Shown: positions 1-64,000 of the stretch, piece after piece
How the letters are laid out: the number at the start of each line of letters is the position of its first letter
How positions within the stretch are numbered: the stretch's first letter is position 1
Assembly (NCBI RefSeq): GCF_009856865.1
Contig: NZ_WVUD01000022.1
Coordinates: 1-64,000, forward strand
Source: Solidesulfovibrio aerotolerans
GTDB lineage: Bacteria > Desulfobacterota > Desulfovibrionia > Desulfovibrionales > Desulfovibrionaceae
DNA length: 64,000 nt
Direction of reading: 5' to 3'
Position numbers and translations under genes: made by a program
The notes under the pieces: model-generated
The model's database searches: none
Told to the model about the DNA's origin: nothing
The model's input: the letters and a program-made list of their open reading frames with translations, nothing else

Positions 1-48
1 TGGGGAAACCCTTTTTTCAAAAAGGGTTTCCCCAGCCGCCGGAGGCAT
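1..48. repeat. Palindromic intergenic repeat with GCCGCCGGAGGCAT module, upstream of trpB
   Basis: Positions 1-34 form an almost perfect palindrome: 16-base arms starting TGGGGAAACCC, with a two-base centre. It is followed at 35-48 by GCCGCCGGAGGCAT. The same module follows other palindromes near 28930 and 44157 and precedes one (inverted) at 9861. The same AAACCC/GGGTTT palindrome core recurs at 13715-13758. The GGAGG at 41-45 lies 11 bases before the trpB start, so the repeat probably also provides its Shine-Dalgarno. The element may continue to the left of the window. Confidence 0.75.
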
Positions 49-56
49 ATCTCACT

Positions 57-1241
57 ATGAAAAAGGGTTATTACGGCGAGTTTGGCGGGCAGTTCGTGCC
101 GGAGCTGCTCATGCCGCCTTTGCTGGAACTGGAAGAGGCCATGCGCACGATTGTGCCGAGCGAGGGCTTTCAAAGCGAATTAAAGGCATTGTTGGCGGAT
201 TATGTCGGTCGGCCGTCGCCGCTGTACCGCTGCCCCAATCTGTCGCAAGAGTTGGGCTATGATTTGTGGCTCAAGCGCGAGGATTTGAATCACACCGGCG
301 CGCACAAGATCAACAACACCATGGGCCAGGGCCTTTTGACCAAATATATGGGCAAAAAGGTGCTATTGGCCGAGACCGGGGCCGGCCAGCACGGCGTGGC
401 CACGGCCACGGCAGCGGCCATGCTGGGGCTTGATTGCATCGTCTACATGGGGGCCGAGGACGTGGTGCGCCAGTCGCACAACGTACGGCGCATGAAACTG
501 CTTGGGGCCGAAGTGGTGCCTATCGAGTCCGGCACCAAGACGCTCAAAGACGCCATCAACGCGGCGCTTCGCTATTGGATCGCCGAGCAGAATACCACCC
601 ACTATTGCTTTGGCACGGCGGCCGGCCCGCATCCGTTTCCGCTTTTGGTGCGCCAGTTCCAGGCGATCATATCCTTGGAAGCGCGCGCCCAGTGCCTGGA
701 CAAAATGGGCCGGCTGCCGGATTACGTGGTGGCTTGTGTGGGCGGCGGCTCCAACGCCATCGGCATGTTCCACCATTTCGTGCCGGATGCCTCGGTCAAA
801 TTGATCGGCGTCGAGGCCGGCGGCACGGGCGAGGCCGGCTGCTACCACAGCGCGCCCATCAGCCTTGGCACGCCCGGGGTGCTCCACGGCATGCGCACCA
901 TGCTGCTGCAAACTTCCGAGGGGCAAATCCAGCCGTCCCATTCCGTTTCGGCCGGCCTGGATTATCCCGGCGTCGGCCCGGAACACGCCCATCTCGGGGC
1001 CACCGGCCGGGTGCACTACGACGTGGCCGTGGACAGCCAAGCCCTGGCCGCCTTTGAGGCGTTGTGCCGACGCGAAGGCATCATTCCGGCCCTGGAGAGC
1101 TGCCACGCCGTGGCCTGGGCCTTAAACCCGGCCTCGGACATCCCCAAGGGGTCGCAGGTGGTGGTGTGCCTGTCCGGTCGCGGCGACAAGGATCTCGACA
1201 TCATCGAGTCCTATGAGAACACGCAGGGAGGCGCGCAATGA
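57..1241 (+). CDS. trpB: Tryptophan synthase beta subunit
   Basis: This is the PLP-dependent subunit that condenses indole with L-serine to give tryptophan, working in an alpha2-beta2 complex with TrpA in the cytoplasm. The 394-residue length is normal. The N-terminal GEFGGQFVPE signature is present, as is the PLP lysine motif HTGAHKINN (Lys84), followed by the GAGQHG and GGGSNAIG phosphate-binding loops and a C-terminal SGRGDKD. The ATG follows GGAGG at 41-45. Its stop overlaps the trpA start in an ATGA, so the pair is translationally coupled and is probably the end of a trp operon lying to the left. Confidence 0.97.
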   Translation: MKKGYYGEFGGQFVPELLMPPLLELEEAMRTIVPSEGFQSELKALLADYVGRPSPLYRCPNLSQELGYDLWLKREDLNHTGAHKINNTMGQGLLTKYMGKKVLLAETGAGQHGVATATAAAMLGLDCIVYMGAEDVVRQSHNVRRMKLLGAEVVPIESGTKTLKDAINAALRYWIAEQNTTHYCFGTAAGPHPFPLLVRQFQAIISLEARAQCLDKMGRLPDYVVACVGGGSNAIGMFHHFVPDASVKLIGVEAGGTGEAGCYHSAPISLGTPGVLHGMRTMLLQTSEGQIQPSHSVSAGLDYPGVGPEHAHLGATGRVHYDVAVDSQALAAFEALCRREGIIPALESCHAVAWALNPASDIPKGSQVVVCLSGRGDKDLDIIESYENTQGGAQ

Positions 1242-2008
1242 GCCAGTCGATTCTGACCACCCGCATCATGGAGGCGCTGGCCGCCGGGCGCAAAGCGCTT
1301 ATGCCCTTTTTGCCGGGTGGCTTCCCGGACAAGGAGCGGTTTTTCGACGAACTGGCCGCCCTGGATGCCGGCGGGGCCGACATCATCGAGATCGGCGTGC
1401 CCTTTTCCGACCCCGTGGCCGATGGCCCGGTGGTGGAACAGGCCTCCCTCGATTGCCTGCTCAACGGCACCTGCCTGTCCTGGCTGCTCTATGAATTGGA
1501 GAAGCGCAAAGGCCAGTACCGGGCAGGCATCGTGCTCATGGGCTATTACAACCCGTTTCTGCAATACGGCCTGGAGCAACTGGCTGAGGATGCGGCCAAC
1601 GCCGGGGTGTCCGGGTTTGTCGTGCCCGACGTGCCGCTCGAGGAATCGGGACCGCTTCGCGCCGCTCTGGACAAGCACAACCTGGACCTGATCCCGCTGG
1701 TTGGCCTCAACACCTCCGAAGAACGGCTGGCCGCCTATGCCAAGGACGCGCGCGGCTTCGTCTATTTCGTCTCGGTGCTGGGCACGACAGGCATGCGTGA
1801 TTCCCTGCCAACCGAGATCAAAGAGCGCCTGACGGCCGTGCGCCGCCTGTTTCACGTGCCCGTGGCCCTGGGTTTCGGCATCAAGTCCCCGGAACAACTC
1901 CTGGCCTTTGGCGATCTGGTGGATGGCGTGGTTTTCGGCTCGGCCCTTATCGCCCACATCAAGGCCGGCGGCACATCCGCCGAATTCATGCTCCGCTGGC
2001 GCAGCTGA
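1238..2008 (+). CDS. trpA: Tryptophan synthase alpha subunit
   Basis: TrpA cleaves indole-3-glycerol phosphate to indole and glyceraldehyde-3-phosphate and channels indole to TrpB. The product is a 256-residue TIM barrel. The catalytic Glu and Asp lie in the ADIIEIGVPFSDPVADGP block near residues 48-65. GTTGMR and the C-terminal GFGIKSPEQ and DGVVFGSA phosphate-binding strands follow. The ATG overlaps the trpB stop by four bases. No other trp gene follows; the next gene, a LysE exporter, starts 131 bases downstream. Confidence 0.96.
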   Translation: MSQSILTTRIMEALAAGRKALMPFLPGGFPDKERFFDELAALDAGGADIIEIGVPFSDPVADGPVVEQASLDCLLNGTCLSWLLYELEKRKGQYRAGIVLMGYYNPFLQYGLEQLAEDAANAGVSGFVVPDVPLEESGPLRAALDKHNLDLIPLVGLNTSEERLAAYAKDARGFVYFVSVLGTTGMRDSLPTEIKERLTAVRRLFHVPVALGFGIKSPEQLLAFGDLVDGVVFGSALIAHIKAGGTSAEFMLRWRS

Positions 2009-2139
2009 CCGCACCTGATACGGGCGACCGCCAGCCGCTGCCGCGTCCTGTCCCTGGGGCGAACGCAGCGGCAGGCGGGCAAAGGCTCCCGGCCGGCCTG
2101 CGACCCGGCCGGGCAGCCCCCCTGTCGCGGGAAGCCGCC

Positions 2140-2763
2140 ATGCTCACCAAAACCTATCTCGCCTATCTGATGACCCTGGCCGCCAGCATGCCCACCCCCG
2201 GGCCGGCCATGCTGCAGGCCATGACCCTTGGCATGCGCCACGGTGCCCGGCCGGTGGCTGCGGCGGCCCTGGGCAATGCCTGCGCCACGGTCCTGCAGGT
2301 GACGGCCATTTTGTTCGGCCTGTCACTGCTCGCCCGGGAACCGATCCTGTTGCGGCTGGTCCGGTTTGCCGGCGCAGCCTACCTCATCTGGCTGGGGCTG
2401 CGCTTGTGGCGCGCCCCGTGCCGGCTGGCGCTGCCGGCAGGCGTCGCTTCCACCACCCGCCTGCCCCATCTCTTCGGCCAGGGCCTGCTCGTGGCGGCGG
2501 TTAATCCCAAGGCCTGGGGCTTTTTATCGGCCATGCTGCCGCCCTTTGTCACGGCCGGCATGCCGGACCTCGCGGCCGTCGCCCTGCTCGTCTCGCCGGT
2601 ATGTCTGATCGGGTTTGGCGGCATGATGGCCTATGCCGTCTTCGGGGCTTGGCTTGTCCGTGTTCTGGAATCGCCTGCGGCCCTGCGCCGGGTGTTTCGG
2701 GCCATGGCCGTGGTTCTGTGGGCCTGCGCCGGCTTTTTCGCCGCCAGAGAATTCCCCTTGTGA
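2140..2763 (+). CDS. LysE/RhtB family amino acid exporter
   Basis: A 207-residue polytopic membrane protein with about six hydrophobic segments. It has the family features: an N-terminal TPGPAM motif after the first helix (residues 25-30), a central AGAAYLIWLGLRLWR segment, and NPKAWGF in the second half. Family members export amino acids such as lysine, threonine or homoserine lactone; the substrate cannot be read from the sequence. A GGGAAG ribosome binding site precedes the ATG. Proximity to trpBA is suggestive only, because the 131-base gap argues against strict coupling. Confidence 0.85.
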   Translation: MLTKTYLAYLMTLAASMPTPGPAMLQAMTLGMRHGARPVAAAALGNACATVLQVTAILFGLSLLAREPILLRLVRFAGAAYLIWLGLRLWRAPCRLALPAGVASTTRLPHLFGQGLLVAAVNPKAWGFLSAMLPPFVTAGMPDLAAVALLVSPVCLIGFGGMMAYAVFGAWLVRVLESPAALRRVFRAMAVVLWACAGFFAAREFPL

Positions 2764-2804
2764 AGCGCTTGGGGTATGGTCAGGCTGCCTGAGAAGGACG
2801 CCCC

Positions 2805-3905
2805 ATGCCCCAATGCGCCAAAATCCTCGTTGTCGATGACGACCCGGCCGTGCTCGACGCCCTGCGCCGCACCCTTGGCCGCTGTTACGATCTGGAAACA
2901 GCCCTTGGCCCGGAAACCGGCCTGCGCCTGCTGACCGAACGCGGTCCCTTTGCCGTCATCGTCTCTGATCTGCGCATGCCGGGCCTGTCCGGCGTGGAGT
3001 TTTTGCGCCGGGCCAAGGCTCTCGCCCCCCAGGCCGTGCCGCTCATGCTCACCGGCCATGGCGACCTGGACACGGCCATGGAGGCGATAAACGAAGGCCG
3101 GATCTTTCGGTTCCTGACCAAACCCTGCCCCCCGGCGACCTTGCGCTGCTCCCTGGACGCGGCCCTGGCCCAGTATCGTCTGGCCGCCGCCGACCGGGAG
3201 CTGTTGCGGGTGACCGTGGAAAACGCCCGGCTGCGGGAAGACGTGGAACGCATCATGCGCCACGATCTGAAAACGCCGCTGACCACCATCATCAGCCTGC
3301 CCCAGGTCATGCGTCTGGCAGAGAATCTCGACGACGACCAGCGCGACATGCTTTCGCTTATCGAAGACGCCGGCTACACCGTCCTGGCCATGGTGAACCT
3401 GTCGGCGGCGCTGTTTCAAATGGAACGCGACCAGTACACCCTGGCCCCGGTCGCGGTCGCTATCGTGCCCATCGTCAAAAAGCTGTTCGCCGCCCATGCC
3501 TATACGGCCAACGCCCACAACCTGTCCCTGGAACTGACCCTGGACGGCCGCCCGCCGTGCGCTGGAGAAGCCTTTGCCGTCATGGGCGAGGAACTGCTGT
3601 GCTATTCCATGCTGGCCAATCTTTTGGCCAATGCCGTGGAGGCCTCGCCCGACGGCGGGCGGGTGTCGGTGGATTTGCGCCGGCAGGGGAAGCTGGCGTG
3701 CATCGTCCTGACCAATCAGGGCGCTGTCCCCGTAAGCATTCGGGAGCGGTTTTTCGAGAAATACGTCACGGCCGGCAAACCCAAGGGCACCGGACTTGGG
3801 GCCTATTCCGCCCGGCGCATCGCCCTGGCCCACGGCGGCGATATCATCTTGGCCACCGATGACACCACCGGCACCGTGGTCACGGTCTGCCTACCGCCAG
3901 CTTGA
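2805..3905 (+). CDS. Response regulator-histidine kinase (REC-HisKA-HATPase)
   Basis: A cytoplasmic two-component protein with reversed hybrid order. An N-terminal receiver (residues 5-120; VVDDDP acidic pocket, phospho-Asp in IVSDLRMPG, conserved Lys in FLTKPCP) is followed by a short coiled linker, then a dimerisation domain with the H-box MRHDLKTPL (His near residue 151), and a HATPase domain with N-box NLLANAVEAS and G-box KGTGLGAYSARR. There are no membrane segments, so its input is presumably phosphotransfer or a partner protein. The SD is GAAGGA. Its 3' end overlaps the convergent CheY-like gene by 26 bases. Confidence 0.9.
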   Translation: MPQCAKILVVDDDPAVLDALRRTLGRCYDLETALGPETGLRLLTERGPFAVIVSDLRMPGLSGVEFLRRAKALAPQAVPLMLTGHGDLDTAMEAINEGRIFRFLTKPCPPATLRCSLDAALAQYRLAAADRELLRVTVENARLREDVERIMRHDLKTPLTTIISLPQVMRLAENLDDDQRDMLSLIEDAGYTVLAMVNLSAALFQMERDQYTLAPVAVAIVPIVKKLFAAHAYTANAHNLSLELTLDGRPPCAGEAFAVMGEELLCYSMLANLLANAVEASPDGGRVSVDLRRQGKLACIVLTNQGAVPVSIRERFFEKYVTAGKPKGTGLGAYSARRIALAHGGDIILATDDTTGTVVTVCLPPA

Positions 3906-4299
3906 GCAGGCTCGGACAGCGCTCGCACACGGAACTGAGCTTTTTATACAGGGTGTCCGGCGAAAACGGTTTGACCACATAGTCGGTCACGCCGGCCTGC
4001 ATAGCCGCCTGCACATGCTCGATATTGGCTTCGGCCGTAATCATGACCACCGGCAACCTGGCGTAGCTTTCGCTCTGGCGGATGCGCTCCAGCAGTGACA
4101 GGCCGGACAGGCGGGGCATGTTCCAGTCGAGCAGCACCAGATCCACCCGCGCGTTATTGATCAGCTTCCAGGCCTCGTCGCCGTCCTCGGCAAACTCAAT
4201 GTGCTTAAGGCCCAACTGCCGCAGGATGTAGGCAATGGTTTTGCGCATGGGCTGCTGATCGTCCACCACCAGGACAACCATCCCTTTGGGAACATTCAT
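3880..4299 (-). CDS. CheY-like single-domain response regulator
   Basis: A 139-residue stand-alone receiver. The phosphorylation site lies in LVLLDWNMPRLSG, the acidic pair in LVVDDQQPMRK, and the conserved Thr and Lys in VVMITAEAN and YVVKPFSPD. There is no output domain, as in CheY or Spo0F-type shuttle proteins. A strong AAGGAGG precedes the ATG. The gene converges on, and overlaps by 26 bases, the receiver-kinase gene, and is divergent from the binding protein-chemoreceptor pair. A role in chemotaxis or as partner of the kinase is an inference from position. Confidence 0.9.
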   Translation of the reverse strand: MNVPKGMVVLVVDDQQPMRKTIAYILRQLGLKHIEFAEDGDEAWKLINNARVDLVLLDWNMPRLSGLSLLERIRQSESYARLPVVMITAEANIEHVQAAMQAGVTDYVVKPFSPDTLYKKLSSVCERCPSLLKLAVGRP

Positions 4300-4655
4300 G
4301 GCCGCCTCCTTGGCGTCTCAGCCAGAAGGATACGCCGGCGGACGGAAATATTCCATGTCCAAATGCGGCGGCACCGGCCGGGTGCAGCCAGAGGCCCCGG
4401 ACCGAAACGCACCACGGGTGAGCTGGCGCAGCCCGTTATTTGATCAGAATGTGACGCCTCCATGTGCAATAGGGTCTTTTCCAGACGATTCGTTGACAAA
4501 GCCCCCAACAGCTTCCCCGTGCTGCCTTTTTCATGAATAGGTGTTGGGACCGTAACGGCCACGCGTCGCAGCGTCCGCATCATCCCCGCATCCTCCTGGA
4601 CTCCTCAAAAAAAGCTGAGGCCAGGGGCAGCACCTTGAGACTTTGGAGGTATTTT
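4300..4655. other. 356-base divergent intergenic region
   Basis: This lies between the CheY-like gene (minus) and the binding-protein gene (plus) and must hold both promoters. A TTGACA at 4487-4492 is the only good minus-35 hexamer I see on the plus strand, and no convincing minus-10 follows at normal spacing. A short hairpin with CCTCA/TGAGG arms surrounds a run of A near 4605-4622. I find no credible extra gene. Confidence 0.5.
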
Positions 4656-5630
4656 GTGCGTCGTATCATTGTAGCCCTTGTTGTTCTCGGCTTCCTGACG
4701 TCAACCGCTTACGCCAAACAGTATAAAGTTGGGATGATCCACTGGATTGCCTTTTCACCGCTCAATGTGGCTGAGGCCAAGGGCCTGTGGAAAGACCAGG
4801 GCCTTGATGTGGAGGTCGTTAATTTCGGCTCCAACCAGGAACTCAACGCCGCCCTGGAAAACAAACGCATCGACATCGCTCTGGATATGCTCGGTTCCTG
4901 GGTGGGACTTACCATGAGCGGCACGCCCATCGCCATTCTGGGCGAGACGGACTGGTCCAACGGCGGCGACAAGATCATTGCCAAAAAGGGCCTGGACATG
5001 GCCGCACTCAAAGGCCAGACCGTCGGCATCTATTTGAATCAGCCGTCAGTGACCTTTTTCCTCAACAGATTCCTGGCCGCCAATGGCTTAAAGCTTGCGG
5101 ATATCAAAACCGTCGAAGTCGAGCCCGAGGCCATGGCCGACAACTTTATCGCCGGCAAGATGCCCCTGACCGTCAACTATGATCCCCAGGCGCTACGCGC
5201 CATCAAGGAAGGCGACGGCACGGTGGTGGCCACCAGCGCCACCTATCCCGGCGTCATCCCCGAGGGCTTCGCGGCCCGGGCAGACACCCTGGCCGAGCTC
5301 CCCGCGGCCGATCTGGCCAAATTCTTCGCCGGCTGGACCAAGGCCGTGGCCTGGACCAAAGACCCCGCCAACTGGGCAGAGTATGCCACCATCCTCAACA
5401 CCAAGACCTTTGAGGGCGAAAAGCCCTATTCCGAAGCGGAACTCAAGGAAATGCTCGCCGCCGTGTCCATCCATGACAAAGCGACGCAGCTTGCGCGCAA
5501 CACCGTCGGCCTCAAGGCGTATATGACGGAGCTGCACGCTTTTCTCAAGGACAACAACCTGCTGCAGGCAGATTTCGCCTCGGATGCCATCCTGCAAAAC
5601 ACCGTCCTGATCGAGTCGCTCAAGCAATAA
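4656..5630 (+). CDS. Periplasmic substrate-binding protein, NMT1/SsuA-like
   Basis: A 324-residue solute-binding protein of the sulfonate/nitrate/thiamine-precursor class. I prefer the GTG at 4656 to the in-frame ATG at 4533: a clean GGAGGT lies five bases upstream, and translation from there begins with a signal peptide (MRRIIVALVVLGFLTSTAYA) followed by mature KQYKVGMIHW. Family hallmarks include NVAEAKGLWKDQGLDVEVV and the N-lobe LNQPSVTFFLNRFL. No permease or ATPase gene is adjacent; a chemoreceptor follows 72 bases downstream, so it may feed a sensor rather than an importer. Confidence 0.85.
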   Translation: MRRIIVALVVLGFLTSTAYAKQYKVGMIHWIAFSPLNVAEAKGLWKDQGLDVEVVNFGSNQELNAALENKRIDIALDMLGSWVGLTMSGTPIAILGETDWSNGGDKIIAKKGLDMAALKGQTVGIYLNQPSVTFFLNRFLAANGLKLADIKTVEVEPEAMADNFIAGKMPLTVNYDPQALRAIKEGDGTVVATSATYPGVIPEGFAARADTLAELPAADLAKFFAGWTKAVAWTKDPANWAEYATILNTKTFEGEKPYSEAELKEMLAAVSIHDKATQLARNTVGLKAYMTELHAFLKDNNLLQADFASDAILQNTVLIESLKQ

Positions 5631-5702
5631 GCAAACAGCCCCGGCGCGTCGGAACCCTTCCGGCGCGCCAAACCGTGCGTCTTTTCCCAAGGGAGTTCTG
5701 CC

Positions 5703-7553
5703 GTGCAGCAAAAGTATCTTCCCCTTGTCACCAGGCTCGGCATTATCTACGCCGTACTGGCCGTGGCCTTTGTTGCCCAGACGGTCCTGTCCTACTCCAA
5801 CGGGCAAAGGCTCAAAGCCGTCTATCAAAGCCAGATCCAGGCAGCCCGGGGCCTGGACGACCTCACCCAGGCTCTCTACGCCCTGCGGCTCAAGGTTTTT
5901 CAATATCTGGGGACAAGCAAGCCGGCTGAAATGGACGCCATAAAAACGGAAGCCGCCGCCCTTTCCGCCGCTATCGCCAAACAGCTCCAATACGGGGCGC
6001 TCGGGGAATTGGCGCCGCTTTTTGCAAAGGCCCAGGCGCAATACGACAGCATCATCAAGGAACACGGGGATTTTAAGACCAAACAGGCCTACCAGGCGAT
6101 CTATGGCGACTCCCAGGCCACCTTCGAGCAATCCAAGACCAGCATCACCGGACTTTCCGGCAGAGCCCGGGCCCAAGCCGAGGCTGCGGAGCAGTCTGCG
6201 TTTAACACCATCCTCGGCGTCACCATCGGGGCGGCCGTTTTAGTGGCCGCCGCCCTCGGCTTTCTGGTCTATTACTCCAAGCGGGCCATCGTCTCCCCGC
6301 TGAATCGACTTTCGGTCTATGCCGCGAAAGTCTCCCAGGGCGAGATGGAGGCACCCATCGACGGCGTCTACCAGGCCGAACTGCACATTCTCAAAGAGTC
6401 CCTGTCCCAGATGGTGGTCAACTTGCGGGATCAGATCAGCCTGGCCGCCCGTGATGAGGAAAAAGCCAGACTGTGCGCCGACGAGGCCATCGCAGCCAGA
6501 AGCCAAAGCGAAGGGCTCAAGATCCAGGCCGAGAGGTCGTTTGACCGCATGAAGGACGCGGCCGGCCAGCTTGAGCAGATGGCCGACACCCTGGCCAGCG
6601 CCAGCCAGGAACTCTCCCACCAGATCGAGGAATCGGCCCAGGGCGCCAACATGCAAAAGAGCCGGGCCTCGGAGGCTTTCGATGCCATCACCCAGTTGAG
6701 TCAGGTCTCCCTGGAAGTGTCCCAGAAAGCTTCGACCTCGGCGCAACTGGCCGAGCGTACCCGCACCGAAGCCGACAAGGGATCGCAGGTGGTGGACTCG
6801 GTCGTGGAAATCATCCTGCAAGTCCATGCCAAAGCCCAGGCCAACAAAAACGACATGGCCGAACTCGGCAAACAGGCCCAGGCCATCAGCACCATCATTG
6901 ACGTCATCAACGACATCGCTGACCAGACCAATCTCCTGGCTTTAAATGCCGCCATCGAGGCGGCGCGCGCCGGCGAGGCCGGCCGGGGATTCGCCGTGGT
7001 GGCCGATGAGGTGCGCAAGCTGGCCGAACGAACCATGAACGCCACCAAGGAAGTGAGCCAGGCCATCGGCAACGTCCAGGACGCAACGCGTCGCAATCTC
7101 GCCTACGCCGAGGAAACCAACAGCGCCATTGCCAACAGCGTGGAACGGGCCAACCAATCCGGCGATGCCCTCAAGACCATTGTTGGCCTCATCGACGAAA
7201 CAGCCGGGCAGGTCCAATCGATCGCCGCCGCTGCTGAGGAGCAGTCGGCCACCACGGACCACATCATGGAGGCCCTGCGGCATGTGAGCAGCATTGCGGA
7301 AGAGACGGCACGGTGCATGGATGAATCGAGCGCAGCCGTGTCTGATCTGGCCCTGACTTCAAGCCGCCTGTCCGAACTCATCATGGAAATGCGCGAACAG
7401 GAGTCTGCCGAGGAGATCGCACCGACGCCCGCCCTGGCCCGGAGCGCTCCCCTGGGGAGGCTGGCCCTCCCGCCGCGCCTGCCTTCGCCAGTCGGTGGAA
7501 CGCGGGCACAGCCCCTCAGAGCGCAGCCCGGACAGCGGCGCGAATATTCCTAA
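5703..7553 (+). CDS. Methyl-accepting chemotaxis protein
   Basis: A 616-residue transmembrane chemoreceptor that would control CheA kinase activity. The N-terminal helix (about residues 12-32) and a second one (about 185-208) flank a periplasmic four-helix-bundle-like sensor. A HAMP domain follows (about 209-262), then a long cytoplasmic coiled coil with the invariant hairpin tip NLLALNAAIEAARAGEAGRG near residues 409-428. The C-terminus is low-complexity and lacks a clear CheR-tethering pentapeptide. The start is GTG with SD AAGGGAG. Co-orientation with the orphan binding protein suggests that protein presents the ligand. Confidence 0.95.
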   Translation: MQQKYLPLVTRLGIIYAVLAVAFVAQTVLSYSNGQRLKAVYQSQIQAARGLDDLTQALYALRLKVFQYLGTSKPAEMDAIKTEAAALSAAIAKQLQYGALGELAPLFAKAQAQYDSIIKEHGDFKTKQAYQAIYGDSQATFEQSKTSITGLSGRARAQAEAAEQSAFNTILGVTIGAAVLVAAALGFLVYYSKRAIVSPLNRLSVYAAKVSQGEMEAPIDGVYQAELHILKESLSQMVVNLRDQISLAARDEEKARLCADEAIAARSQSEGLKIQAERSFDRMKDAAGQLEQMADTLASASQELSHQIEESAQGANMQKSRASEAFDAITQLSQVSLEVSQKASTSAQLAERTRTEADKGSQVVDSVVEIILQVHAKAQANKNDMAELGKQAQAISTIIDVINDIADQTNLLALNAAIEAARAGEAGRGFAVVADEVRKLAERTMNATKEVSQAIGNVQDATRRNLAYAEETNSAIANSVERANQSGDALKTIVGLIDETAGQVQSIAAAAEEQSATTDHIMEALRHVSSIAEETARCMDESSAAVSDLALTSSRLSELIMEMREQESAEEIAPTPALARSAPLGRLALPPRLPSPVGGTRAQPLRAQPGQRREYS

Positions 7554-7584
7554 CGTCCCGTCGTTTTTGTTGCGGGCTGCAGCC

Positions 7585-8241
7585 CTAATCGCAACGATGC
7601 CGGCTGCAAGCCCCTTCGCGGGTAAAGACCACGGATTCGGCGATGTTGGTGCACTGGTCGCACACGCGTTTGAGGCCGTGGGCGATAAAGCAGATCTGCA
7701 CGGCCCGCTCCACCGGCCGGGCGGCGTCGCGCATGAATTCGGCCATCTCTTTAAGCAGCGCCACATTGAGTTCCAGGATGTCCAAGGACTCCTCGCACAG
7801 CCGCCGGGCCATATCCATGTCCAGATTGGTGAAGCAGACGGCGGTGTTGGCCAGAAAATCCCGCGTGGCCTCGGCCAGCTCCAACAGCTTGGGCGGCGGG
7901 GCAAACGCCTCCAACTCCAAAAGAATCAGACCGCGTTCGGCAATGTTGACGGCCTGATCGCCGATGCGTTCAATGTCGCCCACACAGCGCATGCAGCCAA
8001 GGATCGCCCGCAGATCGCCGGCCACGGGCTGGTACAGGGCCAAAACGCGCAAAATTTCCGCGTCCAGGGCACATTCCAGGGTGTCGATGGCGGCGTCCTC
8101 GACGATAACGGCGTCGGCCAGAGCCGGGTCGCGCGTAAACACCGAGCGCACGGCCTTGTCCACGGCGGCCTGGGCCATGTGGAAGGCGGTCAGGGTTTCG
8201 GTCTTTAAACGCTGTAAATCGGCCTCAATAATGCGTTCCAC
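7585..8241 (-). CDS. phoU: PhoU family phosphate signalling protein
   Basis: A 218-residue helical protein made of two PhoU repeats. The first carries the D-x-x-ID metal-binding pattern and VGDIERIGDQAVNIAERG; the second carries a related CDQCTNIAESVVF. PhoU represses the PhoR/Pst phosphate-starvation response and limits Pst uptake. The start is GTG at 8241, preceded by GGGGGAG. No pst, phoB or phoR gene lies nearby, so it is an orphan copy and could act with a distant Pst system or a Na/Pi transporter. Confidence 0.9.
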   Translation of the reverse strand: MERIIEADLQRLKTETLTAFHMAQAAVDKAVRSVFTRDPALADAVIVEDAAIDTLECALDAEILRVLALYQPVAGDLRAILGCMRCVGDIERIGDQAVNIAERGLILLELEAFAPPPKLLELAEATRDFLANTAVCFTNLDMDMARRLCEESLDILELNVALLKEMAEFMRDAARPVERAVQICFIAHGLKRVCDQCTNIAESVVFTREGACSRHRCD

Positions 8242-8423
8242 ACACTCCCCCGTCGGTCGGCTGGTTCATGGTCTGACCGTTATGGGTACCCGTCGCCGGG
8301 AAAACTGGCAAGGGGCGCACCAAAATGTCACATTCCCGCCATCTTTCCCCGCCCGGCCGCCGGCCGGCTTGACGGCGTCGGCCGGAAAGCCGACACGGCG
8401 GGGAAACTGCCAAGGAAGTTCAC

Positions 8424-9812
8424 ATGATTCGTGACAAGGCCGGTTCCCCGGCCATGGTGCTCGCCACCGTCTGCATCGCCCAATTCATGGCCCCGTTCAT
8501 GCTGACCGCCGTGGGCGTGGCCCTGCCGTCCCTGGGGCGCGATCTCGGGGCCTCGGCCATGCAGCTGGGCCTTATCGAACAACTCTACGTCGTGTCCCTG
8601 GCCATGGCCATGCTCACCTTCGGCCGCTTCGGCGATATCGTGGGCCAGCGCCGGGTGATGCTGCCGGGCCTGGCGCTTTTTACCGGCCTGACCTGCTCCC
8701 TGGGCTTCACCACCTCGGTGGAAATGATCCTGCTGCAGCGCTTTTTCCAGGGGCTGGGCGCGGCCATGATGCTCTCCGGCTCGCTGGCCCTGGTGGCTGC
8801 CGCCTATCCGCCGGAAATCCGGGGCCGCAAAATCGGCCTCGTTTCGGCCTTCACCTACGCCGGCCTGTCCATGGGACCGGTCCTTGGCGGCTACGTCACC
8901 GGCCATTTCGGCTGGCGGCTGGTGTTTCTCATGTCTGCGCCGCTGGGGCTGGCCGCAACCGGCATGTGCCTGTTTGGCATGCGCGAGGCGGTCAAAAACG
9001 CCTCGGGCGAGCGCATGGACTGGCGCGGCGGACTGGCCTACGCCGCCAGCGTCGGACTGGTTATGCTGGGCGCGGCCCATGCCCGGGAGATCCCGCTGGG
9101 ACCGGCCATGATCGCCGGGGGCATTCTCGGTCTGGCCCTTTTCCTGCGCCTGCAAACCCACACCCCCTGCCCGCTCCTGGACGTGGGCCTGTTGCGCCGC
9201 AACCGCTTTTTCACCCTCAGCTGTCTGGCGGCGCTGGGCAGCTACGCCGCCACCTTCGGACTCACCTTTTTCATGAGCCTCTATCTGCAATACGCCAAAG
9301 GCCTGCCGCCGCGTCTGGCCGGTTTCGTCCTTTTGGCCCAACCCGTCATGCAGGTCATTGCCTCGCCCCTGTCCGGCCGGCTGGCCGAACGCATGGCCCC
9401 GGCGCGGCTGGCCACCATCGGCATGCTCATCAGCGCCGTCGGACTCTTCGCCGCTGCCGTGACCATCGGCCCGGATACGCCGCTGTGGCTGCTGGTCCTG
9501 GAACTGGCTGTCATCGGCACGGGCTTTGGCGTCTTTGTCACGCCCAATTCCACCGCCATCATGGCCAGCGTGCAAAAACGCCAGTTCGGGCTGGCTTCAG
9601 GCATGATCGCCAGTATGCGCACGCTTGGCATGGCCGTGTCCATGTCCAGCATCACGCTCATTTTCGCCCTCTTCATGCACGATGCGGCCATCGGCCCGGA
9701 CACGCTGCCGGCCTTTCTGACCAGCCTGCGGGTGGGGCTGACAGCCTTCGCCATCTACTCCTGCGTGGGGGTGCTCCTGTCGCTGCTGCGCGGCGCGCGC
9801 AGCGCGCGCTAG
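8424..9812 (+). CDS. MFS multidrug exporter, DHA2 (EmrB/QacA) type
   Basis: A 462-residue major-facilitator protein with about 14 hydrophobic segments, the DHA2 drug:proton antiporter pattern. Family features are the loop 2-3 motif FGRFGDIVGQRRVM and the antiporter motif C region AGLSMGPVLGGYVTGHFGWRLVF in helix 5. An AGGAAG ribosome binding site precedes the ATG. It is monocistronic as far as I can see; the substrate is unknown. It is divergent from phoU, with a 182-base gap. Confidence 0.9.
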   Translation: MIRDKAGSPAMVLATVCIAQFMAPFMLTAVGVALPSLGRDLGASAMQLGLIEQLYVVSLAMAMLTFGRFGDIVGQRRVMLPGLALFTGLTCSLGFTTSVEMILLQRFFQGLGAAMMLSGSLALVAAAYPPEIRGRKIGLVSAFTYAGLSMGPVLGGYVTGHFGWRLVFLMSAPLGLAATGMCLFGMREAVKNASGERMDWRGGLAYAASVGLVMLGAAHAREIPLGPAMIAGGILGLALFLRLQTHTPCPLLDVGLLRRNRFFTLSCLAALGSYAATFGLTFFMSLYLQYAKGLPPRLAGFVLLAQPVMQVIASPLSGRLAERMAPARLATIGMLISAVGLFAAAVTIGPDTPLWLLVLELAVIGTGFGVFVTPNSTAIMASVQKRQFGLASGMIASMRTLGMAVSMSSITLIFALFMHDAAIGPDTLPAFLTSLRVGLTAFAIYSCVGVLLSLLRGARSAR

Positions 9813-9860
9813 CGAAGGGAGAGAGGGGACGAGTTGAAGAGAAGAAGAGAAGGCAGAAGA

Positions 9861-9900
9861 GGCCTCCGGCGGCCAAAGGGGTGGCCCCTTTGGAATCCCT
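9861..9900. repeat. Palindromic repeat with inverted GCCTCCGGCGGC module
   Basis: GCCTCCGGCGGCC at 9862-9874 runs into a perfect hairpin, AAAGGGG-TGG-CCCCTTT, at 9875-9891 that is extended by CC/GG on both sides. This is the module seen beside the palindromes at 1-48, 28901-28943 and 44102-44169, with a different palindrome core. It sits in the 195-base gap between the convergent MFS and marC genes, where it could act as a bidirectional terminator. The rest of the gap shows no gene. Confidence 0.65.
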
Positions 9901-10007
9901 CCTGAAAGGCAAGGGGTAAAGTGGGGACGGCGTTGCCGCGATGGTGGGCGGGAGCGGAGAAAGCACTTCCGTCGGGTGGGAATGCCGCAAGGCAAGCTTG
10001 ACAGGGG

Positions 10008-10628
10008 CTAGTGCAGCACCGGAAAGGCGGCGATGACGCCCGTAATAATGAACTGGATGCCCAGGGCCAAGGTGATCAGGCCAAAAATCTTGGTGAAAAT
10101 GTCCATGCCGGTGTGGCCGAGGAAACGGACGATGACCGGGGAATAGAAAAAAGTCAGGTAATTGATCAGCGTCACGCCGCCTATGGCCGCTCCGATCTTG
10201 AGCAGCCCGTTCATGGAACCGGCGCTTTCGGCAAATAAAATGATGGTGGACATGGTGCCGGCCCCGGTGGTCAGCGGGATGGCAATGGGGACCACGGCCA
10301 GCGGTATCATCTCGGACAGGGTGGCCGGAATGAACCCTGCGGGTTCGTCGCATTTGCTTTTAAGCATACCCAGGCCGCTGGTGACCAGGAGCAGGCCGCC
10401 GGCTATGCGGAAGGCGGCGATGGAGATGCCGAAAAATTCCAGCACTGCCGCGCCGATGACCAGGGAAACGACCATGGTGACCAGCGAACTGCCCGTGGCC
10501 ACGGTACACATGCGGTGCTGGCCCGCAACGTCGATGCCCCGGCACAGATTCATGTGCAGCGGCAGGGCCGGGATGTTGTTGGCCACGGCAAAAAGGCCGA
10601 GCAGATAATGCTGAAAGGTCATTTCCAT
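10008..10628 (-). CDS. MarC family integral membrane protein
   Basis: A 206-residue protein with about six membrane segments, matching the MarC/UPF0056 family: N-terminal LLGLFAVANNIPALPLHM, the FFGISIAAFRIAGGLLL helix, and PLAVVPIAIPLTTGAGTMST in the third helix region. Function is unknown; E. coli MarC is no longer considered a drug-resistance factor. I chose the ATG at 10628 (M-E-M) because AAAGGAAG lies at proper spacing, rather than the upstream in-frame start at 10652. Pyruvate kinase is transcribed just upstream in the same direction, with a hairpin between. Confidence 0.88.
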   Translation of the reverse strand: MEMTFQHYLLGLFAVANNIPALPLHMNLCRGIDVAGQHRMCTVATGSSLVTMVVSLVIGAAVLEFFGISIAAFRIAGGLLLVTSGLGMLKSKCDEPAGFIPATLSEMIPLAVVPIAIPLTTGAGTMSTIILFAESAGSMNGLLKIGAAIGGVTLINYLTFFYSPVIVRFLGHTGMDIFTKIFGLITLALGIQFIITGVIAAFPVLH

Positions 10629-10659
10629 GGGTTGCCGCTTCCTTTGGCGCACAAACCGA

Positions 10660-10698
10660 AGCCGGGGAAGACGCCGTCAGCCGACGCCCTCCCCGGCT
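10660..10698 (-). terminator. Stem-loop after pyruvate kinase
   Basis: AGCCGGGG at 10660-10667 pairs with CCCCGGCT at 10691-10698, with further partial pairing (GTC/GAC) inside. It lies eight bases beyond the pyk stop in the minus direction. The following tract is only moderately T-rich, so termination may be weak or factor-assisted. Confidence 0.45.
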
Positions 10699-10705
10699 CC
10701 AGTTG

Positions 10706-12142
10706 TTACTTGCAATAGATCTTAATTTCGTTGGTGCCCGGCGTGTCGTTGCCCGGGGTCGGCCGGCCGGCCGTGATGACCACCGCCTCGCCCGGGGCGA
10801 AATCCGGACAATCATCCACGAACGACTCCACCCGCTCCATGTAGTCCGCCTCGCCGTCCCGGCCGAACTCGAGCAGGCGCGGCTTGACGCCCCAGGAGAA
10901 GTTCAAAAACCGCATGACCCTGGGATCGGGCGTCAGGGCGTAAATGGGCTGGCGCGGCCGGCGGGATGACGTCAGCCGGGCGTTGGTGCCGCTGACCGTG
11001 TGGCACAGGATGGCCTTGCTCTCCATATTGTCGGCAATGAGGCAGGCCGAATAGGCCACGAACTTGCGCGGATTCTTCTCGCGCTTGGGCGCATACGGAG
11101 CCTGGATGCGCTCCAGATAATACTCCAGGGCGTTTTCCGAAATCTGCTGCATCACCTTGACCGCTTCCACGGCATAATCGCCAACCGCCGTCTCTTCCGA
11201 AAGCATGACACAATCCGCCCCGTCGAGGATGGCGTTGGCCACGTCCGTGGACTCGGCCCGGGTGGGGATGGGGTTTTTGACCATGGACAAAAGCATCTGC
11301 GTGGCCACGATGACCGGCCGCTGGGCATGGCGGCAGGCCCGGATGATCTTTTTCTGCATGATCGGCAGTTGCGGGATGGGGCATTCAAGCCCGAGATCGC
11401 CGCGCGCCACCATGACCGCGTCGGTGACGGCCAGGATTTCGTCCAGGTTGTCCACGGCGTTTTGCCGCTCAAGCTTGGAGACCACCGGTGCCCAGACCCC
11501 GTGGCGCTTGATCTCGTCCTTGGTCTGCACCACGTCGGCGGCGTTCTGGACAAAGGAAATGGCCACGGCGTCCACGCCGACATCAAGCCCTTCGTGGAGA
11601 TCCTTGATGTCTTTGGGGGTGAGTGCCGGCATGGGATGGTGCTTGCCCGGAAAGGCGATGCCCTTGTTGGAGGAGAGCAGGCCGGCGTTTTGGGCCTCGA
11701 TCTCATAGAGCCGGTCGGCTTTGATCTCCCGGGTGACGTGGAATTGCAGCAGGCCGTCGCTCAAATTGACCGGCATGCCGACCCGCAGCCCGGCCAGCAG
11801 CTCAGGCACATCAAGGGAGACGAACACGCGATCGTCCCGGGCCGGATCAGGGCGTTCGTCGGGCAGGCCCAGCAGCAGCGCCTCGCCCTTGTCCACGGTG
11901 CGCGGCGAGGCAGCCACTTCGCCGATGCGGGTCTTGGGGCCGCACAGATCGGCCATGGCCGTGAGCGGCACGCCCATCTCGCTTTCCAGCGACCGGATGG
12001 TTTTGATGATGGGCGCGAAATAGGCCGCGTCGGCATGGGAAAAGTTCAGGCGGAAAATGCGCACCCCGTGCCGCACCATCTCGCGCATGGTGTCCGGCGC
12101 AAGGGATGCGGGGCCTAGGGTGGCGACGATCTTTGTCAGCAT
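10706..12142 (-). CDS. pyk: Pyruvate kinase
   Basis: Catalyses phosphoenolpyruvate plus ADP to pyruvate plus ATP, the last step of glycolysis. The 478-residue length fits. It opens with TKIVATLGPAS, has the active-site block FSHADA, and the signature VMVARGDLGLECPI with the catalytic lysine region just before it (VSKLERQNAVDN). The Mg-binding Glu and Asp are in this segment. A GGAGG lies eight bases before the ATG. It is divergent from the DUF1844 gene. Confidence 0.96.
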   Translation of the reverse strand: MLTKIVATLGPASLAPDTMREMVRHGVRIFRLNFSHADAAYFAPIIKTIRSLESEMGVPLTAMADLCGPKTRIGEVAASPRTVDKGEALLLGLPDERPDPARDDRVFVSLDVPELLAGLRVGMPVNLSDGLLQFHVTREIKADRLYEIEAQNAGLLSSNKGIAFPGKHHPMPALTPKDIKDLHEGLDVGVDAVAISFVQNAADVVQTKDEIKRHGVWAPVVSKLERQNAVDNLDEILAVTDAVMVARGDLGLECPIPQLPIMQKKIIRACRHAQRPVIVATQMLLSMVKNPIPTRAESTDVANAILDGADCVMLSEETAVGDYAVEAVKVMQQISENALEYYLERIQAPYAPKREKNPRKFVAYSACLIADNMESKAILCHTVSGTNARLTSSRRPRQPIYALTPDPRVMRFLNFSWGVKPRLLEFGRDGEADYMERVESFVDDCPDFAPGEAVVITAGRPTPGNDTPGTNEIKIYCK

Positions 12143-12322
12143 GGTGTTGCCTCCGGGGTCCGAAGCCGCATCCGGCCGGCCGGGCCGGGAAAAAGCGGAT
12201 GCAAGCTGGACGGGTTTGGGGTAAGACTACCCCCGGCTGGTTGCCGTCTTGCGTCATTGCCTTCTGTAATAGGGAGTGCGGCGCAGGACAAGGCCCAATG
12301 CCACGCAAGGAGGACGTCGTTT

Positions 12323-12634
12323 ATGGTCAACGCATCCGACACCACAGGGTCAGGCTCCTGCAAGGAGCGCCGGCCCGGCCAGGAGCCTTGCTTTCCCCCG
12401 GTCTCGTTTATCACCTTCATCCTGTCCCTGGCCCAATCGGCCATGGTGCTCATGGGCGAGGCCCCGGAACCGGAAAGCGGCCGCATCATCACCAATCTGG
12501 CCGAGGCCAAGCACACCATCGACATCCTGGCCATGCTCGACTGCAAGACGCGCGGCAACCTCTCCGCCGAGGAAAGCGACGTGCTGGCCAGCCTGCTGTG
12601 CGACCTGCGCCTGATTTTCGTCAAGAAACAGTAA
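12323..12634 (+). CDS. DUF1844 domain protein
   Basis: A 103-residue protein matching the DUF1844 pattern: FPPVSFITFILSLAQSAMVL followed by a helical segment containing NLAEAKHTIDILAMLDCKTR and a C-terminal LLCDLRLIFVK. The biochemical role of this family is not known. The ATG at 12323 follows AAGGAGG, which makes it preferable to the in-frame ATG at 12257. argC starts 14 bases after its stop, so the two are probably co-transcribed. Confidence 0.85.
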   Translation: MVNASDTTGSGSCKERRPGQEPCFPPVSFITFILSLAQSAMVLMGEAPEPESGRIITNLAEAKHTIDILAMLDCKTRGNLSAEESDVLASLLCDLRLIFVKKQ

Positions 12635-12648
12635 GCCCGAGGACCGTC

Positions 12649-13701
12649 ATGCAGACCATCCCCGTCGGACTTGTGGGCGTGACCGGCTATACCGGCATGG
12701 AACTGGCCCGGATTCTGGCCGTCCATCCGATCTTAAAACTCACCCGGGCGACATCCCGGGCCGAAGCCGGCAAGCCCTTAAAAGCCATCTATCCCTTTCT
12801 GGAAGGCTTCCCGGCCGGCGACGTGGGCATTTCCGCCCCGGACGCCGCCGATCTGGCCGGTTCCTGCAAGCTGGTCTTTCTGGCCGTCCCCCACGGCGCA
12901 GCCATGGACTATGCCGCCGAACTGCTGGCCGCTGGCCTTAAAGTCGTCGATCTGTCGGCGGATTTCCGCCTGCTCGACGCCGGCATCTATGCCGACTGGT
13001 ACGGCCTTACCCACCGCCACCCGCAGCTTTTGCCCGAGGCCGTCTACGGTCTGCCGGAACTGTACGCCGAGCGCATAAAGACCGCCAAATTGACGGCCAA
13101 CCCGGGCTGCTATCCCACCTCGGTCATCCTGGGACTGGCCCCGGCCCTCAAAAACGGCCTCATCAACATTATCGACATCATAGCCGACAGCAAATCCGGG
13201 GCCTCCGGGGCCGGGCGCAAGGCCGCCACAGGCATGCTTTTCTGCGAGGTCCACGACAGCTTCCGGGCGTACAACCTGGGCAAGCACCGCCACACCCCGG
13301 AGATCGAGCAGGAACTGGGCAAGCTGGCCGGTGCCGATATTACCGTGTCGTTTAATCCGCACCTGCTGCCCATCGACCGGGGCATTCTTTCGACCATCTA
13401 TGCCAAGCTGACCCGGCCCATGCCGGTGGAAGAGGTGCGGGCCGTCTACGCCGCCCACTACGCCGACAAGCCCTGGGTGCGCGTGCTGCCGGTGGGCAAA
13501 CTGCCGGAAACGCGCTTCGTTCGCGGCACCATGTTCTGCGATATCGGCCTGGTGGTCGATCCCCGCACCAATCGGCTCATCGTGGTGTCGGCCATCGACA
13601 ACCTGTGCCGGGGCGCTTCGGGCCAGGCCGTGGCCTGCGCCAACCTCATGTCCGGCCTGCCCGTGGACGCGGGGCTTAACCTCGCGCCCATGATGCCCTA
13701 G
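12649..13701 (+). CDS. argC: N-acetyl-gamma-glutamyl-phosphate reductase
   Basis: The NADPH-dependent reductase of the third step of arginine biosynthesis. The 350-residue protein begins with the nucleotide-binding GVTGYTGMELARIL and has the catalytic cysteine in LTANPGCYPTS; HRHTPEIEQEL and FNPHLLPIDRG are further ArgC hallmarks. The open frame extends to 12106, but the ATG at 12649 gives the correct Rossmann start and follows GAGGA. No other arg gene is adjacent. It ends 13 bases before a strong palindrome. Confidence 0.96.
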   Translation: MQTIPVGLVGVTGYTGMELARILAVHPILKLTRATSRAEAGKPLKAIYPFLEGFPAGDVGISAPDAADLAGSCKLVFLAVPHGAAMDYAAELLAAGLKVVDLSADFRLLDAGIYADWYGLTHRHPQLLPEAVYGLPELYAERIKTAKLTANPGCYPTSVILGLAPALKNGLINIIDIIADSKSGASGAGRKAATGMLFCEVHDSFRAYNLGKHRHTPEIEQELGKLAGADITVSFNPHLLPIDRGILSTIYAKLTRPMPVEEVRAVYAAHYADKPWVRVLPVGKLPETRFVRGTMFCDIGLVVDPRTNRLIVVSAIDNLCRGASGQAVACANLMSGLPVDAGLNLAPMMP

Positions 13702-13714
13702 ACGGCACAACAAT

Positions 13715-13758
13715 GCGGGGAGGGAAACCCTTTTTTCAAAAAGGGTTTCCCTCCCCGC
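13715..13758. repeat. 44-base palindrome after argC
   Basis: Arms of 21 bases beginning GCGGGGAGGGAAACCC are separated by TC. The inner part is the same sequence as the palindrome at 1-34, while the outer GCGGGGA/TCCCCGC differs. The stem has a run of T next to the loop, so it could end argC transcription, although it lacks a T-tract after the stem. This is a member of a dispersed palindrome family. Confidence 0.75.
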
Positions 13759-13814
13759 GCCCCTCCCCTCCCAAAAACTTGCAACGGGGGAAGGGTGAAT
13801 CGGGGGGGTATTTG

Positions 13815-14060
13815 ATGACCCAGGACAATGTGCGCCGCTTTTATGAACAGTTCGAGACCAATCTGGAACTGCGCAAGCTGCTCTACGCGGCCGAGGGGGC
13901 CGAAGGCCGTGAGGCGGCCCTGCGCGAGGCCGGCTTTCATTTCACCAACGAAGAATTCGACTCCATGGTCGATGTGCTCCACGTCAAATGCCAGACCCAC
14001 GAAGAAGCCGAACGCTTTTTCGAGTTCCGCAACTGGTGGAACTTCCTGCGCGGGAACTAG
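13815..14060 (+). CDS. Nif11 domain small protein
   Basis: An 81-residue protein whose residues 1-55 match the Nif11-like domain (MTQDNVRRFYEQFETNLELR, then LREAGFHFTNEEF), a fold used as leader peptide in some RiPP families and found near nitrogen-fixation genes. The C-terminus ends FRNWWNFLRGN; there is no Gly-Gly cleavage site and no Cys- or Ser-rich core, and no RiPP maturase is adjacent. The ATG at 13815 is preferred over the in-frame ATG at 13713, which lies inside the repeat. The stop is three bases before the DUF1847 gene. Confidence 0.75.
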   Translation: MTQDNVRRFYEQFETNLELRKLLYAAEGAEGREAALREAGFHFTNEEFDSMVDVLHVKCQTHEEAERFFEFRNWWNFLRGN

Positions 14061-14063
14061 GCC

Positions 14064-14759
14064 ATGACCGACACGCCCCAACTCCCCCAATGCGCCATCT
14101 GCCCGTTTGACTGGTCCGAACGCTGGTGCCGCGCCGCCAAGGGCAAGGCCCCGAGCGATTGCCCGTCGTTGCGCCTGCGCGATCTGGCCGACACATCGGT
14201 GGCCTGCATGGTGGCCGAGCCGTGCGCCACGTTTGCCAAGCAGGCCTCGCTCCAGGAAGCGTCGTGCTACGGCGGCCGCACAGAAGGCTACGGCGCGGTC
14301 GTGCCGCTCAAACCCCGCATTGTCGAAATCGTGGAATTCGCCCGACGCCTGGGCTATCGCCGCTTGGGACTGGCTTTTTGCATCGGTCTTCGGGCCGAGG
14401 CCGCAGTGGTGCACGAGATTTTGACCACCAACGGGTTCGAGGTCGCTTCCGTTGGCTGCAAGGTCGGCGGCAAGCCCAAGTCGCTCCTGGGCTTGGGAGC
14501 GAGCGATCAGGTCGATCCAAACGCCGCCCATGAAACCATGTGCAACCCGATCTTCCAGGCCCTGGCGCTCAATGAGGCACGCTCGGAGTTTAATATCCTC
14601 CTTGGCCTGTGCGTGGGGCATGATTCGCTCTTTTTCAAGCACGCCACAGCCATGGGCACGGTGCTGGCCGTCAAAGACCGGCTGCTCGGGCATAATCCCC
14701 TGGCCGCGATCTTTCAGTATGAAAGCTATTACCGGTATCTGAAACAGCCGCTGCCCTAG
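14064..14759 (+). CDS. DUF1847 cysteine-rich protein
   Basis: A 231-residue cytoplasmic protein with the DUF1847 layout: an N-terminal zinc-ribbon-like cluster (CAICPFDWSERWC, then DCPSL), followed by ARRLGYRRLGLAFCIGLRAEA and LGLCVGHDSLFFKH. The cysteine spacing suggests a bound metal; the reaction is unknown. The gene starts three bases after the Nif11-protein stop, indicating an operon. The next gene (membrane protein) follows by 17 bases. Confidence 0.8.
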   Translation: MTDTPQLPQCAICPFDWSERWCRAAKGKAPSDCPSLRLRDLADTSVACMVAEPCATFAKQASLQEASCYGGRTEGYGAVVPLKPRIVEIVEFARRLGYRRLGLAFCIGLRAEAAVVHEILTTNGFEVASVGCKVGGKPKSLLGLGASDQVDPNAAHETMCNPIFQALALNEARSEFNILLGLCVGHDSLFFKHATAMGTVLAVKDRLLGHNPLAAIFQYESYYRYLKQPLP

Positions 14760-14776
14760 GCGGAGACAGGCCGGCC

Positions 14777-15550
14777 ATGCACAACCTTTTCTGGTACAGC
14801 GAAACCGCGACCATCGTCATTCTCGGGGTGCCGACCCTGTTCTATCTCGTGGTGGCCTACCGCCGCAACGCGCCGCCCATCGAATATCTGTCGGAAACCA
14901 TCTCCAACTACAGCCTGTTTAATTCGCTCTATTCCATCTTTTTAAGCATGGCCCTGGTCACCCTGCTCGTCAACTTCAACACCGTCCAGGACGACACCCG
15001 CAAGGAATCCGAGGCCATGGTCTCCATGGGCCGGCTGCTCAACGGCCTTTCCGACGCCGAGGGCCTCAAAAAAGGTCTGGTCGCCTACGCCAAAAGCGTG
15101 GTGGATTATGACATTGCGGCTTTGCAGGAAGGGAAGATGTCGCCCCAGGCGTCCGAGGCCTTCGACGCGCTTTGGAAGCAGGCCTATGCCATCCCGCTGA
15201 CCAGCAAAAACGAGGAGACAATCCACCGGCTGGTGCTGGGGGATTTGACCGACATGACCAAATGCCGGCTGACACGGAGGATCAAAGCCGCGTCCAACCT
15301 GCATCCCTTGATTTTCAGCCTCATCGTGGCCGGCTACTATGTCATGCTCTTAAAGACCTGGCTGACCCGGGTGGGCAACAGAAAGACCCAGCTCGCCTTC
15401 GAGCTGCCCATGTTCGCCATGATCCTCCTGGTCATCACCGTCATCATCGATCTCAACACGCCCTTTGTGGGTATCGTCAACATCGACGTCTCTGCCTTTG
15501 ACTTCGCGTTTAAGCGTGTCACCATCCTGGCCGGTCTGCCCTACCCCTGA
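14777..15550 (+). CDS. Bestrophin-like (DUF4239-type) membrane protein
   Basis: A 257-residue protein with membrane segments near residues 7-28, 50-68, 175-195 and 210-228, and a soluble middle with SMGRLLNGLSDAEGLKKGLV. The layout (two N-terminal helices, helical middle, two C-terminal helices) fits the bestrophin-like DUF4239 family, for which ion-channel activity has been proposed by analogy only. It is co-directional with the Nif11 and DUF1847 genes. Family assignment is moderately sure, function unknown. Confidence 0.6.
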   Translation: MHNLFWYSETATIVILGVPTLFYLVVAYRRNAPPIEYLSETISNYSLFNSLYSIFLSMALVTLLVNFNTVQDDTRKESEAMVSMGRLLNGLSDAEGLKKGLVAYAKSVVDYDIAALQEGKMSPQASEAFDALWKQAYAIPLTSKNEETIHRLVLGDLTDMTKCRLTRRIKAASNLHPLIFSLIVAGYYVMLLKTWLTRVGNRKTQLAFELPMFAMILLVITVIIDLNTPFVGIVNIDVSAFDFAFKRVTILAGLPYP

Positions 15551-15581
15551 CCGGCCCGCCGCGTCATTCCAGCCTGCGCCC

Positions 15582-16106
15582 TTACCCCGCCAACGCCTCG
15601 GCGCTGGTCGTCACAATCCCGCGCGTCGAAACGGCATTGAGCGCAATAAGATGCAGCAACTCGCTGACCGTGGTGCAGCAGTCGCCCAAAATCGAGACGC
15701 GGTACTTCTCGGCCGCGCGGGAGATGGCCGTGTGGGTGACGCAGTTCTGGGTCATCATACCGCAAAAAAGCAGATGCTCGGCCCCGCAGCCGGCCAGCAC
15801 CGTCTCCAGGTCGGTGTCCACAAAACCATCCGCATGGCCCTTGACCACCACCGGCGCGTCGGGCGCGGCAGCCAGCAGCCGGGGATGAAACGCCACCCCG
15901 GGTGTGCCGGGGTTAAAAAACGGCGCGCCACCGGCCTTGGCGACATGTTGCACCAGCACCACCGGGATGGCGAGCTCCTTGGCCCGGCCGATGGCCGCGA
16001 CCACGGCGTCAAGGATCGCTTCCGCGTTCCAGAGCGGAAACAAGCCCCCCGGAAAATAGTCATTTTGCAGATCAATGACCACGAGCACTTTTTTTTCCTG
16101 ACGCAT
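15582..16106 (-). CDS. Isochorismatase-like cysteine hydrolase
   Basis: A 174-residue hydrolase of the isochorismatase/nicotinamidase superfamily. The catalytic triad is visible: Asp12 in VVIDLQNDYF, Lys in VVVKGHADG and the nucleophile Cys in GMMTQNCVTHTA. The substrate could be an amide such as nicotinamide, or a related compound; the sequence does not decide. The start is ATG with GCGGAGG upstream. It converges with the DUF4239 gene, and the MFS gene lies upstream on the same strand. Confidence 0.88.
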   Translation of the reverse strand: MRQEKKVLVVIDLQNDYFPGGLFPLWNAEAILDAVVAAIGRAKELAIPVVLVQHVAKAGGAPFFNPGTPGVAFHPRLLAAAPDAPVVVKGHADGFVDTDLETVLAGCGAEHLLFCGMMTQNCVTHTAISRAAEKYRVSILGDCCTTVSELLHLIALNAVSTRGIVTTSAEALAG

Positions 16107-16159
16107 GGAAATCCTCCGCTGTTACCCGTTGGCGCGGCCGCACGCCCCTTCCCCGCGCG

Positions 16160-17353
16160 CTATGCCTTGGCGGGCGTGCGGATGCACTGGGCAAAGGCCA
16201 GGGAGACGAGGCCGAGGCCCACGCCGATGAAAAACGGGATTTTGTAATCGACCATCCACAGGATGCCGCCGAGCACGGGCACGACCACGGCCGCGATGTG
16301 GTTGATGGTGAACCCCAGGGCCATGCCCGAGGCCATGTCTTCAGGGGCGGCGATTTTTTGGTAGTAGGTGCGAATGCCCACCGAGAAGTTAAACAGCAGG
16401 AAATCGAGGACGTACATGATACCGGCCACGATGTGGGAGTCGGTGTAGGCGTAGGTAAGAAACACCAGGATCATGCCGGCGTATTCAATGGAGAGCAGAT
16501 GGCGTTCGCCAAAGCGGTTGATGGCCCGGCCGATCATGGGATTGAGAAAGTAGTTGATGCTGTTGTTAATCACGAATAGCAGGCTGATGGACTGGACAGA
16601 GTAATCGAATTTCTTGACCAGCAAAAAAATGGCAAAGACAATAAAGATCTGGCGGCGCGAGCCTTCGAGAAACGTCAGCAAATAGTAAAGCCAGTATTTG
16701 CGCCGCAGATACATCTTTTTTTTCTGGGGGACCGCGTTGGTTTCGCAGGGCTTTTTAACCAGTCCCCACAGACCGACCAGGATGACCATGGCGCCGGTGG
16801 CGGCAAAGATGCCGTTATAGCCCATGGTGTCGGCCATAAAGTAGATGAGCACGCCCACCGCGATGTTGGCCAGGGCTCCAACGGCCCGGATGCGCGACAG
16901 GACAACGGGCGCTTCGAAGGTGTTAAAGTGCTGCAGGGTCAGCGATTGGTTGAGCGGCTCGTAATAGTGAAAGCCGGTGGACATGAGCAGCGTGGTGGCG
17001 GTCAGGCCCCAGAAGCTTGGAAAATAGCCGGTGAGGCACAGCCCGACGCCCAGCAGCAGCACGGCCAGGGAGGCAGCGCGCTGTTCGGTGAAAATGAGGA
17101 GCACGTAAATGACGAGCATGGACAAAAAGCCCGGCACTTCGCGGATGGACTGGACAAAGCCAAGCTGTCCGGCCGAGAGGTGGGCCGCTTCCACGGCGAA
17201 GTTGTTAATAAGCGTCTGCCAGGCTTGCAGGCCGGCGGTGGTGGCGATGGTGGAGACGAGCAGGAAGAGGAGAATATCGTGGCGTCCCGTGGCGCGCAGG
17301 GCGTCGCGGGTGAGCGCGTATTCCGGGCGGGCCGGATCAAGGTGTCGTTTCAC
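16160..17353 (-). CDS. MFS transporter in glycan operon
   Basis: A 397-residue major-facilitator protein with about 12 membrane helices, including FVQSIREVPGFLSMLVIYVL and the C-terminal VVPVLGGILWMVDYKIPFF. It starts with GTG, and that codon overlaps the asparagine synthase stop (GTGA), so it is translated after asnB in a glycosyltransferase-asnB-MFS operon. Such a setting suggests export or uptake linked to a modified glycan, but the substrate is not evident. Confidence 0.85.
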   Translation of the reverse strand: MKRHLDPARPEYALTRDALRATGRHDILLFLLVSTIATTAGLQAWQTLINNFAVEAAHLSAGQLGFVQSIREVPGFLSMLVIYVLLIFTEQRAASLAVLLLGVGLCLTGYFPSFWGLTATTLLMSTGFHYYEPLNQSLTLQHFNTFEAPVVLSRIRAVGALANIAVGVLIYFMADTMGYNGIFAATGAMVILVGLWGLVKKPCETNAVPQKKKMYLRRKYWLYYLLTFLEGSRRQIFIVFAIFLLVKKFDYSVQSISLLFVINNSINYFLNPMIGRAINRFGERHLLSIEYAGMILVFLTYAYTDSHIVAGIMYVLDFLLFNFSVGIRTYYQKIAAPEDMASGMALGFTINHIAAVVVPVLGGILWMVDYKIPFFIGVGLGLVSLAFAQCIRTPAKA

Positions 17354-19260
17354 GGGATAATGGTTGGCTTGTGCTTGGCGAGCCAGAGTTGCAGGACGAG
17401 CAGCGTCCAGAGTTTTTTGCGGTGATCGGCCGTGCGCGAGGCGTGTTCGGACACGAGGCGGGCGACCTCTTTGGGATTAAATAGGCCCTGTTGCGTCAAA
17501 TGGCGCTGCCCCAGCAGGTCGTCCACCTGCGGGCGCAGCTGCTTGCGCAGCCAGTCGGCGGTGGGGATGAGAAACCCGCGTTTGCCGCGTCCCAGGATGC
17601 CCTTGGGCAGCAGATCGGCCACGGCCTTTTTGAGCAGATACTTGCGATTGGTCCCGCGCAGCTTGTAGCGCGAGGGCAGCCGGCAGACAAATTCGGCCAG
17701 ATCGCGGTCGAGAAAGGGGGCGCGGGCTTCCAGGGAGTGCATCATGGAGCAGCGGTCCACTTTGACCAGGATGTAGTCGAGCATGTACTGGCGGGCAAAG
17801 ACATAGCCGACCCGGGCCAGAGGGTCGCCTGCGGCGTAGCTGTCAAACAGCTCCCGGGTGGGGGCGAAAAGATGGTGCGGGGCGAGCATGCCGGCGGCCG
17901 GATTGCGCCACAGTTCGGCCTGGGCGTCGGCGGTAAAGGCGGACAGCCAGGTCTGGACGCGCAGCCACTGGGGGGCGGTGGCCCCGGCCAAAAAAGTGTC
18001 GGCCACGAACCGGGGGTTGATATACCCGGCCGAGTGGGGGAGCATTTTGACCAGGGGTTCGATGAGGCGGCGGCGCACAAACGGCGGCAGCTTGTCGTAA
18101 CCGGCGGCCAGACGAAAGGCCGGGAAATATTCGTAGCCGTAAAAGAGTTCGTCCGGGCCGTCGCCGCCCAGAGCCACGGTGACGTTTTCCCGGGTCACCT
18201 GGGAGAGCAGATAGGTGGGCACGATGGACGGATCGGCCATGGGTTCGTCAAAGCGGGCCACGATTTCGGGCAACAGCGACCCGCAGGTGTCGGCCGAAAG
18301 GATGCGTTCGTGGTGGTCGGTGGCAAAGCGCGAGGCGACGAGGCGAGCATAGCGCGATTCGTCGTAGGAAGCTTCGGTGAAGCCGATGCTGAACGTCTTG
18401 ATGCGGCTGACCATGCCGGCGGTCAGCGCGGCCACGGTGGAGGAGTCGAGGCCGCCGGAGAGAAAAACGCCAAGGGGCACGTCGGCCACAAGACGGCGCT
18501 TGACGGCCTGGGCCAGCAGCAGGCGCAGCTTTTCACACAGCTCTTCTTCCGATTCCCTGGGCTCGGGACCGGGCAGCGGCATTTCCCAATAAGGCGCGGT
18601 GGTCAGCTGCCCGTCTTTGAAGAGCAGATAATGGCCGGGGCGCAGCTTATAAACGCCCTTGTAGATCGTTTCGGGCGTGGGCACGTATTCGTAGGCCGCA
18701 AAGCGCATAAGCGCCGCAACCGGCGTTTCCAGGCGCAAAAAGGGCAGCTTGGCCAGGGCGGTCAGTTCCGAGGCAAAAGCCAGGACGCCGCCTTGGATGG
18801 TGTAGGCCAACGGTTTTTTGCCGAAGCGGTCCCGGGCGGCAAAAAGCGTGCGGCTGGCCCGGTCCCACAGGGCAAAGGCGAACATGCCTTCCAGGGCGTC
18901 AAGGCCGGCCGGCCCGTCGAGGAGCCAGGCGGCGAGAATGACCTCGGTGTCGGACTGGGTGCGGAACCGAAAGCCCCGGGCGGCGTAGCGGGCTTTTAAT
19001 TCGCGGTAGTTATAAATTTCGCCGTTAAAGGTCACCACGGCCCGCCCCTCGGCATCTTCCATGGGCTGGGAACCGGCGGCCAGATCGATGATGGACAGGC
19101 GGCGATGGCCCAGGGCGGCCGGGCCGTCGATAAGCAGCCCCTCGCCGTCAGGCCCGCGATGGGCCAAGGCCCCGGTCATGGCGGAGAGCAGCGCCCGACG
19201 CTCGTCAGCCGGGGGCGGGGTTGCGCCGTGGGGCCAGATGAAACCGGCGATGCCGCACAT
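17350..19260 (-). CDS. asnB: Asparagine synthase (glutamine-hydrolysing), AsnB-type
   Basis: A 636-residue class II amidotransferase. The N-terminal nucleophile Cys2 follows directly after Met in MCGIAGF, which fixes the start at 19260 rather than the longer in-frame start at 19305. The glutaminase domain continues with ALGHRRLSIIDL and FNGEIYNY. The synthetase domain has the ATP pyrophosphatase loop FLSGGLDSSTVAAL near residue 260. AsnB-like proteins in polysaccharide loci often amidate sugars or other metabolites. The surrounding operon (GT4, MFS) suggests that role, but true asparagine synthesis is equally possible. Confidence 0.92.
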   Translation of the reverse strand: MCGIAGFIWPHGATPPPADERRALLSAMTGALAHRGPDGEGLLIDGPAALGHRRLSIIDLAAGSQPMEDAEGRAVVTFNGEIYNYRELKARYAARGFRFRTQSDTEVILAAWLLDGPAGLDALEGMFAFALWDRASRTLFAARDRFGKKPLAYTIQGGVLAFASELTALAKLPFLRLETPVAALMRFAAYEYVPTPETIYKGVYKLRPGHYLLFKDGQLTTAPYWEMPLPGPEPRESEEELCEKLRLLLAQAVKRRLVADVPLGVFLSGGLDSSTVAALTAGMVSRIKTFSIGFTEASYDESRYARLVASRFATDHHERILSADTCGSLLPEIVARFDEPMADPSIVPTYLLSQVTRENVTVALGGDGPDELFYGYEYFPAFRLAAGYDKLPPFVRRRLIEPLVKMLPHSAGYINPRFVADTFLAGATAPQWLRVQTWLSAFTADAQAELWRNPAAGMLAPHHLFAPTRELFDSYAAGDPLARVGYVFARQYMLDYILVKVDRCSMMHSLEARAPFLDRDLAEFVCRLPSRYKLRGTNRKYLLKKAVADLLPKGILGRGKRGFLIPTADWLRKQLRPQVDDLLGQRHLTQQGLFNPKEVARLVSEHASRTADHRKKLWTLLVLQLWLAKHKPTIIP

Positions 19261-19262
19261 GG

Positions 19263-20501
19263 CTAGCTGTGCCTCCGGGTCGGGATGGACGCGAAAAAGT
19301 CGCATATCGCCTGGGTATTGGTGGCCGGATCGAACAGGGCGGCCACGCGGGCGCGCCCGGCCTCGGCCAGGGCCAGGGCCTGGTCGCGGTCGGCGGCCAG
19401 GGCCATGATGGCCTCGGCCAGGGCTTCGGGGTCGCGTTGGGCGACGAGGCGTCCGGTCACACCATCTTCAATCACTTCCGGGATGCCGCTGACGTCGGTC
19501 GCCACCACGGGAATGCGGTGGGCGAGCGCTTCCATGATGACGTTGGGGATGCCGTCGCGGTCGCCCGAGGCGTGGACCACGCTTGGCATGACGAAGATGT
19601 CGGCGGCGGCGTAGAGTTCGCTCATGCGGTCGTGGCTGACGAACCCGGGCAGAAAGACCCGGGCGCGCAGGCCGTGGATGCGGATGCGGCGGCGTATCAG
19701 CGCCGTTGGCCAGGGCAGGCCCGACCCGACCAGGGTAAGCTGGAAGGGAAAATTGCGCCGGGCCAGGATGGCGCAGGCGTCGATGAGCACGTCAAAGCCC
19801 TTGGTGCGGCAAAACCGGCCCACGGCCAGCAGGCGGTAGGGCGGCTCCAGGTGCACCGAGGCCGCGTCGCGGCCGGTGAGCGTCAGGCTGTTGTAAATCT
19901 GGCGGATCTTGCCGGCAGCTTCGGGCAAAATACCGGACAGATAGGCGATATTGGCCTTGTTGTTGGTATGGATGGCGGCGGCGTCGCGCATTTTATCGGC
20001 CAGGGCGCCGTCTTGGGGATAGATGTCGCCGGCCCGGGCCGAGAAGGAAAAGGGGATGCCGGACAGGCGCGAGGCCACCCAGGCGGCGGTGGCCGGACCG
20101 TTGGCCCAGCCGGCGTGGATGTGGCGGATGCCGTCGGCTAAAAACCGTCGGGCCAGGGAAAAACCGGCGCACATGGCAAAGACGTTTTCACCGGCCACTT
20201 CCAGGCAGCTCCAGCGCCGCCAGGGGAGGGTCGCCAGGATGCGGGCGGTTTCGACGGGCCTTTTTACCGCCCACCAGGCCATGTCGGCCAGGATGGCGGG
20301 GATTGCCCTGGCCCCGAGCCGGACCACGGACGGGGCCACGGCCGCCATTTGGGGCGAAAGGTGTTTGCGGGCCTCGCCGTACAGGGCATACACCTGAAAC
20401 GGCATGCCGGCGGCCTTGGCGTTTTCCACCTCACGGAAAATAAACGTTTCCGAGGGCAGGGGATACCACAAGAGGATATAGGCTGTTTTGGGAAGACTCA
20501 A
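19263..20501 (-). CDS. GT4-type glycosyltransferase
   Basis: A 412-residue GT-B glycosyltransferase. N-terminal features include YPLPSETFIFREV and HIHAGWANGP. The nucleotide-sugar domain has the retaining-enzyme block IPNVIMEALAHRIPVVATD followed by VSGIPEVIEDGVTG, with the catalytic-type E-x7-E near residue 320. The start codon appears to be TTG at 20501, with no strong SD. Two bases separate its stop from asnB, so it heads the operon. The acceptor and sugar are unknown. Confidence 0.9.
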   Translation of the reverse strand: MSLPKTAYILLWYPLPSETFIFREVENAKAAGMPFQVYALYGEARKHLSPQMAAVAPSVVRLGARAIPAILADMAWWAVKRPVETARILATLPWRRWSCLEVAGENVFAMCAGFSLARRFLADGIRHIHAGWANGPATAAWVASRLSGIPFSFSARAGDIYPQDGALADKMRDAAAIHTNNKANIAYLSGILPEAAGKIRQIYNSLTLTGRDAASVHLEPPYRLLAVGRFCRTKGFDVLIDACAILARRNFPFQLTLVGSGLPWPTALIRRRIRIHGLRARVFLPGFVSHDRMSELYAAADIFVMPSVVHASGDRDGIPNVIMEALAHRIPVVATDVSGIPEVIEDGVTGRLVAQRDPEALAEAIMALAADRDQALALAEAGRARVAALFDPATNTQAICDFFASIPTRRHS

Positions 20502-20736
20502 AATAGGTGCTCGCCGATTGAAGGCTTGGCGTTAGAGGACATCGGCGGCTTTGTAGTCCAGGGAAGCGGCCCCTGTAAAGCTGTGGGATCGGCCCGGCAA
20601 ACCCTTGCGCCTGGAGCGGTGAAACGCTAAAGACATATTTGGGGCCTGCCGCATCCGGCAGCTTCGAGGCTCGGGGCGGGTTGGGTTCGACACAAAATCA
20701 TTCGCGCGCGCAGGCGGGCGGCATTCGAGGGTGGCC

Positions 20737-21708
20737 ATGGCGCAAACCAATATTTTGCTGGAGACGGGTACCAACGAGCTTGAGATCATCGAGTTCTATA
20801 TCGATGAGGACGTCGAGCCGGGTGGGAAGCCGTACCGGGCGTATTACGGGGTCAACGTGGCCAAGGTGCTGGAAATCATCCGGCTGCCCAAGGTCACGGG
20901 CATGCCCCAGACGCCGCATCCGTGCGTGATCGGCACCTTCAACCTGCGTTCCCGGGTCATCCCGCTGATCGACTTGAGCCTGTGGCTTGGCAAGCCCATG
21001 GCCCGCGATGAAAACACCAAAGTCATCGTTTCGGAATTTAACAAGGTCATAAACGCCTTTATGGTGTCGGGCGTGACCCGCATCCATCGCCTGAGCTGGT
21101 CCGAGGTGGAACCGCCGTCGGGCTATGTGGCCCAGTTTGCGGCGAATAATTTTACGGGCGTGGTGAAGTTTCCCGACCATATCGTGCTGCTGCTCGATAT
21201 GGAGCAGATCATCTGGGACTTAAATCCCGCCCTGGCCATGAAGACCGAGCGCGCCCGGGAGCAGATGGCCATTCCCGAACCCGACCGTTCGGCGTTTAAG
21301 ACGCTTGTGGTGGACGATTCCAATTCCATCCGGCGGCTTATCGCCTCGTACCTGGAAAAAGACGGGTTCGAGGTCGTTCAGGACATCAACGGCCAAAACG
21401 CCTGGGATCGGTTGGTCCAGTGGCGCGAGGCAGCGGCCAAGGGCGACGCACCGCTGGCCTCCAACGTCAATCTTGTCGTAACCGACATCGAAATGCCTTC
21501 CATGGACGGGCATACGCTGTGCAAGAAAATCAAGGACGATCCGGAGCTCAAGGCGCTGCCGGTCATTTTGTTTTCGTCGCTCATTAACGATCAACTGTAC
21601 CACAAGGGACTGTCTGTCGGAGCCGACGACCAGGTGACCAAACCCGAGGTGGGCACCCTGGCCGAGCGGGCGCGCAAGTTGATTGAGGCCGGTCGTTCCC
21701 ACGGTTGA
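20737..21708 (+). CDS. cheV: Chemotaxis protein CheV (CheW-receiver fusion)
   Basis: A 323-residue coupling protein. The N-terminal CheW domain (residues 1-165, with IGTFNLRSRVIPLIDLSLWL) links receptors to CheA. The C-terminal receiver has LVVDDSNSIRR, phospho-Asp in VVTDIEMPSMDG and the conserved Lys in DQVTKPEVG, so CheA could phosphorylate it for adaptation. I prefer the ATG at 20737 (SD GAGG) to the GTG at 20731. It is divergent from the glycosyltransferase operon. Confidence 0.94.
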   Translation: MAQTNILLETGTNELEIIEFYIDEDVEPGGKPYRAYYGVNVAKVLEIIRLPKVTGMPQTPHPCVIGTFNLRSRVIPLIDLSLWLGKPMARDENTKVIVSEFNKVINAFMVSGVTRIHRLSWSEVEPPSGYVAQFAANNFTGVVKFPDHIVLLLDMEQIIWDLNPALAMKTERAREQMAIPEPDRSAFKTLVVDDSNSIRRLIASYLEKDGFEVVQDINGQNAWDRLVQWREAAAKGDAPLASNVNLVVTDIEMPSMDGHTLCKKIKDDPELKALPVILFSSLINDQLYHKGLSVGADDQVTKPEVGTLAERARKLIEAGRSHG

Positions 21709-21785
21709 CGCGCCAGGGAGGCAAAAGCCCCGCCCTGGCCCGGACGGGTTGTTTGTCCGCGATTTTAGCTTGGGCGGTTGTATCG

Positions 21786-22508
21786 ATGCACATGCTGCTT
21801 GTGGCCCGCAGGGGGCGCGCCAGGGACCGTTTTCTCGAGGAGTTGGCCCGGCTTGGCGCACACTGCCAGGTGGCGGAAACCCCGGAAGAACTGACCCAGG
21901 CCGCGCGCCTTTGCCGGTACAACGGGGTGCTCTTCGATGTGCCGACCATTGTCCGGGAAAAGCATTTCGACAAGGGGGCGTTGCAGAAGCTGGCGGAGAT
22001 TTATCCTTCGGCGCGCCTCAAATACGATGCCAGCACGGACGCGGTATTCGCGCTGGGGACGGACGCCGGGCCGCCTTCGCGGGACGGTTTGTCGGTCTTC
22101 GTGGCCGCCTGCCGGGACTTTTTGCCGCGCATCATCCGCCGCGGCGAGCGGGTGGAGGCGCATCTGCCGGCCATCTTGTGGCGCACGCGCCCGCCGGTTG
22201 GAGACCCGGGCGACGGTGACCCGGGCGGCGAACGGACCTGCACCCTCAATGTTTCCATATTGGGCTGTTTTCTCTTCACGACGACGCAGTGGGCCATCGG
22301 CGAAGAAGCCTGGGTGGTGTTTCCGGACGTGACCGAGGAGCCGGTGCGCATGCGTGTGGCCTGGCACGAACCCTGGGCCAAGCGTCGCACGGCACCCGGC
22401 GTCGGACTGGCATTTTTAGAGACGCCGCCGGCGCTTGTGGCGGAACTGGGACGTCTTGGCTGCGTTACGGGCGAAATGGCTATTGCGTGCGCGGGCAAAG
22501 GGCTTTAA
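21786..22508 (+). CDS. PilZ domain c-di-GMP receptor-like protein
   Basis: A 240-residue soluble protein. An N-terminal domain of unknown type is followed by a PilZ barrel (about residues 120-220) that retains both c-di-GMP contact motifs: RRGER (RxxxR) and NVSILG (N-x-S-x-x-G), ending with APGVGLAFLETPP. Binding of c-di-GMP is therefore plausible. The start is uncertain: ATG 21786, ATG 21792 or the in-frame 21705, which overlaps cheV by four bases. It follows cheV, suggesting a motility-related role. Confidence 0.75.
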   Translation: MHMLLVARRGRARDRFLEELARLGAHCQVAETPEELTQAARLCRYNGVLFDVPTIVREKHFDKGALQKLAEIYPSARLKYDASTDAVFALGTDAGPPSRDGLSVFVAACRDFLPRIIRRGERVEAHLPAILWRTRPPVGDPGDGDPGGERTCTLNVSILGCFLFTTTQWAIGEEAWVVFPDVTEEPVRMRVAWHEPWAKRRTAPGVGLAFLETPPALVAELGRLGCVTGEMAIACAGKGL

Positions 22509-22521
22509 ACAGCCTGTCTGC

Positions 22522-22611
22522 GGAGGGATGGCCGAGCGGTTTAAGGCGGTGGTCTTGAAAACCATTGACGGGGCAACTCGTCCGGGGGTTCAAATCCCTC
22601 TCCCTCCGCCA
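22522..22611 (+). tRNA. tRNA-Ser (anticodon UGA)
   Basis: A 90-base class II tRNA. Acceptor arms GGAGGGA and TCCCTCC pair, followed by discriminator G and an encoded CCA. The D-arm is GCCGAGCGGTTTAAGGC, the anticodon loop CTTGAAA with TGA at 22556-22558, and there is a long variable arm around GACGGGGCAACTCGTC and a T-arm with GGTTCAAATCC. It lies 14 bases after the PilZ gene. Confidence 0.97.
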
Positions 22612-22913
22612 GTTTACGGGAAGTCCCGTTGGCGTCGAACCGTTCCCTGGCGCCCGCCGCCGCAGGGACCGGAAAAAAACCTCCCCCATACGCCACGCCC
22701 GCACGTCACCGGGGCATTGCCTCCATCGTTTAGCAGCCTGCAGCGATTCGCCCACAGTCCGGTTCATGGCGTCGAGGCATGGGGCGCTCGTGGTCCTTTG
22801 GGTGCGCCTGCATGCAGGCCCTCCCTGCGGCCGGCGGCGCAGCCGGCCGTTGCCTGACGGGCAGGAGCGCGGCCGCCGTCGAACCGCTGCGGCCCGCAAA
22901 GAGAGAAACAGGC
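22612..22913. other. 302-base gap between tRNA-Ser and the sigma54 regulator
   Basis: I see no gene here. The longer in-frame extension of the regulator (start 22779) is alanine/glycine-rich and lacks family similarity, so I leave it out. A GGCCGGC-GGCGCA-GCCGGCC hairpin lies near 22832-22851. No tRNA-proximal integration signature or repeat of tRNA 3' sequence was found downstream. Confidence 0.5.
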
Positions 22914-24239
22914 ATGGCCCTTCCCGGCAACATCCCCTGCGAAGCCATCATGGAGTCCCTGGCCGACGGTGTTTTCACCGTGGACACGGATTGGAACATC
23001 ACGTTTTTCAACCGGGCGGCCGGCGACGTGGCCGGCATTGCCCCGGCCAAGGCCTTGGGGCGCAAATGCTGGGAGGTCTTCCATTCCAGCCTGTGCGACG
23101 GGGCCTGCGCCCTGCGGGCCTGCATCGACGGGGACAAGACCTTAGCCAACCAGGCCATTTTCATCGTGCGCCCGGATGGCACCAAAGTCCCGGTCAGCAT
23201 CAGCGCCGCCCCCCTGCGCGACGCCTCGGGCCGCATTGTCGGCGGCGTGGAAACGTTTCGCGACATCTCGGACCTGACCCGGCTGCGCAAGGAGCTGGAA
23301 GGGGTCTGCACCCTTGACGACATCCTCACCAAAAACAAAGCCCTGGCCAGGACGCTGGCGCTGTTGCCCAAGATCGCGGCCAGCGCTTCCCCGGTCCTGC
23401 TGCTGGGCGAATCCGGCTCCGGCAAGGAGCTGTTCGCCCGGGCTTTGCACAACCTGAGTCCGCGCCGGGCGGGGCCGTTTGTCGCGGTCAACTGCGGGGC
23501 CATTCCCGGGGAGTTGCTGGAATCCGAGCTGTTCGGCCATGTCCGCGGCGCGTTTACCGATGCCAAGGCCGACCGCAAGGGCCGCTTTGCCCTGGCCAAG
23601 GGCGGCACCTTGTTCCTGGACGAGGTCGGGGACATGCCCTTGGCCTTGCAGGTCAAGCTCCTGCGCGTGCTCCAGGAAAAGTCCTTTGAACCCGTCGGCT
23701 CGGACAAAAGCCAGCCCACCGACGTGCGGATACTCGCCGCCACCAACCGGGATCTGGCCGCCATGGCTGCGACCGGGGAATTTCGGCGCGATCTGTTCTA
23801 CCGGCTGGGCGTGGCCCGCCTGGTCCTGCCGCCCCTGCGCGAACGTCCCGAGGACATTCCCTTGCTGGCCGCTGCATTTATCGACCGGTTTAATCTGGTG
23901 CAGGCCAAAGCGGTCACGGGCCTGTCCGAGGCGGCGCTCAAGCGCCTCGTGCGCCACGACTATCCGGGCAATGTCCGGGAACTGCAAAACATCCTGGAAT
24001 ACGCCTTTATTTTGCGCAGCGAAGGACGCATCGGCCTGGAGGATCTGCCTGACTATCTGCGGGCGCAGCCGGGGGAGGCGCTCCTGCCGGCCGCTTCGGG
24101 CACCATGCAGGCCGTAAAGCATCAGGCCGCCGTCGCCACCCTGGCCCGCCACGGCGGCAAACCCATGGCAGCCTGTCGGGAACTGGGCATCACCAAGGAC
24201 ACCTTGCGGCGCATTCTGGCCCTTGGTCCCGGAGATTAG
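22914..24239 (+). CDS. Sigma54-dependent regulator of the ORP cluster (PAS-AAA+-HTH)
   Basis: A 441-residue bacterial enhancer-binding protein. The PAS domain (residues about 8-120, DGVFTVDTDWNITFFN) contains three cysteines in a CWEVF / LCDGACALRAC stretch that could sense redox or metal. The AAA+ domain has Walker A GESGSGKE (near 164), Walker B TLFLDEVGD and the sigma54-contact loop written GAFTDA instead of GAFTGA. A Fis-type helix-turn-helix ends the protein (ACRELGITKDTLRRIL). D. vulgaris DVU2106 controls its orp operons in the same way; the adjacent sigma54-like promoter supports this. Confidence 0.92.
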   Translation: MALPGNIPCEAIMESLADGVFTVDTDWNITFFNRAAGDVAGIAPAKALGRKCWEVFHSSLCDGACALRACIDGDKTLANQAIFIVRPDGTKVPVSISAAPLRDASGRIVGGVETFRDISDLTRLRKELEGVCTLDDILTKNKALARTLALLPKIAASASPVLLLGESGSGKELFARALHNLSPRRAGPFVAVNCGAIPGELLESELFGHVRGAFTDAKADRKGRFALAKGGTLFLDEVGDMPLALQVKLLRVLQEKSFEPVGSDKSQPTDVRILAATNRDLAAMAATGEFRRDLFYRLGVARLVLPPLRERPEDIPLLAAAFIDRFNLVQAKAVTGLSEAALKRLVRHDYPGNVRELQNILEYAFILRSEGRIGLEDLPDYLRAQPGEALLPAASGTMQAVKHQAAVATLARHGGKPMAACRELGITKDTLRRILALGPGD

Positions 24240-24266
24240 GCGCGTTCGCGGGAGAGCTGCACCCTT

Positions 24267-24283
24267 GGGCGCATTTTTCGCCC
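24267..24283. promoter_or_regulatory. Candidate upstream activator site 1
   Basis: GGGCGCATTTTTCGCCC, a palindrome with five-base arms and a seven-base centre. A near-identical sequence occurs at 24397-24413 with 130-base offset, and both precede the sigma54-type promoter at 24478. Paired palindromes of this kind are usual binding sites for enhancer-binding proteins. Binding by the adjacent regulator is inferred. Confidence 0.5.
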
Positions 24284-24396
24284 TCGGCCAAAGCCCGCCC
24301 GACCTGCCCCTCCCGGTTCCAGGCCCCCCTTGCCCTGGCCTTGGCGTCAGCGAATTCCTGTCGTTGGGATAAAAAAAAGCCCCGGCACTTGCCTGC

Positions 24397-24413
24397 GGGC
24401 GTATTTTTCGCCT
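24397..24413. promoter_or_regulatory. Candidate upstream activator site 2
   Basis: GGGCGTATTTTTCGCCT is the second copy of the element at 24267 (15 of 17 bases identical). It lies about 65 bases upstream of the minus-24 element, a normal distance for sigma54 enhancers. Confidence 0.5.
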
Positions 24414-24477
24414 GGACTCCGTCGCACCCGCCTGCTCTGTGCATCTATCCCGCTCCCATTGTTCCGTATTTCTATCA

Positions 24478-24494
24478 TGGCATCGACCATGCTT
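24478..24494 (+). promoter_or_regulatory. Sigma54 promoter of the ORP operon
   Basis: TGGCATCGACCATGCTT has GG and GC separated by exactly ten bases and matches the minus-24/minus-12 consensus (TGGCAC-N5-TTGCT) at most positions. Transcription would start near 24504, only about 12 bases before the ATG at 24516, so the leader is very short. The upstream gene encodes a sigma54 activator, which strengthens the call. Confidence 0.65.
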
Positions 24495-24515
24495 AAGCCT
24501 GGTCGAGGTTTCGCC

Positions 24516-24953
24516 ATGCCCTTGATCCATCACACGCCCCATACAACACCCTGCTGCTGCACCCGCGTCTGCCTGGCCTGCCACGGCGACCGGCTGGCCT
24601 CGCTGTTGGAGACGGCCACCGCCTTTCGGCTCTTTCGCTTCGAAGCCCAAGCCGTGGTTGCAGAAGGGAGTTGGGACATGCCGGACGGCGGGCTTATTCC
24701 CCTGGCCGGGTTTCTGGCCGGGGCCGGCGTGGTGCTGCTGGTCTGCGGCGGGGCGACGTGCTGCTGCCTCAAGCATTTTACCCGCCACGGCGTGGCGGTC
24801 GCTCCCTGGATCGTTGGCGAGGTGTCTGCGGTCCTTTCCGCCCTGGGTCAAAACCGCCTGGATACCCTGCTCGCCCCGGGGGCGCGCCCGAGTCGCGCGC
24901 TGGCCCGCCGGGTAAGGGTTGGCACAAACGATTTGGAGAGCACGCAATCATGA
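24516..24953 (+). CDS. NifX/NifB-type Mo-Fe cluster-binding-like protein, ORP operon
   Basis: A 145-residue protein whose central part aligns with the dinitrogenase cofactor fold: RLASLLETATAFRLFRFEAQ, then LVCGGATCCCLKHF in place of the usual GGI-G loop, and a final LAPGARPS tail. It is unusually cysteine-rich (CCCTRVCLAC near the N-terminus and TCCC mid-protein), which suggests metal-cluster binding. The ATG at 24516 follows GAGG. It overlaps the Mrp ATPase start by four bases (ATGA). It is the first gene after the sigma54 promoter. Confidence 0.75.
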   Translation: MPLIHHTPHTTPCCCTRVCLACHGDRLASLLETATAFRLFRFEAQAVVAEGSWDMPDGGLIPLAGFLAGAGVVLLVCGGATCCCLKHFTRHGVAVAPWIVGEVSAVLSALGQNRLDTLLAPGARPSRALARRVRVGTNDLESTQS

Positions 24954-25795
24954 ATAAAGACGGCCTGCGCGATCTCAATGAAACAATTGGAAGCAAACCG
25001 CAAAACGGACTCGACGACGTCAAGGCCGTGATCGTCGTCCTTTCAGGCAAGGGGGGCGTGGGCAAGTCCACGGTGGCGGCCAATCTGGCCGCCGGGCTGG
25101 CCATGGAAGGCAAACGGACGGGCCTGCTCGACGTGGACGTCCACGGGCCGAGCATCCCACGCTTGCTCAAGCTCGGAGATTGCCGTCCGGCCATGACGGG
25201 GACTTTTATGGTCCCGGTCGAATGGCACTGGAATCTGGGTGTCATGTCCATCGGGTTTCTGCTGCCGGGCAAGGACGACGCCGTTATCTGGCGCGGCCCG
25301 GCCAAAGCCGGGGTCATCGAACAATTGGCCAAGCAAGTGGCCTGGGGCGAACGCGATGTGCTCGTGGTCGATTGCCCCCCGGGCACGGGCGACGAACCGC
25401 TCTCGGTGCTCCAGATCTTTGAAGACAAGGCCATGGCCGTCATCGTGACCTCGCCCCAGGACATGGCCGTGGACGACGTGCGCCGTTCCGTCACCTTCTG
25501 CCGGCAGCTTTCCACACCCATCCTGGGCATTGTGGAAAATCTGAGTGGTTTCGTCTGTCCGTCCTGTGGCGCTGTCCACGACATTTTCAGCGCCGGCGGC
25601 GGGGAACGGCTGGCGGCCGAGACCGGCGTCCCCTTTTTGGGCCGCATCCCCATTGATTCGGAAGTGGCCCGCTCGGGCGACGACGGCGACGTGTTCCTGG
25701 CCGTGGCCAGCCAGAATCCTTCGGCTCTGGCCTTTAAGGCCGTCATCGCCTCAGTGCTTAAAGCGCTTGAGGCCAAGCCCGCTGCCACAGCGTAA
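24950..25795 (+). CDS. Mrp/NBP35-type P-loop ATPase of the ORP complex
   Basis: A 281-residue ATPase of the MinD/Mrp class, comparable to DVU2109. The deviant Walker A is SGKGGVGKSTVAANLA (near residues 28-43), and Walker B and switch regions include LLDVDVHGPS and VVDCPPGTGDEP. The CPSC pair in GFVCPSCGAVHDIF is the NBP35-type motif that bridges an Fe-S cluster between two subunits. The start at 24950 is fixed by the ATGA overlap and the upstream GGAGAG. It probably carries or inserts clusters into the neighbouring proteins. Confidence 0.92.
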   Translation: MNKDGLRDLNETIGSKPQNGLDDVKAVIVVLSGKGGVGKSTVAANLAAGLAMEGKRTGLLDVDVHGPSIPRLLKLGDCRPAMTGTFMVPVEWHWNLGVMSIGFLLPGKDDAVIWRGPAKAGVIEQLAKQVAWGERDVLVVDCPPGTGDEPLSVLQIFEDKAMAVIVTSPQDMAVDDVRRSVTFCRQLSTPILGIVENLSGFVCPSCGAVHDIFSAGGGERLAAETGVPFLGRIPIDSEVARSGDDGDVFLAVASQNPSALAFKAVIASVLKALEAKPAATA

Positions 25796-25807
25796 AGGAG
25801 GCTGCCG

Positions 25808-26302
25808 ATGTCTGCCGAGCCGGATCAGGCAACGCTGGATATGATTCTCGATGTTTTTACCCAGGAGCAGCAGGCAGAGTTGATTGAGCGGTTTGGTGAG
25901 CGCGGCTTCGCCATCTGGCGCGACGCGCCGGACCGGTTGCGACTGGCCGACCCTGCCGTGGTCGGCGTGGTCACGGGCGCGTGCGGCGACACCATCTCCA
26001 TTGCCCTGGCCATTGACGGCGAAGCCATTGTCCAGACCGACTTCGATACCGACGGCTGCGCCTCAAGCTGCATTGCCGCTGCCACCGCTGCCGCCCTGGC
26101 CCGGGGCAAAACCCTGGACGAAGCCGTGGACATTACCGAGCAGGCCGTTGTTGCGGCCGTGGGCCGGTTTCCCGACGACGACCGGCATTGCGCCTATCTT
26201 GCCGCTGCCGCTGTGCGCGAAGCCGTGCACCGCTGGATGCTTCAGGGCGGCGGGTCAACACTTGGAACGGGAACCGCCGTCGCCAGGGCCGCCAAGGCCT
26301 GA
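25808..26302 (+). CDS. IscU/NifU N-domain-like Fe-S scaffold, ORP operon
   Basis: A 164-residue protein with the three scaffold cysteines of the IscU/NifU N-terminal family in the right contexts: Cys59 in TGACGDT, Cys84 in TDGCASS and Cys128 in RHCAYLAAAAVREAV. An extra Cys88 follows the second. RGKTLDEAVDIT corresponds to the conserved GKSLDEA helix. An N-terminal 45-residue helical extension is not part of the fold. The location between Mrp and ORP-like genes suggests a cluster-assembly scaffold dedicated to this complex. Start ATG, SD AAAGGAGG. Confidence 0.82.
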   Translation: MSAEPDQATLDMILDVFTQEQQAELIERFGERGFAIWRDAPDRLRLADPAVVGVVTGACGDTISIALAIDGEAIVQTDFDTDGCASSCIAAATAAALARGKTLDEAVDITEQAVVAAVGRFPDDDRHCAYLAAAAVREAVHRWMLQGGGSTLGTGTAVARAAKA

Positions 26303-26342
26303 CACCGCCCTTCCCGTCAAACACTTGGAAAAGGATGTTGCC

Positions 26343-26675
26343 ATGAAGACGATTCTTGCAGTCAGCAGCGAAGGCCCCACGTTGGAAGCCGCCGTGGACC
26401 CCCGGTTTGGCCGGGCCGCCGGATTTGTTGTCGTCGATGCCGCAGACCAGGTCAGCTACCTGGATAACGGCGGCTCCCAGGCCATGGCCCATGGCGCGGG
26501 CATCGAAGCCGCCCGGCGCATTGCCGAGGCCGGGGCCAAAGTGCTGCTGACCGGGGTGGTCGGTCCCAAGGCGGCCAGCGCCCTGGCTGCGGCCGGGGTC
26601 ACGGTGGTCGAAGGCCTGGAAGGCCTGACCGTTGGTCAGGCGGTGGCCAAGTACCGGGCCGGCCAAGGAGCGTAG
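26343..26675 (+). CDS. ORP-like NifX family protein
   Basis: A 110-residue protein of the dinitrogenase Fe-Mo cofactor-binding fold: LEAAVDPRFGRAAGFVVVD, GIEAARRIAEAGAKVLLTG, VVGPKAASALAAAGV and GLTVGQAVAKY. Size and sequence type match the orange protein (about 12 kDa) that holds a Mo-Cu sulfide cluster in Desulfovibrio, but several paralogues have this fold, so identity with ORP itself is not certain. There are no cysteines, as expected for a protein that holds a cluster non-covalently. SD AAGGA. Confidence 0.8.
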   Translation: MKTILAVSSEGPTLEAAVDPRFGRAAGFVVVDAADQVSYLDNGGSQAMAHGAGIEAARRIAEAGAKVLLTGVVGPKAASALAAAGVTVVEGLEGLTVGQAVAKYRAGQGA

Positions 26676-26678
26676 GGG

Positions 26679-27569
26679 ATGATCGCGGCCATCGCCAGCG
26701 GCAAAGGCGGCACGGGCAAGACCACCGTGTCGGCGTCCCTGGCCTCTGTCTGGACCCAAGCCCTGGGACGCCCTGTCCTGGCCGTGGATCTGGACGTTGA
26801 GGAGCCCAATCTCCATCTGTTCCTGCACCCCGTGATCGCCCGCAACACTGTCGCCAGCCTGGAAATTCCCGTGGTCGATGCGACCGTGTGCACCCGGTGC
26901 GGGGCGTGCCGCACCCTGTGCCAGTTCGGGGCCATCACCATTTTGGGTGACGCGCCCGTGGTCTTTGCCGAAATGTGCCACGGCTGCGGCGGCTGTCTGG
27001 CCGTGTGCCCGGTCGGGGCCATTACGCCTGGAGCACGCGAACTCGGCTGTATCGAGGAAGGGGCGGCCGGCTCGATAGGATTTCTTTCCGGCCGGTTGCG
27101 GGTGGGCGAGGCCATGAGTCCGCCGCTTATCCGGGCTGTCACCCGGCGTATGGAGGAACTGCTGGCCGGGCCGGCGGCGACAGCGCTGCCGGACGTCCTC
27201 CTCGACGCCCCGCCAGGGGTGAGTTGTCCGGCTGCGGCTGCCGTGGCCAAGGCCGACTGCATCGTGCTGGTCGCCGAACCAACCCCCTTTGGCGTCAACG
27301 ACTTCATACTGGCCGTGACGGCCTTTGCGCCCCTGGGCAAGCCCATGGGCGTGGTGGTCAACCGGGCCGGGGCCGGCAATGACGAACTCTACGATTTTTG
27401 CCGGCAGGCCAAGCTGCCCATCCTGGCCGAAATACCCAACGACCGGCGCATTGCTGAAACCTATGCCCGGGGCGGGCTGCTGGCCGAGGTGAACGAGGAC
27501 TGCCGCAGGCTGTGCCACACCCTGGCCCAGGCCGTGGACAGGCTGGCCCGGGAGGCGCGTCATGCCTGA
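26679..27569 (+). CDS. MinD-superfamily ATPase with inserted ferredoxin domain (1)
   Basis: A 296-residue protein: the deviant Walker A is SGKGGTGKTTVSASLA at residues 7-22, and two 4Fe-4S ferredoxin motifs are inserted near residues 68-110 (CTRCGACRTLC and CHGCGGCLAVCP). A Walker-type LLDAPPGVSCP follows. It is of the DVU2103/DVU2104 type. It likely couples ATP binding to electron or cluster transfer within the ORP complex. It starts three bases after the preceding stop and overlaps the next gene by eight bases. Confidence 0.92.
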   Translation: MIAAIASGKGGTGKTTVSASLASVWTQALGRPVLAVDLDVEEPNLHLFLHPVIARNTVASLEIPVVDATVCTRCGACRTLCQFGAITILGDAPVVFAEMCHGCGGCLAVCPVGAITPGARELGCIEEGAAGSIGFLSGRLRVGEAMSPPLIRAVTRRMEELLAGPAATALPDVLLDAPPGVSCPAAAAVAKADCIVLVAEPTPFGVNDFILAVTAFAPLGKPMGVVVNRAGAGNDELYDFCRQAKLPILAEIPNDRRIAETYARGGLLAEVNEDCRRLCHTLAQAVDRLAREARHA

Positions 27570-28449
27570 AATCGTTGTCATTAGCGGCAAGGGCGGGGCT
27601 GGAAAAACATCGCTCACGGCGGCCTTTACCGCCCTGGCCCCCAAAAAAATCCTGTGCGATCTGGATGTGGACGCCCCGGATCTGCACATCCTGCTGGACC
27701 CGCACAATACCGTCAGAAACGATTTCGTGTCCGGCCATCTGGCCCACATCGAGCCTGATCTGTGTTCCGGGTGCGGCCAGTGCCGGGACTGGTGTCGGTT
27801 TGAGGCGATTTCGCCCCATGCAAACGGCGGCTGGCATATTGACGAGCGCCGCTGCGAAGGGTGCAAGACCTGCGTGGTCCTGTGTCCGCAGCAGGCCATT
27901 GCCTTTTCGCCGCGCACCTGCGGCTATAGCGCCGTCTCCGACACCCGCTTTGGCCGCCTCGTCCATGCCCAGCTCGATCCCGGCGCGGAGAACTCGGGCC
28001 GGCTGGTGTCGCTGCTGAAAAAAAAGGCCCGGGAGCTGGCCAAAAAGGACGGCCTGGACCTTATCCTGTGCGACGGCGCGCCCGGCATCGCCTGTCCGGT
28101 CATCAGCTCCCTGTCCGGGGCGACGTTGGCCGTGCTCGTCACCGAGCCCACGCCGTCCGGCATCCACGATCTGACGCGCGTGGCCGGGCTGTGCGACCAC
28201 TTTCGTCTGCCGACCGCCGTCATCATCAACAAGGCCGATCTCAACGCCGAGGCGGCGGCCCGCATCAAAACCTTTTGCACCGATGGCGGCCATACCCTGG
28301 TCGGCAGCCTGCCCTATCACCCGGACGTGACCCTGGCCATGGTGCAAAAACTGACTCTGCCTGAATACGGCGGTCCCCTGGCCGCCAGCGTCGCCAGCCT
28401 GTGGGACGCCATAACCACTCTGGCCGGGCAAGCTCCCCGGCCCCTCTAA
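27562..28449 (+). CDS. MinD-superfamily ATPase with inserted ferredoxin domain (2)
   Basis: A 295-residue paralogue of the preceding gene. Walker A SGKGGAGKTSLTAAF lies at residues 7-21. The two cluster motifs are CSGCGQCRDWC and CEGCKTCVVLCP, and LCDGAPGIACPV is the nucleotide-binding switch. The two ATPases are tandem and overlap by eight bases, so they are probably made in equal amounts and may form a heterodimer. ORP-complex ATPases of D. vulgaris have been linked to septum placement; that link is literature knowledge, not visible here. Confidence 0.92.
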   Translation: MPEIVVISGKGGAGKTSLTAAFTALAPKKILCDLDVDAPDLHILLDPHNTVRNDFVSGHLAHIEPDLCSGCGQCRDWCRFEAISPHANGGWHIDERRCEGCKTCVVLCPQQAIAFSPRTCGYSAVSDTRFGRLVHAQLDPGAENSGRLVSLLKKKARELAKKDGLDLILCDGAPGIACPVISSLSGATLAVLVTEPTPSGIHDLTRVAGLCDHFRLPTAVIINKADLNAEAAARIKTFCTDGGHTLVGSLPYHPDVTLAMVQKLTLPEYGGPLAASVASLWDAITTLAGQAPRPL

Positions 28450-28463
28450 AAAGGAATACACTC

Positions 28464-28844
28464 ATGGAAACCTGCCGCATTGCCATTCCCTCAACCATGC
28501 CCGGCGGCATGGACAGCGCCCTTGGCGAGCATTTCGGACATTGTGACTGCTACACCGTCGTGGACGTGGCTGACGGCAAGATTGCCCAGGTCGGCACGCT
28601 GCCCAACGTTCCCCACATGCAGGGCGGCTGCATGGCCCCGGTCAACCACCTCTCCCAAAACGGCGTCACCGTCCTTGTGGCCGGCGGCATGGGCATGCGC
28701 CCGCTGCAAGGGTTCATGCAGGTCGGCATCAAGGTCTATCACGGCGGCAGCGCTGCCTCGGTCAAAGACGCCGTGGACGCGTTCATGACGGGAACCCTGC
28801 TGCCCTTTTCGCAGAATCAGACCTGCGGCGGCGGTCTTGGCTAG
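28464..28844 (+). CDS. NifX/ORP-like protein with Gly-rich tail
   Basis: A 126-residue NifX-fold protein: MDSALGEHFGHCDCYTVVDV, APVNHLSQNGVTVLVAGGMG and GSAASVKDAVDAFMTG. It carries His and Cys in EHFGHCDC and a C-terminal NQTCGGGLG tail that could join cluster binding. The ATG at 28464 follows AAGGAAT, 14 bases after the ATPase stop. Its likely role is cofactor carrier or target in the ORP complex. Confidence 0.85.
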   Translation: METCRIAIPSTMPGGMDSALGEHFGHCDCYTVVDVADGKIAQVGTLPNVPHMQGGCMAPVNHLSQNGVTVLVAGGMGMRPLQGFMQVGIKVYHGGSAASVKDAVDAFMTGTLLPFSQNQTCGGGLG

Positions 28845-28900
28845 GACTGTGTTCGGGCATTCCGGGTTTGGAGCGGCTCGCCGAACCCTTTTCCTGACAA

Positions 28901-28943
28901 GGGGGTCCGGGGGGGATTATCCCCCCCGGCCGCCGGAGGCATT
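28901..28943. repeat. Palindromic repeat with GCCGCCGGAGGCATT module
   Basis: A 23-base hairpin at 28907-28929 (arms CCGGGGGGGAT, single-base loop) is followed directly by CCGCCGGAGGCATT. It is nearly identical to the element at 44134-44169. It sits inside the ORP operon between the NifX-like and FmdB genes, 22 bases before the latter, and may attenuate or stabilise the transcript there. Confidence 0.75.
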
Positions 28944-28964
28944 CTTTTCTCAAGGAGACCGCCA

Positions 28965-29219
28965 ATGCCGATTTACGATATTTCCTGTCCGGCCTGCGGC
29001 TATCGCGGTGAGGTGATCCGGCAACGGGCCGAAGACGCCCCGGCCTGTCCCCAGTGCGGGGCGGCCTCGGAAAAACTGGTGTCCCCGACAAGTTCGCTCA
29101 CGGGCAAGGCGGCGGCCGGTCTGCCGGGCCCGGCGGACCATGGCTGTTGCGGTTCGCGGCCGGGGCAGGCGGGTTGCGCCGGTCCTGGCTCGTGTTGCGG
29201 CAAAACCCCGGCATTCTAG
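28965..29219 (+). CDS. FmdB-type zinc ribbon protein
   Basis: An 84-residue protein with an N-terminal FmdB zinc ribbon (YDISCPACGYRGEV ... ACPQCGAA) and a C-terminal tail rich in Gly and Cys (HGCCGS, CAGPGSCCGK). FmdB-like proteins are thought to be regulators or metal-handling proteins. The four ribbon cysteines are intact and the tail has five more. SD AAGGAG. It follows the repeat element and precedes the receiver-like gene by nine bases. Confidence 0.82.
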   Translation: MPIYDISCPACGYRGEVIRQRAEDAPACPQCGAASEKLVSPTSSLTGKAAAGLPGPADHGCCGSRPGQAGCAGPGSCCGKTPAF

Positions 29220-29228
29220 GAAGACAAC

Positions 29229-29588
29229 ATGCAGATAAGCATCATCACCCATCGTCCCGAGGACTTTACGGCCTTTGCCGCCGCCCTGGCTGAGAAAGGG
29301 GCGCAAACAAGCCTCGTTGCCACCGGGCAGGCCGCTTTGGATCAAGCGCGGCAGGCCCCGCCGACCCTGGCCGTGGTGGACGAGGCCTTGCCGGATATGG
29401 CGGCCTTTGCCCTGGTGTCCCAACTGTTGCAGGTAAACGCCTTCATCCACACGGCCGTGGCGACCAAGCTTTCGCCCGAAGCCTTCCACGAGGCTGGCGA
29501 AGGGTTGGGGATTCTGGCTGCTTTGCCCATGCAGCCAAGTGCCACAGACGCGCACACGCTCTTGGCAAACCTGAAGGCCTTGGTCTGA
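29229..29588 (+). CDS. Degenerate receiver-like protein
   Basis: A 119-residue protein with a CheY-like layout. LAVVDEALPDMAAF corresponds to the phospho-acceptor strand and keeps the Asp, and ATKL may stand for the conserved Thr strand. The usual acidic pair is weak, and the Lys-Pro near the end is replaced by PMQPS. It may be a pseudo-receiver protein-interaction module. It is the last gene of the ORP operon (SD AGGAAG) and ends before a strong bidirectional terminator. Confidence 0.6.
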   Translation: MQISIITHRPEDFTAFAAALAEKGAQTSLVATGQAALDQARQAPPTLAVVDEALPDMAAFALVSQLLQVNAFIHTAVATKLSPEAFHEAGEGLGILAALPMQPSATDAHTLLANLKALV

Positions 29589-29616
29589 TTGCTTTTTTCC
29601 GTTTCTGGCTGGCGGG

Positions 29617-29666
29617 GCGCGCCGTCTGTTGGAAGCCGGCTGGGCAGCTTCCAACGGACGGCGCGC
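29617..29666. terminator. Bidirectional terminator between ORP operon and autotransporter
   Basis: Twenty-base arms at 29617-29636 and 29647-29666 pair with one mismatch around a ten-base loop. The element sits between convergent genes, six bases before the autotransporter stop. A T-run precedes it on the plus strand (29591-29598), serving minus-strand termination poorly, so efficiency relies on the long stem. Confidence 0.7.
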
Positions 29667-29672
29667 AGCCCT

Positions 29673-31586
29673 TTAGAAGCTGACGTTGATTCCCAGTTCG
29701 CCGCCGTAGGTGACGACTTGCGGATTATCGATTGAGGCCGAGGCCGCGCCGCGCAGCAGCACCCGCTCACTGAGTTTAAACGACGTGCCCAGGCTGGCGG
29801 TGGTCCAGTCCGTGGCCGTTGGCGCGGCGGCCAGACTGTAGTGCTGGGCCGCCGTCGTGGTCAGCGCGGCCTTGACCAGACGGTCCTGGCCAACCAGTTC
29901 GTGGTTCCACTTGGCTTCGGCAAAGGGCTGCCAGCGGCCTATATCCACCAATACGCGCCAGCCGAGCTGGCTTACGGCCGAATCCCGGGTCTGGCCGCCA
30001 AACGACAAGGCGGTGACGCCGCTCGTGCCGGATTCGGTGAACCCTTTGATCCGCACCTGCTGCACAATCAAGCCCGCCACCGGGCCGGTGGTGACCGGTC
30101 CCAGGGTGAGGTCGCCGCCGGCGCGAAGGGCCAGCCCCAGGGATTGGCCGGTGGTGTGGGCGCTGTTTTGGTCCATGAACTTGCCCAACACCGCCTGCCG
30201 GGAGACGCTGTCCTGGTAGAGGCCACAGGACGCGGTCACGTTGCCCCAGACCGGACCATACCGGCCGGCGGTGTAGAGGCTTAGGGCCTCGCCGGTCTGC
30301 TCAAAGTCGCCGCCGTCCGAGGCGAATTTCTGGGTCTGGTGGCCAAGGGTCACGGCCGCGCCCACGATCACCCCGCCCGGCAATTGATAATCTGCTCCCA
30401 GCGAACCGGTCAGGGGCGTGCCGGAAGCATCGGGAAAGCCCGGGGTGTTTTTATAATCAAACGCATTCAGGCCGCCGCTGGCCCAGACGTTTAAGCCATT
30501 TGGCCCGCGATGCTGGCCGGTGAGGTCGATCTGGCCCTGGATGGTGGCAAATCGGGCCAGCCCATCCTGCACGGCGCATTCGGCCAGCAGGGAAATCTGG
30601 CTGGGGGCGCTTAAGAGACTGTACTCGTAATCCGACTCGATCTGCTGCCCGGCCGTGGTGAAGTGGACGCCGTTGGCACCGATGAAAAGCGAAGTCTCCA
30701 ACTGGGCCGGCGTCACGTCCTGCCAGCTGTCGTAGAGGGGGCTTTGGGCCGAGGCCACGGCATTGGCGGAAAGCACCGAAGACGGGGTGAAACCGAACAG
30801 CACGGGGTTTTGCACCACAAAGCGGTACAGGCTGTCGATGTCGGCAGGAATAAAGCGCACGCCGGCAGCGGTGAGGCTGGTCCAGCGCATCATACTATAG
30901 GACTGGGACCGGGCGTAGAGTTCGGCGTTTGCAGCGGGAATATAGCCGCCTTCGCTGGCAAAGACCGCGTAGTTGTAGGAATTGGGCACGAGGATGGTGC
31001 GCGCCCCGGCCGCCTGCAGGGCAGCGACGTTTAAGGCCTGGCCGACAGCCAGCTCGGGCAGAAAATCGGGGTTGGCGGCGATCCAGGTCGCACCCATGGC
31101 CCGAACGAACTGCAAGTCGTTGTCGCCGGTCTTGACCACGTACAGGGCATGGGGATTGGCCACGCCGCCGACCGAGGCCAGGTAGTTCTGGATCTGTTGG
31201 TTGGTGGCCACATTGGTCCGGGCGGACACGCCGGAAAGGGGCGTGCTGTCGGCAGTGGCGCGCAACGGAGCGGAAAACGCGCCGCCATTGGCGAAGTTAA
31301 AGCCACCGCCGCCGATGGCCACACCGCTTTGGCCAAACCGGCCGGCCAACAGGATGGAATTGACGATGCCGGGTCCGGCAAAGGCTCCGCTGGCCCCGTT
31401 GGCAACAGCTGCTGCGACCAGGGCGTCCTGTGTCGCACTTCCTGTCGTATTGTAGCGGAAATAGCCGCTGTCCAGGGTGCTGTCGCCAAAGCCGACGTAC
31501 TGGTTAAACCCTGCGGCGTCGGCCGGACCGGACAGGCGGCCGGCGATCAGCACCAGCAGCGCGATGAGAAAGAAGACGTGTTTCAT
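29673..31586 (-). CDS. GDSL-type esterase autotransporter
   Basis: A 637-residue type V secreted protein. The signal peptide (MKHVFFLIALLVLIAGRL to ADA) is followed by a passenger with the SGNH blocks: GFGDSTLDSG (nucleophile Ser), KTGDNDL (block III Asn) and GANGVHFTTAG, where the catalytic Asp of block V appears as Asn. A C-terminal beta-barrel of about 280 residues ends GINVSF, the outer-membrane Phe signature. The closest concept is Pseudomonas EstA. ATG 31586 is preferred over 31646 because it gives the signal peptide. Confidence 0.88.
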   Translation of the reverse strand: MKHVFFLIALLVLIAGRLSGPADAAGFNQYVGFGDSTLDSGYFRYNTTGSATQDALVAAAVANGASGAFAGPGIVNSILLAGRFGQSGVAIGGGGFNFANGGAFSAPLRATADSTPLSGVSARTNVATNQQIQNYLASVGGVANPHALYVVKTGDNDLQFVRAMGATWIAANPDFLPELAVGQALNVAALQAAGARTILVPNSYNYAVFASEGGYIPAANAELYARSQSYSMMRWTSLTAAGVRFIPADIDSLYRFVVQNPVLFGFTPSSVLSANAVASAQSPLYDSWQDVTPAQLETSLFIGANGVHFTTAGQQIESDYEYSLLSAPSQISLLAECAVQDGLARFATIQGQIDLTGQHRGPNGLNVWASGGLNAFDYKNTPGFPDASGTPLTGSLGADYQLPGGVIVGAAVTLGHQTQKFASDGGDFEQTGEALSLYTAGRYGPVWGNVTASCGLYQDSVSRQAVLGKFMDQNSAHTTGQSLGLALRAGGDLTLGPVTTGPVAGLIVQQVRIKGFTESGTSGVTALSFGGQTRDSAVSQLGWRVLVDIGRWQPFAEAKWNHELVGQDRLVKAALTTTAAQHYSLAAAPTATDWTTASLGTSFKLSERVLLRGAASASIDNPQVVTYGGELGINVSF

Positions 31587-31709
31587 GGGGGGAGCCACCT
31601 TGCGTGGAGTTGCCGCAGGGGAAATAGCGCCGGGAAAGACGCGCACTGCACCGCCGCAAGCATGGCACAGAGGGGTATCGTATATTTTGCCAGGCGCATA
31701 GCGTTCAGT

Positions 31710-32933
31710 TTAGTCCGGATATCTGGACCGTATGGCGGCGATGACGTCGGCGATGGACAAAAAAGCGTCCACCACGGCCGGATCGAACTGGCTGCCGGCG
31801 CCTTCGGCGATGATACGGGCCGCATCCGCCTCGGCGAAAGGCGGCTTGTAGACCCGGCGCGACACCAGGGCGTCGTAGACGTCGGCCACGGCGGTAATCC
31901 GGGCCGGCAGGGGAATATCCTCCCCGGCCAGGGGCACGCTTCCCGCCATGTCGTGGCCGGCCGGATCATCGACCCGGCCGGGGTAGCCCGAGCCGTCGAA
32001 ACCCTGATGATGATACAGGGCCACGTCCCGGCTCCAGGCATCAACCTCGCTGGAGGGATTGTCGAACAGGGCGGCACCCAGCAGGGTATGGTTCTTCATG
32101 GTGTGGTATTCAGCGGCAGACAGCGGGCCGGGCTTGCGCAGGATCTGGTCGCTGATGCCCACCTTGCCCACATCGTGGAGCATGGCCGCAATGCGCATCA
32201 TGTCCTTGCGCCGCTTGGCCTCCGGCACCGAGAGCCCGTGCCGGACGGCCAGGGTGTGGCAGATTTCGGCGGCGTAATCCCCCACCCGGCGCACATGGGG
32301 GCCGGTTTCCGCCGGATCGCGCAGTTCGGCCATGCGAGCCATGCGCAGGATGAACTCCTCGGTGACCAGCCCCGCTTCAACAACCGCCGTGGCCTGATCG
32401 GCTAAGAGCGTAAGCAGATCGATGTCGGCCGGGGTAAACCGGGCGGGGCAGCCGGCGGCGTCGCCGGGATTGATCAATTGGATGACGCCCACGACGCGCC
32501 CCCGGCTGGAAACCAGGGGCAGGGTGGCCACGGCCCGGGTGCGGTAGCCGGTGCGCTGGTCAAACGAGCTGTTAAAGTGCACGGGCAGGGCCGGGTCCAT
32601 GGCGTAGACGTCGTCAATGACCAGGGGGGCGGCCTTGCGGGCGGTGAATCCGGCCAGGGACAGGCCGTCCACCGGCAGGCGCGAGGCCAGATAGACGTGG
32701 CGGGTCACGTCGTCGGCGGAAAACAGGCTGTCGTTGTGGACATAGCGGAAGACCAGATCGTGGCCGTCTGCCAAAAAGATGGTCCCGGCATCGGCCCCGA
32801 CCAGGGCGCGCGCCTCGAAAAGCAGCCGGTCGAGGATGGCCCCCAGGCTTTTGAGGCCGCGCAGCGCATTGGTGATGGTGAGGACGCGGACCACCGTGTC
32901 GGCCGAGTGGGTACTGCTCTGGCCTGGGGCCAT
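31710..32933 (-). CDS. GAF-HD-GYP c-di-GMP phosphodiesterase
   Basis: A 407-residue cytoplasmic protein. The N-terminal GAF domain (about 25-180) binds an unknown signal. The HD-GYP domain (about 205-400) has MLHDVGKVGIS, TLLGAAL, and ALYHHQGFDGSGYP, where the usual Glu of HHE is Gln, then EDIPLPARITAVADVYDAL. It would hydrolyse c-di-GMP. A 16-residue insertion follows GYP. SD GGAGG at correct spacing. It is divergent from the glycosyltransferase at 33148. Confidence 0.92.
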   Translation of the reverse strand: MAPGQSSTHSADTVVRVLTITNALRGLKSLGAILDRLLFEARALVGADAGTIFLADGHDLVFRYVHNDSLFSADDVTRHVYLASRLPVDGLSLAGFTARKAAPLVIDDVYAMDPALPVHFNSSFDQRTGYRTRAVATLPLVSSRGRVVGVIQLINPGDAAGCPARFTPADIDLLTLLADQATAVVEAGLVTEEFILRMARMAELRDPAETGPHVRRVGDYAAEICHTLAVRHGLSVPEAKRRKDMMRIAAMLHDVGKVGISDQILRKPGPLSAAEYHTMKNHTLLGAALFDNPSSEVDAWSRDVALYHHQGFDGSGYPGRVDDPAGHDMAGSVPLAGEDIPLPARITAVADVYDALVSRRVYKPPFAEADAARIIAEGAGSQFDPAVVDAFLSIADVIAAIRSRYPD

Positions 32934-33147
32934 GGACGCCTCCGAGCTTTCATGCTGATACCACTTTCCTTACTTGTCGAAATGCTGCCCTGGCGTCAAC
33001 CCGGCCACCGGGCGCGCAACGCAGCCGCCAGGGTCGTCCTTGCCGTTTGGCGCTCTCCGGGCTATCCACACCGCAACCGGATCGTTGCCGTCCCCACGCC
33101 TGGGGGCGGTCCATGGCCCGACCTTCCCGGAGGCACACCCCGCACCC

Positions 33148-34212
33148 ATGGCCCGCATCCTCTACGGCGTCCACGGCACCCAGCACGGCCACGCCATCCG
33201 CGCCCTGATCCTGGCCCGGCATCTGGCCGCGCTTGGCCACGAGTTCCTCTTCGTCTCCAGCGAAGAGGGGGCGGGGCTGCTGGCCCGCGAATTTCGCGTG
33301 GAGCGCTTTGAAAACCCCGGCACGCGCTATAAAAACCAGCGCCTGGACACCCCGGCGACCCTGGCCCTGGCCGCCAAAACCCTTGCCAAACGCCCGGCGG
33401 AACTGGCCCGGCTGGCCCGGCTCATCGACGCCTTCAAGCCCGACGCCGCCATTTCCGACTACGAATATTTCGTGCCCATTGCCGCCAAGCGGGCCGGCAT
33501 CCCCTGCCTGTCCATCGACCACCAGCATGTCATCTCCTGCTGCGACCATCCCGTGCCGCCGCGTCTGTTGCCGGACTACTGGGGCATCCGGGCCTCTATC
33601 CGCTTTTTGTTTTCGGCCTGCTCGGACTATCTGGCCATCTCCTTTTTCCAGCCGCCGGCCAAGCCCGGCGCGCGCGCTTTGGTGGCCCCGCCGATCCTGC
33701 GCCAGAGTGTGATCGAGCGCACCCCCAGCCAGGGCAGCCATATCGTGGTCTACCAGAGCTGCGGCATCTGCGACGCCTTTGCCCCGTATCTGCGCACCAT
33801 CGACCGGGAATTCCGGGTCTATGGCTATAAAATGGACAAGGTGGACGGCAATCTGACCTTTCGCAACTATAGCGAAAACGGCTTCCTCGATGATCTGGCT
33901 TCGTGCGCCTATGTCGTATGCGGCGGCAGCCACAATCTCATGAGCGAGGCGTTGTATTTTGGCAAACCGGTGCTGTCCTTCCCGGTGGCCGGGGCCTTTG
34001 AGCAGCAGTTGAACGCCATCTATCTTGACAAGCTGGGCTACGGCCGGGGCGCGTCCATGGACCGTCTGGAGCCGGACTTGCTCCCGGCCTTTGAGCATAA
34101 TCTCGATGCCATGCGCCGCCGCATCGCCACGGGGCGTTTTTGCGGCAACGACGAAGTCTTTGGGCTTCTCGACGCTTTTTTGCGCCACGGTCGTCTGCCG
34201 GGGCGCTCCTAG
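33148..34212 (+). CDS. MJ1255-type glycosyltransferase
   Basis: A 354-residue GT-B protein of the MJ1255/MurG-like group: MARILYGVHGTQHGHAIRAL at the start, ISDYEYFVPIAAK mid-domain, and a C-terminal CGGSHNLMSEALYFGKPVL sugar-nucleotide region. The open frame extends to 32974, but the ATG at 33148 matches the family N-terminus; GGAGG lies 14 bases upstream, somewhat far. The substrate is unknown. A 185-base AT-rich gap separates it from the BMP operon. Confidence 0.85.
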   Translation: MARILYGVHGTQHGHAIRALILARHLAALGHEFLFVSSEEGAGLLAREFRVERFENPGTRYKNQRLDTPATLALAAKTLAKRPAELARLARLIDAFKPDAAISDYEYFVPIAAKRAGIPCLSIDHQHVISCCDHPVPPRLLPDYWGIRASIRFLFSACSDYLAISFFQPPAKPGARALVAPPILRQSVIERTPSQGSHIVVYQSCGICDAFAPYLRTIDREFRVYGYKMDKVDGNLTFRNYSENGFLDDLASCAYVVCGGSHNLMSEALYFGKPVLSFPVAGAFEQQLNAIYLDKLGYGRGASMDRLEPDLLPAFEHNLDAMRRRIATGRFCGNDEVFGLLDAFLRHGRLPGRS

Positions 34213-34259
34213 TGGTGTGTCCGGCACGTGCCGCGAGCCTTTTTCCAAGCCGCAACACT

Positions 34260-34288
34260 TTGAATTAATGCTTTTTATTTCCAAAAAT
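34260..34288 (+). promoter_or_regulatory. Possible sigma70 promoter of the BMP operon
   Basis: TTGAAT at 34260-34265, a 17-base spacer and AAAAAT at 34283-34288. The region is far more AT-rich than its surroundings. The minus-10 matches only four of six bases. Confidence 0.35.
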
Positions 34289-34315
34289 CAGGAATGTTTT
34301 TTGGAAAGTCCCAAC

Positions 34316-34362
34316 GAGGGGTTTCGCCCCTGGCGTATTGCCGGCGCTTTTGGTAATGCGCC
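34316..34362 (+). promoter_or_regulatory. Structured leader of the BMP operon
   Basis: Two hairpins lie in the roughly 100-base leader: AGGGG-TTTCG-CCCCT at 34317-34331 and GGCGC-N10-GCGCC at 34343-34362. I could not match this to a known riboswitch class, including purine riboswitches. It could simply be leader structure. Confidence 0.3.
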
Positions 34363-34397
34363 CCCACGCCACGTCCACACTCAAGGAGAGATGCCCT

Positions 34398-35576
34398 ATG
34401 CGTCGCCTCATGCCCCTGGCCCTTGCTGCCGTCCTGACCATTGTCTGCGCCGTTGCTGCTACGGCAGCGGAGAAGCCGCTCACCTTCGGCCTGTTGCTGG
34501 TCGGTCCCTACAACGACAAAGGCTATAGCCAGGCCCAGTACGAGGGCGGCAAATACGTCGAAGCGCAGCAGCCCGGCACGAAGATGCTGTACCTGGACAA
34601 GGTCAACCCGGCCGACCGCCCGGGCGTGACCATCCCCCAGTTGGTGGACGATCTGGCGGCCAAGGGAGCCACCCTTATTCTGGCCGGTTCCGACGACATG
34701 AAGGACGGCATCCGCGAGGCGGCCGAGGCCCATCCCGACCTCACCTTCGTCCATCTTTCCGGCGACGACGCCCTGACCGGCAAGGCTCCCAAGAATCTCG
34801 GCAACGTCTTTTCCAAGATGGAATACGCCAAGATGATGGCCGGTTTTTCCGCCGCCATGACCACCAAGACCGGCAAGATCGGTTTTCTGGGGCCGCTGAT
34901 CAACGACGAGACCCGCCGTCTGGCCAACGCCGCCTACCTCGGCGCGCGCTACGCCTGGGAGACGGTGCGCGGCCAAAAGCCCGAAGCGCTGACCTTCAAG
35001 GTGAGCTGGATCGGCTTTTGGTTCAATATCCCGGGTGTGACCTCCGATCCCAATCAGGTGGCCGGTTCGTTTTACGACCAGGGCTACGACGTGATCATTT
35101 CCGGCATCGACACCCCCGAGGCGCTCACCGTAGCCGGGGCGCGCAAAAAGACCGGGGCCGACGTCTACGCCCTGCCCTACGACTTCAAGCTGGCCTGCCA
35201 GGGTGCCCCGGACGTGTGCCTGGGCGTCCCCTATTTCAACTGGGGACCGCCGCTTTTGACCATCGCCAAGGCCGTGGCCGCCGGGACGTACAAGCCGGGC
35301 TTTGAGTGGCTGGCCCCGGATTTCGCGGCCTTAAACGACCCGGATAAAAGCCCCATCGGCTTTACCGAGGGCAACGCCCTGTCGCCTGAGACCAAAAAGG
35401 CCCTGGCCCAGTTCATTGCCGATATCGGGTCGGGCAAGATCAACCTCTACGCCGGCCCGCTCCAGTACCAGGACGGCACCACTTTTGTGCAGGCCGGGTC
35501 CGTGGCCACGGACAAGGACATCTGGTTCACGCCGCAACTGCTGCGCGGCATGGAGGGTGCCAGCGCCTCCAAATAG
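34398..35576 (+). CDS. BMP family nucleoside-type substrate-binding protein
   Basis: A 392-residue periplasmic binding protein of the BmpA/Med family with a cleavable signal peptide (LALAAVLTIVCAVAATAA). There is no lipobox, unlike many BMP proteins. Family motifs include VGPYNDKGYSQAQYEGG, ILAGSDDMKDGIREAAEAHPD and GFLGPLINDETRRLANAAYLG. SD AAGGAGAG. It is followed by the ATPase and two permeases of the same importer; purine nucleosides are the usual substrates of this class. Confidence 0.93.
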   Translation: MRRLMPLALAAVLTIVCAVAATAAEKPLTFGLLLVGPYNDKGYSQAQYEGGKYVEAQQPGTKMLYLDKVNPADRPGVTIPQLVDDLAAKGATLILAGSDDMKDGIREAAEAHPDLTFVHLSGDDALTGKAPKNLGNVFSKMEYAKMMAGFSAAMTTKTGKIGFLGPLINDETRRLANAAYLGARYAWETVRGQKPEALTFKVSWIGFWFNIPGVTSDPNQVAGSFYDQGYDVIISGIDTPEALTVAGARKKTGADVYALPYDFKLACQGAPDVCLGVPYFNWGPPLLTIAKAVAAGTYKPGFEWLAPDFAALNDPDKSPIGFTEGNALSPETKKALAQFIADIGSGKINLYAGPLQYQDGTTFVQAGSVATDKDIWFTPQLLRGMEGASASK

Positions 35577-35602
35577 GGGCGACTGGCCAGGGAAATAACC
35601 GC

Positions 35603-37087
35603 GTGGACGTCGTCCTGTCCCAAATCGTGAAGCGCTTCGGCCCGCTTGCCGCCAACGACGACGTCACCATGCGCTTTGCCCCGGGGACCATCCACGGCCT
35701 TTTGGGCGAGAACGGGGCCGGGAAATCGACGCTCATGCGCGTGTTGTGCGGCGTCCTGGCCCCGGATGGCGGGGAAGTTGTCGTGAACGGCCGGGCCTGC
35801 CCCGGCCTGACCCCGGAAGGGGCCGGGGCCCTTGGCATCGGCATGCTCAGCCAAGACCCGCTGGATTTTCCGCCGCTGCCAGTCTGGGAAAACTTCGCCC
35901 TGGGCGGCGGGCCGGTGCTGTCGCGCTCGCAAGCCAAGGCCCGGCTGGCGGCCGTGTGCGCGCGCATGGGCTTTGTCTTGCCGCCCGACGCGCCGGTTTC
36001 CCGCCTCACCGTGGCCGAGCGGCAACAGCTCGAACTGGCCCGGCTTTTTGACCGCGACGTGCGCCTGCTCATTCTCGATGAACCCACCACCGGTATTTCC
36101 CCGGCCCAGAAAGAGGCTCTTTTTGGCGTGCTGCGCGCCTTTGTGGCCGACGGCGAGCGGGTGGTGGCCCTGGTCACCCACAAGCTGGCCGAGGCCAAAG
36201 AGCTGTGCGACACGGTGTCGGTGCTGCGCCAGGGCCGGCTGGTCGGGAGCTTTGCCGCCCCGCTTTCGACCACCGCCATTCTGGGTGCCATGTTCGGGGC
36301 CGAGGCCGCCTGCGCCGTCGGGGCCGTGCCGCCCCGGCCCGCTCCGGTCGTTGGCGGCGAGGCGCTCTTGCGGGTCACGGACGCCGTCATTGCCGATGAA
36401 AAAATCGTGTTGCAACCGCTGTCCGTGGCCATCCGGCCGGGCGAGATCGTGGGGCTGGCCGGTATTTCCGGCGGCGGCCAGGAGGCCTTTTTGCGCGGGC
36501 TGGCCGGCATCGCCCCGGTGGTTGCCGGCTCCCTCGCCGTTGCCGGCCGGGAGTTGGCCGGCAAACCGGCGACCCGGTTTCTAAACGCCGCCGTCCACTA
36601 TCTGCCCGCCTCGCGGCTGGAAGAGGGGCTTTTCCCGGGACTGACCCTTTTGGACCACGTCCGCCTGGCCTTTCCCGAACGCCGGGCCGAGGCCCGCGCC
36701 ATTTTTGCCGAGCGCTGCGTCGGGCGCTTTCGCCTGACCAATCTGCCCGAAGCCAAGGCCGCCCGGCTCTCCGGCGGCAACCAGCAGCGGCTGCTGCTGT
36801 CCCTTGTTCCCGACGACACGCGCCTGCTTTTGGCCGACAACCCCACCCGGGGCCTGGACGCCGCCTCCATAGCCCAAATCTGGGACCATTTTCGCGAGCG
36901 TGCCGCTGCCGGGGCGGCAGTGGTCTTTTTTTCCGAAGATCTCGACGAATTGCTGGCCCACGCCGGCCGGGTGCTGGTTTTTTTCAATCGCGCCCTGGTG
37001 GCCGATTTAAAGGCCGGCATTTTTGACGCCGCCTGCGTCGGCGATCTCATGACCGGCCGCACCGTCCCCGGACAGGCGGTCGCATGA
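35603..37087 (+). CDS. BMP-type importer ATPase (two ABC domains)
   Basis: A 494-residue protein with two nucleotide-binding domains. The first has Walker A GENGAGKSTLMR and Walker B LLILDEPTTGISP; its signature region is RLTVAERQQLELARLF. The second has the signature LSGGNQQRLLLS and LLADNPTRGLD but a degenerate Walker A (GISGGGQEAF), the normal pattern for sugar/nucleoside class ATPases. GTG start. It overlaps the first permease by four bases. Confidence 0.95.
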   Translation: MDVVLSQIVKRFGPLAANDDVTMRFAPGTIHGLLGENGAGKSTLMRVLCGVLAPDGGEVVVNGRACPGLTPEGAGALGIGMLSQDPLDFPPLPVWENFALGGGPVLSRSQAKARLAAVCARMGFVLPPDAPVSRLTVAERQQLELARLFDRDVRLLILDEPTTGISPAQKEALFGVLRAFVADGERVVALVTHKLAEAKELCDTVSVLRQGRLVGSFAAPLSTTAILGAMFGAEAACAVGAVPPRPAPVVGGEALLRVTDAVIADEKIVLQPLSVAIRPGEIVGLAGISGGGQEAFLRGLAGIAPVVAGSLAVAGRELAGKPATRFLNAAVHYLPASRLEEGLFPGLTLLDHVRLAFPERRAEARAIFAERCVGRFRLTNLPEAKAARLSGGNQQRLLLSLVPDDTRLLLADNPTRGLDAASIAQIWDHFRERAAAGAAVVFFSEDLDELLAHAGRVLVFFNRALVADLKAGIFDAACVGDLMTGRTVPGQAVA

Positions 37088-38154
37088 CCGGGCGCACCTC
37101 TAGCCTTGCCCGGGCCGGCTTCTCCCTGGCCCTGGCCCTTTGTGTCACCCTGGCCATCGTGGCCGCCGCCGGCGCGCCGCCGCTGACCACCCTGGCGGTC
37201 ATGCTCGATGGTGGCCTGGGCTCGGGACAGGCCGTCCTTCGCACCTTGTCCGCCCTGGTGCCGCTGCTGCTGTGCGGCGCGGCGTTATGCGTGACCTTTG
37301 CCGCCAATCTCTGGAACATCGGCGTGGAAGGGCAAATCACCCTTGGCGCGGTTTGCTGCGTCTGGTTTCTGCGCGATCTGGGCCTTGCCGGCCTTGTGCC
37401 GCCGTTTCTCGCCGTGCCAGGTGCCCTGGCAGCGTCCATGGTTGGCGGGGCGGCCTGGGCGCTTTTATCCGGCGTCCTTCGCACCCACGGCCGGGTGCAT
37501 GAGATTTTTTCCGGCCTGGGCCTGAATTTCGTGGCCATGGGCGTGTCCCTGTGGCTCATCCTCGGCCCCTGGAAACGGCCCGGCATGGCCTCCATGTCCG
37601 GCACCGAACCCTTGCCCGCCGCCCTGTGGCTGCCGGCCCTGGGCGGGCGGCCCATGAGCTTGTGGGGCCTTATTCTGGCTGTGGCCGCCTTTGTCCTGGT
37701 GGCCTGGGTGCTCAACCGCACCTTTTTCGGCCTGACCCTTTCGGCCGTGCGCCAAAACGCCATGGCGGCCGAACGGCTGGGGCTTCGGCCCAAACGCCGG
37801 ATGCTGGCGGCCATGGCCCTGGGTGGCGCGCTGGCCGGTCTGGCCGGCGGCGTCCTGGTGGCCGGCCTCTATCATCGCCTGATTCCGTCCATTTCCGGCA
37901 ACTACGGCTACACCGCCATCATGGCCGTGCTGCTGGCTTCCGGCAGCCTGCGCTTTTTGCCGTTGGCCTGCCTTTTCTTCGCCGTCCTGACCGTTGGTTC
38001 CATCCAACTCCCGCTGGCCCTGTCGCTGGATTCCTCTCTGGCCGGGGTGGTGCAGGGCGTACTTGTGCTGACCCTTTTTGCCGCCAGACGCCTGTGGCCG
38101 GCCGGCAACACCGGGAGTACCGGGGGCACCAGGAACAGGGGGAGCGCGGCATGA
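37084..38154 (+). CDS. BMP-type importer permease 1
   Basis: A 356-residue inner-membrane permease of the BPD_transp_2 family, with eight to ten helices and the conserved NLWNIGVEGQITLGAV segment plus AERLGLRPKRRMLAAMALGG coupling loop. Its ATG overlaps the ATPase stop and its stop overlaps the next start (ATGA both times), so three proteins of the complex are translationally coupled. Confidence 0.93.
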   Translation: MTGRTSSLARAGFSLALALCVTLAIVAAAGAPPLTTLAVMLDGGLGSGQAVLRTLSALVPLLLCGAALCVTFAANLWNIGVEGQITLGAVCCVWFLRDLGLAGLVPPFLAVPGALAASMVGGAAWALLSGVLRTHGRVHEIFSGLGLNFVAMGVSLWLILGPWKRPGMASMSGTEPLPAALWLPALGGRPMSLWGLILAVAAFVLVAWVLNRTFFGLTLSAVRQNAMAAERLGLRPKRRMLAAMALGGALAGLAGGVLVAGLYHRLIPSISGNYGYTAIMAVLLASGSLRFLPLACLFFAVLTVGSIQLPLALSLDSSLAGVVQGVLVLTLFAARRLWPAGNTGSTGGTRNRGSAA

Positions 38155-39134
38155 GCCTGGACTACCTGACCGCGCTTATTGCCGCCGTGCTGTTCGCGGC
38201 CGCGCCGCTGATTCTGGCGGCCCTGGGCGAAACCATTTCCGAGCGGGCCGGGGTGATCAATCTGTCCCTGGACGGCACGGTGCTCTTTGCCGCCATGGTC
38301 GCCTTTGCCGCTGCCCGGGCCACGGACAATCCCTGGCTGGGGCTGGCTGCCGGCGGGCTGGCCGGGGCAGGCATCGCTGCCGTGCTCGGCGTTTTCGGGC
38401 TGCTCCTGGGCGCGTCCGAGCTGGCCGTCGGGTTTGTCCTGACCCTTTTTTGCCGCGAGCTGGCCTATTTCATGGGCCACGGCCAGGCCCGCCAGCCCGG
38501 CCCGGACCTTGGGGCGCTCAATCTGCCGTTTCTGTCCGATCTGCCGCTTTTTGGCCCGGCCATTTTTCGTCAGAGTCCGGTGGTGCTCCTGAGTCTGGTT
38601 GCCGTGGGGCTGGTCTGGTTTTTCCTTATGCGCACCCGGGCCGGACTGGTGGTGCGGGCGGTTGGCGAAGCGCCGGCAGCGGCCGTGGCCCGGGGGCTGG
38701 CCGTCACACGGACGCAGTTTCTGTGCTGTCTGGCCGGCGGCGCTTTGGGCGGTCTGGCCGGGGGGCTGTATTCGCTGTCGGTCAAGCCGGGTTGGGGCCA
38801 TCCCCAGGGCTGCGAAGGAGCGGGCTGGATTGCCCTGGCCATCGTTATCTTTGGCGGCTGGAAACCGGTGCGGGTGGCCTTGGGCGCGCTTTTTTTCGCC
38901 GCCATCCAGGTGGCCGGCATTGCGCTGCAGGACGTGCTGCCCGGTCTTTCCGGCACGCTGTTTCAGATCGCCCCCTTCCCGGTCATGATCCTCACCCTGC
39001 TCGTGGTCAACCTGCGCCGCTCGGCCGCCTTTCGCGAGGCTGCCCGGCGGGTGCCGCTTCTGGGGCGTCTTGTGCCGCGCACGGCCGGCGGCGCGCCCGG
39101 GGCCATCGTCGGTGCCCTGGACAAGGGCTTTTAA
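38151..39134 (+). CDS. BMP-type importer permease 2
   Basis: A 327-residue permease. The GERAGVINLSLDGTVL-like segment (SERAGVINLSLDGTVLFAA) and RAVGEAPAAAVARGLAVTRT coupling loop are typical of the second nucleoside-importer permease. The ATG at 38151 overlaps permease 1. The longer open frame starting at 37551 is out of register with real sequence. A strong stem-loop follows its stop. Confidence 0.93.
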   Translation: MSLDYLTALIAAVLFAAAPLILAALGETISERAGVINLSLDGTVLFAAMVAFAAARATDNPWLGLAAGGLAGAGIAAVLGVFGLLLGASELAVGFVLTLFCRELAYFMGHGQARQPGPDLGALNLPFLSDLPLFGPAIFRQSPVVLLSLVAVGLVWFFLMRTRAGLVVRAVGEAPAAAVARGLAVTRTQFLCCLAGGALGGLAGGLYSLSVKPGWGHPQGCEGAGWIALAIVIFGGWKPVRVALGALFFAAIQVAGIALQDVLPGLSGTLFQIAPFPVMILTLLVVNLRRSAAFREAARRVPLLGRLVPRTAGGAPGAIVGALDKGF

Positions 39135-39135
39135 G

Positions 39136-39168
39136 CCGCGCCGCAACCCGGTTTCCGGGGTGGCGCGG
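39136..39168 (+). terminator. Stem-loop terminating the BMP operon
   Basis: CCGCGCC at 39136-39142 pairs with GGCGCGG at 39162-39168, and ACCCGG with CCGGG plus T inside, around a TTT loop. It begins two bases after the stop. There is no T-tract after the stem. Confidence 0.5.
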
Positions 39169-39236
39169 TTGCCACTGGCGGCCATTTACGGTAACGCAAC
39201 GCCAAGTCGCCATGAGAGCGGCAAAATCATCGCCCA

Positions 39237-41123
39237 ATGGACACCACTGCCATGCTAAAACGCCCGCTTACTCCGGAGACGTACTACAGGCTGCCCTGGA
39301 ATCTGGCCGACAACGCCATTACCTGGCTTGAACCGACCACCAAGTGCAATCTCTACTGCGAAGGGTGCTACCGCGAAAACGATCCCTTCGGTCACAAGCC
39401 CCTGGCCGACGTCATTCGTGATCTGGAGCGGGTCAAGCAGATGCGCCGCACCGACGGCATCTCCATTGCCGGCGGCGAGCCGCTTATTTATCCCGACATC
39501 GTGCCACTGGTGCGCTATGTGGCGGCCCAGGGCTGGAAGCCCATCATCAATTCCAACGGGCAGGCGCTCACCCCTGAGCTGGTGCGCGAACTGGCCGCTG
39601 CCGGACTGGTCGGATTCACCATGCACGTGGATTCGCATCAGGTCCGCCCAGGGTGGAAGGGAGCCAGCGAAAAAGACCTCAATGCCCTGCGCTTAAAGCT
39701 CGCCGAGATGATCCACGAACACGGCGAAGGCAAAGTGTCGTGCTCGTTTAACGCCACGATTTACCGTGACACCCTGTCCGAAATCCCCATGCTCACCCGC
39801 TGGGCCCACGAGCACATCGACATCGTTCAGACGATGGTCTACATCCTGTTTCGCTCGGCCAGAAAACGCAGCAATTTCGATGTGTTCGCCAACGGCCGCC
39901 CGGCCGATGTGGGCGATCTCGTCTACCAGCTCGACAAACAGGAACAACACGAAGACATCGACTCCCAGGAGATCGCCGACGCCATCCGGCTGGCCTATCC
40001 CGAGCATGAGCCGTGTTCCTATTTAAACGGCACCGAGGACTCCCGGTCCATGAAATGGCTGCTGACCCTTCGGGCCGGCAACAAGGACGAGATCATTGGC
40101 TATCTCGATGCCAAGTTTGCCGAGTGGATGCAGATTTTCCACCATCTCTTTTTTGGTACCTACCTGGCCTACACCCGTCCGTGTTGGACGGCCTGGCTGC
40201 AAAAGCTCATTTTCCTGACGCCCTTTAACAAGAGCCTGCGCCAGATCTTTGGCAAGCTGCTCACGCGGCCCAAGATGTGGACCAAGCCGGTGCACATCCA
40301 GTCGATCATGGTCATCCAGCCCTGCGATCTGTTTGACGACGGTCGCCAGAACATGTGCGACGGCTGCCCGGACGCCATTTTCTACAAGGACAAGCTGGTT
40401 TGGAGCTGCCGGGTGGACGAGCTGGAGAAGTTCGGCGCGTTTATCCAGTGCGCCCCGCGCAGTTGTTGCGGCGGCGGCACCTGCGCTCCCCAGCCGGCCC
40501 CGGCTCCCGAAGCAGCCAAGGCACCCGAACCGGCCGCCGCCCCGGCACCCGAACCGACGCCGGTGCCTGAACCGACTCCGGCCCCCGAACCGGCCCCGAC
40601 GCCTGTGCCCCAGGCCGAGCCGGTGCAAGCGCCCGAGCCGACTCCCGAACCTGCCCCGGCCCCCGAGGCCGTCATTGCGCCGGAACCGACGCCCGAACCG
40701 CAGCCCGAGCCGGTGCAAACGCCCGAGCCGACCCCCGAACCGGCCCCGGTCCCCGAGGCCGTCATCGAGCCGGAACCGACGCCCGAACCGCAGCCCGAGC
40801 CGGTGCAAGTGCCCGAACCGGCCCCCGTGCCTGCGCCTCGCCAGGACACCGCCCCGGCCACCAAGGGTATGACCGAACCGGCAGTCAAGGTGATGACGCC
40901 GCCGGCCGTGGTCGCCCCCGAGCCGACTCCGGCCCCTGCGCCGGAACCGACTCCGGCCCCTGCGCCGGAACCGACCCCCGAGCCGACGCCGGAACCGGCC
41001 AAGGCCGCACCAGCCAAGGCCGCCCCGGTCAAGGTAGCCCAGCCGGCCGCCGACAAGCCGGCCAAGGCTGCCCCGGCCAAGAAGTCCGGCAAGGCTGCCA
41101 AGAAAAAATCCAAGGCTCGTTAG
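39237..41123 (+). CDS. Radical SAM protein with Pro/Glu-rich and Lys/Ala-rich tail
   Basis: A 628-residue protein. Residues 31-45 hold the radical SAM motif CNLYCEGC (Cys37, 41, 44), followed by [10 protein letters not shown] second cysteine group near 375-410 ([27 protein letters not shown]) could bind auxiliary clusters. From about residue 413 the protein is low-complexity: repeated EPTPEPAP-like units with two long near-copies, then a basic [15 protein letters not shown] end resembling histone H1 tails. I do not recognise the substrate. The neighbouring flippase suggests a lipid or glycan. The start could also be ATG 39252. Confidence 0.82.
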
Positions 41124-41181
41124 CCGCACCGCCTGATCAACCCTGCCGACCGCCATGCGCGGTCGGCAGGGGGAATACCCG

Positions 41182-42645
41182 ATGCCCCAAAAAACGACCG
41201 CCGCCCCCAAGGCCGTACCCCGCCAATCCTACGGCATTTTCTCAAAATTCCTGCAGCTTGCCGGCGCACAGTGGATTCACGACGCGCTGCATACCTTTTT
41301 CCTTATTTATCTGGCCCGGTTGTCCACCAGCGATTACGGCGAATTCATGGTGGCCTTTGGCCTGGCCTCCATTATCCTCTTTCTGGGCGAATTCGGCCTC
41401 AACCAGCCGCTGGTCGCTTCGCTGTGCAAGAAATACAGCCACAAGGGCGACATCCTGGCCCAGTACACCCTTTTAAAGGGCGTGCTGCTGGTGGCGGGGT
41501 GGCTCGGCGTGGTGGTCTTTATCCACTGGCAGGGCTACACGCCGGGGCTTAAAAATCTGGTCATGGTCATCTCGGCCGGCGTGGGGCTGGAAGCCATCGC
41601 CAGTTCCTTTTTCGTGGCCATCCGGGTTGAGGGCCGCCAGGATCTCGAAGGCCGCATCCGCGTGGTGGCCGGCATTCTCGGCTACGGCTACGCCATTGCA
41701 CTCCTTTCCATGGGGGCTGCGCCGCATTGGATTGCGCTTTTCAAGCTCATCGAAAACGTGGTCAACCTCGTTGGCGGCGTGTGGATGGCGCTGCGCACCA
41801 CCGACTTTAACGGCCTGTCGCTCAAACGCAAATCCATGGCCCGCACCTGGGCCACCGCCAAAAACGGCATGGTGTTCGTGCTCATGGCCCTGGCAGCCAT
41901 CCTCTACAACAAAGCCAACCTCTACTTCCTGCAAAGCCAGGGCGGCCCCACCAAAGTGGCCCAGTACAGCGTCACCTGGGAACTGGTGGATGGCATCTCC
42001 ATCCTAGTGTCCAATCTGCTGTTGCGCTCCATCCTCTATCCGCTGTTTGTGCGCTTGTGGAAAAGCGATAAGACGGAATTTACGCGACTGGCCAACAACT
42101 CGGTGCGCTGGCTGATCGGCGCGTCGATCCCGGTCATGTTTGTGCTTTTTATCGAATCCGACCGCATTATCGGTCTCATTTACGGCGGGGCCTACTACGA
42201 AGCCATGTGGATGCAGAAATGGCTGGTCGGCACGATCATCTGCGGCTTTGTGCACAATCTGGCCGCCTATCTCATGATGAGCCAGGGCAAGCAGCGCCTG
42301 CTGCTGTTCGTCTACATCGGCGGGCTTTTGCTCAACCTGGCCCTGTGTTCCACGCTCATTCCCATGGACCCGCTCCTGGGCACCTGTCTGGCCATGCTGA
42401 TTACCAAGGCGGCCGTGGCCGTGGCCACCACCACCTATTGTCAGGTGAGCATGCGCATCATCGACATCAAATCCATGTGGCGCATCGCCGCGGCCTGCGC
42501 GGCCGGGGCGGCGCTCTATTTCGCCACCTATCGCTTCGGCATCCGCGAAATACCGGAAATCCTGGCGTTGGTGCCGTTTATCTTCCTGGTGCGCCAGTGG
42601 CAAAAGGAATTCAAGGCCCAGAAGGCGCAAGCCGGCATGAGCTGA
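41182..42645 (+). CDS. Polysaccharide flippase-like membrane protein (MOP superfamily)
   Basis: A 487-residue protein with 12-14 helices, of the Wzx/oligosaccharide flippase type: LYLARLSTSDYGEFMVAFGLA-like N-terminus and a C-terminal pair of helices VPFIFLVRQWQKE. It would move lipid-linked glycans across the inner membrane. ATG 41182 has GGGGGA upstream and is preferred to 41155. It follows the radical SAM gene in the same direction with a 58-base gap and ends before a perfect palindromic terminator. Confidence 0.85.
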   Translation: MPQKTTAAPKAVPRQSYGIFSKFLQLAGAQWIHDALHTFFLIYLARLSTSDYGEFMVAFGLASIILFLGEFGLNQPLVASLCKKYSHKGDILAQYTLLKGVLLVAGWLGVVVFIHWQGYTPGLKNLVMVISAGVGLEAIASSFFVAIRVEGRQDLEGRIRVVAGILGYGYAIALLSMGAAPHWIALFKLIENVVNLVGGVWMALRTTDFNGLSLKRKSMARTWATAKNGMVFVLMALAAILYNKANLYFLQSQGGPTKVAQYSVTWELVDGISILVSNLLLRSILYPLFVRLWKSDKTEFTRLANNSVRWLIGASIPVMFVLFIESDRIIGLIYGGAYYEAMWMQKWLVGTIICGFVHNLAAYLMMSQGKQRLLLFVYIGGLLLNLALCSTLIPMDPLLGTCLAMLITKAAVAVATTTYCQVSMRIIDIKSMWRIAAACAAGAALYFATYRFGIREIPEILALVPFIFLVRQWQKEFKAQKAQAGMS

Positions 42646-42686
42646 GTGTCGCATGGCACCCAGCAGGAACGGCCGCGCGCCACGCA

Positions 42687-42724
42687 AAAGGGCCGCTGCT
42701 CCCGTACGGGAGCAGCGGCCCTTT
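42687..42724. terminator. Perfect 38-base palindromic bidirectional terminator
   Basis: Nineteen-base arms running from AAAGGGCCGC to GCGGCCCTTT, with no unpaired bases by sequence. A-run on the left and T-run on the right allow intrinsic termination in both directions. It lies between the convergent flippase and glycosyltransferase genes. Confidence 0.9.
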
Positions 42725-42764
42725 CATTTCCCGGTGGGGGGGCCGGGGGCATCTTCCGTCTTCT

Positions 42765-43928
42765 CTATTCAGTTTCCCGGATCACCCGCTTGACCACGCC
42801 GCCCCAGCCGACTTTGTAGCGGATACCGCGCCAGGCCATGGTGTTGGTGGTAAAGGTGCGGCCAAAGCACCAGGCCAGCATCAAAAACGTCGCCGCATAG
42901 CCGCGCAGCCAGGGGAAAAGCGCCACCGGCCGGGGACATAAGCTGCGAAAGCACAGCCCCAGTCCGGTAAAGGCGGCCAGATAGGCTGCCCCGGCCACGG
43001 CCGATGCGCCGCTGCCAAAGCCAAAAATCCAGCCCCCGAGTATGCCGACAGCCAGGAGCTGCGGTGCGGCCAACAACAAGACGGCCACAATGGACACCAG
43101 CCATCCCGGCGGGATGCAGAATTTGAGATAGAGGAGTTGGCGCGTGAGCCAGTCGTCCCAGCGGGTGAGGCTCACCCCCGATAGCGGCGTGGCCAGACAG
43201 GCCGCTGCCACGGGCCAAGCGGCCACACCAAAGCGGTGCAGATGCGGCCCCATGGAGAAATCGTCCACGATGTTGTGGCCCCAGAGTTTGACCAAACCAA
43301 ACCGGTCAAAGGCCGGCCGGGAGATGGCCATGGCCCCGCCCCAGGGCTGGGTGATGGCCCGGATGGGCTGGAGCAGATGCAGGGCCAGACAGGTGACAGC
43401 CATGCCGATGGTGGCGGTGGCCCCGTCGCCGGGCACGATCTTGTGAAAGCCGCTGGTCATGGGCGCGTCGCCGCGAGCGATGGGGGCTACGAGATTGGAA
43501 ACAAAGTGGCGGTCGGCCACATGGGTCGAGTCGCAGAAAACAAACACCTCGGCCGTCTGGGCCGCCCGCACGCCGGCCAGGATATTGTGATTTTTCTGAC
43601 CGCAGGTCGTCGCCGGCCCGGCCACCAGCTGCAACACCCGGGGATCGTTGCCGGCCTCGCCGCACACCAGGGCCACGGCCGGATCGTCGGCCTGCCCGGC
43701 GACGAAAATAACCGTCATATCCGGGTAGTCCTGATCAATCAGCGAAGAAACAGCCTGCCGCATGCCGGGCGTGTCGCCGGTGACCGGCACAATGACCGCC
43801 ACCCGGGGGCAGATAGCAGGCAACGTCTCGGGACCGTCGCCGCCGCGCACATGCTTTTGGCCAAGCAAATAAAGGGCGGCAAGCACGCACAATTGCACGG
43901 CCATGACACCAAAAACAAACAACTCCAC
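42765..43928 (-). CDS. GT2-type membrane glycosyltransferase
   Basis: A 387-residue protein with an N-terminal helix, a GT-A catalytic domain and three to four C-terminal helices. Visible motifs are VAVIVPVTGD, VFVFCDSTHVAD (DxD-like), WGGAMAISRPAFDRFG and VDDFSMGPHLHRFG, the D-D pattern of ceramide-glucosyltransferase-like enzymes. GTG start at 43928 with AGGAGG five bases upstream; the frame continues to 44048 without a site. The acceptor is probably a lipid. Confidence 0.85.
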   Translation of the reverse strand: MELFVFGVMAVQLCVLAALYLLGQKHVRGGDGPETLPAICPRVAVIVPVTGDTPGMRQAVSSLIDQDYPDMTVIFVAGQADDPAVALVCGEAGNDPRVLQLVAGPATTCGQKNHNILAGVRAAQTAEVFVFCDSTHVADRHFVSNLVAPIARGDAPMTSGFHKIVPGDGATATIGMAVTCLALHLLQPIRAITQPWGGAMAISRPAFDRFGLVKLWGHNIVDDFSMGPHLHRFGVAAWPVAAACLATPLSGVSLTRWDDWLTRQLLYLKFCIPPGWLVSIVAVLLLAAPQLLAVGILGGWIFGFGSGASAVAGAAYLAAFTGLGLCFRSLCPRPVALFPWLRGYAATFLMLAWCFGRTFTTNTMAWRGIRYKVGWGGVVKRVIRETE

Positions 43929-44101
43929 GCAGCCTCCTGAGGAGCGCCCCGGAAGTTTCGCCGGGCCGCATCGAAAAATTATACCCTGAGCCGGGTTCCG
44001 GTGGGATTGTCGCCAGCCACCAGCGCAACGGTGGTTCCTGGCTAGCACACACGCCGGCTCTCAGGGCCGGAGCCGACCAGTGTACCGACCAACGCCCAAA
44101 A

Positions 44102-44169
44102 CCCCCTTGAAATACGTCTTCCTTTCAGGGGGTCCGGGGGGGATGATCCCCCCCGGCCGCCGGAGGCAC
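44102..44169. repeat. Palindromic repeat with GCCGCCGGAGGCA module
   Basis: A first hairpin at 44102-44132 (CCCCC plus TGAAA against TTTCA plus GGGGG) is followed by a 23-base hairpin at 44134-44156 with CCGGGGGGGAT arms, then CCGCCGGAGGCA. The second part is almost identical to 28907-28943. It lies downstream of the minus-strand secreted-protein gene, between its stop and the next operon start. Confidence 0.75.
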
Positions 44170-44203
44170 TCTTCTCTTTCTTCTATCTTCTCTTCGTAAA
44201 TAA

Positions 44204-44557
44204 CTACGGCGTGCGCGTGGCGCGCAGTTCGACTTTGCGGCCACCTTTGGTGGTCAGGGTGCCGGTCAGTTCGTTGCCGCGCGCGTCGCCTTCAAAGACA
44301 TGCCCGCTGCCGTGGATCATGTAGACGTGGCCGTTAAAGACGGCCCCGACCACATGGTAGACATTGGTTTCGCCGGTGAGGGCGCAGACCACCACTTCGC
44401 CTTTGACGGAATTGCCATCCTGTTCGATGGTGGCCGAGAGTTGCGACCCATAGAGCGAGGCACGCCACAAACCGGCCATCTGGGCTTCTGCACAAGCCAA
44501 GGCTGGCAGGGCCAGCAGCAGACTGGCGAGAAACGCAAGGAGGGCAAACAAACGCAT
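44204..44557 (-). CDS. Small secreted protein of unknown function
   Basis: A 117-residue protein with a signal peptide (MRLFALLAFLASLLLALPALA) cleaved before CAEAQ. The mature part is predicted beta-rich, with SATIEQDGNSVKGEVVVCAL and VFEGDARGNELTGTLTTKGG. This is similar in style to periplasmic lipocalin-like or DUF domains that begin with G-x-W plus QDG-x-x-KG repeats. GGAG lies six bases before this ATG; an alternative start is 44569. No assignment beyond export is justified. Confidence 0.65.
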   Translation of the reverse strand: MRLFALLAFLASLLLALPALACAEAQMAGLWRASLYGSQLSATIEQDGNSVKGEVVVCALTGETNVYHVVGAVFNGHVYMIHGSGHVFEGDARGNELTGTLTTKGGRKVELRATRTP

Positions 44558-44651
44558 GGGGTTCTCCATCCCGCACGCCCTTTCCGAAGAGGACCGACGG
44601 CGCGCGGGTCGTGTTGCGGCAAGGCGCTGACCGTGGCGGGTGTCAGCTCGC

Positions 44652-44692
44652 AACACGCTGCATCGACGATTTCTGTGTATAACACGTTGCAT
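44652..44692. repeat. Direct repeat AACACG[CT]TGCAT
   Basis: AACACGCTGCAT at 44652-44663 and AACACGTTGCAT at 44681-44692 differ at one base and are 29 bases apart, close to three helical turns. They lie upstream of the secreted-protein gene on the minus strand and downstream of the GT4 gene. A regulator-binding role is possible but unproved. Confidence 0.4.
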
Positions 44693-44744
44693 ACTTGTGG
44701 ACACGGCACGCGGGGCGACGGCACCCCAGCGGTCGCGGCGGTGG

Positions 44745-45872
44745 TCAATCCCTGGCTGGCCCAGCACCCGCCGGGCGCTGGGCCGGACCGCCGGCGAGCA
44801 CATGCTCGAAGACGGCTTCGTGGCGGCGCACCATTTGCGCCATGGAAAAAAGCGCCTCCACCCGTTCCCGGGCGTTTTTCCCAAAGGCCAGCCGCTTGTC
44901 CTCGTCGGCCAGCAGCGCGGCGATATTTTCGCCCAGGGCTTCGGGATTGCGCGGCGGGCAGAGCAGGCCCGTTTGATCCGGAACGACCAGATCCGGGATG
45001 CCGCCAACGGCCGTGGCCGCCACCGGCAACCCCATGGCCATGGCTTCGAGCAGCACGTTGGGCAGCCCTTCGCGCACCGAGGACAGGGCCACAACCGAGG
45101 CCTGCTGGAAAAACGGACGCGGGTCGGGTGATGCGGGATAGGTGCGGATCAGGCCGCGCACCGGCGAGCGGCTGGCCAGGGTGCGCACGCGCGTGCGCAG
45201 CGGCCCGTCGCCAACCAGCCACAACTCGGCCCGGGGGCGCTTGGCCGCCACGTATTCAAAGGCCCGGATCAGCGTCTCGTGGTCCTTGTCCTCGCAAAAC
45301 CGGGCCAGACACAGCACCACTTCGCGCACCGGCCGCAACTCGTCGGGCGGCGGCAGGAAATAGCCGGTGTCCACGCCGTTGGGGATGCAGGTGATGGCAG
45401 CGGCCGGCCGGCCCAGGGCTTCCAGGGTGCGGGCCAGCGGCGCGGCATTGACGATATGATGGCTGCAAAGGCCCTTTAAAAACCGCTCATGCTGCCGGGC
45501 AATGGCCCCGCCGCCGCGACAGGTGCCGATCACCGGGGCCAGTCCCTGCATTTTGGCAAAGATGCGGGCCCAGATGTTGGGCACGGCGGTCAGCGGCACG
45601 AGCACATCCGGCCGGTGCTCCTTGAGCCTGTGCCACAAAGCCGCAAGCGAGGCCAGCCCCACCGTGGGATTGGGCGAGAGCCACACCAGCGGGATGCCCG
45701 CAGCCTCGGCTTTGGGTGCAAAATCGCGCACGTCGGTAAGCATCCAGAATTCCGGGGCAAACAGCGACCGGTCCAGACGCGTCCCAAGCTCCAGGGCCTG
45801 GCGCTGGGTGCCGCCAAAAGCCAGATCCTGGAGCACAAAGACAACGCGGGCCGGTTTCTTCACGTCAGTCAT
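44745..45872 (-). CDS. GT4-type glycosyltransferase
   Basis: A 375-residue retaining GT-B enzyme: VVFVLQDLAFGGTQRQALEL at the N-terminus, the sugar-nucleotide domain REVVLCLARFCEDKDHETLI, and EGLPNVLLEAMAMGLPVAAT with the E-x7-E motif. The ATG shares one base with the stop of the upstream radical SAM gene (TGATGA), so expression is coupled. The in-frame start at 45905 has no site. Acts in the cytoplasm on an unknown acceptor. Confidence 0.92.
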   Translation of the reverse strand: MTDVKKPARVVFVLQDLAFGGTQRQALELGTRLDRSLFAPEFWMLTDVRDFAPKAEAAGIPLVWLSPNPTVGLASLAALWHRLKEHRPDVLVPLTAVPNIWARIFAKMQGLAPVIGTCRGGGAIARQHERFLKGLCSHHIVNAAPLARTLEALGRPAAAITCIPNGVDTGYFLPPPDELRPVREVVLCLARFCEDKDHETLIRAFEYVAAKRPRAELWLVGDGPLRTRVRTLASRSPVRGLIRTYPASPDPRPFFQQASVVALSSVREGLPNVLLEAMAMGLPVAATAVGGIPDLVVPDQTGLLCPPRNPEALGENIAALLADEDKRLAFGKNARERVEALFSMAQMVRRHEAVFEHVLAGGPAQRPAGAGPARD

Positions 45873-47086
45873 CAATACCCCATCAGGCCACAGCAGCGGG
45901 TACACGAGGGCATAAGTCCTTCGGTGTGCAGGCTGGCCCGGAAACGCCTATAGGCTTCGCTGTTCCACAATTCGGTGATGGTTTTGTCGCGCACATTGCC
46001 CACGATATAGTCATGGTAGTCGCGGCACGGCGACATGTCGCCGTTGGAATCCAGTTCCACCGCCTGATAGATGGAGATGCACTGGTTGTAGCCGAAGGTG
46101 GCGTCGTGGTTGCTGTAGTATTCGCGCAGATCGGGCACGCCGGAGACGTTGGGAATGATATTGACCGGCGGGTTTTTAAAACCCTTGGAGCGACGCTTCA
46201 CTTCGGCCAACTGTTTGTTGAGCGTCTCGTGGTCCTTGATGGTCCAATCGCCCACCCAGCCCCAATGGAGCTTGGGCTTAAAGCCAAACCGCCGGGCAAA
46301 GTCCTCGTCATGGGCCGTGGCGCTTTTTTCATCGATCCACCACGACAGGTAATAGACGAAAAGGTCCACCCGGTCCTTGTAGGCCTCGTAGATATCCACC
46401 AGATGATGGACGTTGGCGCTGGAGATGGTGGTCAGGGCGGCCACCAGCGGCAGTTTGGTGTTATGGGCCTTTTTGGCCTCGGCGATGGCGGACAGCGAAT
46501 CCTGGATAACCTTGTAATTGTCGCCGCCGCCGGCCGAAGGCCGGGCCGCGTTATGGGTCTCGGGCGAATGGCCGTCGATGGAAATCTGGAGCAGGAACAT
46601 GGGCGCGGCCGCCAATCGATCCGCCGCAGCCACGAGTCCGGTGGCGTTGGTGGCAATGGAGGTCGGCATCTTTAATTCGGTGGCCCGGTCGATGATGTCC
46701 AGCCAGCCTTTGTACATGGTCGGCTCGCCGCCCCACAGATAGACCGAGGGCCGGTGGCCGTTGGCTGCCAGATCATCGAGCAGGGCCAGATAACGTTCCG
46801 GGGAGATTTCCTGCTTCTTTAAATCTTTGAGATTGCTCCCGTGCAAAAAGCCCTGATCGCCCCACTGACCGCAGGTGTGGCAGCGCAGGTTGCACATATC
46901 CGTGATACGAATGGAGAGTTGCCGGATGCTGCGGGCATTGCCGGTTTCGGCCTGGGGATTGAGGAAGGAAAAGAGGAACTTCTCTTTTTCCAAGGCCGCC
47001 AACCGGCCGGCGATCCAGGGATGACGAGCCACTTTGACCGACTGTTTGAGAATCGTGCCAAGGGCGACGCTGCTGCGTTTGCTCAT
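45872..47086 (-). CDS. Radical SAM/SPASM-type enzyme in glycan locus
   Basis: A 404-residue protein. The 4Fe-4S motif CNLRCHTC lies at residues 65-72, GGEPTMYKGW is the SAM-binding strand, and ISIDGHSPETHNAARP follows. A C-terminal cluster region has YNQCISIYQ, DMSPCRDYHDYIVGN and PSCTRCCG, typical of SPASM/twitch auxiliary clusters. SPASM enzymes modify peptides or sugars; the coupled glycosyltransferase favours a carbohydrate-related role. SD GGAGG before ATG 47086, preferred over 47143. Confidence 0.9.
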   Translation of the reverse strand: MSKRSSVALGTILKQSVKVARHPWIAGRLAALEKEKFLFSFLNPQAETGNARSIRQLSIRITDMCNLRCHTCGQWGDQGFLHGSNLKDLKKQEISPERYLALLDDLAANGHRPSVYLWGGEPTMYKGWLDIIDRATELKMPTSIATNATGLVAAADRLAAAPMFLLQISIDGHSPETHNAARPSAGGGDNYKVIQDSLSAIAEAKKAHNTKLPLVAALTTISSANVHHLVDIYEAYKDRVDLFVYYLSWWIDEKSATAHDEDFARRFGFKPKLHWGWVGDWTIKDHETLNKQLAEVKRRSKGFKNPPVNIIPNVSGVPDLREYYSNHDATFGYNQCISIYQAVELDSNGDMSPCRDYHDYIVGNVRDKTITELWNSEAYRRFRASLHTEGLMPSCTRCCGLMGY

Positions 47087-47253
47087 GAAGCCTCCAAAAT
47101 AAAGCCTGACGGCGAAATGTCGCCTTACGCCGAAAAGGCCCATGGTTCAAGCATTGTGACGCCAAGCCCCTGGTAGGCAGGTCGCCCGGTCTTGTAAAGA
47201 GCGCCTGCGGGAAACCCTGGCGACCGCCGGCCCGGTGTCACCGGACTGGCCCC

Positions 47254-47283
47254 AATGGCCCGGTTGCCAATGGCCCGGTTGCC
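47254..47283. repeat. Two tandem copies of a 15-base unit
   Basis: AATGGCCCGGTTGCC occurs twice without interruption at 47254-47268 and 47269-47283, in the divergent gap between the radical SAM gene and the zinc-ribbon protein. Too short to assign a role; it may be a polymerase-slippage product. Confidence 0.5.
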
Positions 47284-47364
47284 TTGCGGGCGGCGAGGGG
47301 CTACACTGGGGTTTGCAGATTTGCGCCCGGCGGCTTTCTCCGGGACGTTTTGCGAAGGTATATG

Positions 47365-49173
47365 ATGCGCATCAACTGCCCCCAATGCGGTTTTTTCAGG
47401 GAGTTGCCTGACACCAAGGCTCCGGTGACCCCGACCATGGCCACCTGTCCCAAGTGCCGCCATCGGTTCCGGTTCCGCCCGGAGCCGACTCCCGCCACTC
47501 CCGCCAGCCACCTCCCGGTTGGCGAGGAAGGCGTTTCCTCATGGCGTCGGGGCAGCCCCACCAAGCTGGATCGACAGCAACCACCCCCGGCCGCCTGGGA
47601 ACCCCTCGGCGACGCCGGCGAAAACGCCGCGTTGGACCCGGCCGAGGCCCACGCCGTTGCCGACGATGCCACCTTTGCCACGCCGCCCGCAGCAACGGCC
47701 CGGCCCCAGGACCACAGCCCGTCCCCCCACGACGTCCCGGAGCAGCGCCAATGGGCCGACCCGGACGCGGGGAACCCGTCGGCCAGCGAAGCCGCGACGG
47801 ACGACGCGCTGGACCCGCCCAGCCATTGGGCCCAGCCGGTCGCTCCCGAACAGCCCGTTTTGCGCCGGCCGCTCGATCCCGAGCCGCCGCTGCGCTCCCG
47901 CGCCCGCACCAAGGCTGCCCCTGGCGCGCCCAGACAGCCCGCCGCACCGACGCTGCCGCCGATGACCGACGAGGCCGCATTGCCCCCTGTTGCCGACGAA
48001 CCGGCGCTGGCCCGTCCGCCCCGGTCGGCCCGGTCGGCCGCGCCGGCGCCGCAACCCGAAAAAGCCGCCCCCCGCAGCATGCCGCCGGCTGCGCCCGAAA
48101 TTTCCATCCCCCCGGTGGTACCCGAGGATTCCAGCCCCCAGCCGGAACCCGAACAGCGCACCCCGGCCGAGCCTTTGGTTGCGCCCACGGCTTCGCTGCG
48201 GCCAAGCGGCACCGGCCCGGCCGAACACCCCATTCCGGCCACTCCGGCCGAGCCTTTGGTTGCGCCCTTGGCTCCGGTTGCGCCGGCACCCGCGCCAGCC
48301 CCGCCGGCTGTCGCGCCCCAGCTCGCCCCGGTCCAGGCCGATGCCGACCAAACACCGCCAGCGTCTGACACGCTACCGCCGGAAACGTCCAAGCCGGTCG
48401 ATACCCCCGGACCAGCCCCGCGCGCCGATGGTGTGCGCGATATCTGGGCCAGACTGCAGGCCATGGACGACAACCGGTCCAAAAAACGCCGCGCCGACCA
48501 CCACCGGCCAGCCGAAGACGAGCCGGATGCACCGCCGCGCGATGCGGTCGTTGACCCCATCCCCTGGGAGCGCCAGGACGCCTACGGCTTTTTCCCGGGC
48601 CTGTTTTTGACGCTGAAAAAAATTCTGCTCCAACCCATGGAATTTTTCGGCTCCCTGCCCGAAGGGCGCCCCAAGACCAAGGCCCTGGTTTTCAGCCTGC
48701 TGATCAGCGAATTCCTGCTGGTCATCGATTTCCTGTGGTCGCTTATGAATCTGCGCGTCCGCGTCGGCGGTCCGGCCCAGCAGGACGCCCTGCAGGCCAT
48801 GGGCAATTCGCCGAGCCTGTATTTCCTGGCCGCGCTGCTCCTGGTGCCGGTGGCCCTATCGGTCGGCATCTACCTCGACGCCTGGTTCACCCATCTGCTG
48901 CTGCTGCTGTTTCGCAGCAACAAAAAAGGCTTTAACGAAACCTTCCGGGTGCTGTGCTATTCCTCCGCGCCCACCGTGCTTTCGGCGGTGCCGGTGGCCG
49001 GCCAGCTCCTGTCCCCGATCATTCTCATCTGGTACATGGCGCTGCAGGCCATTGGCCTCAAAAAATGCCATGAGGGTGCCTATACCCAGACCCTGGCCGC
49101 CATTTTCATCAAATGGTCGATCTATCTTTTTCTGACGCTGGCCGTGCTGCAAAGCATCACGCCAGGGCAATGA
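47365..49173 (+). CDS. Zinc-ribbon protein with Pro/Ala linker and Yip1-like membrane domain
   Basis: A 602-residue protein in three parts: an MJ0042-type zinc ribbon (INCPQCGFFRELPD to ATCPKCRHRFRF, residues 3-37), about 350 residues rich in Pro, Ala and Glu (disordered), and a C-terminal Yip1-like domain with four to five helices after PGLFLTLKKILLQPMEFF. Zinc-ribbon plus membrane fusions of this type occur in Deltaproteobacteria without known function. Start 47365 follows AAGG; 47362 is possible. GC-rich codon bias in the linker causes long shadow frames. Confidence 0.82.
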   Translation: MRINCPQCGFFRELPDTKAPVTPTMATCPKCRHRFRFRPEPTPATPASHLPVGEEGVSSWRRGSPTKLDRQQPPPAAWEPLGDAGENAALDPAEAHAVADDATFATPPAATARPQDHSPSPHDVPEQRQWADPDAGNPSASEAATDDALDPPSHWAQPVAPEQPVLRRPLDPEPPLRSRARTKAAPGAPRQPAAPTLPPMTDEAALPPVADEPALARPPRSARSAAPAPQPEKAAPRSMPPAAPEISIPPVVPEDSSPQPEPEQRTPAEPLVAPTASLRPSGTGPAEHPIPATPAEPLVAPLAPVAPAPAPAPPAVAPQLAPVQADADQTPPASDTLPPETSKPVDTPGPAPRADGVRDIWARLQAMDDNRSKKRRADHHRPAEDEPDAPPRDAVVDPIPWERQDAYGFFPGLFLTLKKILLQPMEFFGSLPEGRPKTKALVFSLLISEFLLVIDFLWSLMNLRVRVGGPAQQDALQAMGNSPSLYFLAALLLVPVALSVGIYLDAWFTHLLLLLFRSNKKGFNETFRVLCYSSAPTVLSAVPVAGQLLSPIILIWYMALQAIGLKKCHEGAYTQTLAAIFIKWSIYLFLTLAVLQSITPGQ

Positions 49174-49264
49174 CCCCAGGGCCGCTCTTCGCCTGGAGAT
49201 AACCGCTTGCGACCGGCGGCCTGCTGGAGATCTTCTTTCTTTTCGGCTGCTCTTTCTCCATACC

Positions 49265-49457
49265 ATCGGCCCCGCTTCGGGGCCGTGGGCCGGTTGAGGT
49301 CGGGATTTGGGCCTGGACCGGCGCGCCAGCGACGGCCCAGACCCAAATCCCGACCCCATCCTAGCAAGCCCCCGCCGCCGACCCAGCCTCCCAACCGCCT
49401 GCCCCACTCGGGGGTCCGGGGGGGTGACCCCCCCGGCGGGTCCGGGCAGAGCCCGGT
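49265..49457 (-). repeat. Composite hairpin element A
   Basis: Read on the minus strand: box 1 (CCGGGC-TCT-GCCCGG at 49442-49456 plus CCGGGGGGG-TCA-CCCCCCCGG at 49416-49436), a G-rich spacer, a 19-bp inverted repeat (49337-49355 with 49298-49316, one wobble pair), then an 8-bp hairpin CGGCCCCG-AAG-CGGGGCCG at 49267-49285 followed by AT. The same order occurs in elements B and C. It fills most of the 342-base gap before the SAM hydroxide adenosyltransferase gene; I see no gene there. Confidence 0.75.
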
Positions 49458-49515
49458 CTTCGCCTTTCCGCCTTTCCGCTTTTCCTTCTTACCGCCAGAG
49501 GAGGCCATACCCGCC

Positions 49516-50313
49516 ATGCACACCGCGCCGCTTATCGCCTTGCTGACGGATTTCGGGCTGGCTGATCCGTATGTCGGCCAGATGCAGTCTGTCCTTATCG
49601 CGGCTGCGCCGGGCGTGCCCCGTGTGGACATAAGCCATGGGGTGGCCATGGGCGACGTGGCCCAGGCCGCCTTTTTCCTGGCCGCGACCTTGCCGTGGCT
49701 GCCGCCGGGAGCGGTGGTTCTGGCGGTGGTGGACCCGGGGGTGGGCACGGCCCGGCGGGTGCTGGTCGTTGAGATCGCGTCCCGGCTGGTGGTGGCCCCG
49801 GACAATGGGCTGCTCACCTTGGCCCTGGCCCACGAGACCGGCTTTCGGGCCTTTGACGCCACCCCCCGGTCGGTGCCGGCCAGCGCGACGTTTCACGGCC
49901 GCGACGTGTTTGCGCCGTTGGCCGCCCGGCTGGCCCAGGGTGAATCGCCGACGGCCCTGGGCTATGCCCTGTCGCCGGACGAGTTGGTGAGGCTGCCGGG
50001 GCTGGCCGCAACACGCCAGGGCGATGTGGTCACGGCCCGGGTCCTGTCTGTGGACGGGTTTGGCAATGTGGCCACGAGTTGCGACGTGGCCCGATTTGGC
50101 GGGCGGCTCTCCCGGGCGCAGGTGCTGGCACCGGTGGCGCGCCGGCTGGTGCCGGCTGTGACGTACGCCGATCTCGGGCCGGGCGAGGTGGGCCTTTTGG
50201 CCGGCAGCCAGGGCTATCTGGAGCTGGCTGTGGGCGGCGCTTCGGCCGCGGCGGCGCTCGGGCTGGCCCGGGGGGATCGCCTGGAACTGTTCTTGCCGCT
50301 GGCGGGCGTATGA
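49516..50313 (+). CDS. SAM hydroxide adenosyltransferase (DUF62)
   Basis: A 265-residue enzyme of the fluorinase/chlorinase/DUF62 family, which uses S-adenosylmethionine and water (hydroxide) to give adenosine and methionine. Signature blocks are LLTDFGLADPYVGQMQSVL, VVDPGVGTARRVLVVE, VVAPDNGLLTLAL and FHGRDVFAPLAARLAQG. Halogenase-specific loops are not obvious, so hydroxide adenosyltransferase is the best call. Its stop overlaps the cobS start (ATGA), an unexpected pairing with cobalamin synthesis. Confidence 0.88.
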   Translation: MHTAPLIALLTDFGLADPYVGQMQSVLIAAAPGVPRVDISHGVAMGDVAQAAFFLAATLPWLPPGAVVLAVVDPGVGTARRVLVVEIASRLVVAPDNGLLTLALAHETGFRAFDATPRSVPASATFHGRDVFAPLAARLAQGESPTALGYALSPDELVRLPGLAATRQGDVVTARVLSVDGFGNVATSCDVARFGGRLSRAQVLAPVARRLVPAVTYADLGPGEVGLLAGSQGYLELAVGGASAAAALGLARGDRLELFLPLAGV

Positions 50314-51035
50314 AAATCGTTAGGAATTTTCTGGCGGCTTTGGGCTTTCTCACACGCCTTGGGCCGGTGGCGACAGACCCGGACATGGCGGGCTGCGTGC
50401 CGCTTTTTCCCGTGGTCGGGGCCACCCTTGGGCTGGTTTTGACCGTGCCGCTGGCCCTGGGCCTTTTCGGGGGCCATCCCCTGGCCGGGGCCTTTGTCTA
50501 TGCCGTGGCCAATCTGGCCCTGACCCGGGGCCTGCACCTGGACGGCTTTGCCGACGTGGCCGACGCCTGGGGCAGTCTGGCCCGGGGCGAGCGCTTTTTC
50601 ACCATCATGAAAGACAGCCGCATCGGGGCCTTTGGCGGCATGGCGTTGGTGGTGGCCATTGCCGGGCAGGCCTGCTTTGGGGCAGAACTCTTGTCGTCCG
50701 GGCAGGTGTGGCTTTTGGCCGCTGCGCCGGTTGCCGGGCGCGCGGCAGCGGTGGCGCTCATGCGGGCCTGCGCCGATATTCCCCGGCCCGGTCTGGGGTC
50801 GCTGTGCCTGCCTGGGGCCACCTGGCCCAACACGCTTTTTGCCGTGGGCTTGGGGTTGGTCTGTCTGCTGGCGGCAGGCGGGCTGCGGGCAGCGGTGTGG
50901 GGGACGGTGTTGGGTGGGCTGACGCTGTGGCGTCTGGCCCGGCTGGCCCGGCAAAACGGCGGCGTAAACGGCGATTTTTTGGGCGCGGCCATTGTCGGCT
51001 GCGAGTTGACGACCCTGGCCGGCGGGTTGTTGTAG
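50310..51035 (+). CDS. cobS: Adenosylcobinamide-GDP ribazoletransferase (cobalamin synthase)
   Basis: A 241-residue polytopic membrane enzyme that joins adenosylcobinamide-GDP with alpha-ribazole in the last steps of cobalamin synthesis. The family block HLDGFADVADAWGSLARG followed by IMKDSRIGAFG carries the conserved Asp residues. Start ATG 50310 overlaps the SAM hydroxide adenosyltransferase stop, and the in-frame extension to 50079 is spurious. No other cob gene is adjacent; cbiC lies 9 kb downstream. Confidence 0.94.
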   Translation: MKIVRNFLAALGFLTRLGPVATDPDMAGCVPLFPVVGATLGLVLTVPLALGLFGGHPLAGAFVYAVANLALTRGLHLDGFADVADAWGSLARGERFFTIMKDSRIGAFGGMALVVAIAGQACFGAELLSSGQVWLLAAAPVAGRAAAVALMRACADIPRPGLGSLCLPGATWPNTLFAVGLGLVCLLAAGGLRAAVWGTVLGGLTLWRLARLARQNGGVNGDFLGAAIVGCELTTLAGGLL

Positions 51036-51094
51036 CAAGTGGCCCGGGTTTTGCTGTTGGGGAGAACGACCGACAAAAAACCGGCAGGGGACAC

Positions 51095-51538
51095 ATGGCC
51101 AAACCTTTTCGTTTCAATCTCCAGCGCGTCCTGGACATCCGCGGCCAACTGGAAGAGCGGGCCAAGATGGAGCTGGGCAAGGCCATGGCCGCCTGCTCCG
51201 AGAAAGAGCGCGAGATTCACCGGCTGGAAAACGAAAAAAACGCCCGCGAATCCTCCATGTCCCAAAAGCCCACGGTGACGCCCGAGGAACTCTGGCTCTG
51301 GCAGGCCTACCGCACCCGGCTGGTGGACGACATCCGCACCTCCCATGTCCGGCTGGCCGAACTGAACGAAGTCCGGGAACGCTGCCGCCGCACCCTGGTG
51401 ACGCGGGCCAAAGACAAGAAATTGCTGGACAAACTCAAATCAAATAAGGCCGAAATCCATGCCTACGAAGAACGCCTCGCCGAGCAGAACGAAAACGACG
51501 ATATGGCGTCCATCCGCTATCAGCCGCCGCTTGTCTGA
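51095..51538 (+). CDS. fliJ: FliJ-like flagellar export chaperone
   Basis: A 147-residue coiled-coil protein starting MAKPFRFNLQRVLDIRGQLE, the usual FliJ N-terminus, followed by heptad-rich helices. FliJ binds the FliI ATPase ring and FlhA in the flagellar type III exporter. SD CAGGGG. It is followed by the MotE-like gene, which overlaps or abuts it. Core export genes (fliI, fliH) are not in this window. Confidence 0.82.
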   Translation: MAKPFRFNLQRVLDIRGQLEERAKMELGKAMAACSEKEREIHRLENEKNARESSMSQKPTVTPEELWLWQAYRTRLVDDIRTSHVRLAELNEVRERCRRTLVTRAKDKKLLDKLKSNKAEIHAYEERLAEQNENDDMASIRYQPPLV

Positions 51539-51563
51539 GCTGGGCGAGCGGGTGCTGGTGGTC

Positions 51564-52238
51564 ATGGAGCGCGTCTCCGGCCGCATTGCCCCCCGGGCCA
51601 CCAAGGTGCTCGGGATTTTCGTCATGCTGGCGGCCATCAAGCTCGGCATCCTTTTTTTCATGGGCCTGGATTTGCTGCTGCCCGATCCGCCTGTTCAGGT
51701 GACCCAGAATTCCCGTCTGGCCGCGCCGGTCCTGCCCGGACCGTTTGCCGGCCCCACGCCGGTCCTGGCCCAGCAGGCCCCGGCCCCCATGCCCCCGGCC
51801 ACCATGCCGCCAAGCGCCACGCCGCCAGCCAATACCACGGGCGCGCCCGACTCCAACGCTTTGCTTAAGCGCCAGGACGAGTTGGATCAGCGCGAACAGG
51901 GGCTTAAAAGCCTTGAGGGCGAGCTCAATTCCCGCATTGCCAAGCTTAAAGAGATGGAAACGAGCATCAAGGCCATGCTGGAAGAGGCCAAGGGCGTGAA
52001 AGACCAGAAGCTGAAGCATCTTATCGACGTGTATTCCAACATGAACGCCAAGCAGGCGGCCAAGGTTCTCGAAACCCTGGACAACGGCATCGCAGTCAAA
52101 ATTCTGGCAGGCATGCGCGGTCGCGGGGCCGGCGAAGTGCTCAATAACATGGAAGCCAAAAAAGCCGCCGGCTTAACGGAAATGCTCACCAAGATCCAAC
52201 TGCCGCCCACGGCCGGGGAAAACCCCGGCGACATGTAG
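51564..52238 (+). CDS. MotE-like (MgtE N-domain) flagellar protein
   Basis: About 224 residues: one membrane helix (TKVLGIFVMLAAIKLGILFF), a Pro/Ala-rich periplasmic linker, a coiled coil (KRQDELDQREQGLKSLEGEL) and a C-terminal MgtE_N-type helical repeat (YSNMNAKQAAKVLETLDNG, MRGRGAGEVLNNMEAKKAA). MotE-type proteins stabilise or support stator assembly. The start is unclear: the frame opens at 51459, inside fliJ, and TTG 51531, GTG 51552 and ATG 51564 are all possible. I give the ATG that avoids the fliJ overlap. Confidence 0.72.
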   Translation: MERVSGRIAPRATKVLGIFVMLAAIKLGILFFMGLDLLLPDPPVQVTQNSRLAAPVLPGPFAGPTPVLAQQAPAPMPPATMPPSATPPANTTGAPDSNALLKRQDELDQREQGLKSLEGELNSRIAKLKEMETSIKAMLEEAKGVKDQKLKHLIDVYSNMNAKQAAKVLETLDNGIAVKILAGMRGRGAGEVLNNMEAKKAAGLTEMLTKIQLPPTAGENPGDM

Positions 52239-52330
52239 GGGGTGCGCCCGGTCTTTTCCGGGGAGCCGGGCCAGCAGGAGCCACGGGCACTTGGCCGGCG
52301 ACATGGAGGGGATGCGTTCGGTATTCACCG
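52225..52330. repeat. Imperfect 36-base direct repeat, 70-base period, at the MotE-like gene 3' end
   Basis: The block 52225-52260, which contains the MotE-like stop codon, recurs at 52295-52330 with 29 of 36 bases identical (both start CCGGCGACATG). The second copy lies in the untranslated gap before truA. This looks like a local duplication of the gene end. Confidence 0.6.
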
Positions 52331-52415
52331 AGCTGGTTGCCACGCTTTGACCATCGGGATTTATGATTGTCATTCACAAAAAGCAGCGATGTCATTTTGC
52401 CATCGCGACCGTAGT

Positions 52416-53231
52416 ATGCCCAGAGTACGCCTGACGCTGGCCTATGACGGCACGCATTTCGCGGGCTGGCAGTTGCAGGCTCCGGGCTTTGGCCGCACGG
52501 TCCAGGGCTGTCTGGAGGAGGCGCTCGCCAGGCTATGCGCCGGCCCGGTGCGGGTCCACGGGGCCGGGCGCACCGACTCCGGGGTCCATGCCCTGGCCCA
52601 GGTGGCCCATTGCGACGTGCCGGAATCCCGGGCCGGCTTCCCCTGGCAAAAGGCGCTCAACGCCTTGCTGCCCAAGGACATGTCGGTGGCCCACGCCGCC
52701 GAGGTGGCCCCGGATTTCCACGCCCGCTTCGATGCCGTGGGCAAGGAATACCGCTACACGCTGTGGACCGACCCCGGCTCCCTCCTGCCCTGGCGACGGG
52801 CCTACGTCTGGGACGTGGGGCGCTACGGCCCCCTTGATGTGGCGGCCATGGACGCCTGCGCCGCGCTTTTCGCCGGCAGCCACGATTTCGCCGCCTTCCA
52901 AAACGCCGGCACCGACGTGAAATCCACGGTGCGTCAGATGCATGGCGCCTGGCGTCTGCCGGGCACGCCGGAACAGGAGATGGTCTGGCAGTTTCGGGCC
53001 GAAGGGTTTCTCAAACAGATGGTGCGCAATCTCATGGGCGCGCTGGTGGCGGTCGGGCGCAGTAAAGTTTCCCCCCAAGATATCCGATCAGTTCTGACGA
53101 AAGGGCAAAGAAGCCTTGCGCCGGGGACTGCTCCGGCCTGCGGGCTTTGCCTGCACGCGGTGGAGTACGCGTCAGATGGCCGGGGGCATAAGCGACATCT
53201 ATTTCACCAGCCTGAGGCTGGCCAAGGGTGA
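52416..53231 (+). CDS. truA: tRNA pseudouridine synthase A
   Basis: A 271-residue enzyme that makes pseudouridine at positions 38-40 of the tRNA anticodon stem. The N-terminus RVRLTLAYDGTHFAGWQLQ and catalytic Asp in GAGRTDSGVHALAQ are classic, followed by YRYTLW and FLKQMVRNLMGAL. ATG 52416 is chosen over the in-frame 52242 and 52389, although its SD is weak. Its 3' end overlaps the next gene by 56 bases. Confidence 0.95.
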   Translation: MPRVRLTLAYDGTHFAGWQLQAPGFGRTVQGCLEEALARLCAGPVRVHGAGRTDSGVHALAQVAHCDVPESRAGFPWQKALNALLPKDMSVAHAAEVAPDFHARFDAVGKEYRYTLWTDPGSLLPWRRAYVWDVGRYGPLDVAAMDACAALFAGSHDFAAFQNAGTDVKSTVRQMHGAWRLPGTPEQEMVWQFRAEGFLKQMVRNLMGALVAVGRSKVSPQDIRSVLTKGQRSLAPGTAPACGLCLHAVEYASDGRGHKRHLFHQPEAGQG

Positions 53232-55284
53232 GTCCGTAGCCGAGGCGTCTTCAGCCACGTCCGTGCCCTCGGTGCCCGGTGCCTCGTCCCAACTGCCGCG
53301 CGATGCCTGGACCAGCAGCGAGAATGCCGGCAACCTCCTTACCGCCGGCTTGTCCCTGCGTCTGTCAAAGTTCGAGCGGGCGCTGTCGCGATTTAACTGG
53401 CCGACCCTTGAAGCGGGCTGGCAGGACTCCCGGCTGGTGGTGCGTGATCCGGGCCTGACCGGCCAGATCCGGGCCGAGGCCGCCCCGGTGGGCACGGCCA
53501 TCAATCCGCTCAAATACCTCTCCAGCGCCAGGACCTCCATCGCCGCCTCGGGCATAGCCCCGGGGGATTACCGGTTTGCCCTGACCCAGGGCGGGCACAA
53601 GGAAGCGTTTGCCGTGTCCGTGGCCGCGAACGACTCCTGGGGAAAAGTGCTGGGGAAGGTGGCCGAGGCGGTCAATAATTCCGGGAAATTAAGCGTTCAC
53701 GCCGATGTCGCCCTGCAGCAAGCCCCCTTTGCCCTCGACACCTCCCTGCCGGGCACAGGCACGACCCTGACCCTGTCGGTCAACCCCAACCGCGTGGCCC
53801 AGGACGTCGCCTGGTCCGATACCTCCGGCCGGCTCCTTAACGCGCTTGGCCTGCGGGCCTCGGCCACGCCCACCGGCCCGGCCGAGGCCCGCCCCTGGCT
53901 TATCAGCTCGCCGCAGCAGGCCCGGCCGACGTTTCTCCATACCACAGGCTACGATCCCGGGGCCGCCACGACCCTGGCCACAGGCCTGCACACCTTTTCC
54001 TTTGCCACCGGCAGCGCAGCCCAGCCAACGACATATGTCTCGGCCGCCCACGGTCCCGACGCCGCAACGACCATCGCCCCTGGAACCTACGATTTCACGT
54101 TGACCCTCGGCAATCAGACCCGCAACCTGTCCGTGGCCGTCAAGGCCGGCTGGACCTGGGGCGATGTCCAAAACGTGGTCGCGGGGCAGATCAACGCCCA
54201 GCCCGCCTCGGTCTGGACGGCCGATAAGACCGGCGTCGAGCTGGTGGACAGCCCCTTTTACGCCCTCCCTGGCGTCACCGCCACGAGCGCCACCGTGTCC
54301 GTGCCCTCCGCAACCGATGCCACGGCCAATACCAGCCAGCGCCGGCTTACCGTGCAGACGGCGGCCGGTTTCGAAGACCAGACGCTCAAATTAACCGACG
54401 GCACCGGCGGCATCCTGTCCGCCCTGGGCCTGACCACCGCCCTGCGCGGCACGGTGGTGTCCATGCCCGTACGCCAAGGGGATACGGCTGGCGATGTGCT
54501 TGGCTCGGTGACGCGGGCCGTTGCCATGGCCACCAGCCGGGTGGCCGCCACGACCATCAAGGAAATACTCCCTTCTGCCGTGCTCCCGGGGCAAAACCTT
54601 TCGCTGCTTGGCCAGGCAGCCACGCTGACGCTGCAAAATCGCCGCCTGGGCGAGACGCTGACGCTTAATGACGGCGCAACCGGCCTCCTGACCAGCCTGG
54701 GGCTTAGGAACACGTTGCCGGGCCAGGACGGCGAACTGATCGCGAATGGGACGGCCCACGCCTCGGAAAACAACCACTACGCCCTGGATTCCGGCCGCCT
54801 GCGCCTGGAAACCAAGGCCGACATCGGGGAAGTCTTGCCATTAAGCGTCACCAAGGCCATGGACAGCCTGGAACAGCGCCTGGGCGATGTCGTGTCCAGC
54901 TACAACGACGTGCGCAAATACCTTTTCCAAAACAGCGGTTTTTTCACGCCGCAGGTGTCTGAACACCTCGGCCGGCCCGTGACCAACAACTGGGACGGCC
55001 TGAACAACCTCGGCTTTGGCAAGACCCGCCGCGACGAACAACTCTGGGTGCAAAGCGATGCGCTCTGGCATGGCCTGTACACCGCCAGCACAGCAGCCGA
55101 ACAAACCCTGGCCCTGGCTCCCGCCGGCCTTATCCCGGCCTGGAAAACCGCTGTTGGCGGCATCAAACAGGCTGGCGTTTCCAGCTTCCTGACCCCGGAA
55201 ACCGAAAATCTACGCCGCATCGCCCCGCGCGTCAGCGAGTTCGAACTGGAACGCAAACACCGGCTGGTCAACCTGCTGGGATGA
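53176..55284 (+). CDS. Flagellar hook-associated (FliD/flagellin)-like repeat protein
   Basis: A 702-residue protein. Two internal modules share APGDYRFALTQGG / APGTYDFTLTLGN followed by a W-G-x-V segment, and two further ones share LTDGTGGILSALGL / LNDGATGLLTSLGL, which resemble the hook-associated FliD repeats. The C-terminus is helical (KAMDSLEQRLGDVVSSYNDV), as in axial flagellar proteins. No signal peptide, consistent with type III export. It overlaps truA by 56 bases; GGTGGAG lies about ten bases upstream. A FliD-, FlgL- or flagellin-related role is likely but not certain. Confidence 0.65.
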   Translation: MAGGISDIYFTSLRLAKGESVAEASSATSVPSVPGASSQLPRDAWTSSENAGNLLTAGLSLRLSKFERALSRFNWPTLEAGWQDSRLVVRDPGLTGQIRAEAAPVGTAINPLKYLSSARTSIAASGIAPGDYRFALTQGGHKEAFAVSVAANDSWGKVLGKVAEAVNNSGKLSVHADVALQQAPFALDTSLPGTGTTLTLSVNPNRVAQDVAWSDTSGRLLNALGLRASATPTGPAEARPWLISSPQQARPTFLHTTGYDPGAATTLATGLHTFSFATGSAAQPTTYVSAAHGPDAATTIAPGTYDFTLTLGNQTRNLSVAVKAGWTWGDVQNVVAGQINAQPASVWTADKTGVELVDSPFYALPGVTATSATVSVPSATDATANTSQRRLTVQTAAGFEDQTLKLTDGTGGILSALGLTTALRGTVVSMPVRQGDTAGDVLGSVTRAVAMATSRVAATTIKEILPSAVLPGQNLSLLGQAATLTLQNRRLGETLTLNDGATGLLTSLGLRNTLPGQDGELIANGTAHASENNHYALDSGRLRLETKADIGEVLPLSVTKAMDSLEQRLGDVVSSYNDVRKYLFQNSGFFTPQVSEHLGRPVTNNWDGLNNLGFGKTRRDEQLWVQSDALWHGLYTASTAAEQTLALAPAGLIPAWKTAVGGIKQAGVSSFLTPETENLRRIAPRVSEFELERKHRLVNLLG

Positions 55285-55332
55285 CGGCGGGTGGCGCGAG
55301 GCGCGGGCGTGGTGCGAGGAGAAAAGCGGAGA

Positions 55333-55555
55333 GGAAGACCGGGCTCTGCCCGGACCCGCCGGGGGGATGATCCCCCCGGACCCCTCGGTGGGGGGTGGGA
55401 GTTGGGGACGCGGGTTGGAGGGGACGGCGGCGGCGGGAGTGGTGCGTGAGAAGATGGGGGTTGGGATTTTGGCGGCCGGGTCGGCCGTCAAAGCCCGGCC
55501 GGCCCGGCCGCCAAAATCCCAACCCCCAACTCGCCAGCGGCCCAAGGGGCCGCAT
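55333..55555 (+). repeat. Composite hairpin element B
   Basis: Box 1 at 55339-55379 (CCGGGC-TCT-GCCCGG, then CCGGGGGGA-TGA-TCCCCCCGG), a G-rich spacer of about 75 bases, a 31-bp inverted repeat (55456-55486 with 55497-55527, fully paired if one G-T wobble counts), then hairpin GCGGCCC-AAG-GGGCCGC at 55537-55553 followed by AT. It fills the 302-base gap between convergent genes, where it may also terminate transcription. No gene is visible. Confidence 0.78.
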
Positions 55556-55586
55556 TTGTTCGGGTCGGGGGACTGCTGCGCCCCGG

Positions 55587-56888
55587 CTATTCTTCTTCGA
55601 GGCCGTTGCGGTCGTCGATGACGCGTTTGGTCTTGCCGCAACTGCGCGGCAGCGCGCCCGGGGCCAGGACATCGATCCAGCCGCGCACGAACAGGTGTTT
55701 GCGCATCTCGATGGAAATGGCTTCGGACAGGTTCTGGTCCCGGTCGGCACTGACATCCGGTTTGCGCTCCACCCGCACCACCATCTGATCGCGGCCGTCG
55801 CGGCGCACCAGGCGAATCTGAAATTCGCTGTCCACGTCCTTAAACGTGGCCAGGACGCTGGCGATCTGGCCGGGGTAGATATTGACGCCGCGAAATACGA
55901 ACATGTCGTCGGAACGGCCGAGAATCCGGTCATGGCGCGGCAGGCTCAGGCCGCAGGGGCAGGGTTCGGGGAGCAGGCGCGTCAGGTCGCGGGTGCGGTA
56001 GCGGATAAGCGGCGCGGCTTCCTTACATAAGGACGTCACCACCATCTCGCCCACCTCGCCCGGGGCCACAGGGGCCAGGGTCACCGGATCAAGGACTTCG
56101 AGAATGAACATGTCGGCCCAGTAGTGGATGCCGTCGTGGGCCGAACACTCCAGGCCCGAACCCGGGCCATAGAGTTCGGTCATGCCGGTGATGTCGAAAC
56201 TCTCCTCGATGCCAAGCCATTTTTCAAAGCGCTGCCGCATCTTGTCGGTATGCGTCTCGGCTCCGAAAATGACCTTTTTAAGCTTGATGCGCTTGCGCAT
56301 ATCGCGCTTGTGGACCTCTTCGGCCAAAAGTAAGGCCATGGAGGCGGTGGAGCATAAGCAGGTCGGTGCCAGATCTTCGAGCAACTGGAGGTGGATCTCC
56401 ATGTTGCCCGGACCGATGGGGAGCGCCATGGCCCCGAAATGTTCGCAGCCGAGTTGAAAACCGGCCCCGGCCGTCCACAAGCCGTAGCCCACGGCGATCT
56501 GCACCCGGTCAAGGGTCGTTAAGCCGGCCAGTTCGTAGCAGCGGGCGAACATCGTTTTCCAGACGTCGATGTCGCGCTGGGTATAGGCCAGAATCTTGCG
56601 TTTGCCGGTGGTGCCGGAGGAGGCGTGGATACGCACGACTTTTTCCTCTGGTACGGACAAAAGCGGCAAGGGATAGCCCTGGCGCAGATCTTCGACGGTG
56701 GTCACGGGGAGATTCGGCAGATCCCCCAGGGACAGGGTCTGGCCCGGCTCGTACCCGATGGTGGCCAGCCGGTCGCGGTACACGGCATTGCCGGCATAGG
56801 CGTGGCGGCAGGTCCAGTTGAGGCCGGCGGTCTGCCGTTCGGCCAGGGATTCGGGCGTTACGTGCGGCAGGAAACGGTATGGGGTCAT
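55587..56888 (-). CDS. Phenylacetate-CoA ligase-like adenylate-forming enzyme
   Basis: A 433-residue AMP-forming aryl-CoA ligase of the PaaK type: IHASSGTTGKRKILAYT is the P-loop, FDITGMTELYGPG the adenylation motif, then LIRYRTRDLTRLL and a C-terminal PaaK domain. In many anaerobes such genes activate aryl acids and are often annotated paaK. ATG 56888 follows GGAG. The longer open frame upstream reads into the DMT gene in another phase. It sits 35 bases after the transporter in the same direction. Confidence 0.9.
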   Translation of the reverse strand: MTPYRFLPHVTPESLAERQTAGLNWTCRHAYAGNAVYRDRLATIGYEPGQTLSLGDLPNLPVTTVEDLRQGYPLPLLSVPEEKVVRIHASSGTTGKRKILAYTQRDIDVWKTMFARCYELAGLTTLDRVQIAVGYGLWTAGAGFQLGCEHFGAMALPIGPGNMEIHLQLLEDLAPTCLCSTASMALLLAEEVHKRDMRKRIKLKKVIFGAETHTDKMRQRFEKWLGIEESFDITGMTELYGPGSGLECSAHDGIHYWADMFILEVLDPVTLAPVAPGEVGEMVVTSLCKEAAPLIRYRTRDLTRLLPEPCPCGLSLPRHDRILGRSDDMFVFRGVNIYPGQIASVLATFKDVDSEFQIRLVRRDGRDQMVVRVERKPDVSADRDQNLSEAISIEMRKHLFVRGWIDVLAPGALPRSCGKTKRVIDDRNGLEEE

Positions 56889-56923
56889 GGACGGCTCCGG
56901 GGTAGCAAGATCGGTGGGGGCTT

Positions 56924-57790
56924 TTATCCGAAAACGACGATAAAGAAAACGCCCGCCACCATAACGGCCGCACCGGGAAGGCGGTGGGCCAGATCGGGTT
57001 CGCGAAAGACCGTTGCGCCAAGGAGCACCCCGAAAATGATGCTCAGGCGTTTGACGGCAATGACATAGGAGACCTGCGTCAGGGGCAGGGCGTGCATCTG
57101 GCAGAAAAGCCCCACCGCCTCCAGCAGCCCGGCCAGACAGATGGCCCGGGGAAAGCCGGACATTTCGCGCACGGACTGTCGCAACCGCTTGGCGGCAAAG
57201 GGAAGAAGCGCCAGGGCCGTGGCGGTATAGATGCTGGCCGCCCACAAGGCCGGGGACGAGGCTTGCAGTCCCAGCTTGTCGAAATTGGCCCCGATGCTCC
57301 AGATGGCGGCCACAAGCAGCATCAGGCGCGCTCCGGCGTTGGTGACCAACGCTTTGACCGGCCCGAGCAGGCCGTGGCGACGCTCGCGCAGATTGAGCAC
57401 ATAGGCCCCGGCAACCACCAGGGCGATGCCGGCCAGACCGCCGGGCCGGGGGAATTCGCCCAGCGTGAGCGGTGAGGTTACGAGCAGAAACAGCGGTGTA
57501 AAGGCCAGCATGGGCAGGGTGAGCGAGAGGTCGCCGCGCTTGAGCGCCAGGCCGTAGAGCCAGTAGGTGACGCCGCCCAGGGCACCGCCCAGGACCAACA
57601 GCGGCCAGAACGCAGCGGTGGTCACCGTGTCCGGGGAAGCGGCGGCAAACAGCCACAACACGACAGCCGCCCCGGCGCTGTAGAGCAGCATGGCCAGGGT
57701 GGGATCGGTGCGGGCCATGGCGGCTTTGAGGAAGGTGTCCTTGACCGCCTGGGTCAGGGCCGTGACCAACGCCAGAAGAAACCACTGCAT
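56924..57790 (-). CDS. DMT/EamA family transporter
   Basis: A 288-residue protein with ten hydrophobic helices in two EamA repeats; the second ends PLTQVSYVIAVKRLSIIFGVLLG, the typical conserved segment. The substrate is unknown; the adjacent aryl-CoA ligase suggests it might move an aromatic acid, but this is only positional. ATG 57790 has AAGG nearby; the frame upstream is not protein-like. Confidence 0.85.
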   Translation of the reverse strand: MQWFLLALVTALTQAVKDTFLKAAMARTDPTLAMLLYSAGAAVVLWLFAAASPDTVTTAAFWPLLVLGGALGGVTYWLYGLALKRGDLSLTLPMLAFTPLFLLVTSPLTLGEFPRPGGLAGIALVVAGAYVLNLRERRHGLLGPVKALVTNAGARLMLLVAAIWSIGANFDKLGLQASSPALWAASIYTATALALLPFAAKRLRQSVREMSGFPRAICLAGLLEAVGLFCQMHALPLTQVSYVIAVKRLSIIFGVLLGATVFREPDLAHRLPGAAVMVAGVFFIVVFG

Positions 57791-58286
57791 GCCTTCGCCC
57801 TGCCGCCTTGGGATTGGCCGCGCGGGCCGTTTTGGGGGCACGGTACAGACGCGCGGCAGCGGCGGCAAGCGAAGATGCGCCTGGGTGGCGCGCCAGGGCC
57901 GCACCGCGCTCGGGCCGGCCAAAATGCCAGGCACTGCCCCTGCGGTGCGCCGCAGCCTTTCGCCACCACAGCGGCTCCACCGCACTTGGCCGCATGACGA
58001 GGCATTGTGCCAACGTCGAACAGGCACTCGCATCGGTCCGTGATGCGCTGCCGCGCCCGCTGCCAGACGTTGCAATGTTTCCTTAAATGACGCTTGCCTT
58101 CATGCGCTTTCCAGGTCACAGAGGGGGTAATGGGACAATTGATGCTGCGGCTTCGCCAGAGGCTGCAATCCCGCATTCCGTTTGTTGCACAAGACGAACC
58201 ATTACTCTGGAAACGATTTGACCGTCATCCACGGGGAAAGCGCATTGGGCGCATCGCCGAGTTACCTGCAACCGGAGGCTACATTC
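57791..58286. other. 496-base divergent gap
   Basis: This lies between the DMT transporter (minus) and a small secreted-protein gene (plus). Frames here are arginine- and cysteine-rich shadows without ribosome binding sites. I find no tRNA, hairpin repeat or promoter that I can support. Base composition drops toward AT near 58170-58280, probably the promoter of the small gene. Confidence 0.4.
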
Positions 58287-58550
58287 ATGAAATTTGTTCT
58301 GCCTATCATCGCTCTTTTTGTCGTTCTTTGCTCTTCCGGCTTGGCTTTCGCCGGATCAGACGATGCAAAATGGGTGGCCAAATGCATTTCCGACAACAAG
58401 GATGAAAAAGTCTCCATCGACGTCATCACCAAATATTGCACCTGCATGAACAACAAGATGGACGACAACGAAACGTTGTCCATCACAGCCTGGGAAAAGA
58501 CGCATCCGGCCGAGCGCGCCGCTTGCGACAAGGAATCCGGCTGGAAGTAA
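58287..58550 (+). CDS. Small secreted four-cysteine protein
   Basis: An 87-residue protein with a signal peptide (KFVLPIIALFVVLCSSGLAFA) and a mature part of about 65 residues with four cysteines (AKCISD, YCTCMNN, AACDKE), probably paired in the periplasm. ATG 58287 has CGGAGG at good spacing. I do not recognise a family. It is followed by an 8-base tandem repeat and a terminator. Confidence 0.7.
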   Translation: MKFVLPIIALFVVLCSSGLAFAGSDDAKWVAKCISDNKDEKVSIDVITKYCTCMNNKMDDNETLSITAWEKTHPAERAACDKESGWK

Positions 58551-58581
58551 CTTCGGCTGTTGCGGCGCGGGTGGCCTGGGC

Positions 58582-58643
58582 GGCCGGATGGCCGGATGGC
58601 CGGATGGCCGGATGGCCGGATGGCCGGATGGCCGGATGGCCGG
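58582..58643. repeat. Tandem repeat of GGCCGGAT, seven units
   Basis: Seven perfect copies of the 8-base unit GGCCGGAT fill 58582-58637, followed by a partial copy. It lies in the 3' untranslated region of the small secreted gene and before its terminator. The unit length is not a multiple of three and no gene crosses it, so coding phase variation is unlikely; copy number is expected to vary. Confidence 0.95.
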
Positions 58644-58674
58644 GGCGAGTGGCGCACTGCGCTGTTGTTGTAAA

Positions 58675-58708
58675 GGGGCAGATCGCTTTGGTCTGCCCCC
58701 CTTTTTTT
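58675..58708 (+). terminator. Rho-independent terminator
   Basis: GGGGCAGA (58675-58682) pairs with TCTGCCCC (58692-58699), followed by a run of seven T at 58702-58708. It ends the transcript of the small secreted protein on the plus strand. Confidence 0.85.
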
Positions 58709-58789
58709 GCCCTTGGACAACACGCCGTACTGCGTAACTCCAAATGCTCACCGCCAACACCTTCGCCGCTCCCCTCCCCAGACAACAAA

Positions 58790-58984
58790 CGGCCGGAACC
58801 TGTGAGAATTCCGGCCGCCGTCGGGGTTGAAGGGTTCTGGAGGTGAGGATGCTATCTCTGCCGGGCCAGGATGGGACGCGTCCTGGCCGGGGGCTTGCCG
58901 TGGAGCGGGCCGCATCGCCGCCGCCAGACGCCACTGGCGGCGGCGAGTGCCCTTGACGCCGGACTGGGCCGGTGCGTTGGACCC
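58790..58984 (-). ncRNA. Candidate Fur-regulated structured small RNA
   Basis: On the minus strand, downstream of the Fur-box promoter, three strong hairpins follow in about 195 bases: CGCCGCCGCCAG with CTGGCGGCGGCG (58916-58945, 12 perfect pairs), GGCCAGGA with TCCTGGCC (58864-58888), and GGCCGGAA with TTCCGGCC (58791-58816) ending in a GTTTGTTGT tract that could terminate. No convincing ORF is present; a TTG-started 95-codon frame exists but is arginine-rich after 15 codons. Start and end are inferred from the promoter and last hairpin. Confidence 0.4.
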
Positions 58985-58990
58985 GGTGTA

Positions 58991-59019
58991 ATTGAACTGA
59001 TAATAATAATCAAGATCAA
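58991..59019 (-). promoter_or_regulatory. Fur-box promoter candidate
   Basis: TGATAATAATAATCA at 58998-59012 matches the 7-1-7 Fur consensus TGATAATNATTATCA at all but one defined position. On the minus strand it lies exactly between TTGATC (59019-59014) and TTCAAT (58996-58991) spaced by 17 bases, the layout of an iron-repressed promoter. The surroundings are GC-rich, so this AT island stands out. Confidence 0.55.
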
Positions 59020-59053
59020 ATTTCAACGCCCCCAAGCGAGCAGGCTTTTCCCG

Positions 59054-59575
59054 TTACGGGCAGCGGCCGGCGGTGCGGCGACGCCAGCACGTCAGGCCCA
59101 AGGCCAGATTGCCCAGCAGACTCAGGCCCAAAAGAACGTCCCGCCAGCCCGGACCGAGGCGCGACGCCGAGGCAGACGCCAACGGCGCAACATCTTGGGG
59201 CCCCCCAGGGGCCGGCGCATCCGCCGCAGCAGCCCCGGCCGGGGGCGCAGCCGCAGCCACCGTGATTTCCCGCTCGGCCCGGTGCCCCTGGCCGTCGGAG
59301 GCCGCCACCCGCCACACGCCGCTTCCCGACGGCAGGAAGGCGAATCCTCCCCGGCCGTCGGTGCGGGCGCTCTGGTAAACCGCTCCGTCAGGACCGGTCA
59401 CCTGGACCTGGGCAAAGGCCATGGGTTCCCCATCGGCGTAGAGAAACACCATGGCCCTGGTCACGCCCGGGTCCATTTCGCGGGAGCCGACGCCATGGGC
59501 CGCAGCAACACCGGGGTGCCTGCCCAGCATCGCCGCCAGCGCCAACAGCGCGAAACATTGCAGTTTCCTTGTCAT
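59054..59575 (-). CDS. NikL-like metal-uptake accessory protein
   Basis: A 173-residue exported protein: signal peptide to AAAHGVGS, an Ig-like carboxypeptidase-regulatory-type domain (FLYADGEPMAFAQVQVTGPDG, TDGRGGFAFLPSGSGVWRV), an Ala/Pro hinge and one C-terminal helix (LLGLSLLGNLALGL) with a basic stop-transfer. This is the NikL layout, seen beside ECF nickel/cobalt transporters. No CbiMQO or NikMN genes are adjacent. Its start overlaps the NikK-like stop by four bases. Confidence 0.72.
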   Translation of the reverse strand: MTRKLQCFALLALAAMLGRHPGVAAAHGVGSREMDPGVTRAMVFLYADGEPMAFAQVQVTGPDGAVYQSARTDGRGGFAFLPSGSGVWRVAASDGQGHRAEREITVAAAAPPAGAAAADAPAPGGPQDVAPLASASASRLGPGWRDVLLGLSLLGNLALGLTCWRRRTAGRCP

Positions 59576-60345
59576 TGCACGAAAAAGGTCAGGGTCGAAC
59601 GCAGCACTTCCTGGTCAGCCGAGCCATCGGCCGGCACGCCCTTGATTTCCGTACGCACCAGCCACAAGCCCGGATGGGTGATGCGCACCTTGGCCACCCC
59701 GGCATCGTCGGTCTCGGTATAATAGGCATAGGTGTTGGGCGTTTTGGTGAAGCCGTCGTAGGTGGCCAGCACCGTGGCCGGCGTCGGCTTGCCGTCGTAG
59801 AGCACCTTCACGTCGAGATCCTGCCCCACTTTGACCGCCGTCGGATCGGCCAGGGGAACCAGTTCCAGCCGCTGCCCGACCACGGCGTCAAATCCGGCCG
59901 ATCCGCCGCCGACCGCCACAAGGGCCTTGGCGAACTTCTCATAGCGGTTGCTCTTGGTTGCGCCCGGCAACTCCTTTTTCGTCCCCTTCTTCATGCCCTC
60001 AGGCGTCAAACTCCAGATCTGCGGCAACCGATGCACTGCGATAATGCCGGTCCCGGCCTTGCCAAAGCTCGCTTCGCCGTCATAGGTCAGCCCCTTGTCG
60101 TTGGCAGTTAACGCCACAGGAACCGCCTTGCCATCGACAAAGACAAACGCCTTGACGTCCGCTGCCGCTTCCAGTTCCTCGCTTTCGATAAACACATGGG
60201 CCGAATGCACCCCGAACGGCACGCCCTTGCCCACAGCCGCCGTCGCCGCACCGGGCTTGATCGCGGTCTCATGCGCCGCCGCCGCACCGGCCAGAATCAA
60301 CACCACCCCAAGCGCACACGCCACCTGTTTCGTCAAATTAATCAT
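59572..60345 (-). CDS. NikK-like (DUF4198) periplasmic metal protein
   Basis: A 257-residue exported protein with a signal peptide ending AAAHET. It is a DUF4198-type protein (SAHVFIESEELEAAAD, then TYYTETDDAGVAKVRITHPGLWLVRTEIKG), the family of NikK proteins linked to nickel and cobalt uptake. His residues after the signal peptide (HE) may bind metal. SD GAGGAG. It shares an operon with the NikL-like gene. It is divergent from cbiC, a corrin-ring enzyme, which suggests cobalt as the relevant metal. Confidence 0.75.
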   Translation of the reverse strand: MINLTKQVACALGVVLILAGAAAAHETAIKPGAATAAVGKGVPFGVHSAHVFIESEELEAAADVKAFVFVDGKAVPVALTANDKGLTYDGEASFGKAGTGIIAVHRLPQIWSLTPEGMKKGTKKELPGATKSNRYEKFAKALVAVGGGSAGFDAVVGQRLELVPLADPTAVKVGQDLDVKVLYDGKPTPATVLATYDGFTKTPNTYAYYTETDDAGVAKVRITHPGLWLVRTEIKGVPADGSADQEVLRSTLTFFVQ

Positions 60346-60396
60346 AAAAGCTCCTCTTTCCAGACACTGACTGAATATGTGTAATCTTTAAATCGC

Positions 60397-60425
60397 ATTA
60401 AAATTCTATTCGTGCCACCTGTCAA
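60397..60425 (-). promoter_or_regulatory. Sigma70 promoter of the NikK-NikL operon
   Basis: On the minus strand TTGACA (60425-60420, perfect) is followed after 17 bases by TTTAAT (60402-60397, five of six), an unusually strong match for this GC-rich genome. The leader of about 45 bases contains ACAC-N11-GTGT, which might be a metalloregulator site; this last point is weak. Confidence 0.7.
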
Positions 60426-60511
60426 CACAAAACGCTGTTCCCCCACCTCGCTGTAATCCTCTCCTTGGCCCGCCGGTCAAAGCCGGCTAGTATGGCAACA
60501 AGAGGTCGCCC

Positions 60512-61180
60512 ATGCCCGAAACAACCCGCATCCTGCCCATCACCGCCCCGGAAGAAATCGAAGCCGCGTCGCTGGCCATCATCGATGCCGAGGTTCCCGA
60601 GCCGCGCCCCTACGTCGGCCCCCAATGGGACATCGTGCGCCGGCTTATCCACACCACCGCCGACTTTGAACTGCTTAAGCTTGTGCGCTTCTCCGCCAAC
60701 GCCGTGCAAGCCGGCCTCACCGCCCTGGACCAGGGCGCAACGATTATCACCGACACCGAAATGGCCCGCTGCGCCATCCCGTTGCGCCGCTTGCAACCCT
60801 TTGGCTGCACTGTGCGCTGTTTTATGAACGACCCCGACGTCGTTGCCGCTGCCGCAGCCGCCGGCTCCACCCGGGCCGCCCTGGCCATGGACTTCGCCCT
60901 GGATCTGCCCGGACCAGTCATTTTCGCCATCGGCAATGCCCCGACCGCGCTGCTGCGCCTCATTAAACGCCTCAACAGCGGTGCCCCCGCCCCGGCACTG
61001 GTCATCGGCATGCCCGTGGGGTTCGTCAACGCCGCCGAATCCAAAGCCCTGCTCCAAACCCGGGCCGACGTCCCCTGGATCACCATCAAAGGCCGCAAAG
61101 GCGGCTCAGCCCTGGCCGGGGCCACAGTCAACGCACTGGCCATCGTGCTACGCGCGGCCGGGGCAGCCGGAAAAGCCTAA
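60512..61180 (+). CDS. cbiC: Precorrin-8X (cobalt-precorrin-8) methylmutase
   Basis: A 222-residue enzyme that moves the C-11 methyl to C-12 to form hydrogenobyrinic or cobyrinic acid in corrin synthesis. Family blocks are RLIHTTADFELLKLVRFS (with the catalytic His), ITDTEMARCAI, FAIGNAPTALLRLI and IGMPVGFVNAAESK. SD AGAGG. As an anaerobe it would use the cobalt-early pathway. Divergent from NikK/NikL and followed by composite element C. Confidence 0.95.
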   Translation: MPETTRILPITAPEEIEAASLAIIDAEVPEPRPYVGPQWDIVRRLIHTTADFELLKLVRFSANAVQAGLTALDQGATIITDTEMARCAIPLRRLQPFGCTVRCFMNDPDVVAAAAAAGSTRAALAMDFALDLPGPVIFAIGNAPTALLRLIKRLNSGAPAPALVIGMPVGFVNAAESKALLQTRADVPWITIKGRKGGSALAGATVNALAIVLRAAGAAGKA

Positions 61181-61186
61181 TGGAAT

Positions 61187-61470
61187 CGGGGCTCTGCCCC
61201 GAACCCCGCCGGGACGCTGTCCCGAACCCTGCCAGGGCTCTGCCCTGGACCCGCCGGGGGGGATCATCCCCCCCGGACCCCCTGGATGGGGCGGGATAGG
61301 CACGTGGGGTGGAGGTGCGGTCGTTGGCGGGAGAGCTGTCGGGAAGGGAGACGGGCGGCGGCGTTTCGACGTTTGTGGCCGCAATTCGGTAGGGGTTCGG
61401 TGGCGCAGGAGCGCCGCCAAACCCCTACCGAATTGCGGCCACAAGGTGCGCCAGCGGCGAAGCGCCGCAT
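61187..61470 (+). repeat. Composite hairpin element C
   Basis: Box 1 here is expanded: hairpins CGGGGC-TCT-GCCCCG (61187), CGGGAC-GCT-GTCCCG (61210), CCAGGGC-TCT-GCCCTGG (61232) and CCGGGGGGGAT-C-ATCCCCCCCGG (61254) follow each other with ACCC[CT]GC links. A spacer, a 34-bp inverted repeat (61373-61406 with 61411-61444, one mismatch, one wobble, AGGA loop) and hairpin GCGGCG-AAG-CGCCGC (61454-61468) plus AT follow. It lies in the 398-base gap between convergent cbiC and ychF; no gene is visible. Confidence 0.78.
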
Positions 61471-61476
61471 TGAAGA

Positions 61477-61511
61477 TAAGGCCAGGAATTGCTTTGCAAT
61501 TCCTGGCCTTA
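61477..61511. terminator. 16-bp stem between cbiC and ychF
   Basis: TAAGGCCAGGAATTGC pairs perfectly with its complement around TTT. This lies in the middle of the convergent gap and probably stops transcription from both sides. T-runs are absent, so it is a stem-only candidate. Confidence 0.6.
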
Positions 61512-61514
61512 AAG

Positions 61515-61570
61515 ATGGGGGGTCCGGGGGCTTCAAGCCCCCGGCGGGGCCTGGGGCAGCGCCCCAGTCT
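61515..61570 (-). repeat. Inverted copy of hairpin box 1
   Basis: On the minus strand, CTGGGGC-GCT-GCCCCAG is followed by GCCCCGC and CCGGGGGCTTGAAGCCCCCGG, then ACCCCCC. It has the same build as box 1 at 61187-61276 but in opposite orientation, so the cbiC-ychF gap carries box 1 at both ends pointing inward. It lies just after the ychF stop. Confidence 0.65.
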
Positions 61571-61578
61571 TATCGCTC

Positions 61579-62685
61579 CTACACATTAAACAAAAAGTGC
61601 ACCACGTCGGCGTCGGCCATGACGTATTCTTTGCCTTCCTGGCGCAGCACACCGGCGGCGCGGCATTTGGCCTCGGTCTGATGCTTGGTGTAGTCGTTAA
61701 AGGCAATGACCTCGGCCCGGATAAAGCCGCGTTCGATGTCGGAATGGATCTCGCTGGCAGCGGCCGGGGCCTTGGTCCCGGTGGTGATGGTCCAGGCCCG
61801 GACTTCCTTGGGGCCGACGGTGAAAAAGCTGATCAGCCCAAGCGTCTGGTAGGCCAGCCGCACCACCCGGTCCAGGCCGGATTCGGTCAGGCCATAGGAA
61901 GACAGAAATTCCTGGCGGTCCTCGTCGGAAAGTCCGGCCAAGTCCTCTTCCATGCGGGCGCACACCACCACCATCTCGGCCCCGCGCGATTCGGCCACGG
62001 CCCGCACCTTGTCCACCAGCGGGTTGTCCTTGCCGATGTCGCCCTCGGCCACGTTGGCGCAGTAGATGACGCGCTTGGCCGACAGCGGCCGGATTTCCTC
62101 AACCAGGGCAATCATGCCCGGCGTGTCCGCGCCCTCCACGGAAATGGCGGGCTTGCCGGCCATCAGGTGGTCGAGCAGGCGCTTGCCGGCCTCGACCTTG
62201 TCGAGCAAGTCCCGGTCCTTGCTGCCCTTGGTCTGCTTGATCATCCGATCCAGCCGGTTTTCCAGGATCTGGGCGTCGGCCAGGATCAGTTCGGTATCGA
62301 TGACGTCGATATCGCGGGCCGGGTCCACCGTGCCGGAGACATGGACCACATCCGGGTCTTCAAAGGCCCGGGCCACGTGGATGATGACTTCGGTTTCGCG
62401 GATATGGGCCAGAAATTTGTTGCCCAGGCCCTCGCCCTTGCTGGCCCCGGCCACAAGGCCGGCGATGTCGGTGAAACGCACCGTGGCCGGCAGCACCTGC
62501 TGGGGCTTGGCCAGCACAGCCAGGGCGTCCAGACGCGGGTCGGGCACCGGGGCGATGGCCACGTTGGGTTCGATGGTGCAGAACGGGTAGTTGGCGGCCT
62601 GGGCGTTCTGGGCTTTGGTCAGGGCGTTAAAAAGCGTGGATTTACCGACGTTTGGCAAACCCACGATGCCGACGGAAAGGGCCAT
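61579..62685 (-). CDS. ychF: Ribosome-binding ATPase YchF
   Basis: A 368-residue Obg-family P-loop protein that prefers ATP. The N-terminus is the G1 motif GLPNVGKSTLFNALT, then NYPFCTIEPN and DIAGLVAGASKGEGLGNKFL (G3), a coiled domain and a C-terminal TGS domain (VGPKEVRAWTITTGTKAPAA, DYTKHQTEAKCRAAG). The position of the NKxD motif has the YchF-type CANVAE form. It is highly conserved in bacteria. The 101-base gap upstream carries the lipoprotein gene's terminator. Confidence 0.97.
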   Translation of the reverse strand: MALSVGIVGLPNVGKSTLFNALTKAQNAQAANYPFCTIEPNVAIAPVPDPRLDALAVLAKPQQVLPATVRFTDIAGLVAGASKGEGLGNKFLAHIRETEVIIHVARAFEDPDVVHVSGTVDPARDIDVIDTELILADAQILENRLDRMIKQTKGSKDRDLLDKVEAGKRLLDHLMAGKPAISVEGADTPGMIALVEEIRPLSAKRVIYCANVAEGDIGKDNPLVDKVRAVAESRGAEMVVVCARMEEDLAGLSDEDRQEFLSSYGLTESGLDRVVRLAYQTLGLISFFTVGPKEVRAWTITTGTKAPAAASEIHSDIERGFIRAEVIAFNDYTKHQTEAKCRAAGVLRQEGKEYVMADADVVHFLFNV

Positions 62686-62751
62686 GGGGCGGTGATCCTT
62701 TAGCGGCGCAGGGAAGCGCCGGATGCGGCCGCTGCGCGGCCGATTACGAGG

Positions 62752-62782
62752 AAAAAGCCCGGACCGCGCCAGCAGTCCGGGC
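62752..62782 (-). terminator. Rho-independent terminator after the lipoprotein gene
   Basis: On the minus strand GCCCGGAC pairs with GTCCGGGC around a ten-base loop and is followed by five T. It lies four bases after the lipoprotein stop. Confidence 0.85.
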
Positions 62783-62786
62783 CGAA

Positions 62787-63416
62787 TTACTTGACTTCCC
62801 GGGTGCGCAGGATGGTTTTTTCCATGAAATGGATCAGTTCGTAGTCCGAGGCCATGCGGCTGAGCGCCTTGGACACGGTCATGCTCAGCAGCTTGTCAAA
62901 CTCCGGCTCCACGCCCGAAGCCGGCAGCTTCCAGACCGTTTCGCCCTCATAGCGCCGGGTCAGCTTCTGGCCGTTGTTATCCGCCGTGACCGTGACCACG
63001 GCCACGGCCCGGGCGGCCAGATGGGTGTTTTCCTGGCTGGGCTTGTAGGAAAGCTCGGTCAGTTCCACCGTGAGGGTGCGCACCACGGATTCGCGGGCCG
63101 GGGACGGGGTGAAGCCCTTGTCGCGAAGGCCCTTTTCCACAGCGGTGCGCATGGCCGGCGACGGGTCGCAGGCCGTGGCGAGCTTGCCGCTCATGGACGA
63201 GGCCGGATTGCACAGCCCCACTTCGGCGCTTGGCCGGGAATCCTTAACGGCGGTGGACACTTCGACGCCCCGGCCCAGGGCCTCGGGCTCGACAACGACC
63301 GACGGGGTCACGGTGGCCTGCTGCCCGGCGCAACCGGCCAGACAGAAAGCCACGGCCAAAGCCGCAAGAAGGGCCGACGCCCGAAGGCGTCGGCTCCGTG
63401 TGGATAACTTTTTCAT
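62787..63416 (-). CDS. YajG-like lipoprotein
   Basis: A 209-residue lipoprotein with lipobox LAGC at the end of the signal peptide (LAALAVAFCLAGC). The mature domain follows the YajG pattern: PSVVVEPEALGRGVEVSTAVKDSRP, then EKGLRDKGFTPSP and LTVELTELSYK, with a C-terminal helical part. The role is unknown; related E. coli YajG is a minor outer-membrane lipoprotein. ATG 63416 gives the signal peptide; the longer frame from 63494 overlaps tpx. It is downstream of tpx in the same direction. Confidence 0.75.
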   Translation of the reverse strand: MKKLSTRSRRLRASALLAALAVAFCLAGCAGQQATVTPSVVVEPEALGRGVEVSTAVKDSRPSAEVGLCNPASSMSGKLATACDPSPAMRTAVEKGLRDKGFTPSPARESVVRTLTVELTELSYKPSQENTHLAARAVAVVTVTADNNGQKLTRRYEGETVWKLPASGVEPEFDKLLSMTVSKALSRMASDYELIHFMEKTILRTREVK

Positions 63417-63456
63417 AATCGCACCTGCGACCGCCTCCAGGGCGGACAGGCCGTCT

Positions 63457-63972
63457 CTACAAGACCTTGCCCAAGGCCGCAAGGGCGGCGGCATAGTCCG
63501 GCTCGTGGGTCACTTCCGGCACCAATTCCATATAGACCACCTTGCGATCCGGCCCAAGAACCAGCACAGCCCGGGCAAGGAGGCGCAGTTCCTTGATAAG
63601 CAGGCCATAGGCCTGACCAAAGGAGGCGTCGCGATGATCGGACAGGGTTGTAATGTTGGTCACGCCGGCCGCATCGGCCCAACGCTTCTGGGCAAAGGGC
63701 AGGTCCATGCTGACCACCAGCGCCTTGGCCTTGCCGGTGAGACTCTCCATTTCCTTATTGAATTTACGGGCTTCGAGATCGCACACGGCTGTGTCCAGGG
63801 ACGGCACGGCAATGAGGATCAAGCCTTTTTCAGTGAAATCGGCCAGTTTGGCCGGGGCCAGTTCGTTGGTCAGGACGGCAAAGTCCGGGGCCGTGTCGCC
63901 AACCGCCACGGGGTTGCCGGCAAGGGTCAGGGGGCCGCCAAGAAAGGTAATAAGACCGGTGCGCTCGCTCAT
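63457..63972 (-). CDS. tpx: Thiol peroxidase, single-cysteine form
   Basis: A 171-residue peroxiredoxin of the Tpx family: AVGDTAPDF, the peroxidatic Cys64 in PSLDTAVCDLEARKF, and PFAQKRWADAAG, where E. coli Tpx has the resolving Cys (C95); here it is Ala99. No other cysteine exists in the protein, so it must be reduced directly by an outside thiol. SD GAGGAGG before ATG 63972. It reduces peroxides, protecting an anaerobe during oxygen exposure. Confidence 0.92.
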   Translation of the reverse strand: MSERTGLITFLGGPLTLAGNPVAVGDTAPDFAVLTNELAPAKLADFTEKGLILIAVPSLDTAVCDLEARKFNKEMESLTGKAKALVVSMDLPFAQKRWADAAGVTNITTLSDHRDASFGQAYGLLIKELRLLARAVLVLGPDRKVVYMELVPEVTHEPDYAAALAALGKVL

Positions 63973-64000
63973 AGGCGCGTTCCTCCTCAAGGGGTGATGG

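What the first reader, a model, noticed from the sequence alone, without database searches (positions are those of the whole stretch)
55333..55555. Composite intergenic element with covarying long hairpin, three copies in 12 kb
Elements A (49265-49457, minus), B (55333-55555, plus) and C (61187-61470, plus) share one order: GC hairpin box 1, G-rich spacer, long inverted repeat of 19-34 bp, AAG-loop hairpin, AT. The long-stem cores differ (GGTCGGGATTTGG, GGTTGGGATTTTGG, GGCCGCAATTCGG) yet each opposite arm carries the matching change (CCAAATCCCGACC, CCAAAATCCCAACC, CCGAATTGCGGCC). This is compensatory change, seen directly. It suggests selection on a hairpin in RNA or DNA rather than decayed repeats. 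I know no named family with this build.
Basis: partly seen in the sequence, partly recalled or inferred. Interest (0 to 1): 0.8.

Follow-up and report, generated by a model that had tools for sequence, protein, structure and literature searches.

The report
Intergenic hairpins that rewrite both arms
This bacterium and its close relatives carry many long DNA hairpins between genes whose two halves change together between species, most likely because one half is copied onto the other during DNA synthesis, so matching changes here are not by themselves proof of a selected RNA.

Summary
In detail: A, B and C are real, each with a near-perfect 27-34 bp stem in the stated order. They belong to a dispersed intergenic family matched in 14 of 14 held genomes of the genus (named box hits: Solidesulfovibrio magneticus, Desulfovibrio sp. 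DV); outside it 4 of 94 sampled family genomes gave weak matches.

Covariation is confirmed: in 25 copies, 24 of 35 stem pairs change on both sides (0 of 500 shuffles reach this) and about 1% of cells are G-U. Classical RNA selection is probably not the main cause. In 22 orthologous hairpins of two genomes (flanks 92% identical), 39 changed positions are mirrored in both arms, 33 of them transversions or indels; 13 hit one arm, 10 of them transitions. Mismatches survive within 12 bp of the loop (50/852), rarely at 12-23 bp (7/796). 18 of 22 loops are unchanged; one paralogous copy has an inverted loop. This fits DNA-level arm copying (fold-back template switching) plus exchange of stems between copies.

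Function is uncertain: many GC boxes follow stop codons, and B's last hairpin resembles a weak terminator. The build is BIME-like, but REP tags are lacking and Y1 transposases do not track the family. New variant of extragenic palindromic elements.

The parts
49412..49454 (-). element A: GC boxes (GGGCTCTGCCC unit and GGGGGGG-TCA-CCCCCCC box)
   Evidence: sequence; box scan; 90% complementary to the B boxes over 60 nt
49298..49355 (-). element A: long stem HP1, 27 bp, 3 non-Watson-Crick positions
49268..49284 (-). element A: small hairpin HP2 with GAAGC loop
   Evidence: sequence
55339..55394 (+). element B: GC boxes and CCCC..GGGG mini hairpin
55395..55454 (+). element B: G-rich spacer
   Evidence: sequence
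55455..55528 (+). element B: long stem HP1, 33 bp, loop TCAAAGCC, one T.G
   Evidence: matches model R1 at E 1.3e-16
55537..55553 (+). element B: small hairpin HP2 (GCGGCCC-AAG-GGGCCGC) followed by ATTTGTT
   Evidence: found by the terminator scan, which found 21 sites against 14.0 (sd 3.9) in shuffles
61188..61280 (+). element C: three ~23 bp GC units and the G-run/C-run box
61373..61444 (+). element C: long stem HP1, 34 bp, 2 non-Watson-Crick positions
61454..61468 (+). element C: small hairpin HP2 (GCGGC-GAAGC-GCCGC or alike)
   Evidence: sequence
61518..61565 (-). GC boxes on the minus strand behind the convergent gene (61579-62685, YchF-like by its sequence, recalled)
   Evidence: (I6, I15)

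Best explanation
A, B and C are copies of a genus-level, non-coding mosaic element of intergenic DNA. Shown: its build (GC boxes, G-rich spacer, long stem HP1, small hairpin HP2), its dispersal in many copies, and the coordinated change of the two arms between orthologous sites. Inferred: the arms match because DNA synthesis repeatedly copies one arm onto the other. The nascent strand folds back at the hairpin and is primed by the pairs next to the loop, which would spare the loop and the pairs beside it; exchange between dispersed copies also replaces stem segments. Most of the compensatory change is then a product of copying and not of stepwise selection through G-U. Inferred, less surely: many copies serve as 3' ends of the gene that they follow (hairpin barrier, HP2 as a weak terminator, insulation of convergent genes), which keeps a hairpin at a site while its stem sequence is free to vary.
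For: 22 orthologous stems of G008 and G005: 39 mirrored positions (6 transitions, 18 transversions, 15 indels) in 11 stems, 13 one-arm positions (10 transitions, 1 transversion, 2 indels) (Fisher p = 9e-5, positions in one block are not independent). Within-genome arm mismatch 0-3 while the same arm differs by up to 15 edits between genomes. 24 of 35 pairs change on both sides, 8 of 818 cells G-U by my count of the table. Mismatches by distance from the loop in 71 non-redundant stems: 50/852 at 0-11 bp, 7/796 at 12-23 bp. Alternative resolutions of one mismatch: second hairpin A/A in G005, A/C in G008, C/C in a G006 copy with the same HP1; at locus 4104638 the two arms of G012 carry the G005-like and the G008-like foot (by eye). 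One copy with an inverted loop (L023). The G005 stem at 432634 is 93-94% like stems at other loci. Arm homogenisation, loop inversion and a transversion bias in bacteria are described for template switching in PMC8604942 (passages) and PMC8794818 (abstract and Discussion). 0 of 49 family-like stems genic; 30 of 52 intergenic boxes within 150 bp behind a same-strand stop.
Against: No event was seen within a species; changes are not polarised and each position is counted, not each event. The shared mismatch near the AAG loop can also mean selection or common descent. The 5'-arm G/T richness could be ancestral. The donor of most rewritten tracts is unknown; the aroA stems have none in four genomes (capped first look). 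PMC8604942 cites earlier work in which short inverted repeats of proteobacteria are more conserved than their surroundings, and PMC13155455 reports conserved arms and variable spacers near terminators (passages), unlike here. Orthologs of A, B and C in more distant genomes mostly lack the stem, which is little conservation for a needed 3' end. T-tracts after HP2 are modest, and HP2 of A and C was not found by the terminator scan; 19 of 52 boxes lie behind a start side.
Confidence: 0.65

Rival explanations
1. Selected RNA hairpin: the stem is transcribed and needed, and point mutations in one arm are compensated in the other.
For: Strong covariation; 18 of 22 loops identical between orthologs; constant order and an extended foot helix in the B fold; A.C mismatches would be G.U in an RNA from the opposite strand.
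Against: About 1% G-U; mirrored changes are mostly transversions and indels while one-arm changes are transitions; up to 9 mirrored positions in one arm between genomes with ~92% identical flanks; many distant orthologous sites lack the stem.
Confidence: 0.12
2. Selected DNA hairpin or cruciform: a protein binds the extruded arm (loop and foot), and Watson-Crick pairing is kept by selection at the DNA level.
For: Watson-Crick pairing nearly without G.T, conserved loops AAG and TCAAAGCC, intergenic placement.
Against: Selection removes changes and does not by itself produce blocks of mirrored transversions and indels; no binding protein is known to me.
Confidence: 0.15
3. Turnover of a mobile or recombining repeat: stems at one site are replaced whole by other copies, so matching arms simply come in together.
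For: 93-94% paralogs of the G005 432634 stem; large presence/absence differences between species; subfamily stems shared by several loci.
Against: aroA stems have no donor in four genomes, and the best non-orthologous match of the 4104638 stem is 79%; feet and loops stay site-like while the middle changes; mismatched intermediates exist. Y1_Tnp genes are absent from 6 of 14 genomes that have the model's matches.
Confidence: 0.25
4. Assembly or consensus artefact at strong hairpins.
For: Draft genomes G006 and G012 have Ns or contig ends at stems.
Against: G005 (3 contigs) and G008 (6 contigs) carry complete stems; 55 bases of the G008 aroA stem are found 100% identical in G006.
Confidence: 0.03

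Closest known systems
Bacterial interspersed mosaic elements (BIMEs) / REP sequences with RAYT transposases
   Same: Dispersed, intergenic, palindromic, mosaic, in inverted pairs between convergent genes.
   Different: Stems of 24-35 bp against REPs of 20-40 bp in all (PMC3733652, passages); no GTAG tag (0 of 105 stems) and CGTC/GACG near 4 of 105; Y1_Tnp in 8 of 14 genomes only.
Template-switch (quasipalindrome) homogenised inverted repeats, e.g. rRNA and microRNA stems (PMC8794818) and yeast coding repeats (PMC8604942)
   Same: Mirrored multi-base changes, Watson-Crick pairing, an inverted loop, spared loops.
   Different: Here a dispersed family of long bacterial intergenic stems; the authors call the evidence for short rRNA stems less clear.
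Intrinsic transcription terminators
   Same: Many boxes lie behind stop codons; HP2 of B is a GC hairpin followed by ATTTGTT.
   Different: HP1 has no T-tract in the copies printed; tracts after HP2 are short; the genus has separate terminator-like hairpins with A/T runs inside the stem.
Repetitive hairpin-forming elements of mitochondria (sponge RHE PMC2800124, Volvox palindromes PMC2670323; listings and abstract starts only)
   Same: Dispersed palindromes in intergenic DNA.
   Different: Organelles of eukaryotes; no sequence comparison was made.

Membership tests
REP / BIME with RAYT | palindrome tagged GTAG (or CGTC) at one end | tested here: not met
   within 6 nt of stem ends: GTAG/CTAC 0, CGTC/GACG 4 of 105 distinct stems; the GC boxes were not tested
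REP / BIME with RAYT | Y1 tyrosine transposase (RAYT) in genomes that carry the repeats | tested here: not met
   PF01797 in 8 of 14 genus genomes, several broken or partial; none in G002, G004, G006, G009, G010, G012, which have R1 matches; G002 and G006 are incomplete; RAYT was not told apart from IS200/IS605
REP / BIME with RAYT | dispersed intergenic palindromes in mosaic combinations | tested here: met
Intrinsic terminator | GC-rich hairpin followed by a T-tract on the sense strand | tested here: inconclusive
   HP2 of B found by the scan, HP2 of A and C not; 38 distinct HP2 tails have leading T-runs of 2-6
Template-switch homogenised inverted repeat | mirrored multi-base changes making the arms identical | tested here: met
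   11 of 22 orthologous stems
Template-switch homogenised inverted repeat | inversion of the loop | tested here: inconclusive
   one paralogous copy, L023; none among the 22 orthologous pairs
Template-switch homogenised inverted repeat | single-event origin on a branch between near-identical genomes | not tested
   one genome per species was held
Rfam family | match at the gathering score | tested here: not met
   22 matches up to E 1 in window 48000-64000, none at gathering, mostly microRNA models on the stems

The most novel reading that the evidence does not exclude
A dedicated hairpin-diversifying process acts on these loci: loop and foot are fixed recognition parts, and the middle of the stem is rewritten on both arms faster than the surrounding genome by a host polymerase or nuclease system (or an unseen mobile partner), giving a genus-wide set of site-specific, nearly perfect hairpins.
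Probability: 0.12. Interest if true: 0.85.

Novelty: new variant of a known kind. Interest (0 to 1): 0.6.

Why it matters
Matching changes in the two arms of a stem are commonly read as evidence of a functional RNA. Here a natural bacterial family shows abundant matching change that looks like the product of DNA copying: hardly any G-U, rich in transversions and indels, in blocks, and fading towards the loop. It offers a test bed for the claim that template switching creates and maintains stems, and a warning for covariation-based RNA discovery in intergenic DNA.

Tried and rejected
Rfam at a permissive threshold: no match at gathering score. REP/RAYT membership: tag and transposase tests not met. 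One recent inverted duplication per site: rejected, since sites with a hairpin in both genomes differ on both arms. Assembly artefact: unlikely. A named family in print: word searches and four box strings as text (one unrelated paper) listed nothing on these elements; the lists were cut at 8 to 25 papers and the library is open-access PMC only.

Mends and dropped rows: alignment A1 held a wrong row (L171) from my coordinate slip and was replaced by A2. A2 leaves out L300 (stem as L299); L304 (stem as L303) was never put in. Its structure was drawn from one row (L303), and shuffles do not keep relatedness. One search used 22 family and 6 terminator-class pairs (one of the 6, at 339165, fits only by a text filter) and left out 5 of 33; one of the 22 was typed in. 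Hairpins of G008 whose flanks did not map were dropped without a count; these were 5 of 32. Gene calls come from a home-made ORF model (coding fraction 0.61-0.82), and G005 and G008 sites are counted separately although many are orthologs. The 71 clusters include some stems outside the family (an artefactual G-run in L094, for example). The own genome was not scanned whole for stems.

Full report
What is there. The window is G000:C76 of a 4.61 Mb genome in 161 contigs. Elements A, B and C are real. By eye the fuller copies of the own genome share one build: a purine-rich lead, one to several ~23 bp GC units, a box such as GGGGGGATGATCCCCCCGGACCCC, a small CCCC..GGGG hairpin, a G-rich spacer, a long stem HP1, often a CTCGCCA linker, a second hairpin HP2 and an AT-rich tail. 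Common HP1 loops are TCAAAGCC and AAG. B and C lie between convergent genes, A on the minus strand between two plus-strand genes (and reading of its ORFs).

How widespread. DNA search with B matched 22 of 59 genomes, own included: 14 of the genus and 8 others of the family; most weaker hits cover the GC box only, so the box reaches further than the long stem. A covariance model of HP1 plus linker (R1) matches 14 of 14 genus genomes at E<=0.01, with best E below 1e-10 in nine; palindromes match on both strands, so match numbers are about doubled. In a family sample of 99 genomes, five are of the genus; of the other 94, four have one or two weak matches (best E 2.3e-5 to 5e-4), under filters that lose weak matches. 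In 800 kb each, G008 and G005 hold 19 and 27 non-terminator stems of 18 bp or more; 200 kb of G004 and of G010 hold 3 and 1 by my reading.

Turnover between species (stems of score 15 or more). B: the upstream gene was found in 8 of 14 genomes; only the own genome has the long stem behind it; G004 has a terminator-type hairpin and G001 a 16 bp palindrome of box type; one locus (L063) is cut short. C: 14 loci, three cut short; own has the stem, G004 and G011 a 15 bp stem with a similar foot, G002 another 20 bp palindrome. A: 12 loci, four cut short; own, G005, G008 and G003 have stems of 17-27 bp; G004 and G011 have 16 bp hairpins of another type, and L094 (G001) a G-run artefact. Draft assemblies end or hold Ns at such stems, so absence is unsafe there.

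Covariation. In A2 (25 AAG-loop copies from G000, G005, G006, G007, G008; 24 distinct) 93.9% of 818 cells pair, 24 of 35 pairs have changes on both sides, 143 cells are double changes (shuffled mean 38.5) and the score is 0.488 against 0.121; 0 of 500 shuffles reach any of these, and slid controls fall to 27-53% paired. Counted from the table, 8 of 818 cells are G-U or U-G. Columns 32/48 near the loop are unpaired in 16 of 24 rows, in many an A.C, so this position is not kept paired.

Selection or copying. G005 and G008 are about 91-94% identical. In 22 orthologous stems 13 changed positions lie in one arm (10 transitions, 1 transversion, 2 indels) and 39 are mirrored in both (6 transitions, 18 transversions, 15 indels). 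The difference is p = 9e-5 by Fisher's test, an overstatement because positions of one block are not independent. If mirrored changes grew from one-arm changes by compensation they should inherit the transition bias. Eleven of 22 stems have mirrored changes, up to nine in one arm; the other eleven have none. Six terminator-class pairs gave 2 mirrored and 2 one-arm changes, too few to judge. PMC8604942 states that earlier bacterial data showed template switching favouring transversions (passages).

Pattern along the stem. In 71 non-redundant stems (38 perfect) mismatches are 20/426, 30/426, 4/426, 3/370, 5/193 and 3/23 in six-bp bins from the loop outwards. Fold-back priming at the loop predicts spared loop-side mismatches; looser constraint near a loop would predict the same. 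The last bins are few and touched by how my scanner ends stems. The 5' arm is rich in G and T (G/(G+C) 0.68, T/(T+A) 0.69), the direction that PMC8794818 explains by correction to the 5' base (Discussion), but this could be ancestral. Of 50 distinct mismatch contexts oriented by loop, 27 are A.C, 9 G.U and 14 others.

Snapshots. One second hairpin is A/A in G005, mismatched A/C in G008 and C/C in a G006 copy with the same HP1 (G006 flanks were not aligned). At locus 4104638 the arms of G012, a draft, carry the G005-like foot on the left and the G008-like foot on the right, while G005 and G008 are perfect (by eye). One own-genome copy (L023) has loop GGCTTTGA where others have TCAAAGCC, with its HP2 in the usual orientation.

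Exchange between loci. The G005 stem at 432634 is 93-94% identical to stems at other places of G005, G006 and G008 but keeps its own foot. The two aroA stems have no such donor in the four genomes searched, and the best non-orthologous match of the 4104638 stem is 79% (40 candidates per genome scored, list cut). Both processes are DNA copying; their shares are unknown.

Role. In 1.6 Mb of G005 and G008 plus the window, 0 of 49 family-like stems were genic; 25 lay between co-directional genes, 19 convergent, 5 divergent, against intergenic lengths of 233, 91 and 100 kb (rough gene calls, orthologous sites counted twice). Of 57 GC boxes 5 were genic; of the other 52, 30 lie within 150 bp behind the stop of a same-strand gene, 3 further, and 19 behind the start side of an opposite gene. 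B's HP2 is terminator-like; T-runs after 38 distinct HP2 are 2-6. A 3'-end or insulating role is the most likely function but is inferred; carriage as a neutral or selfish repeat is not excluded.

Verdict. Observation confirmed; covariation confirmed; the step from covariation to selection not supported as stated. Best reading: a genus-level family of mosaic extragenic hairpins whose arms evolve in concert by DNA-level copying.

Noticed in passing
window 13715-13758: A perfect 20 bp hairpin GCGGGGAGGGAAACCCTTTT-TTCA of a second, terminator-like type with A/T runs inside the stem; the type is frequent in G004 (9 of 12 stems in 200 kb) and seen in G005/G008, where one shows the same T-to-G change in both arms.
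   Followed up: partly
window 58567-58643: Tandem array of an 8-bp GGCCGGAT-like unit.
   Followed up: no
window 28903-28927 and 44130-44154, minus strand: Two more GC boxes without a long stem of score 18 nearby.
   Followed up: no
L003, L006, L007, L010, L011, L015, L021; also L298, L301, L306: Another long hairpin type with a structured loop, e.g. GGGTGGCTGCAATTTGGGCCGCCG around TGCTCCCCGCGCTTCGCGGGGAGTGT, mostly opposite an HP1 element in the same intergenic region.
   Followed up: partly
window 61477-61511: A further 16 bp hairpin with loop TTT between element C and the minus-strand boxes of the next gene (L069 2466-2500).
   Followed up: no
L034, L058, L181, L186, L305 (G006) and L182, L185, L189 (G012): Draft assemblies hold Ns inside stems or end at or near the elements.
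   Followed up: no
L172, L299, L301, L305, L309-L312, L315, L144: An A.C mismatch near the AAG loop (CCAGGCGG-AAG-CCGCCCGG) recurs across loci and genomes.
   Followed up: partly
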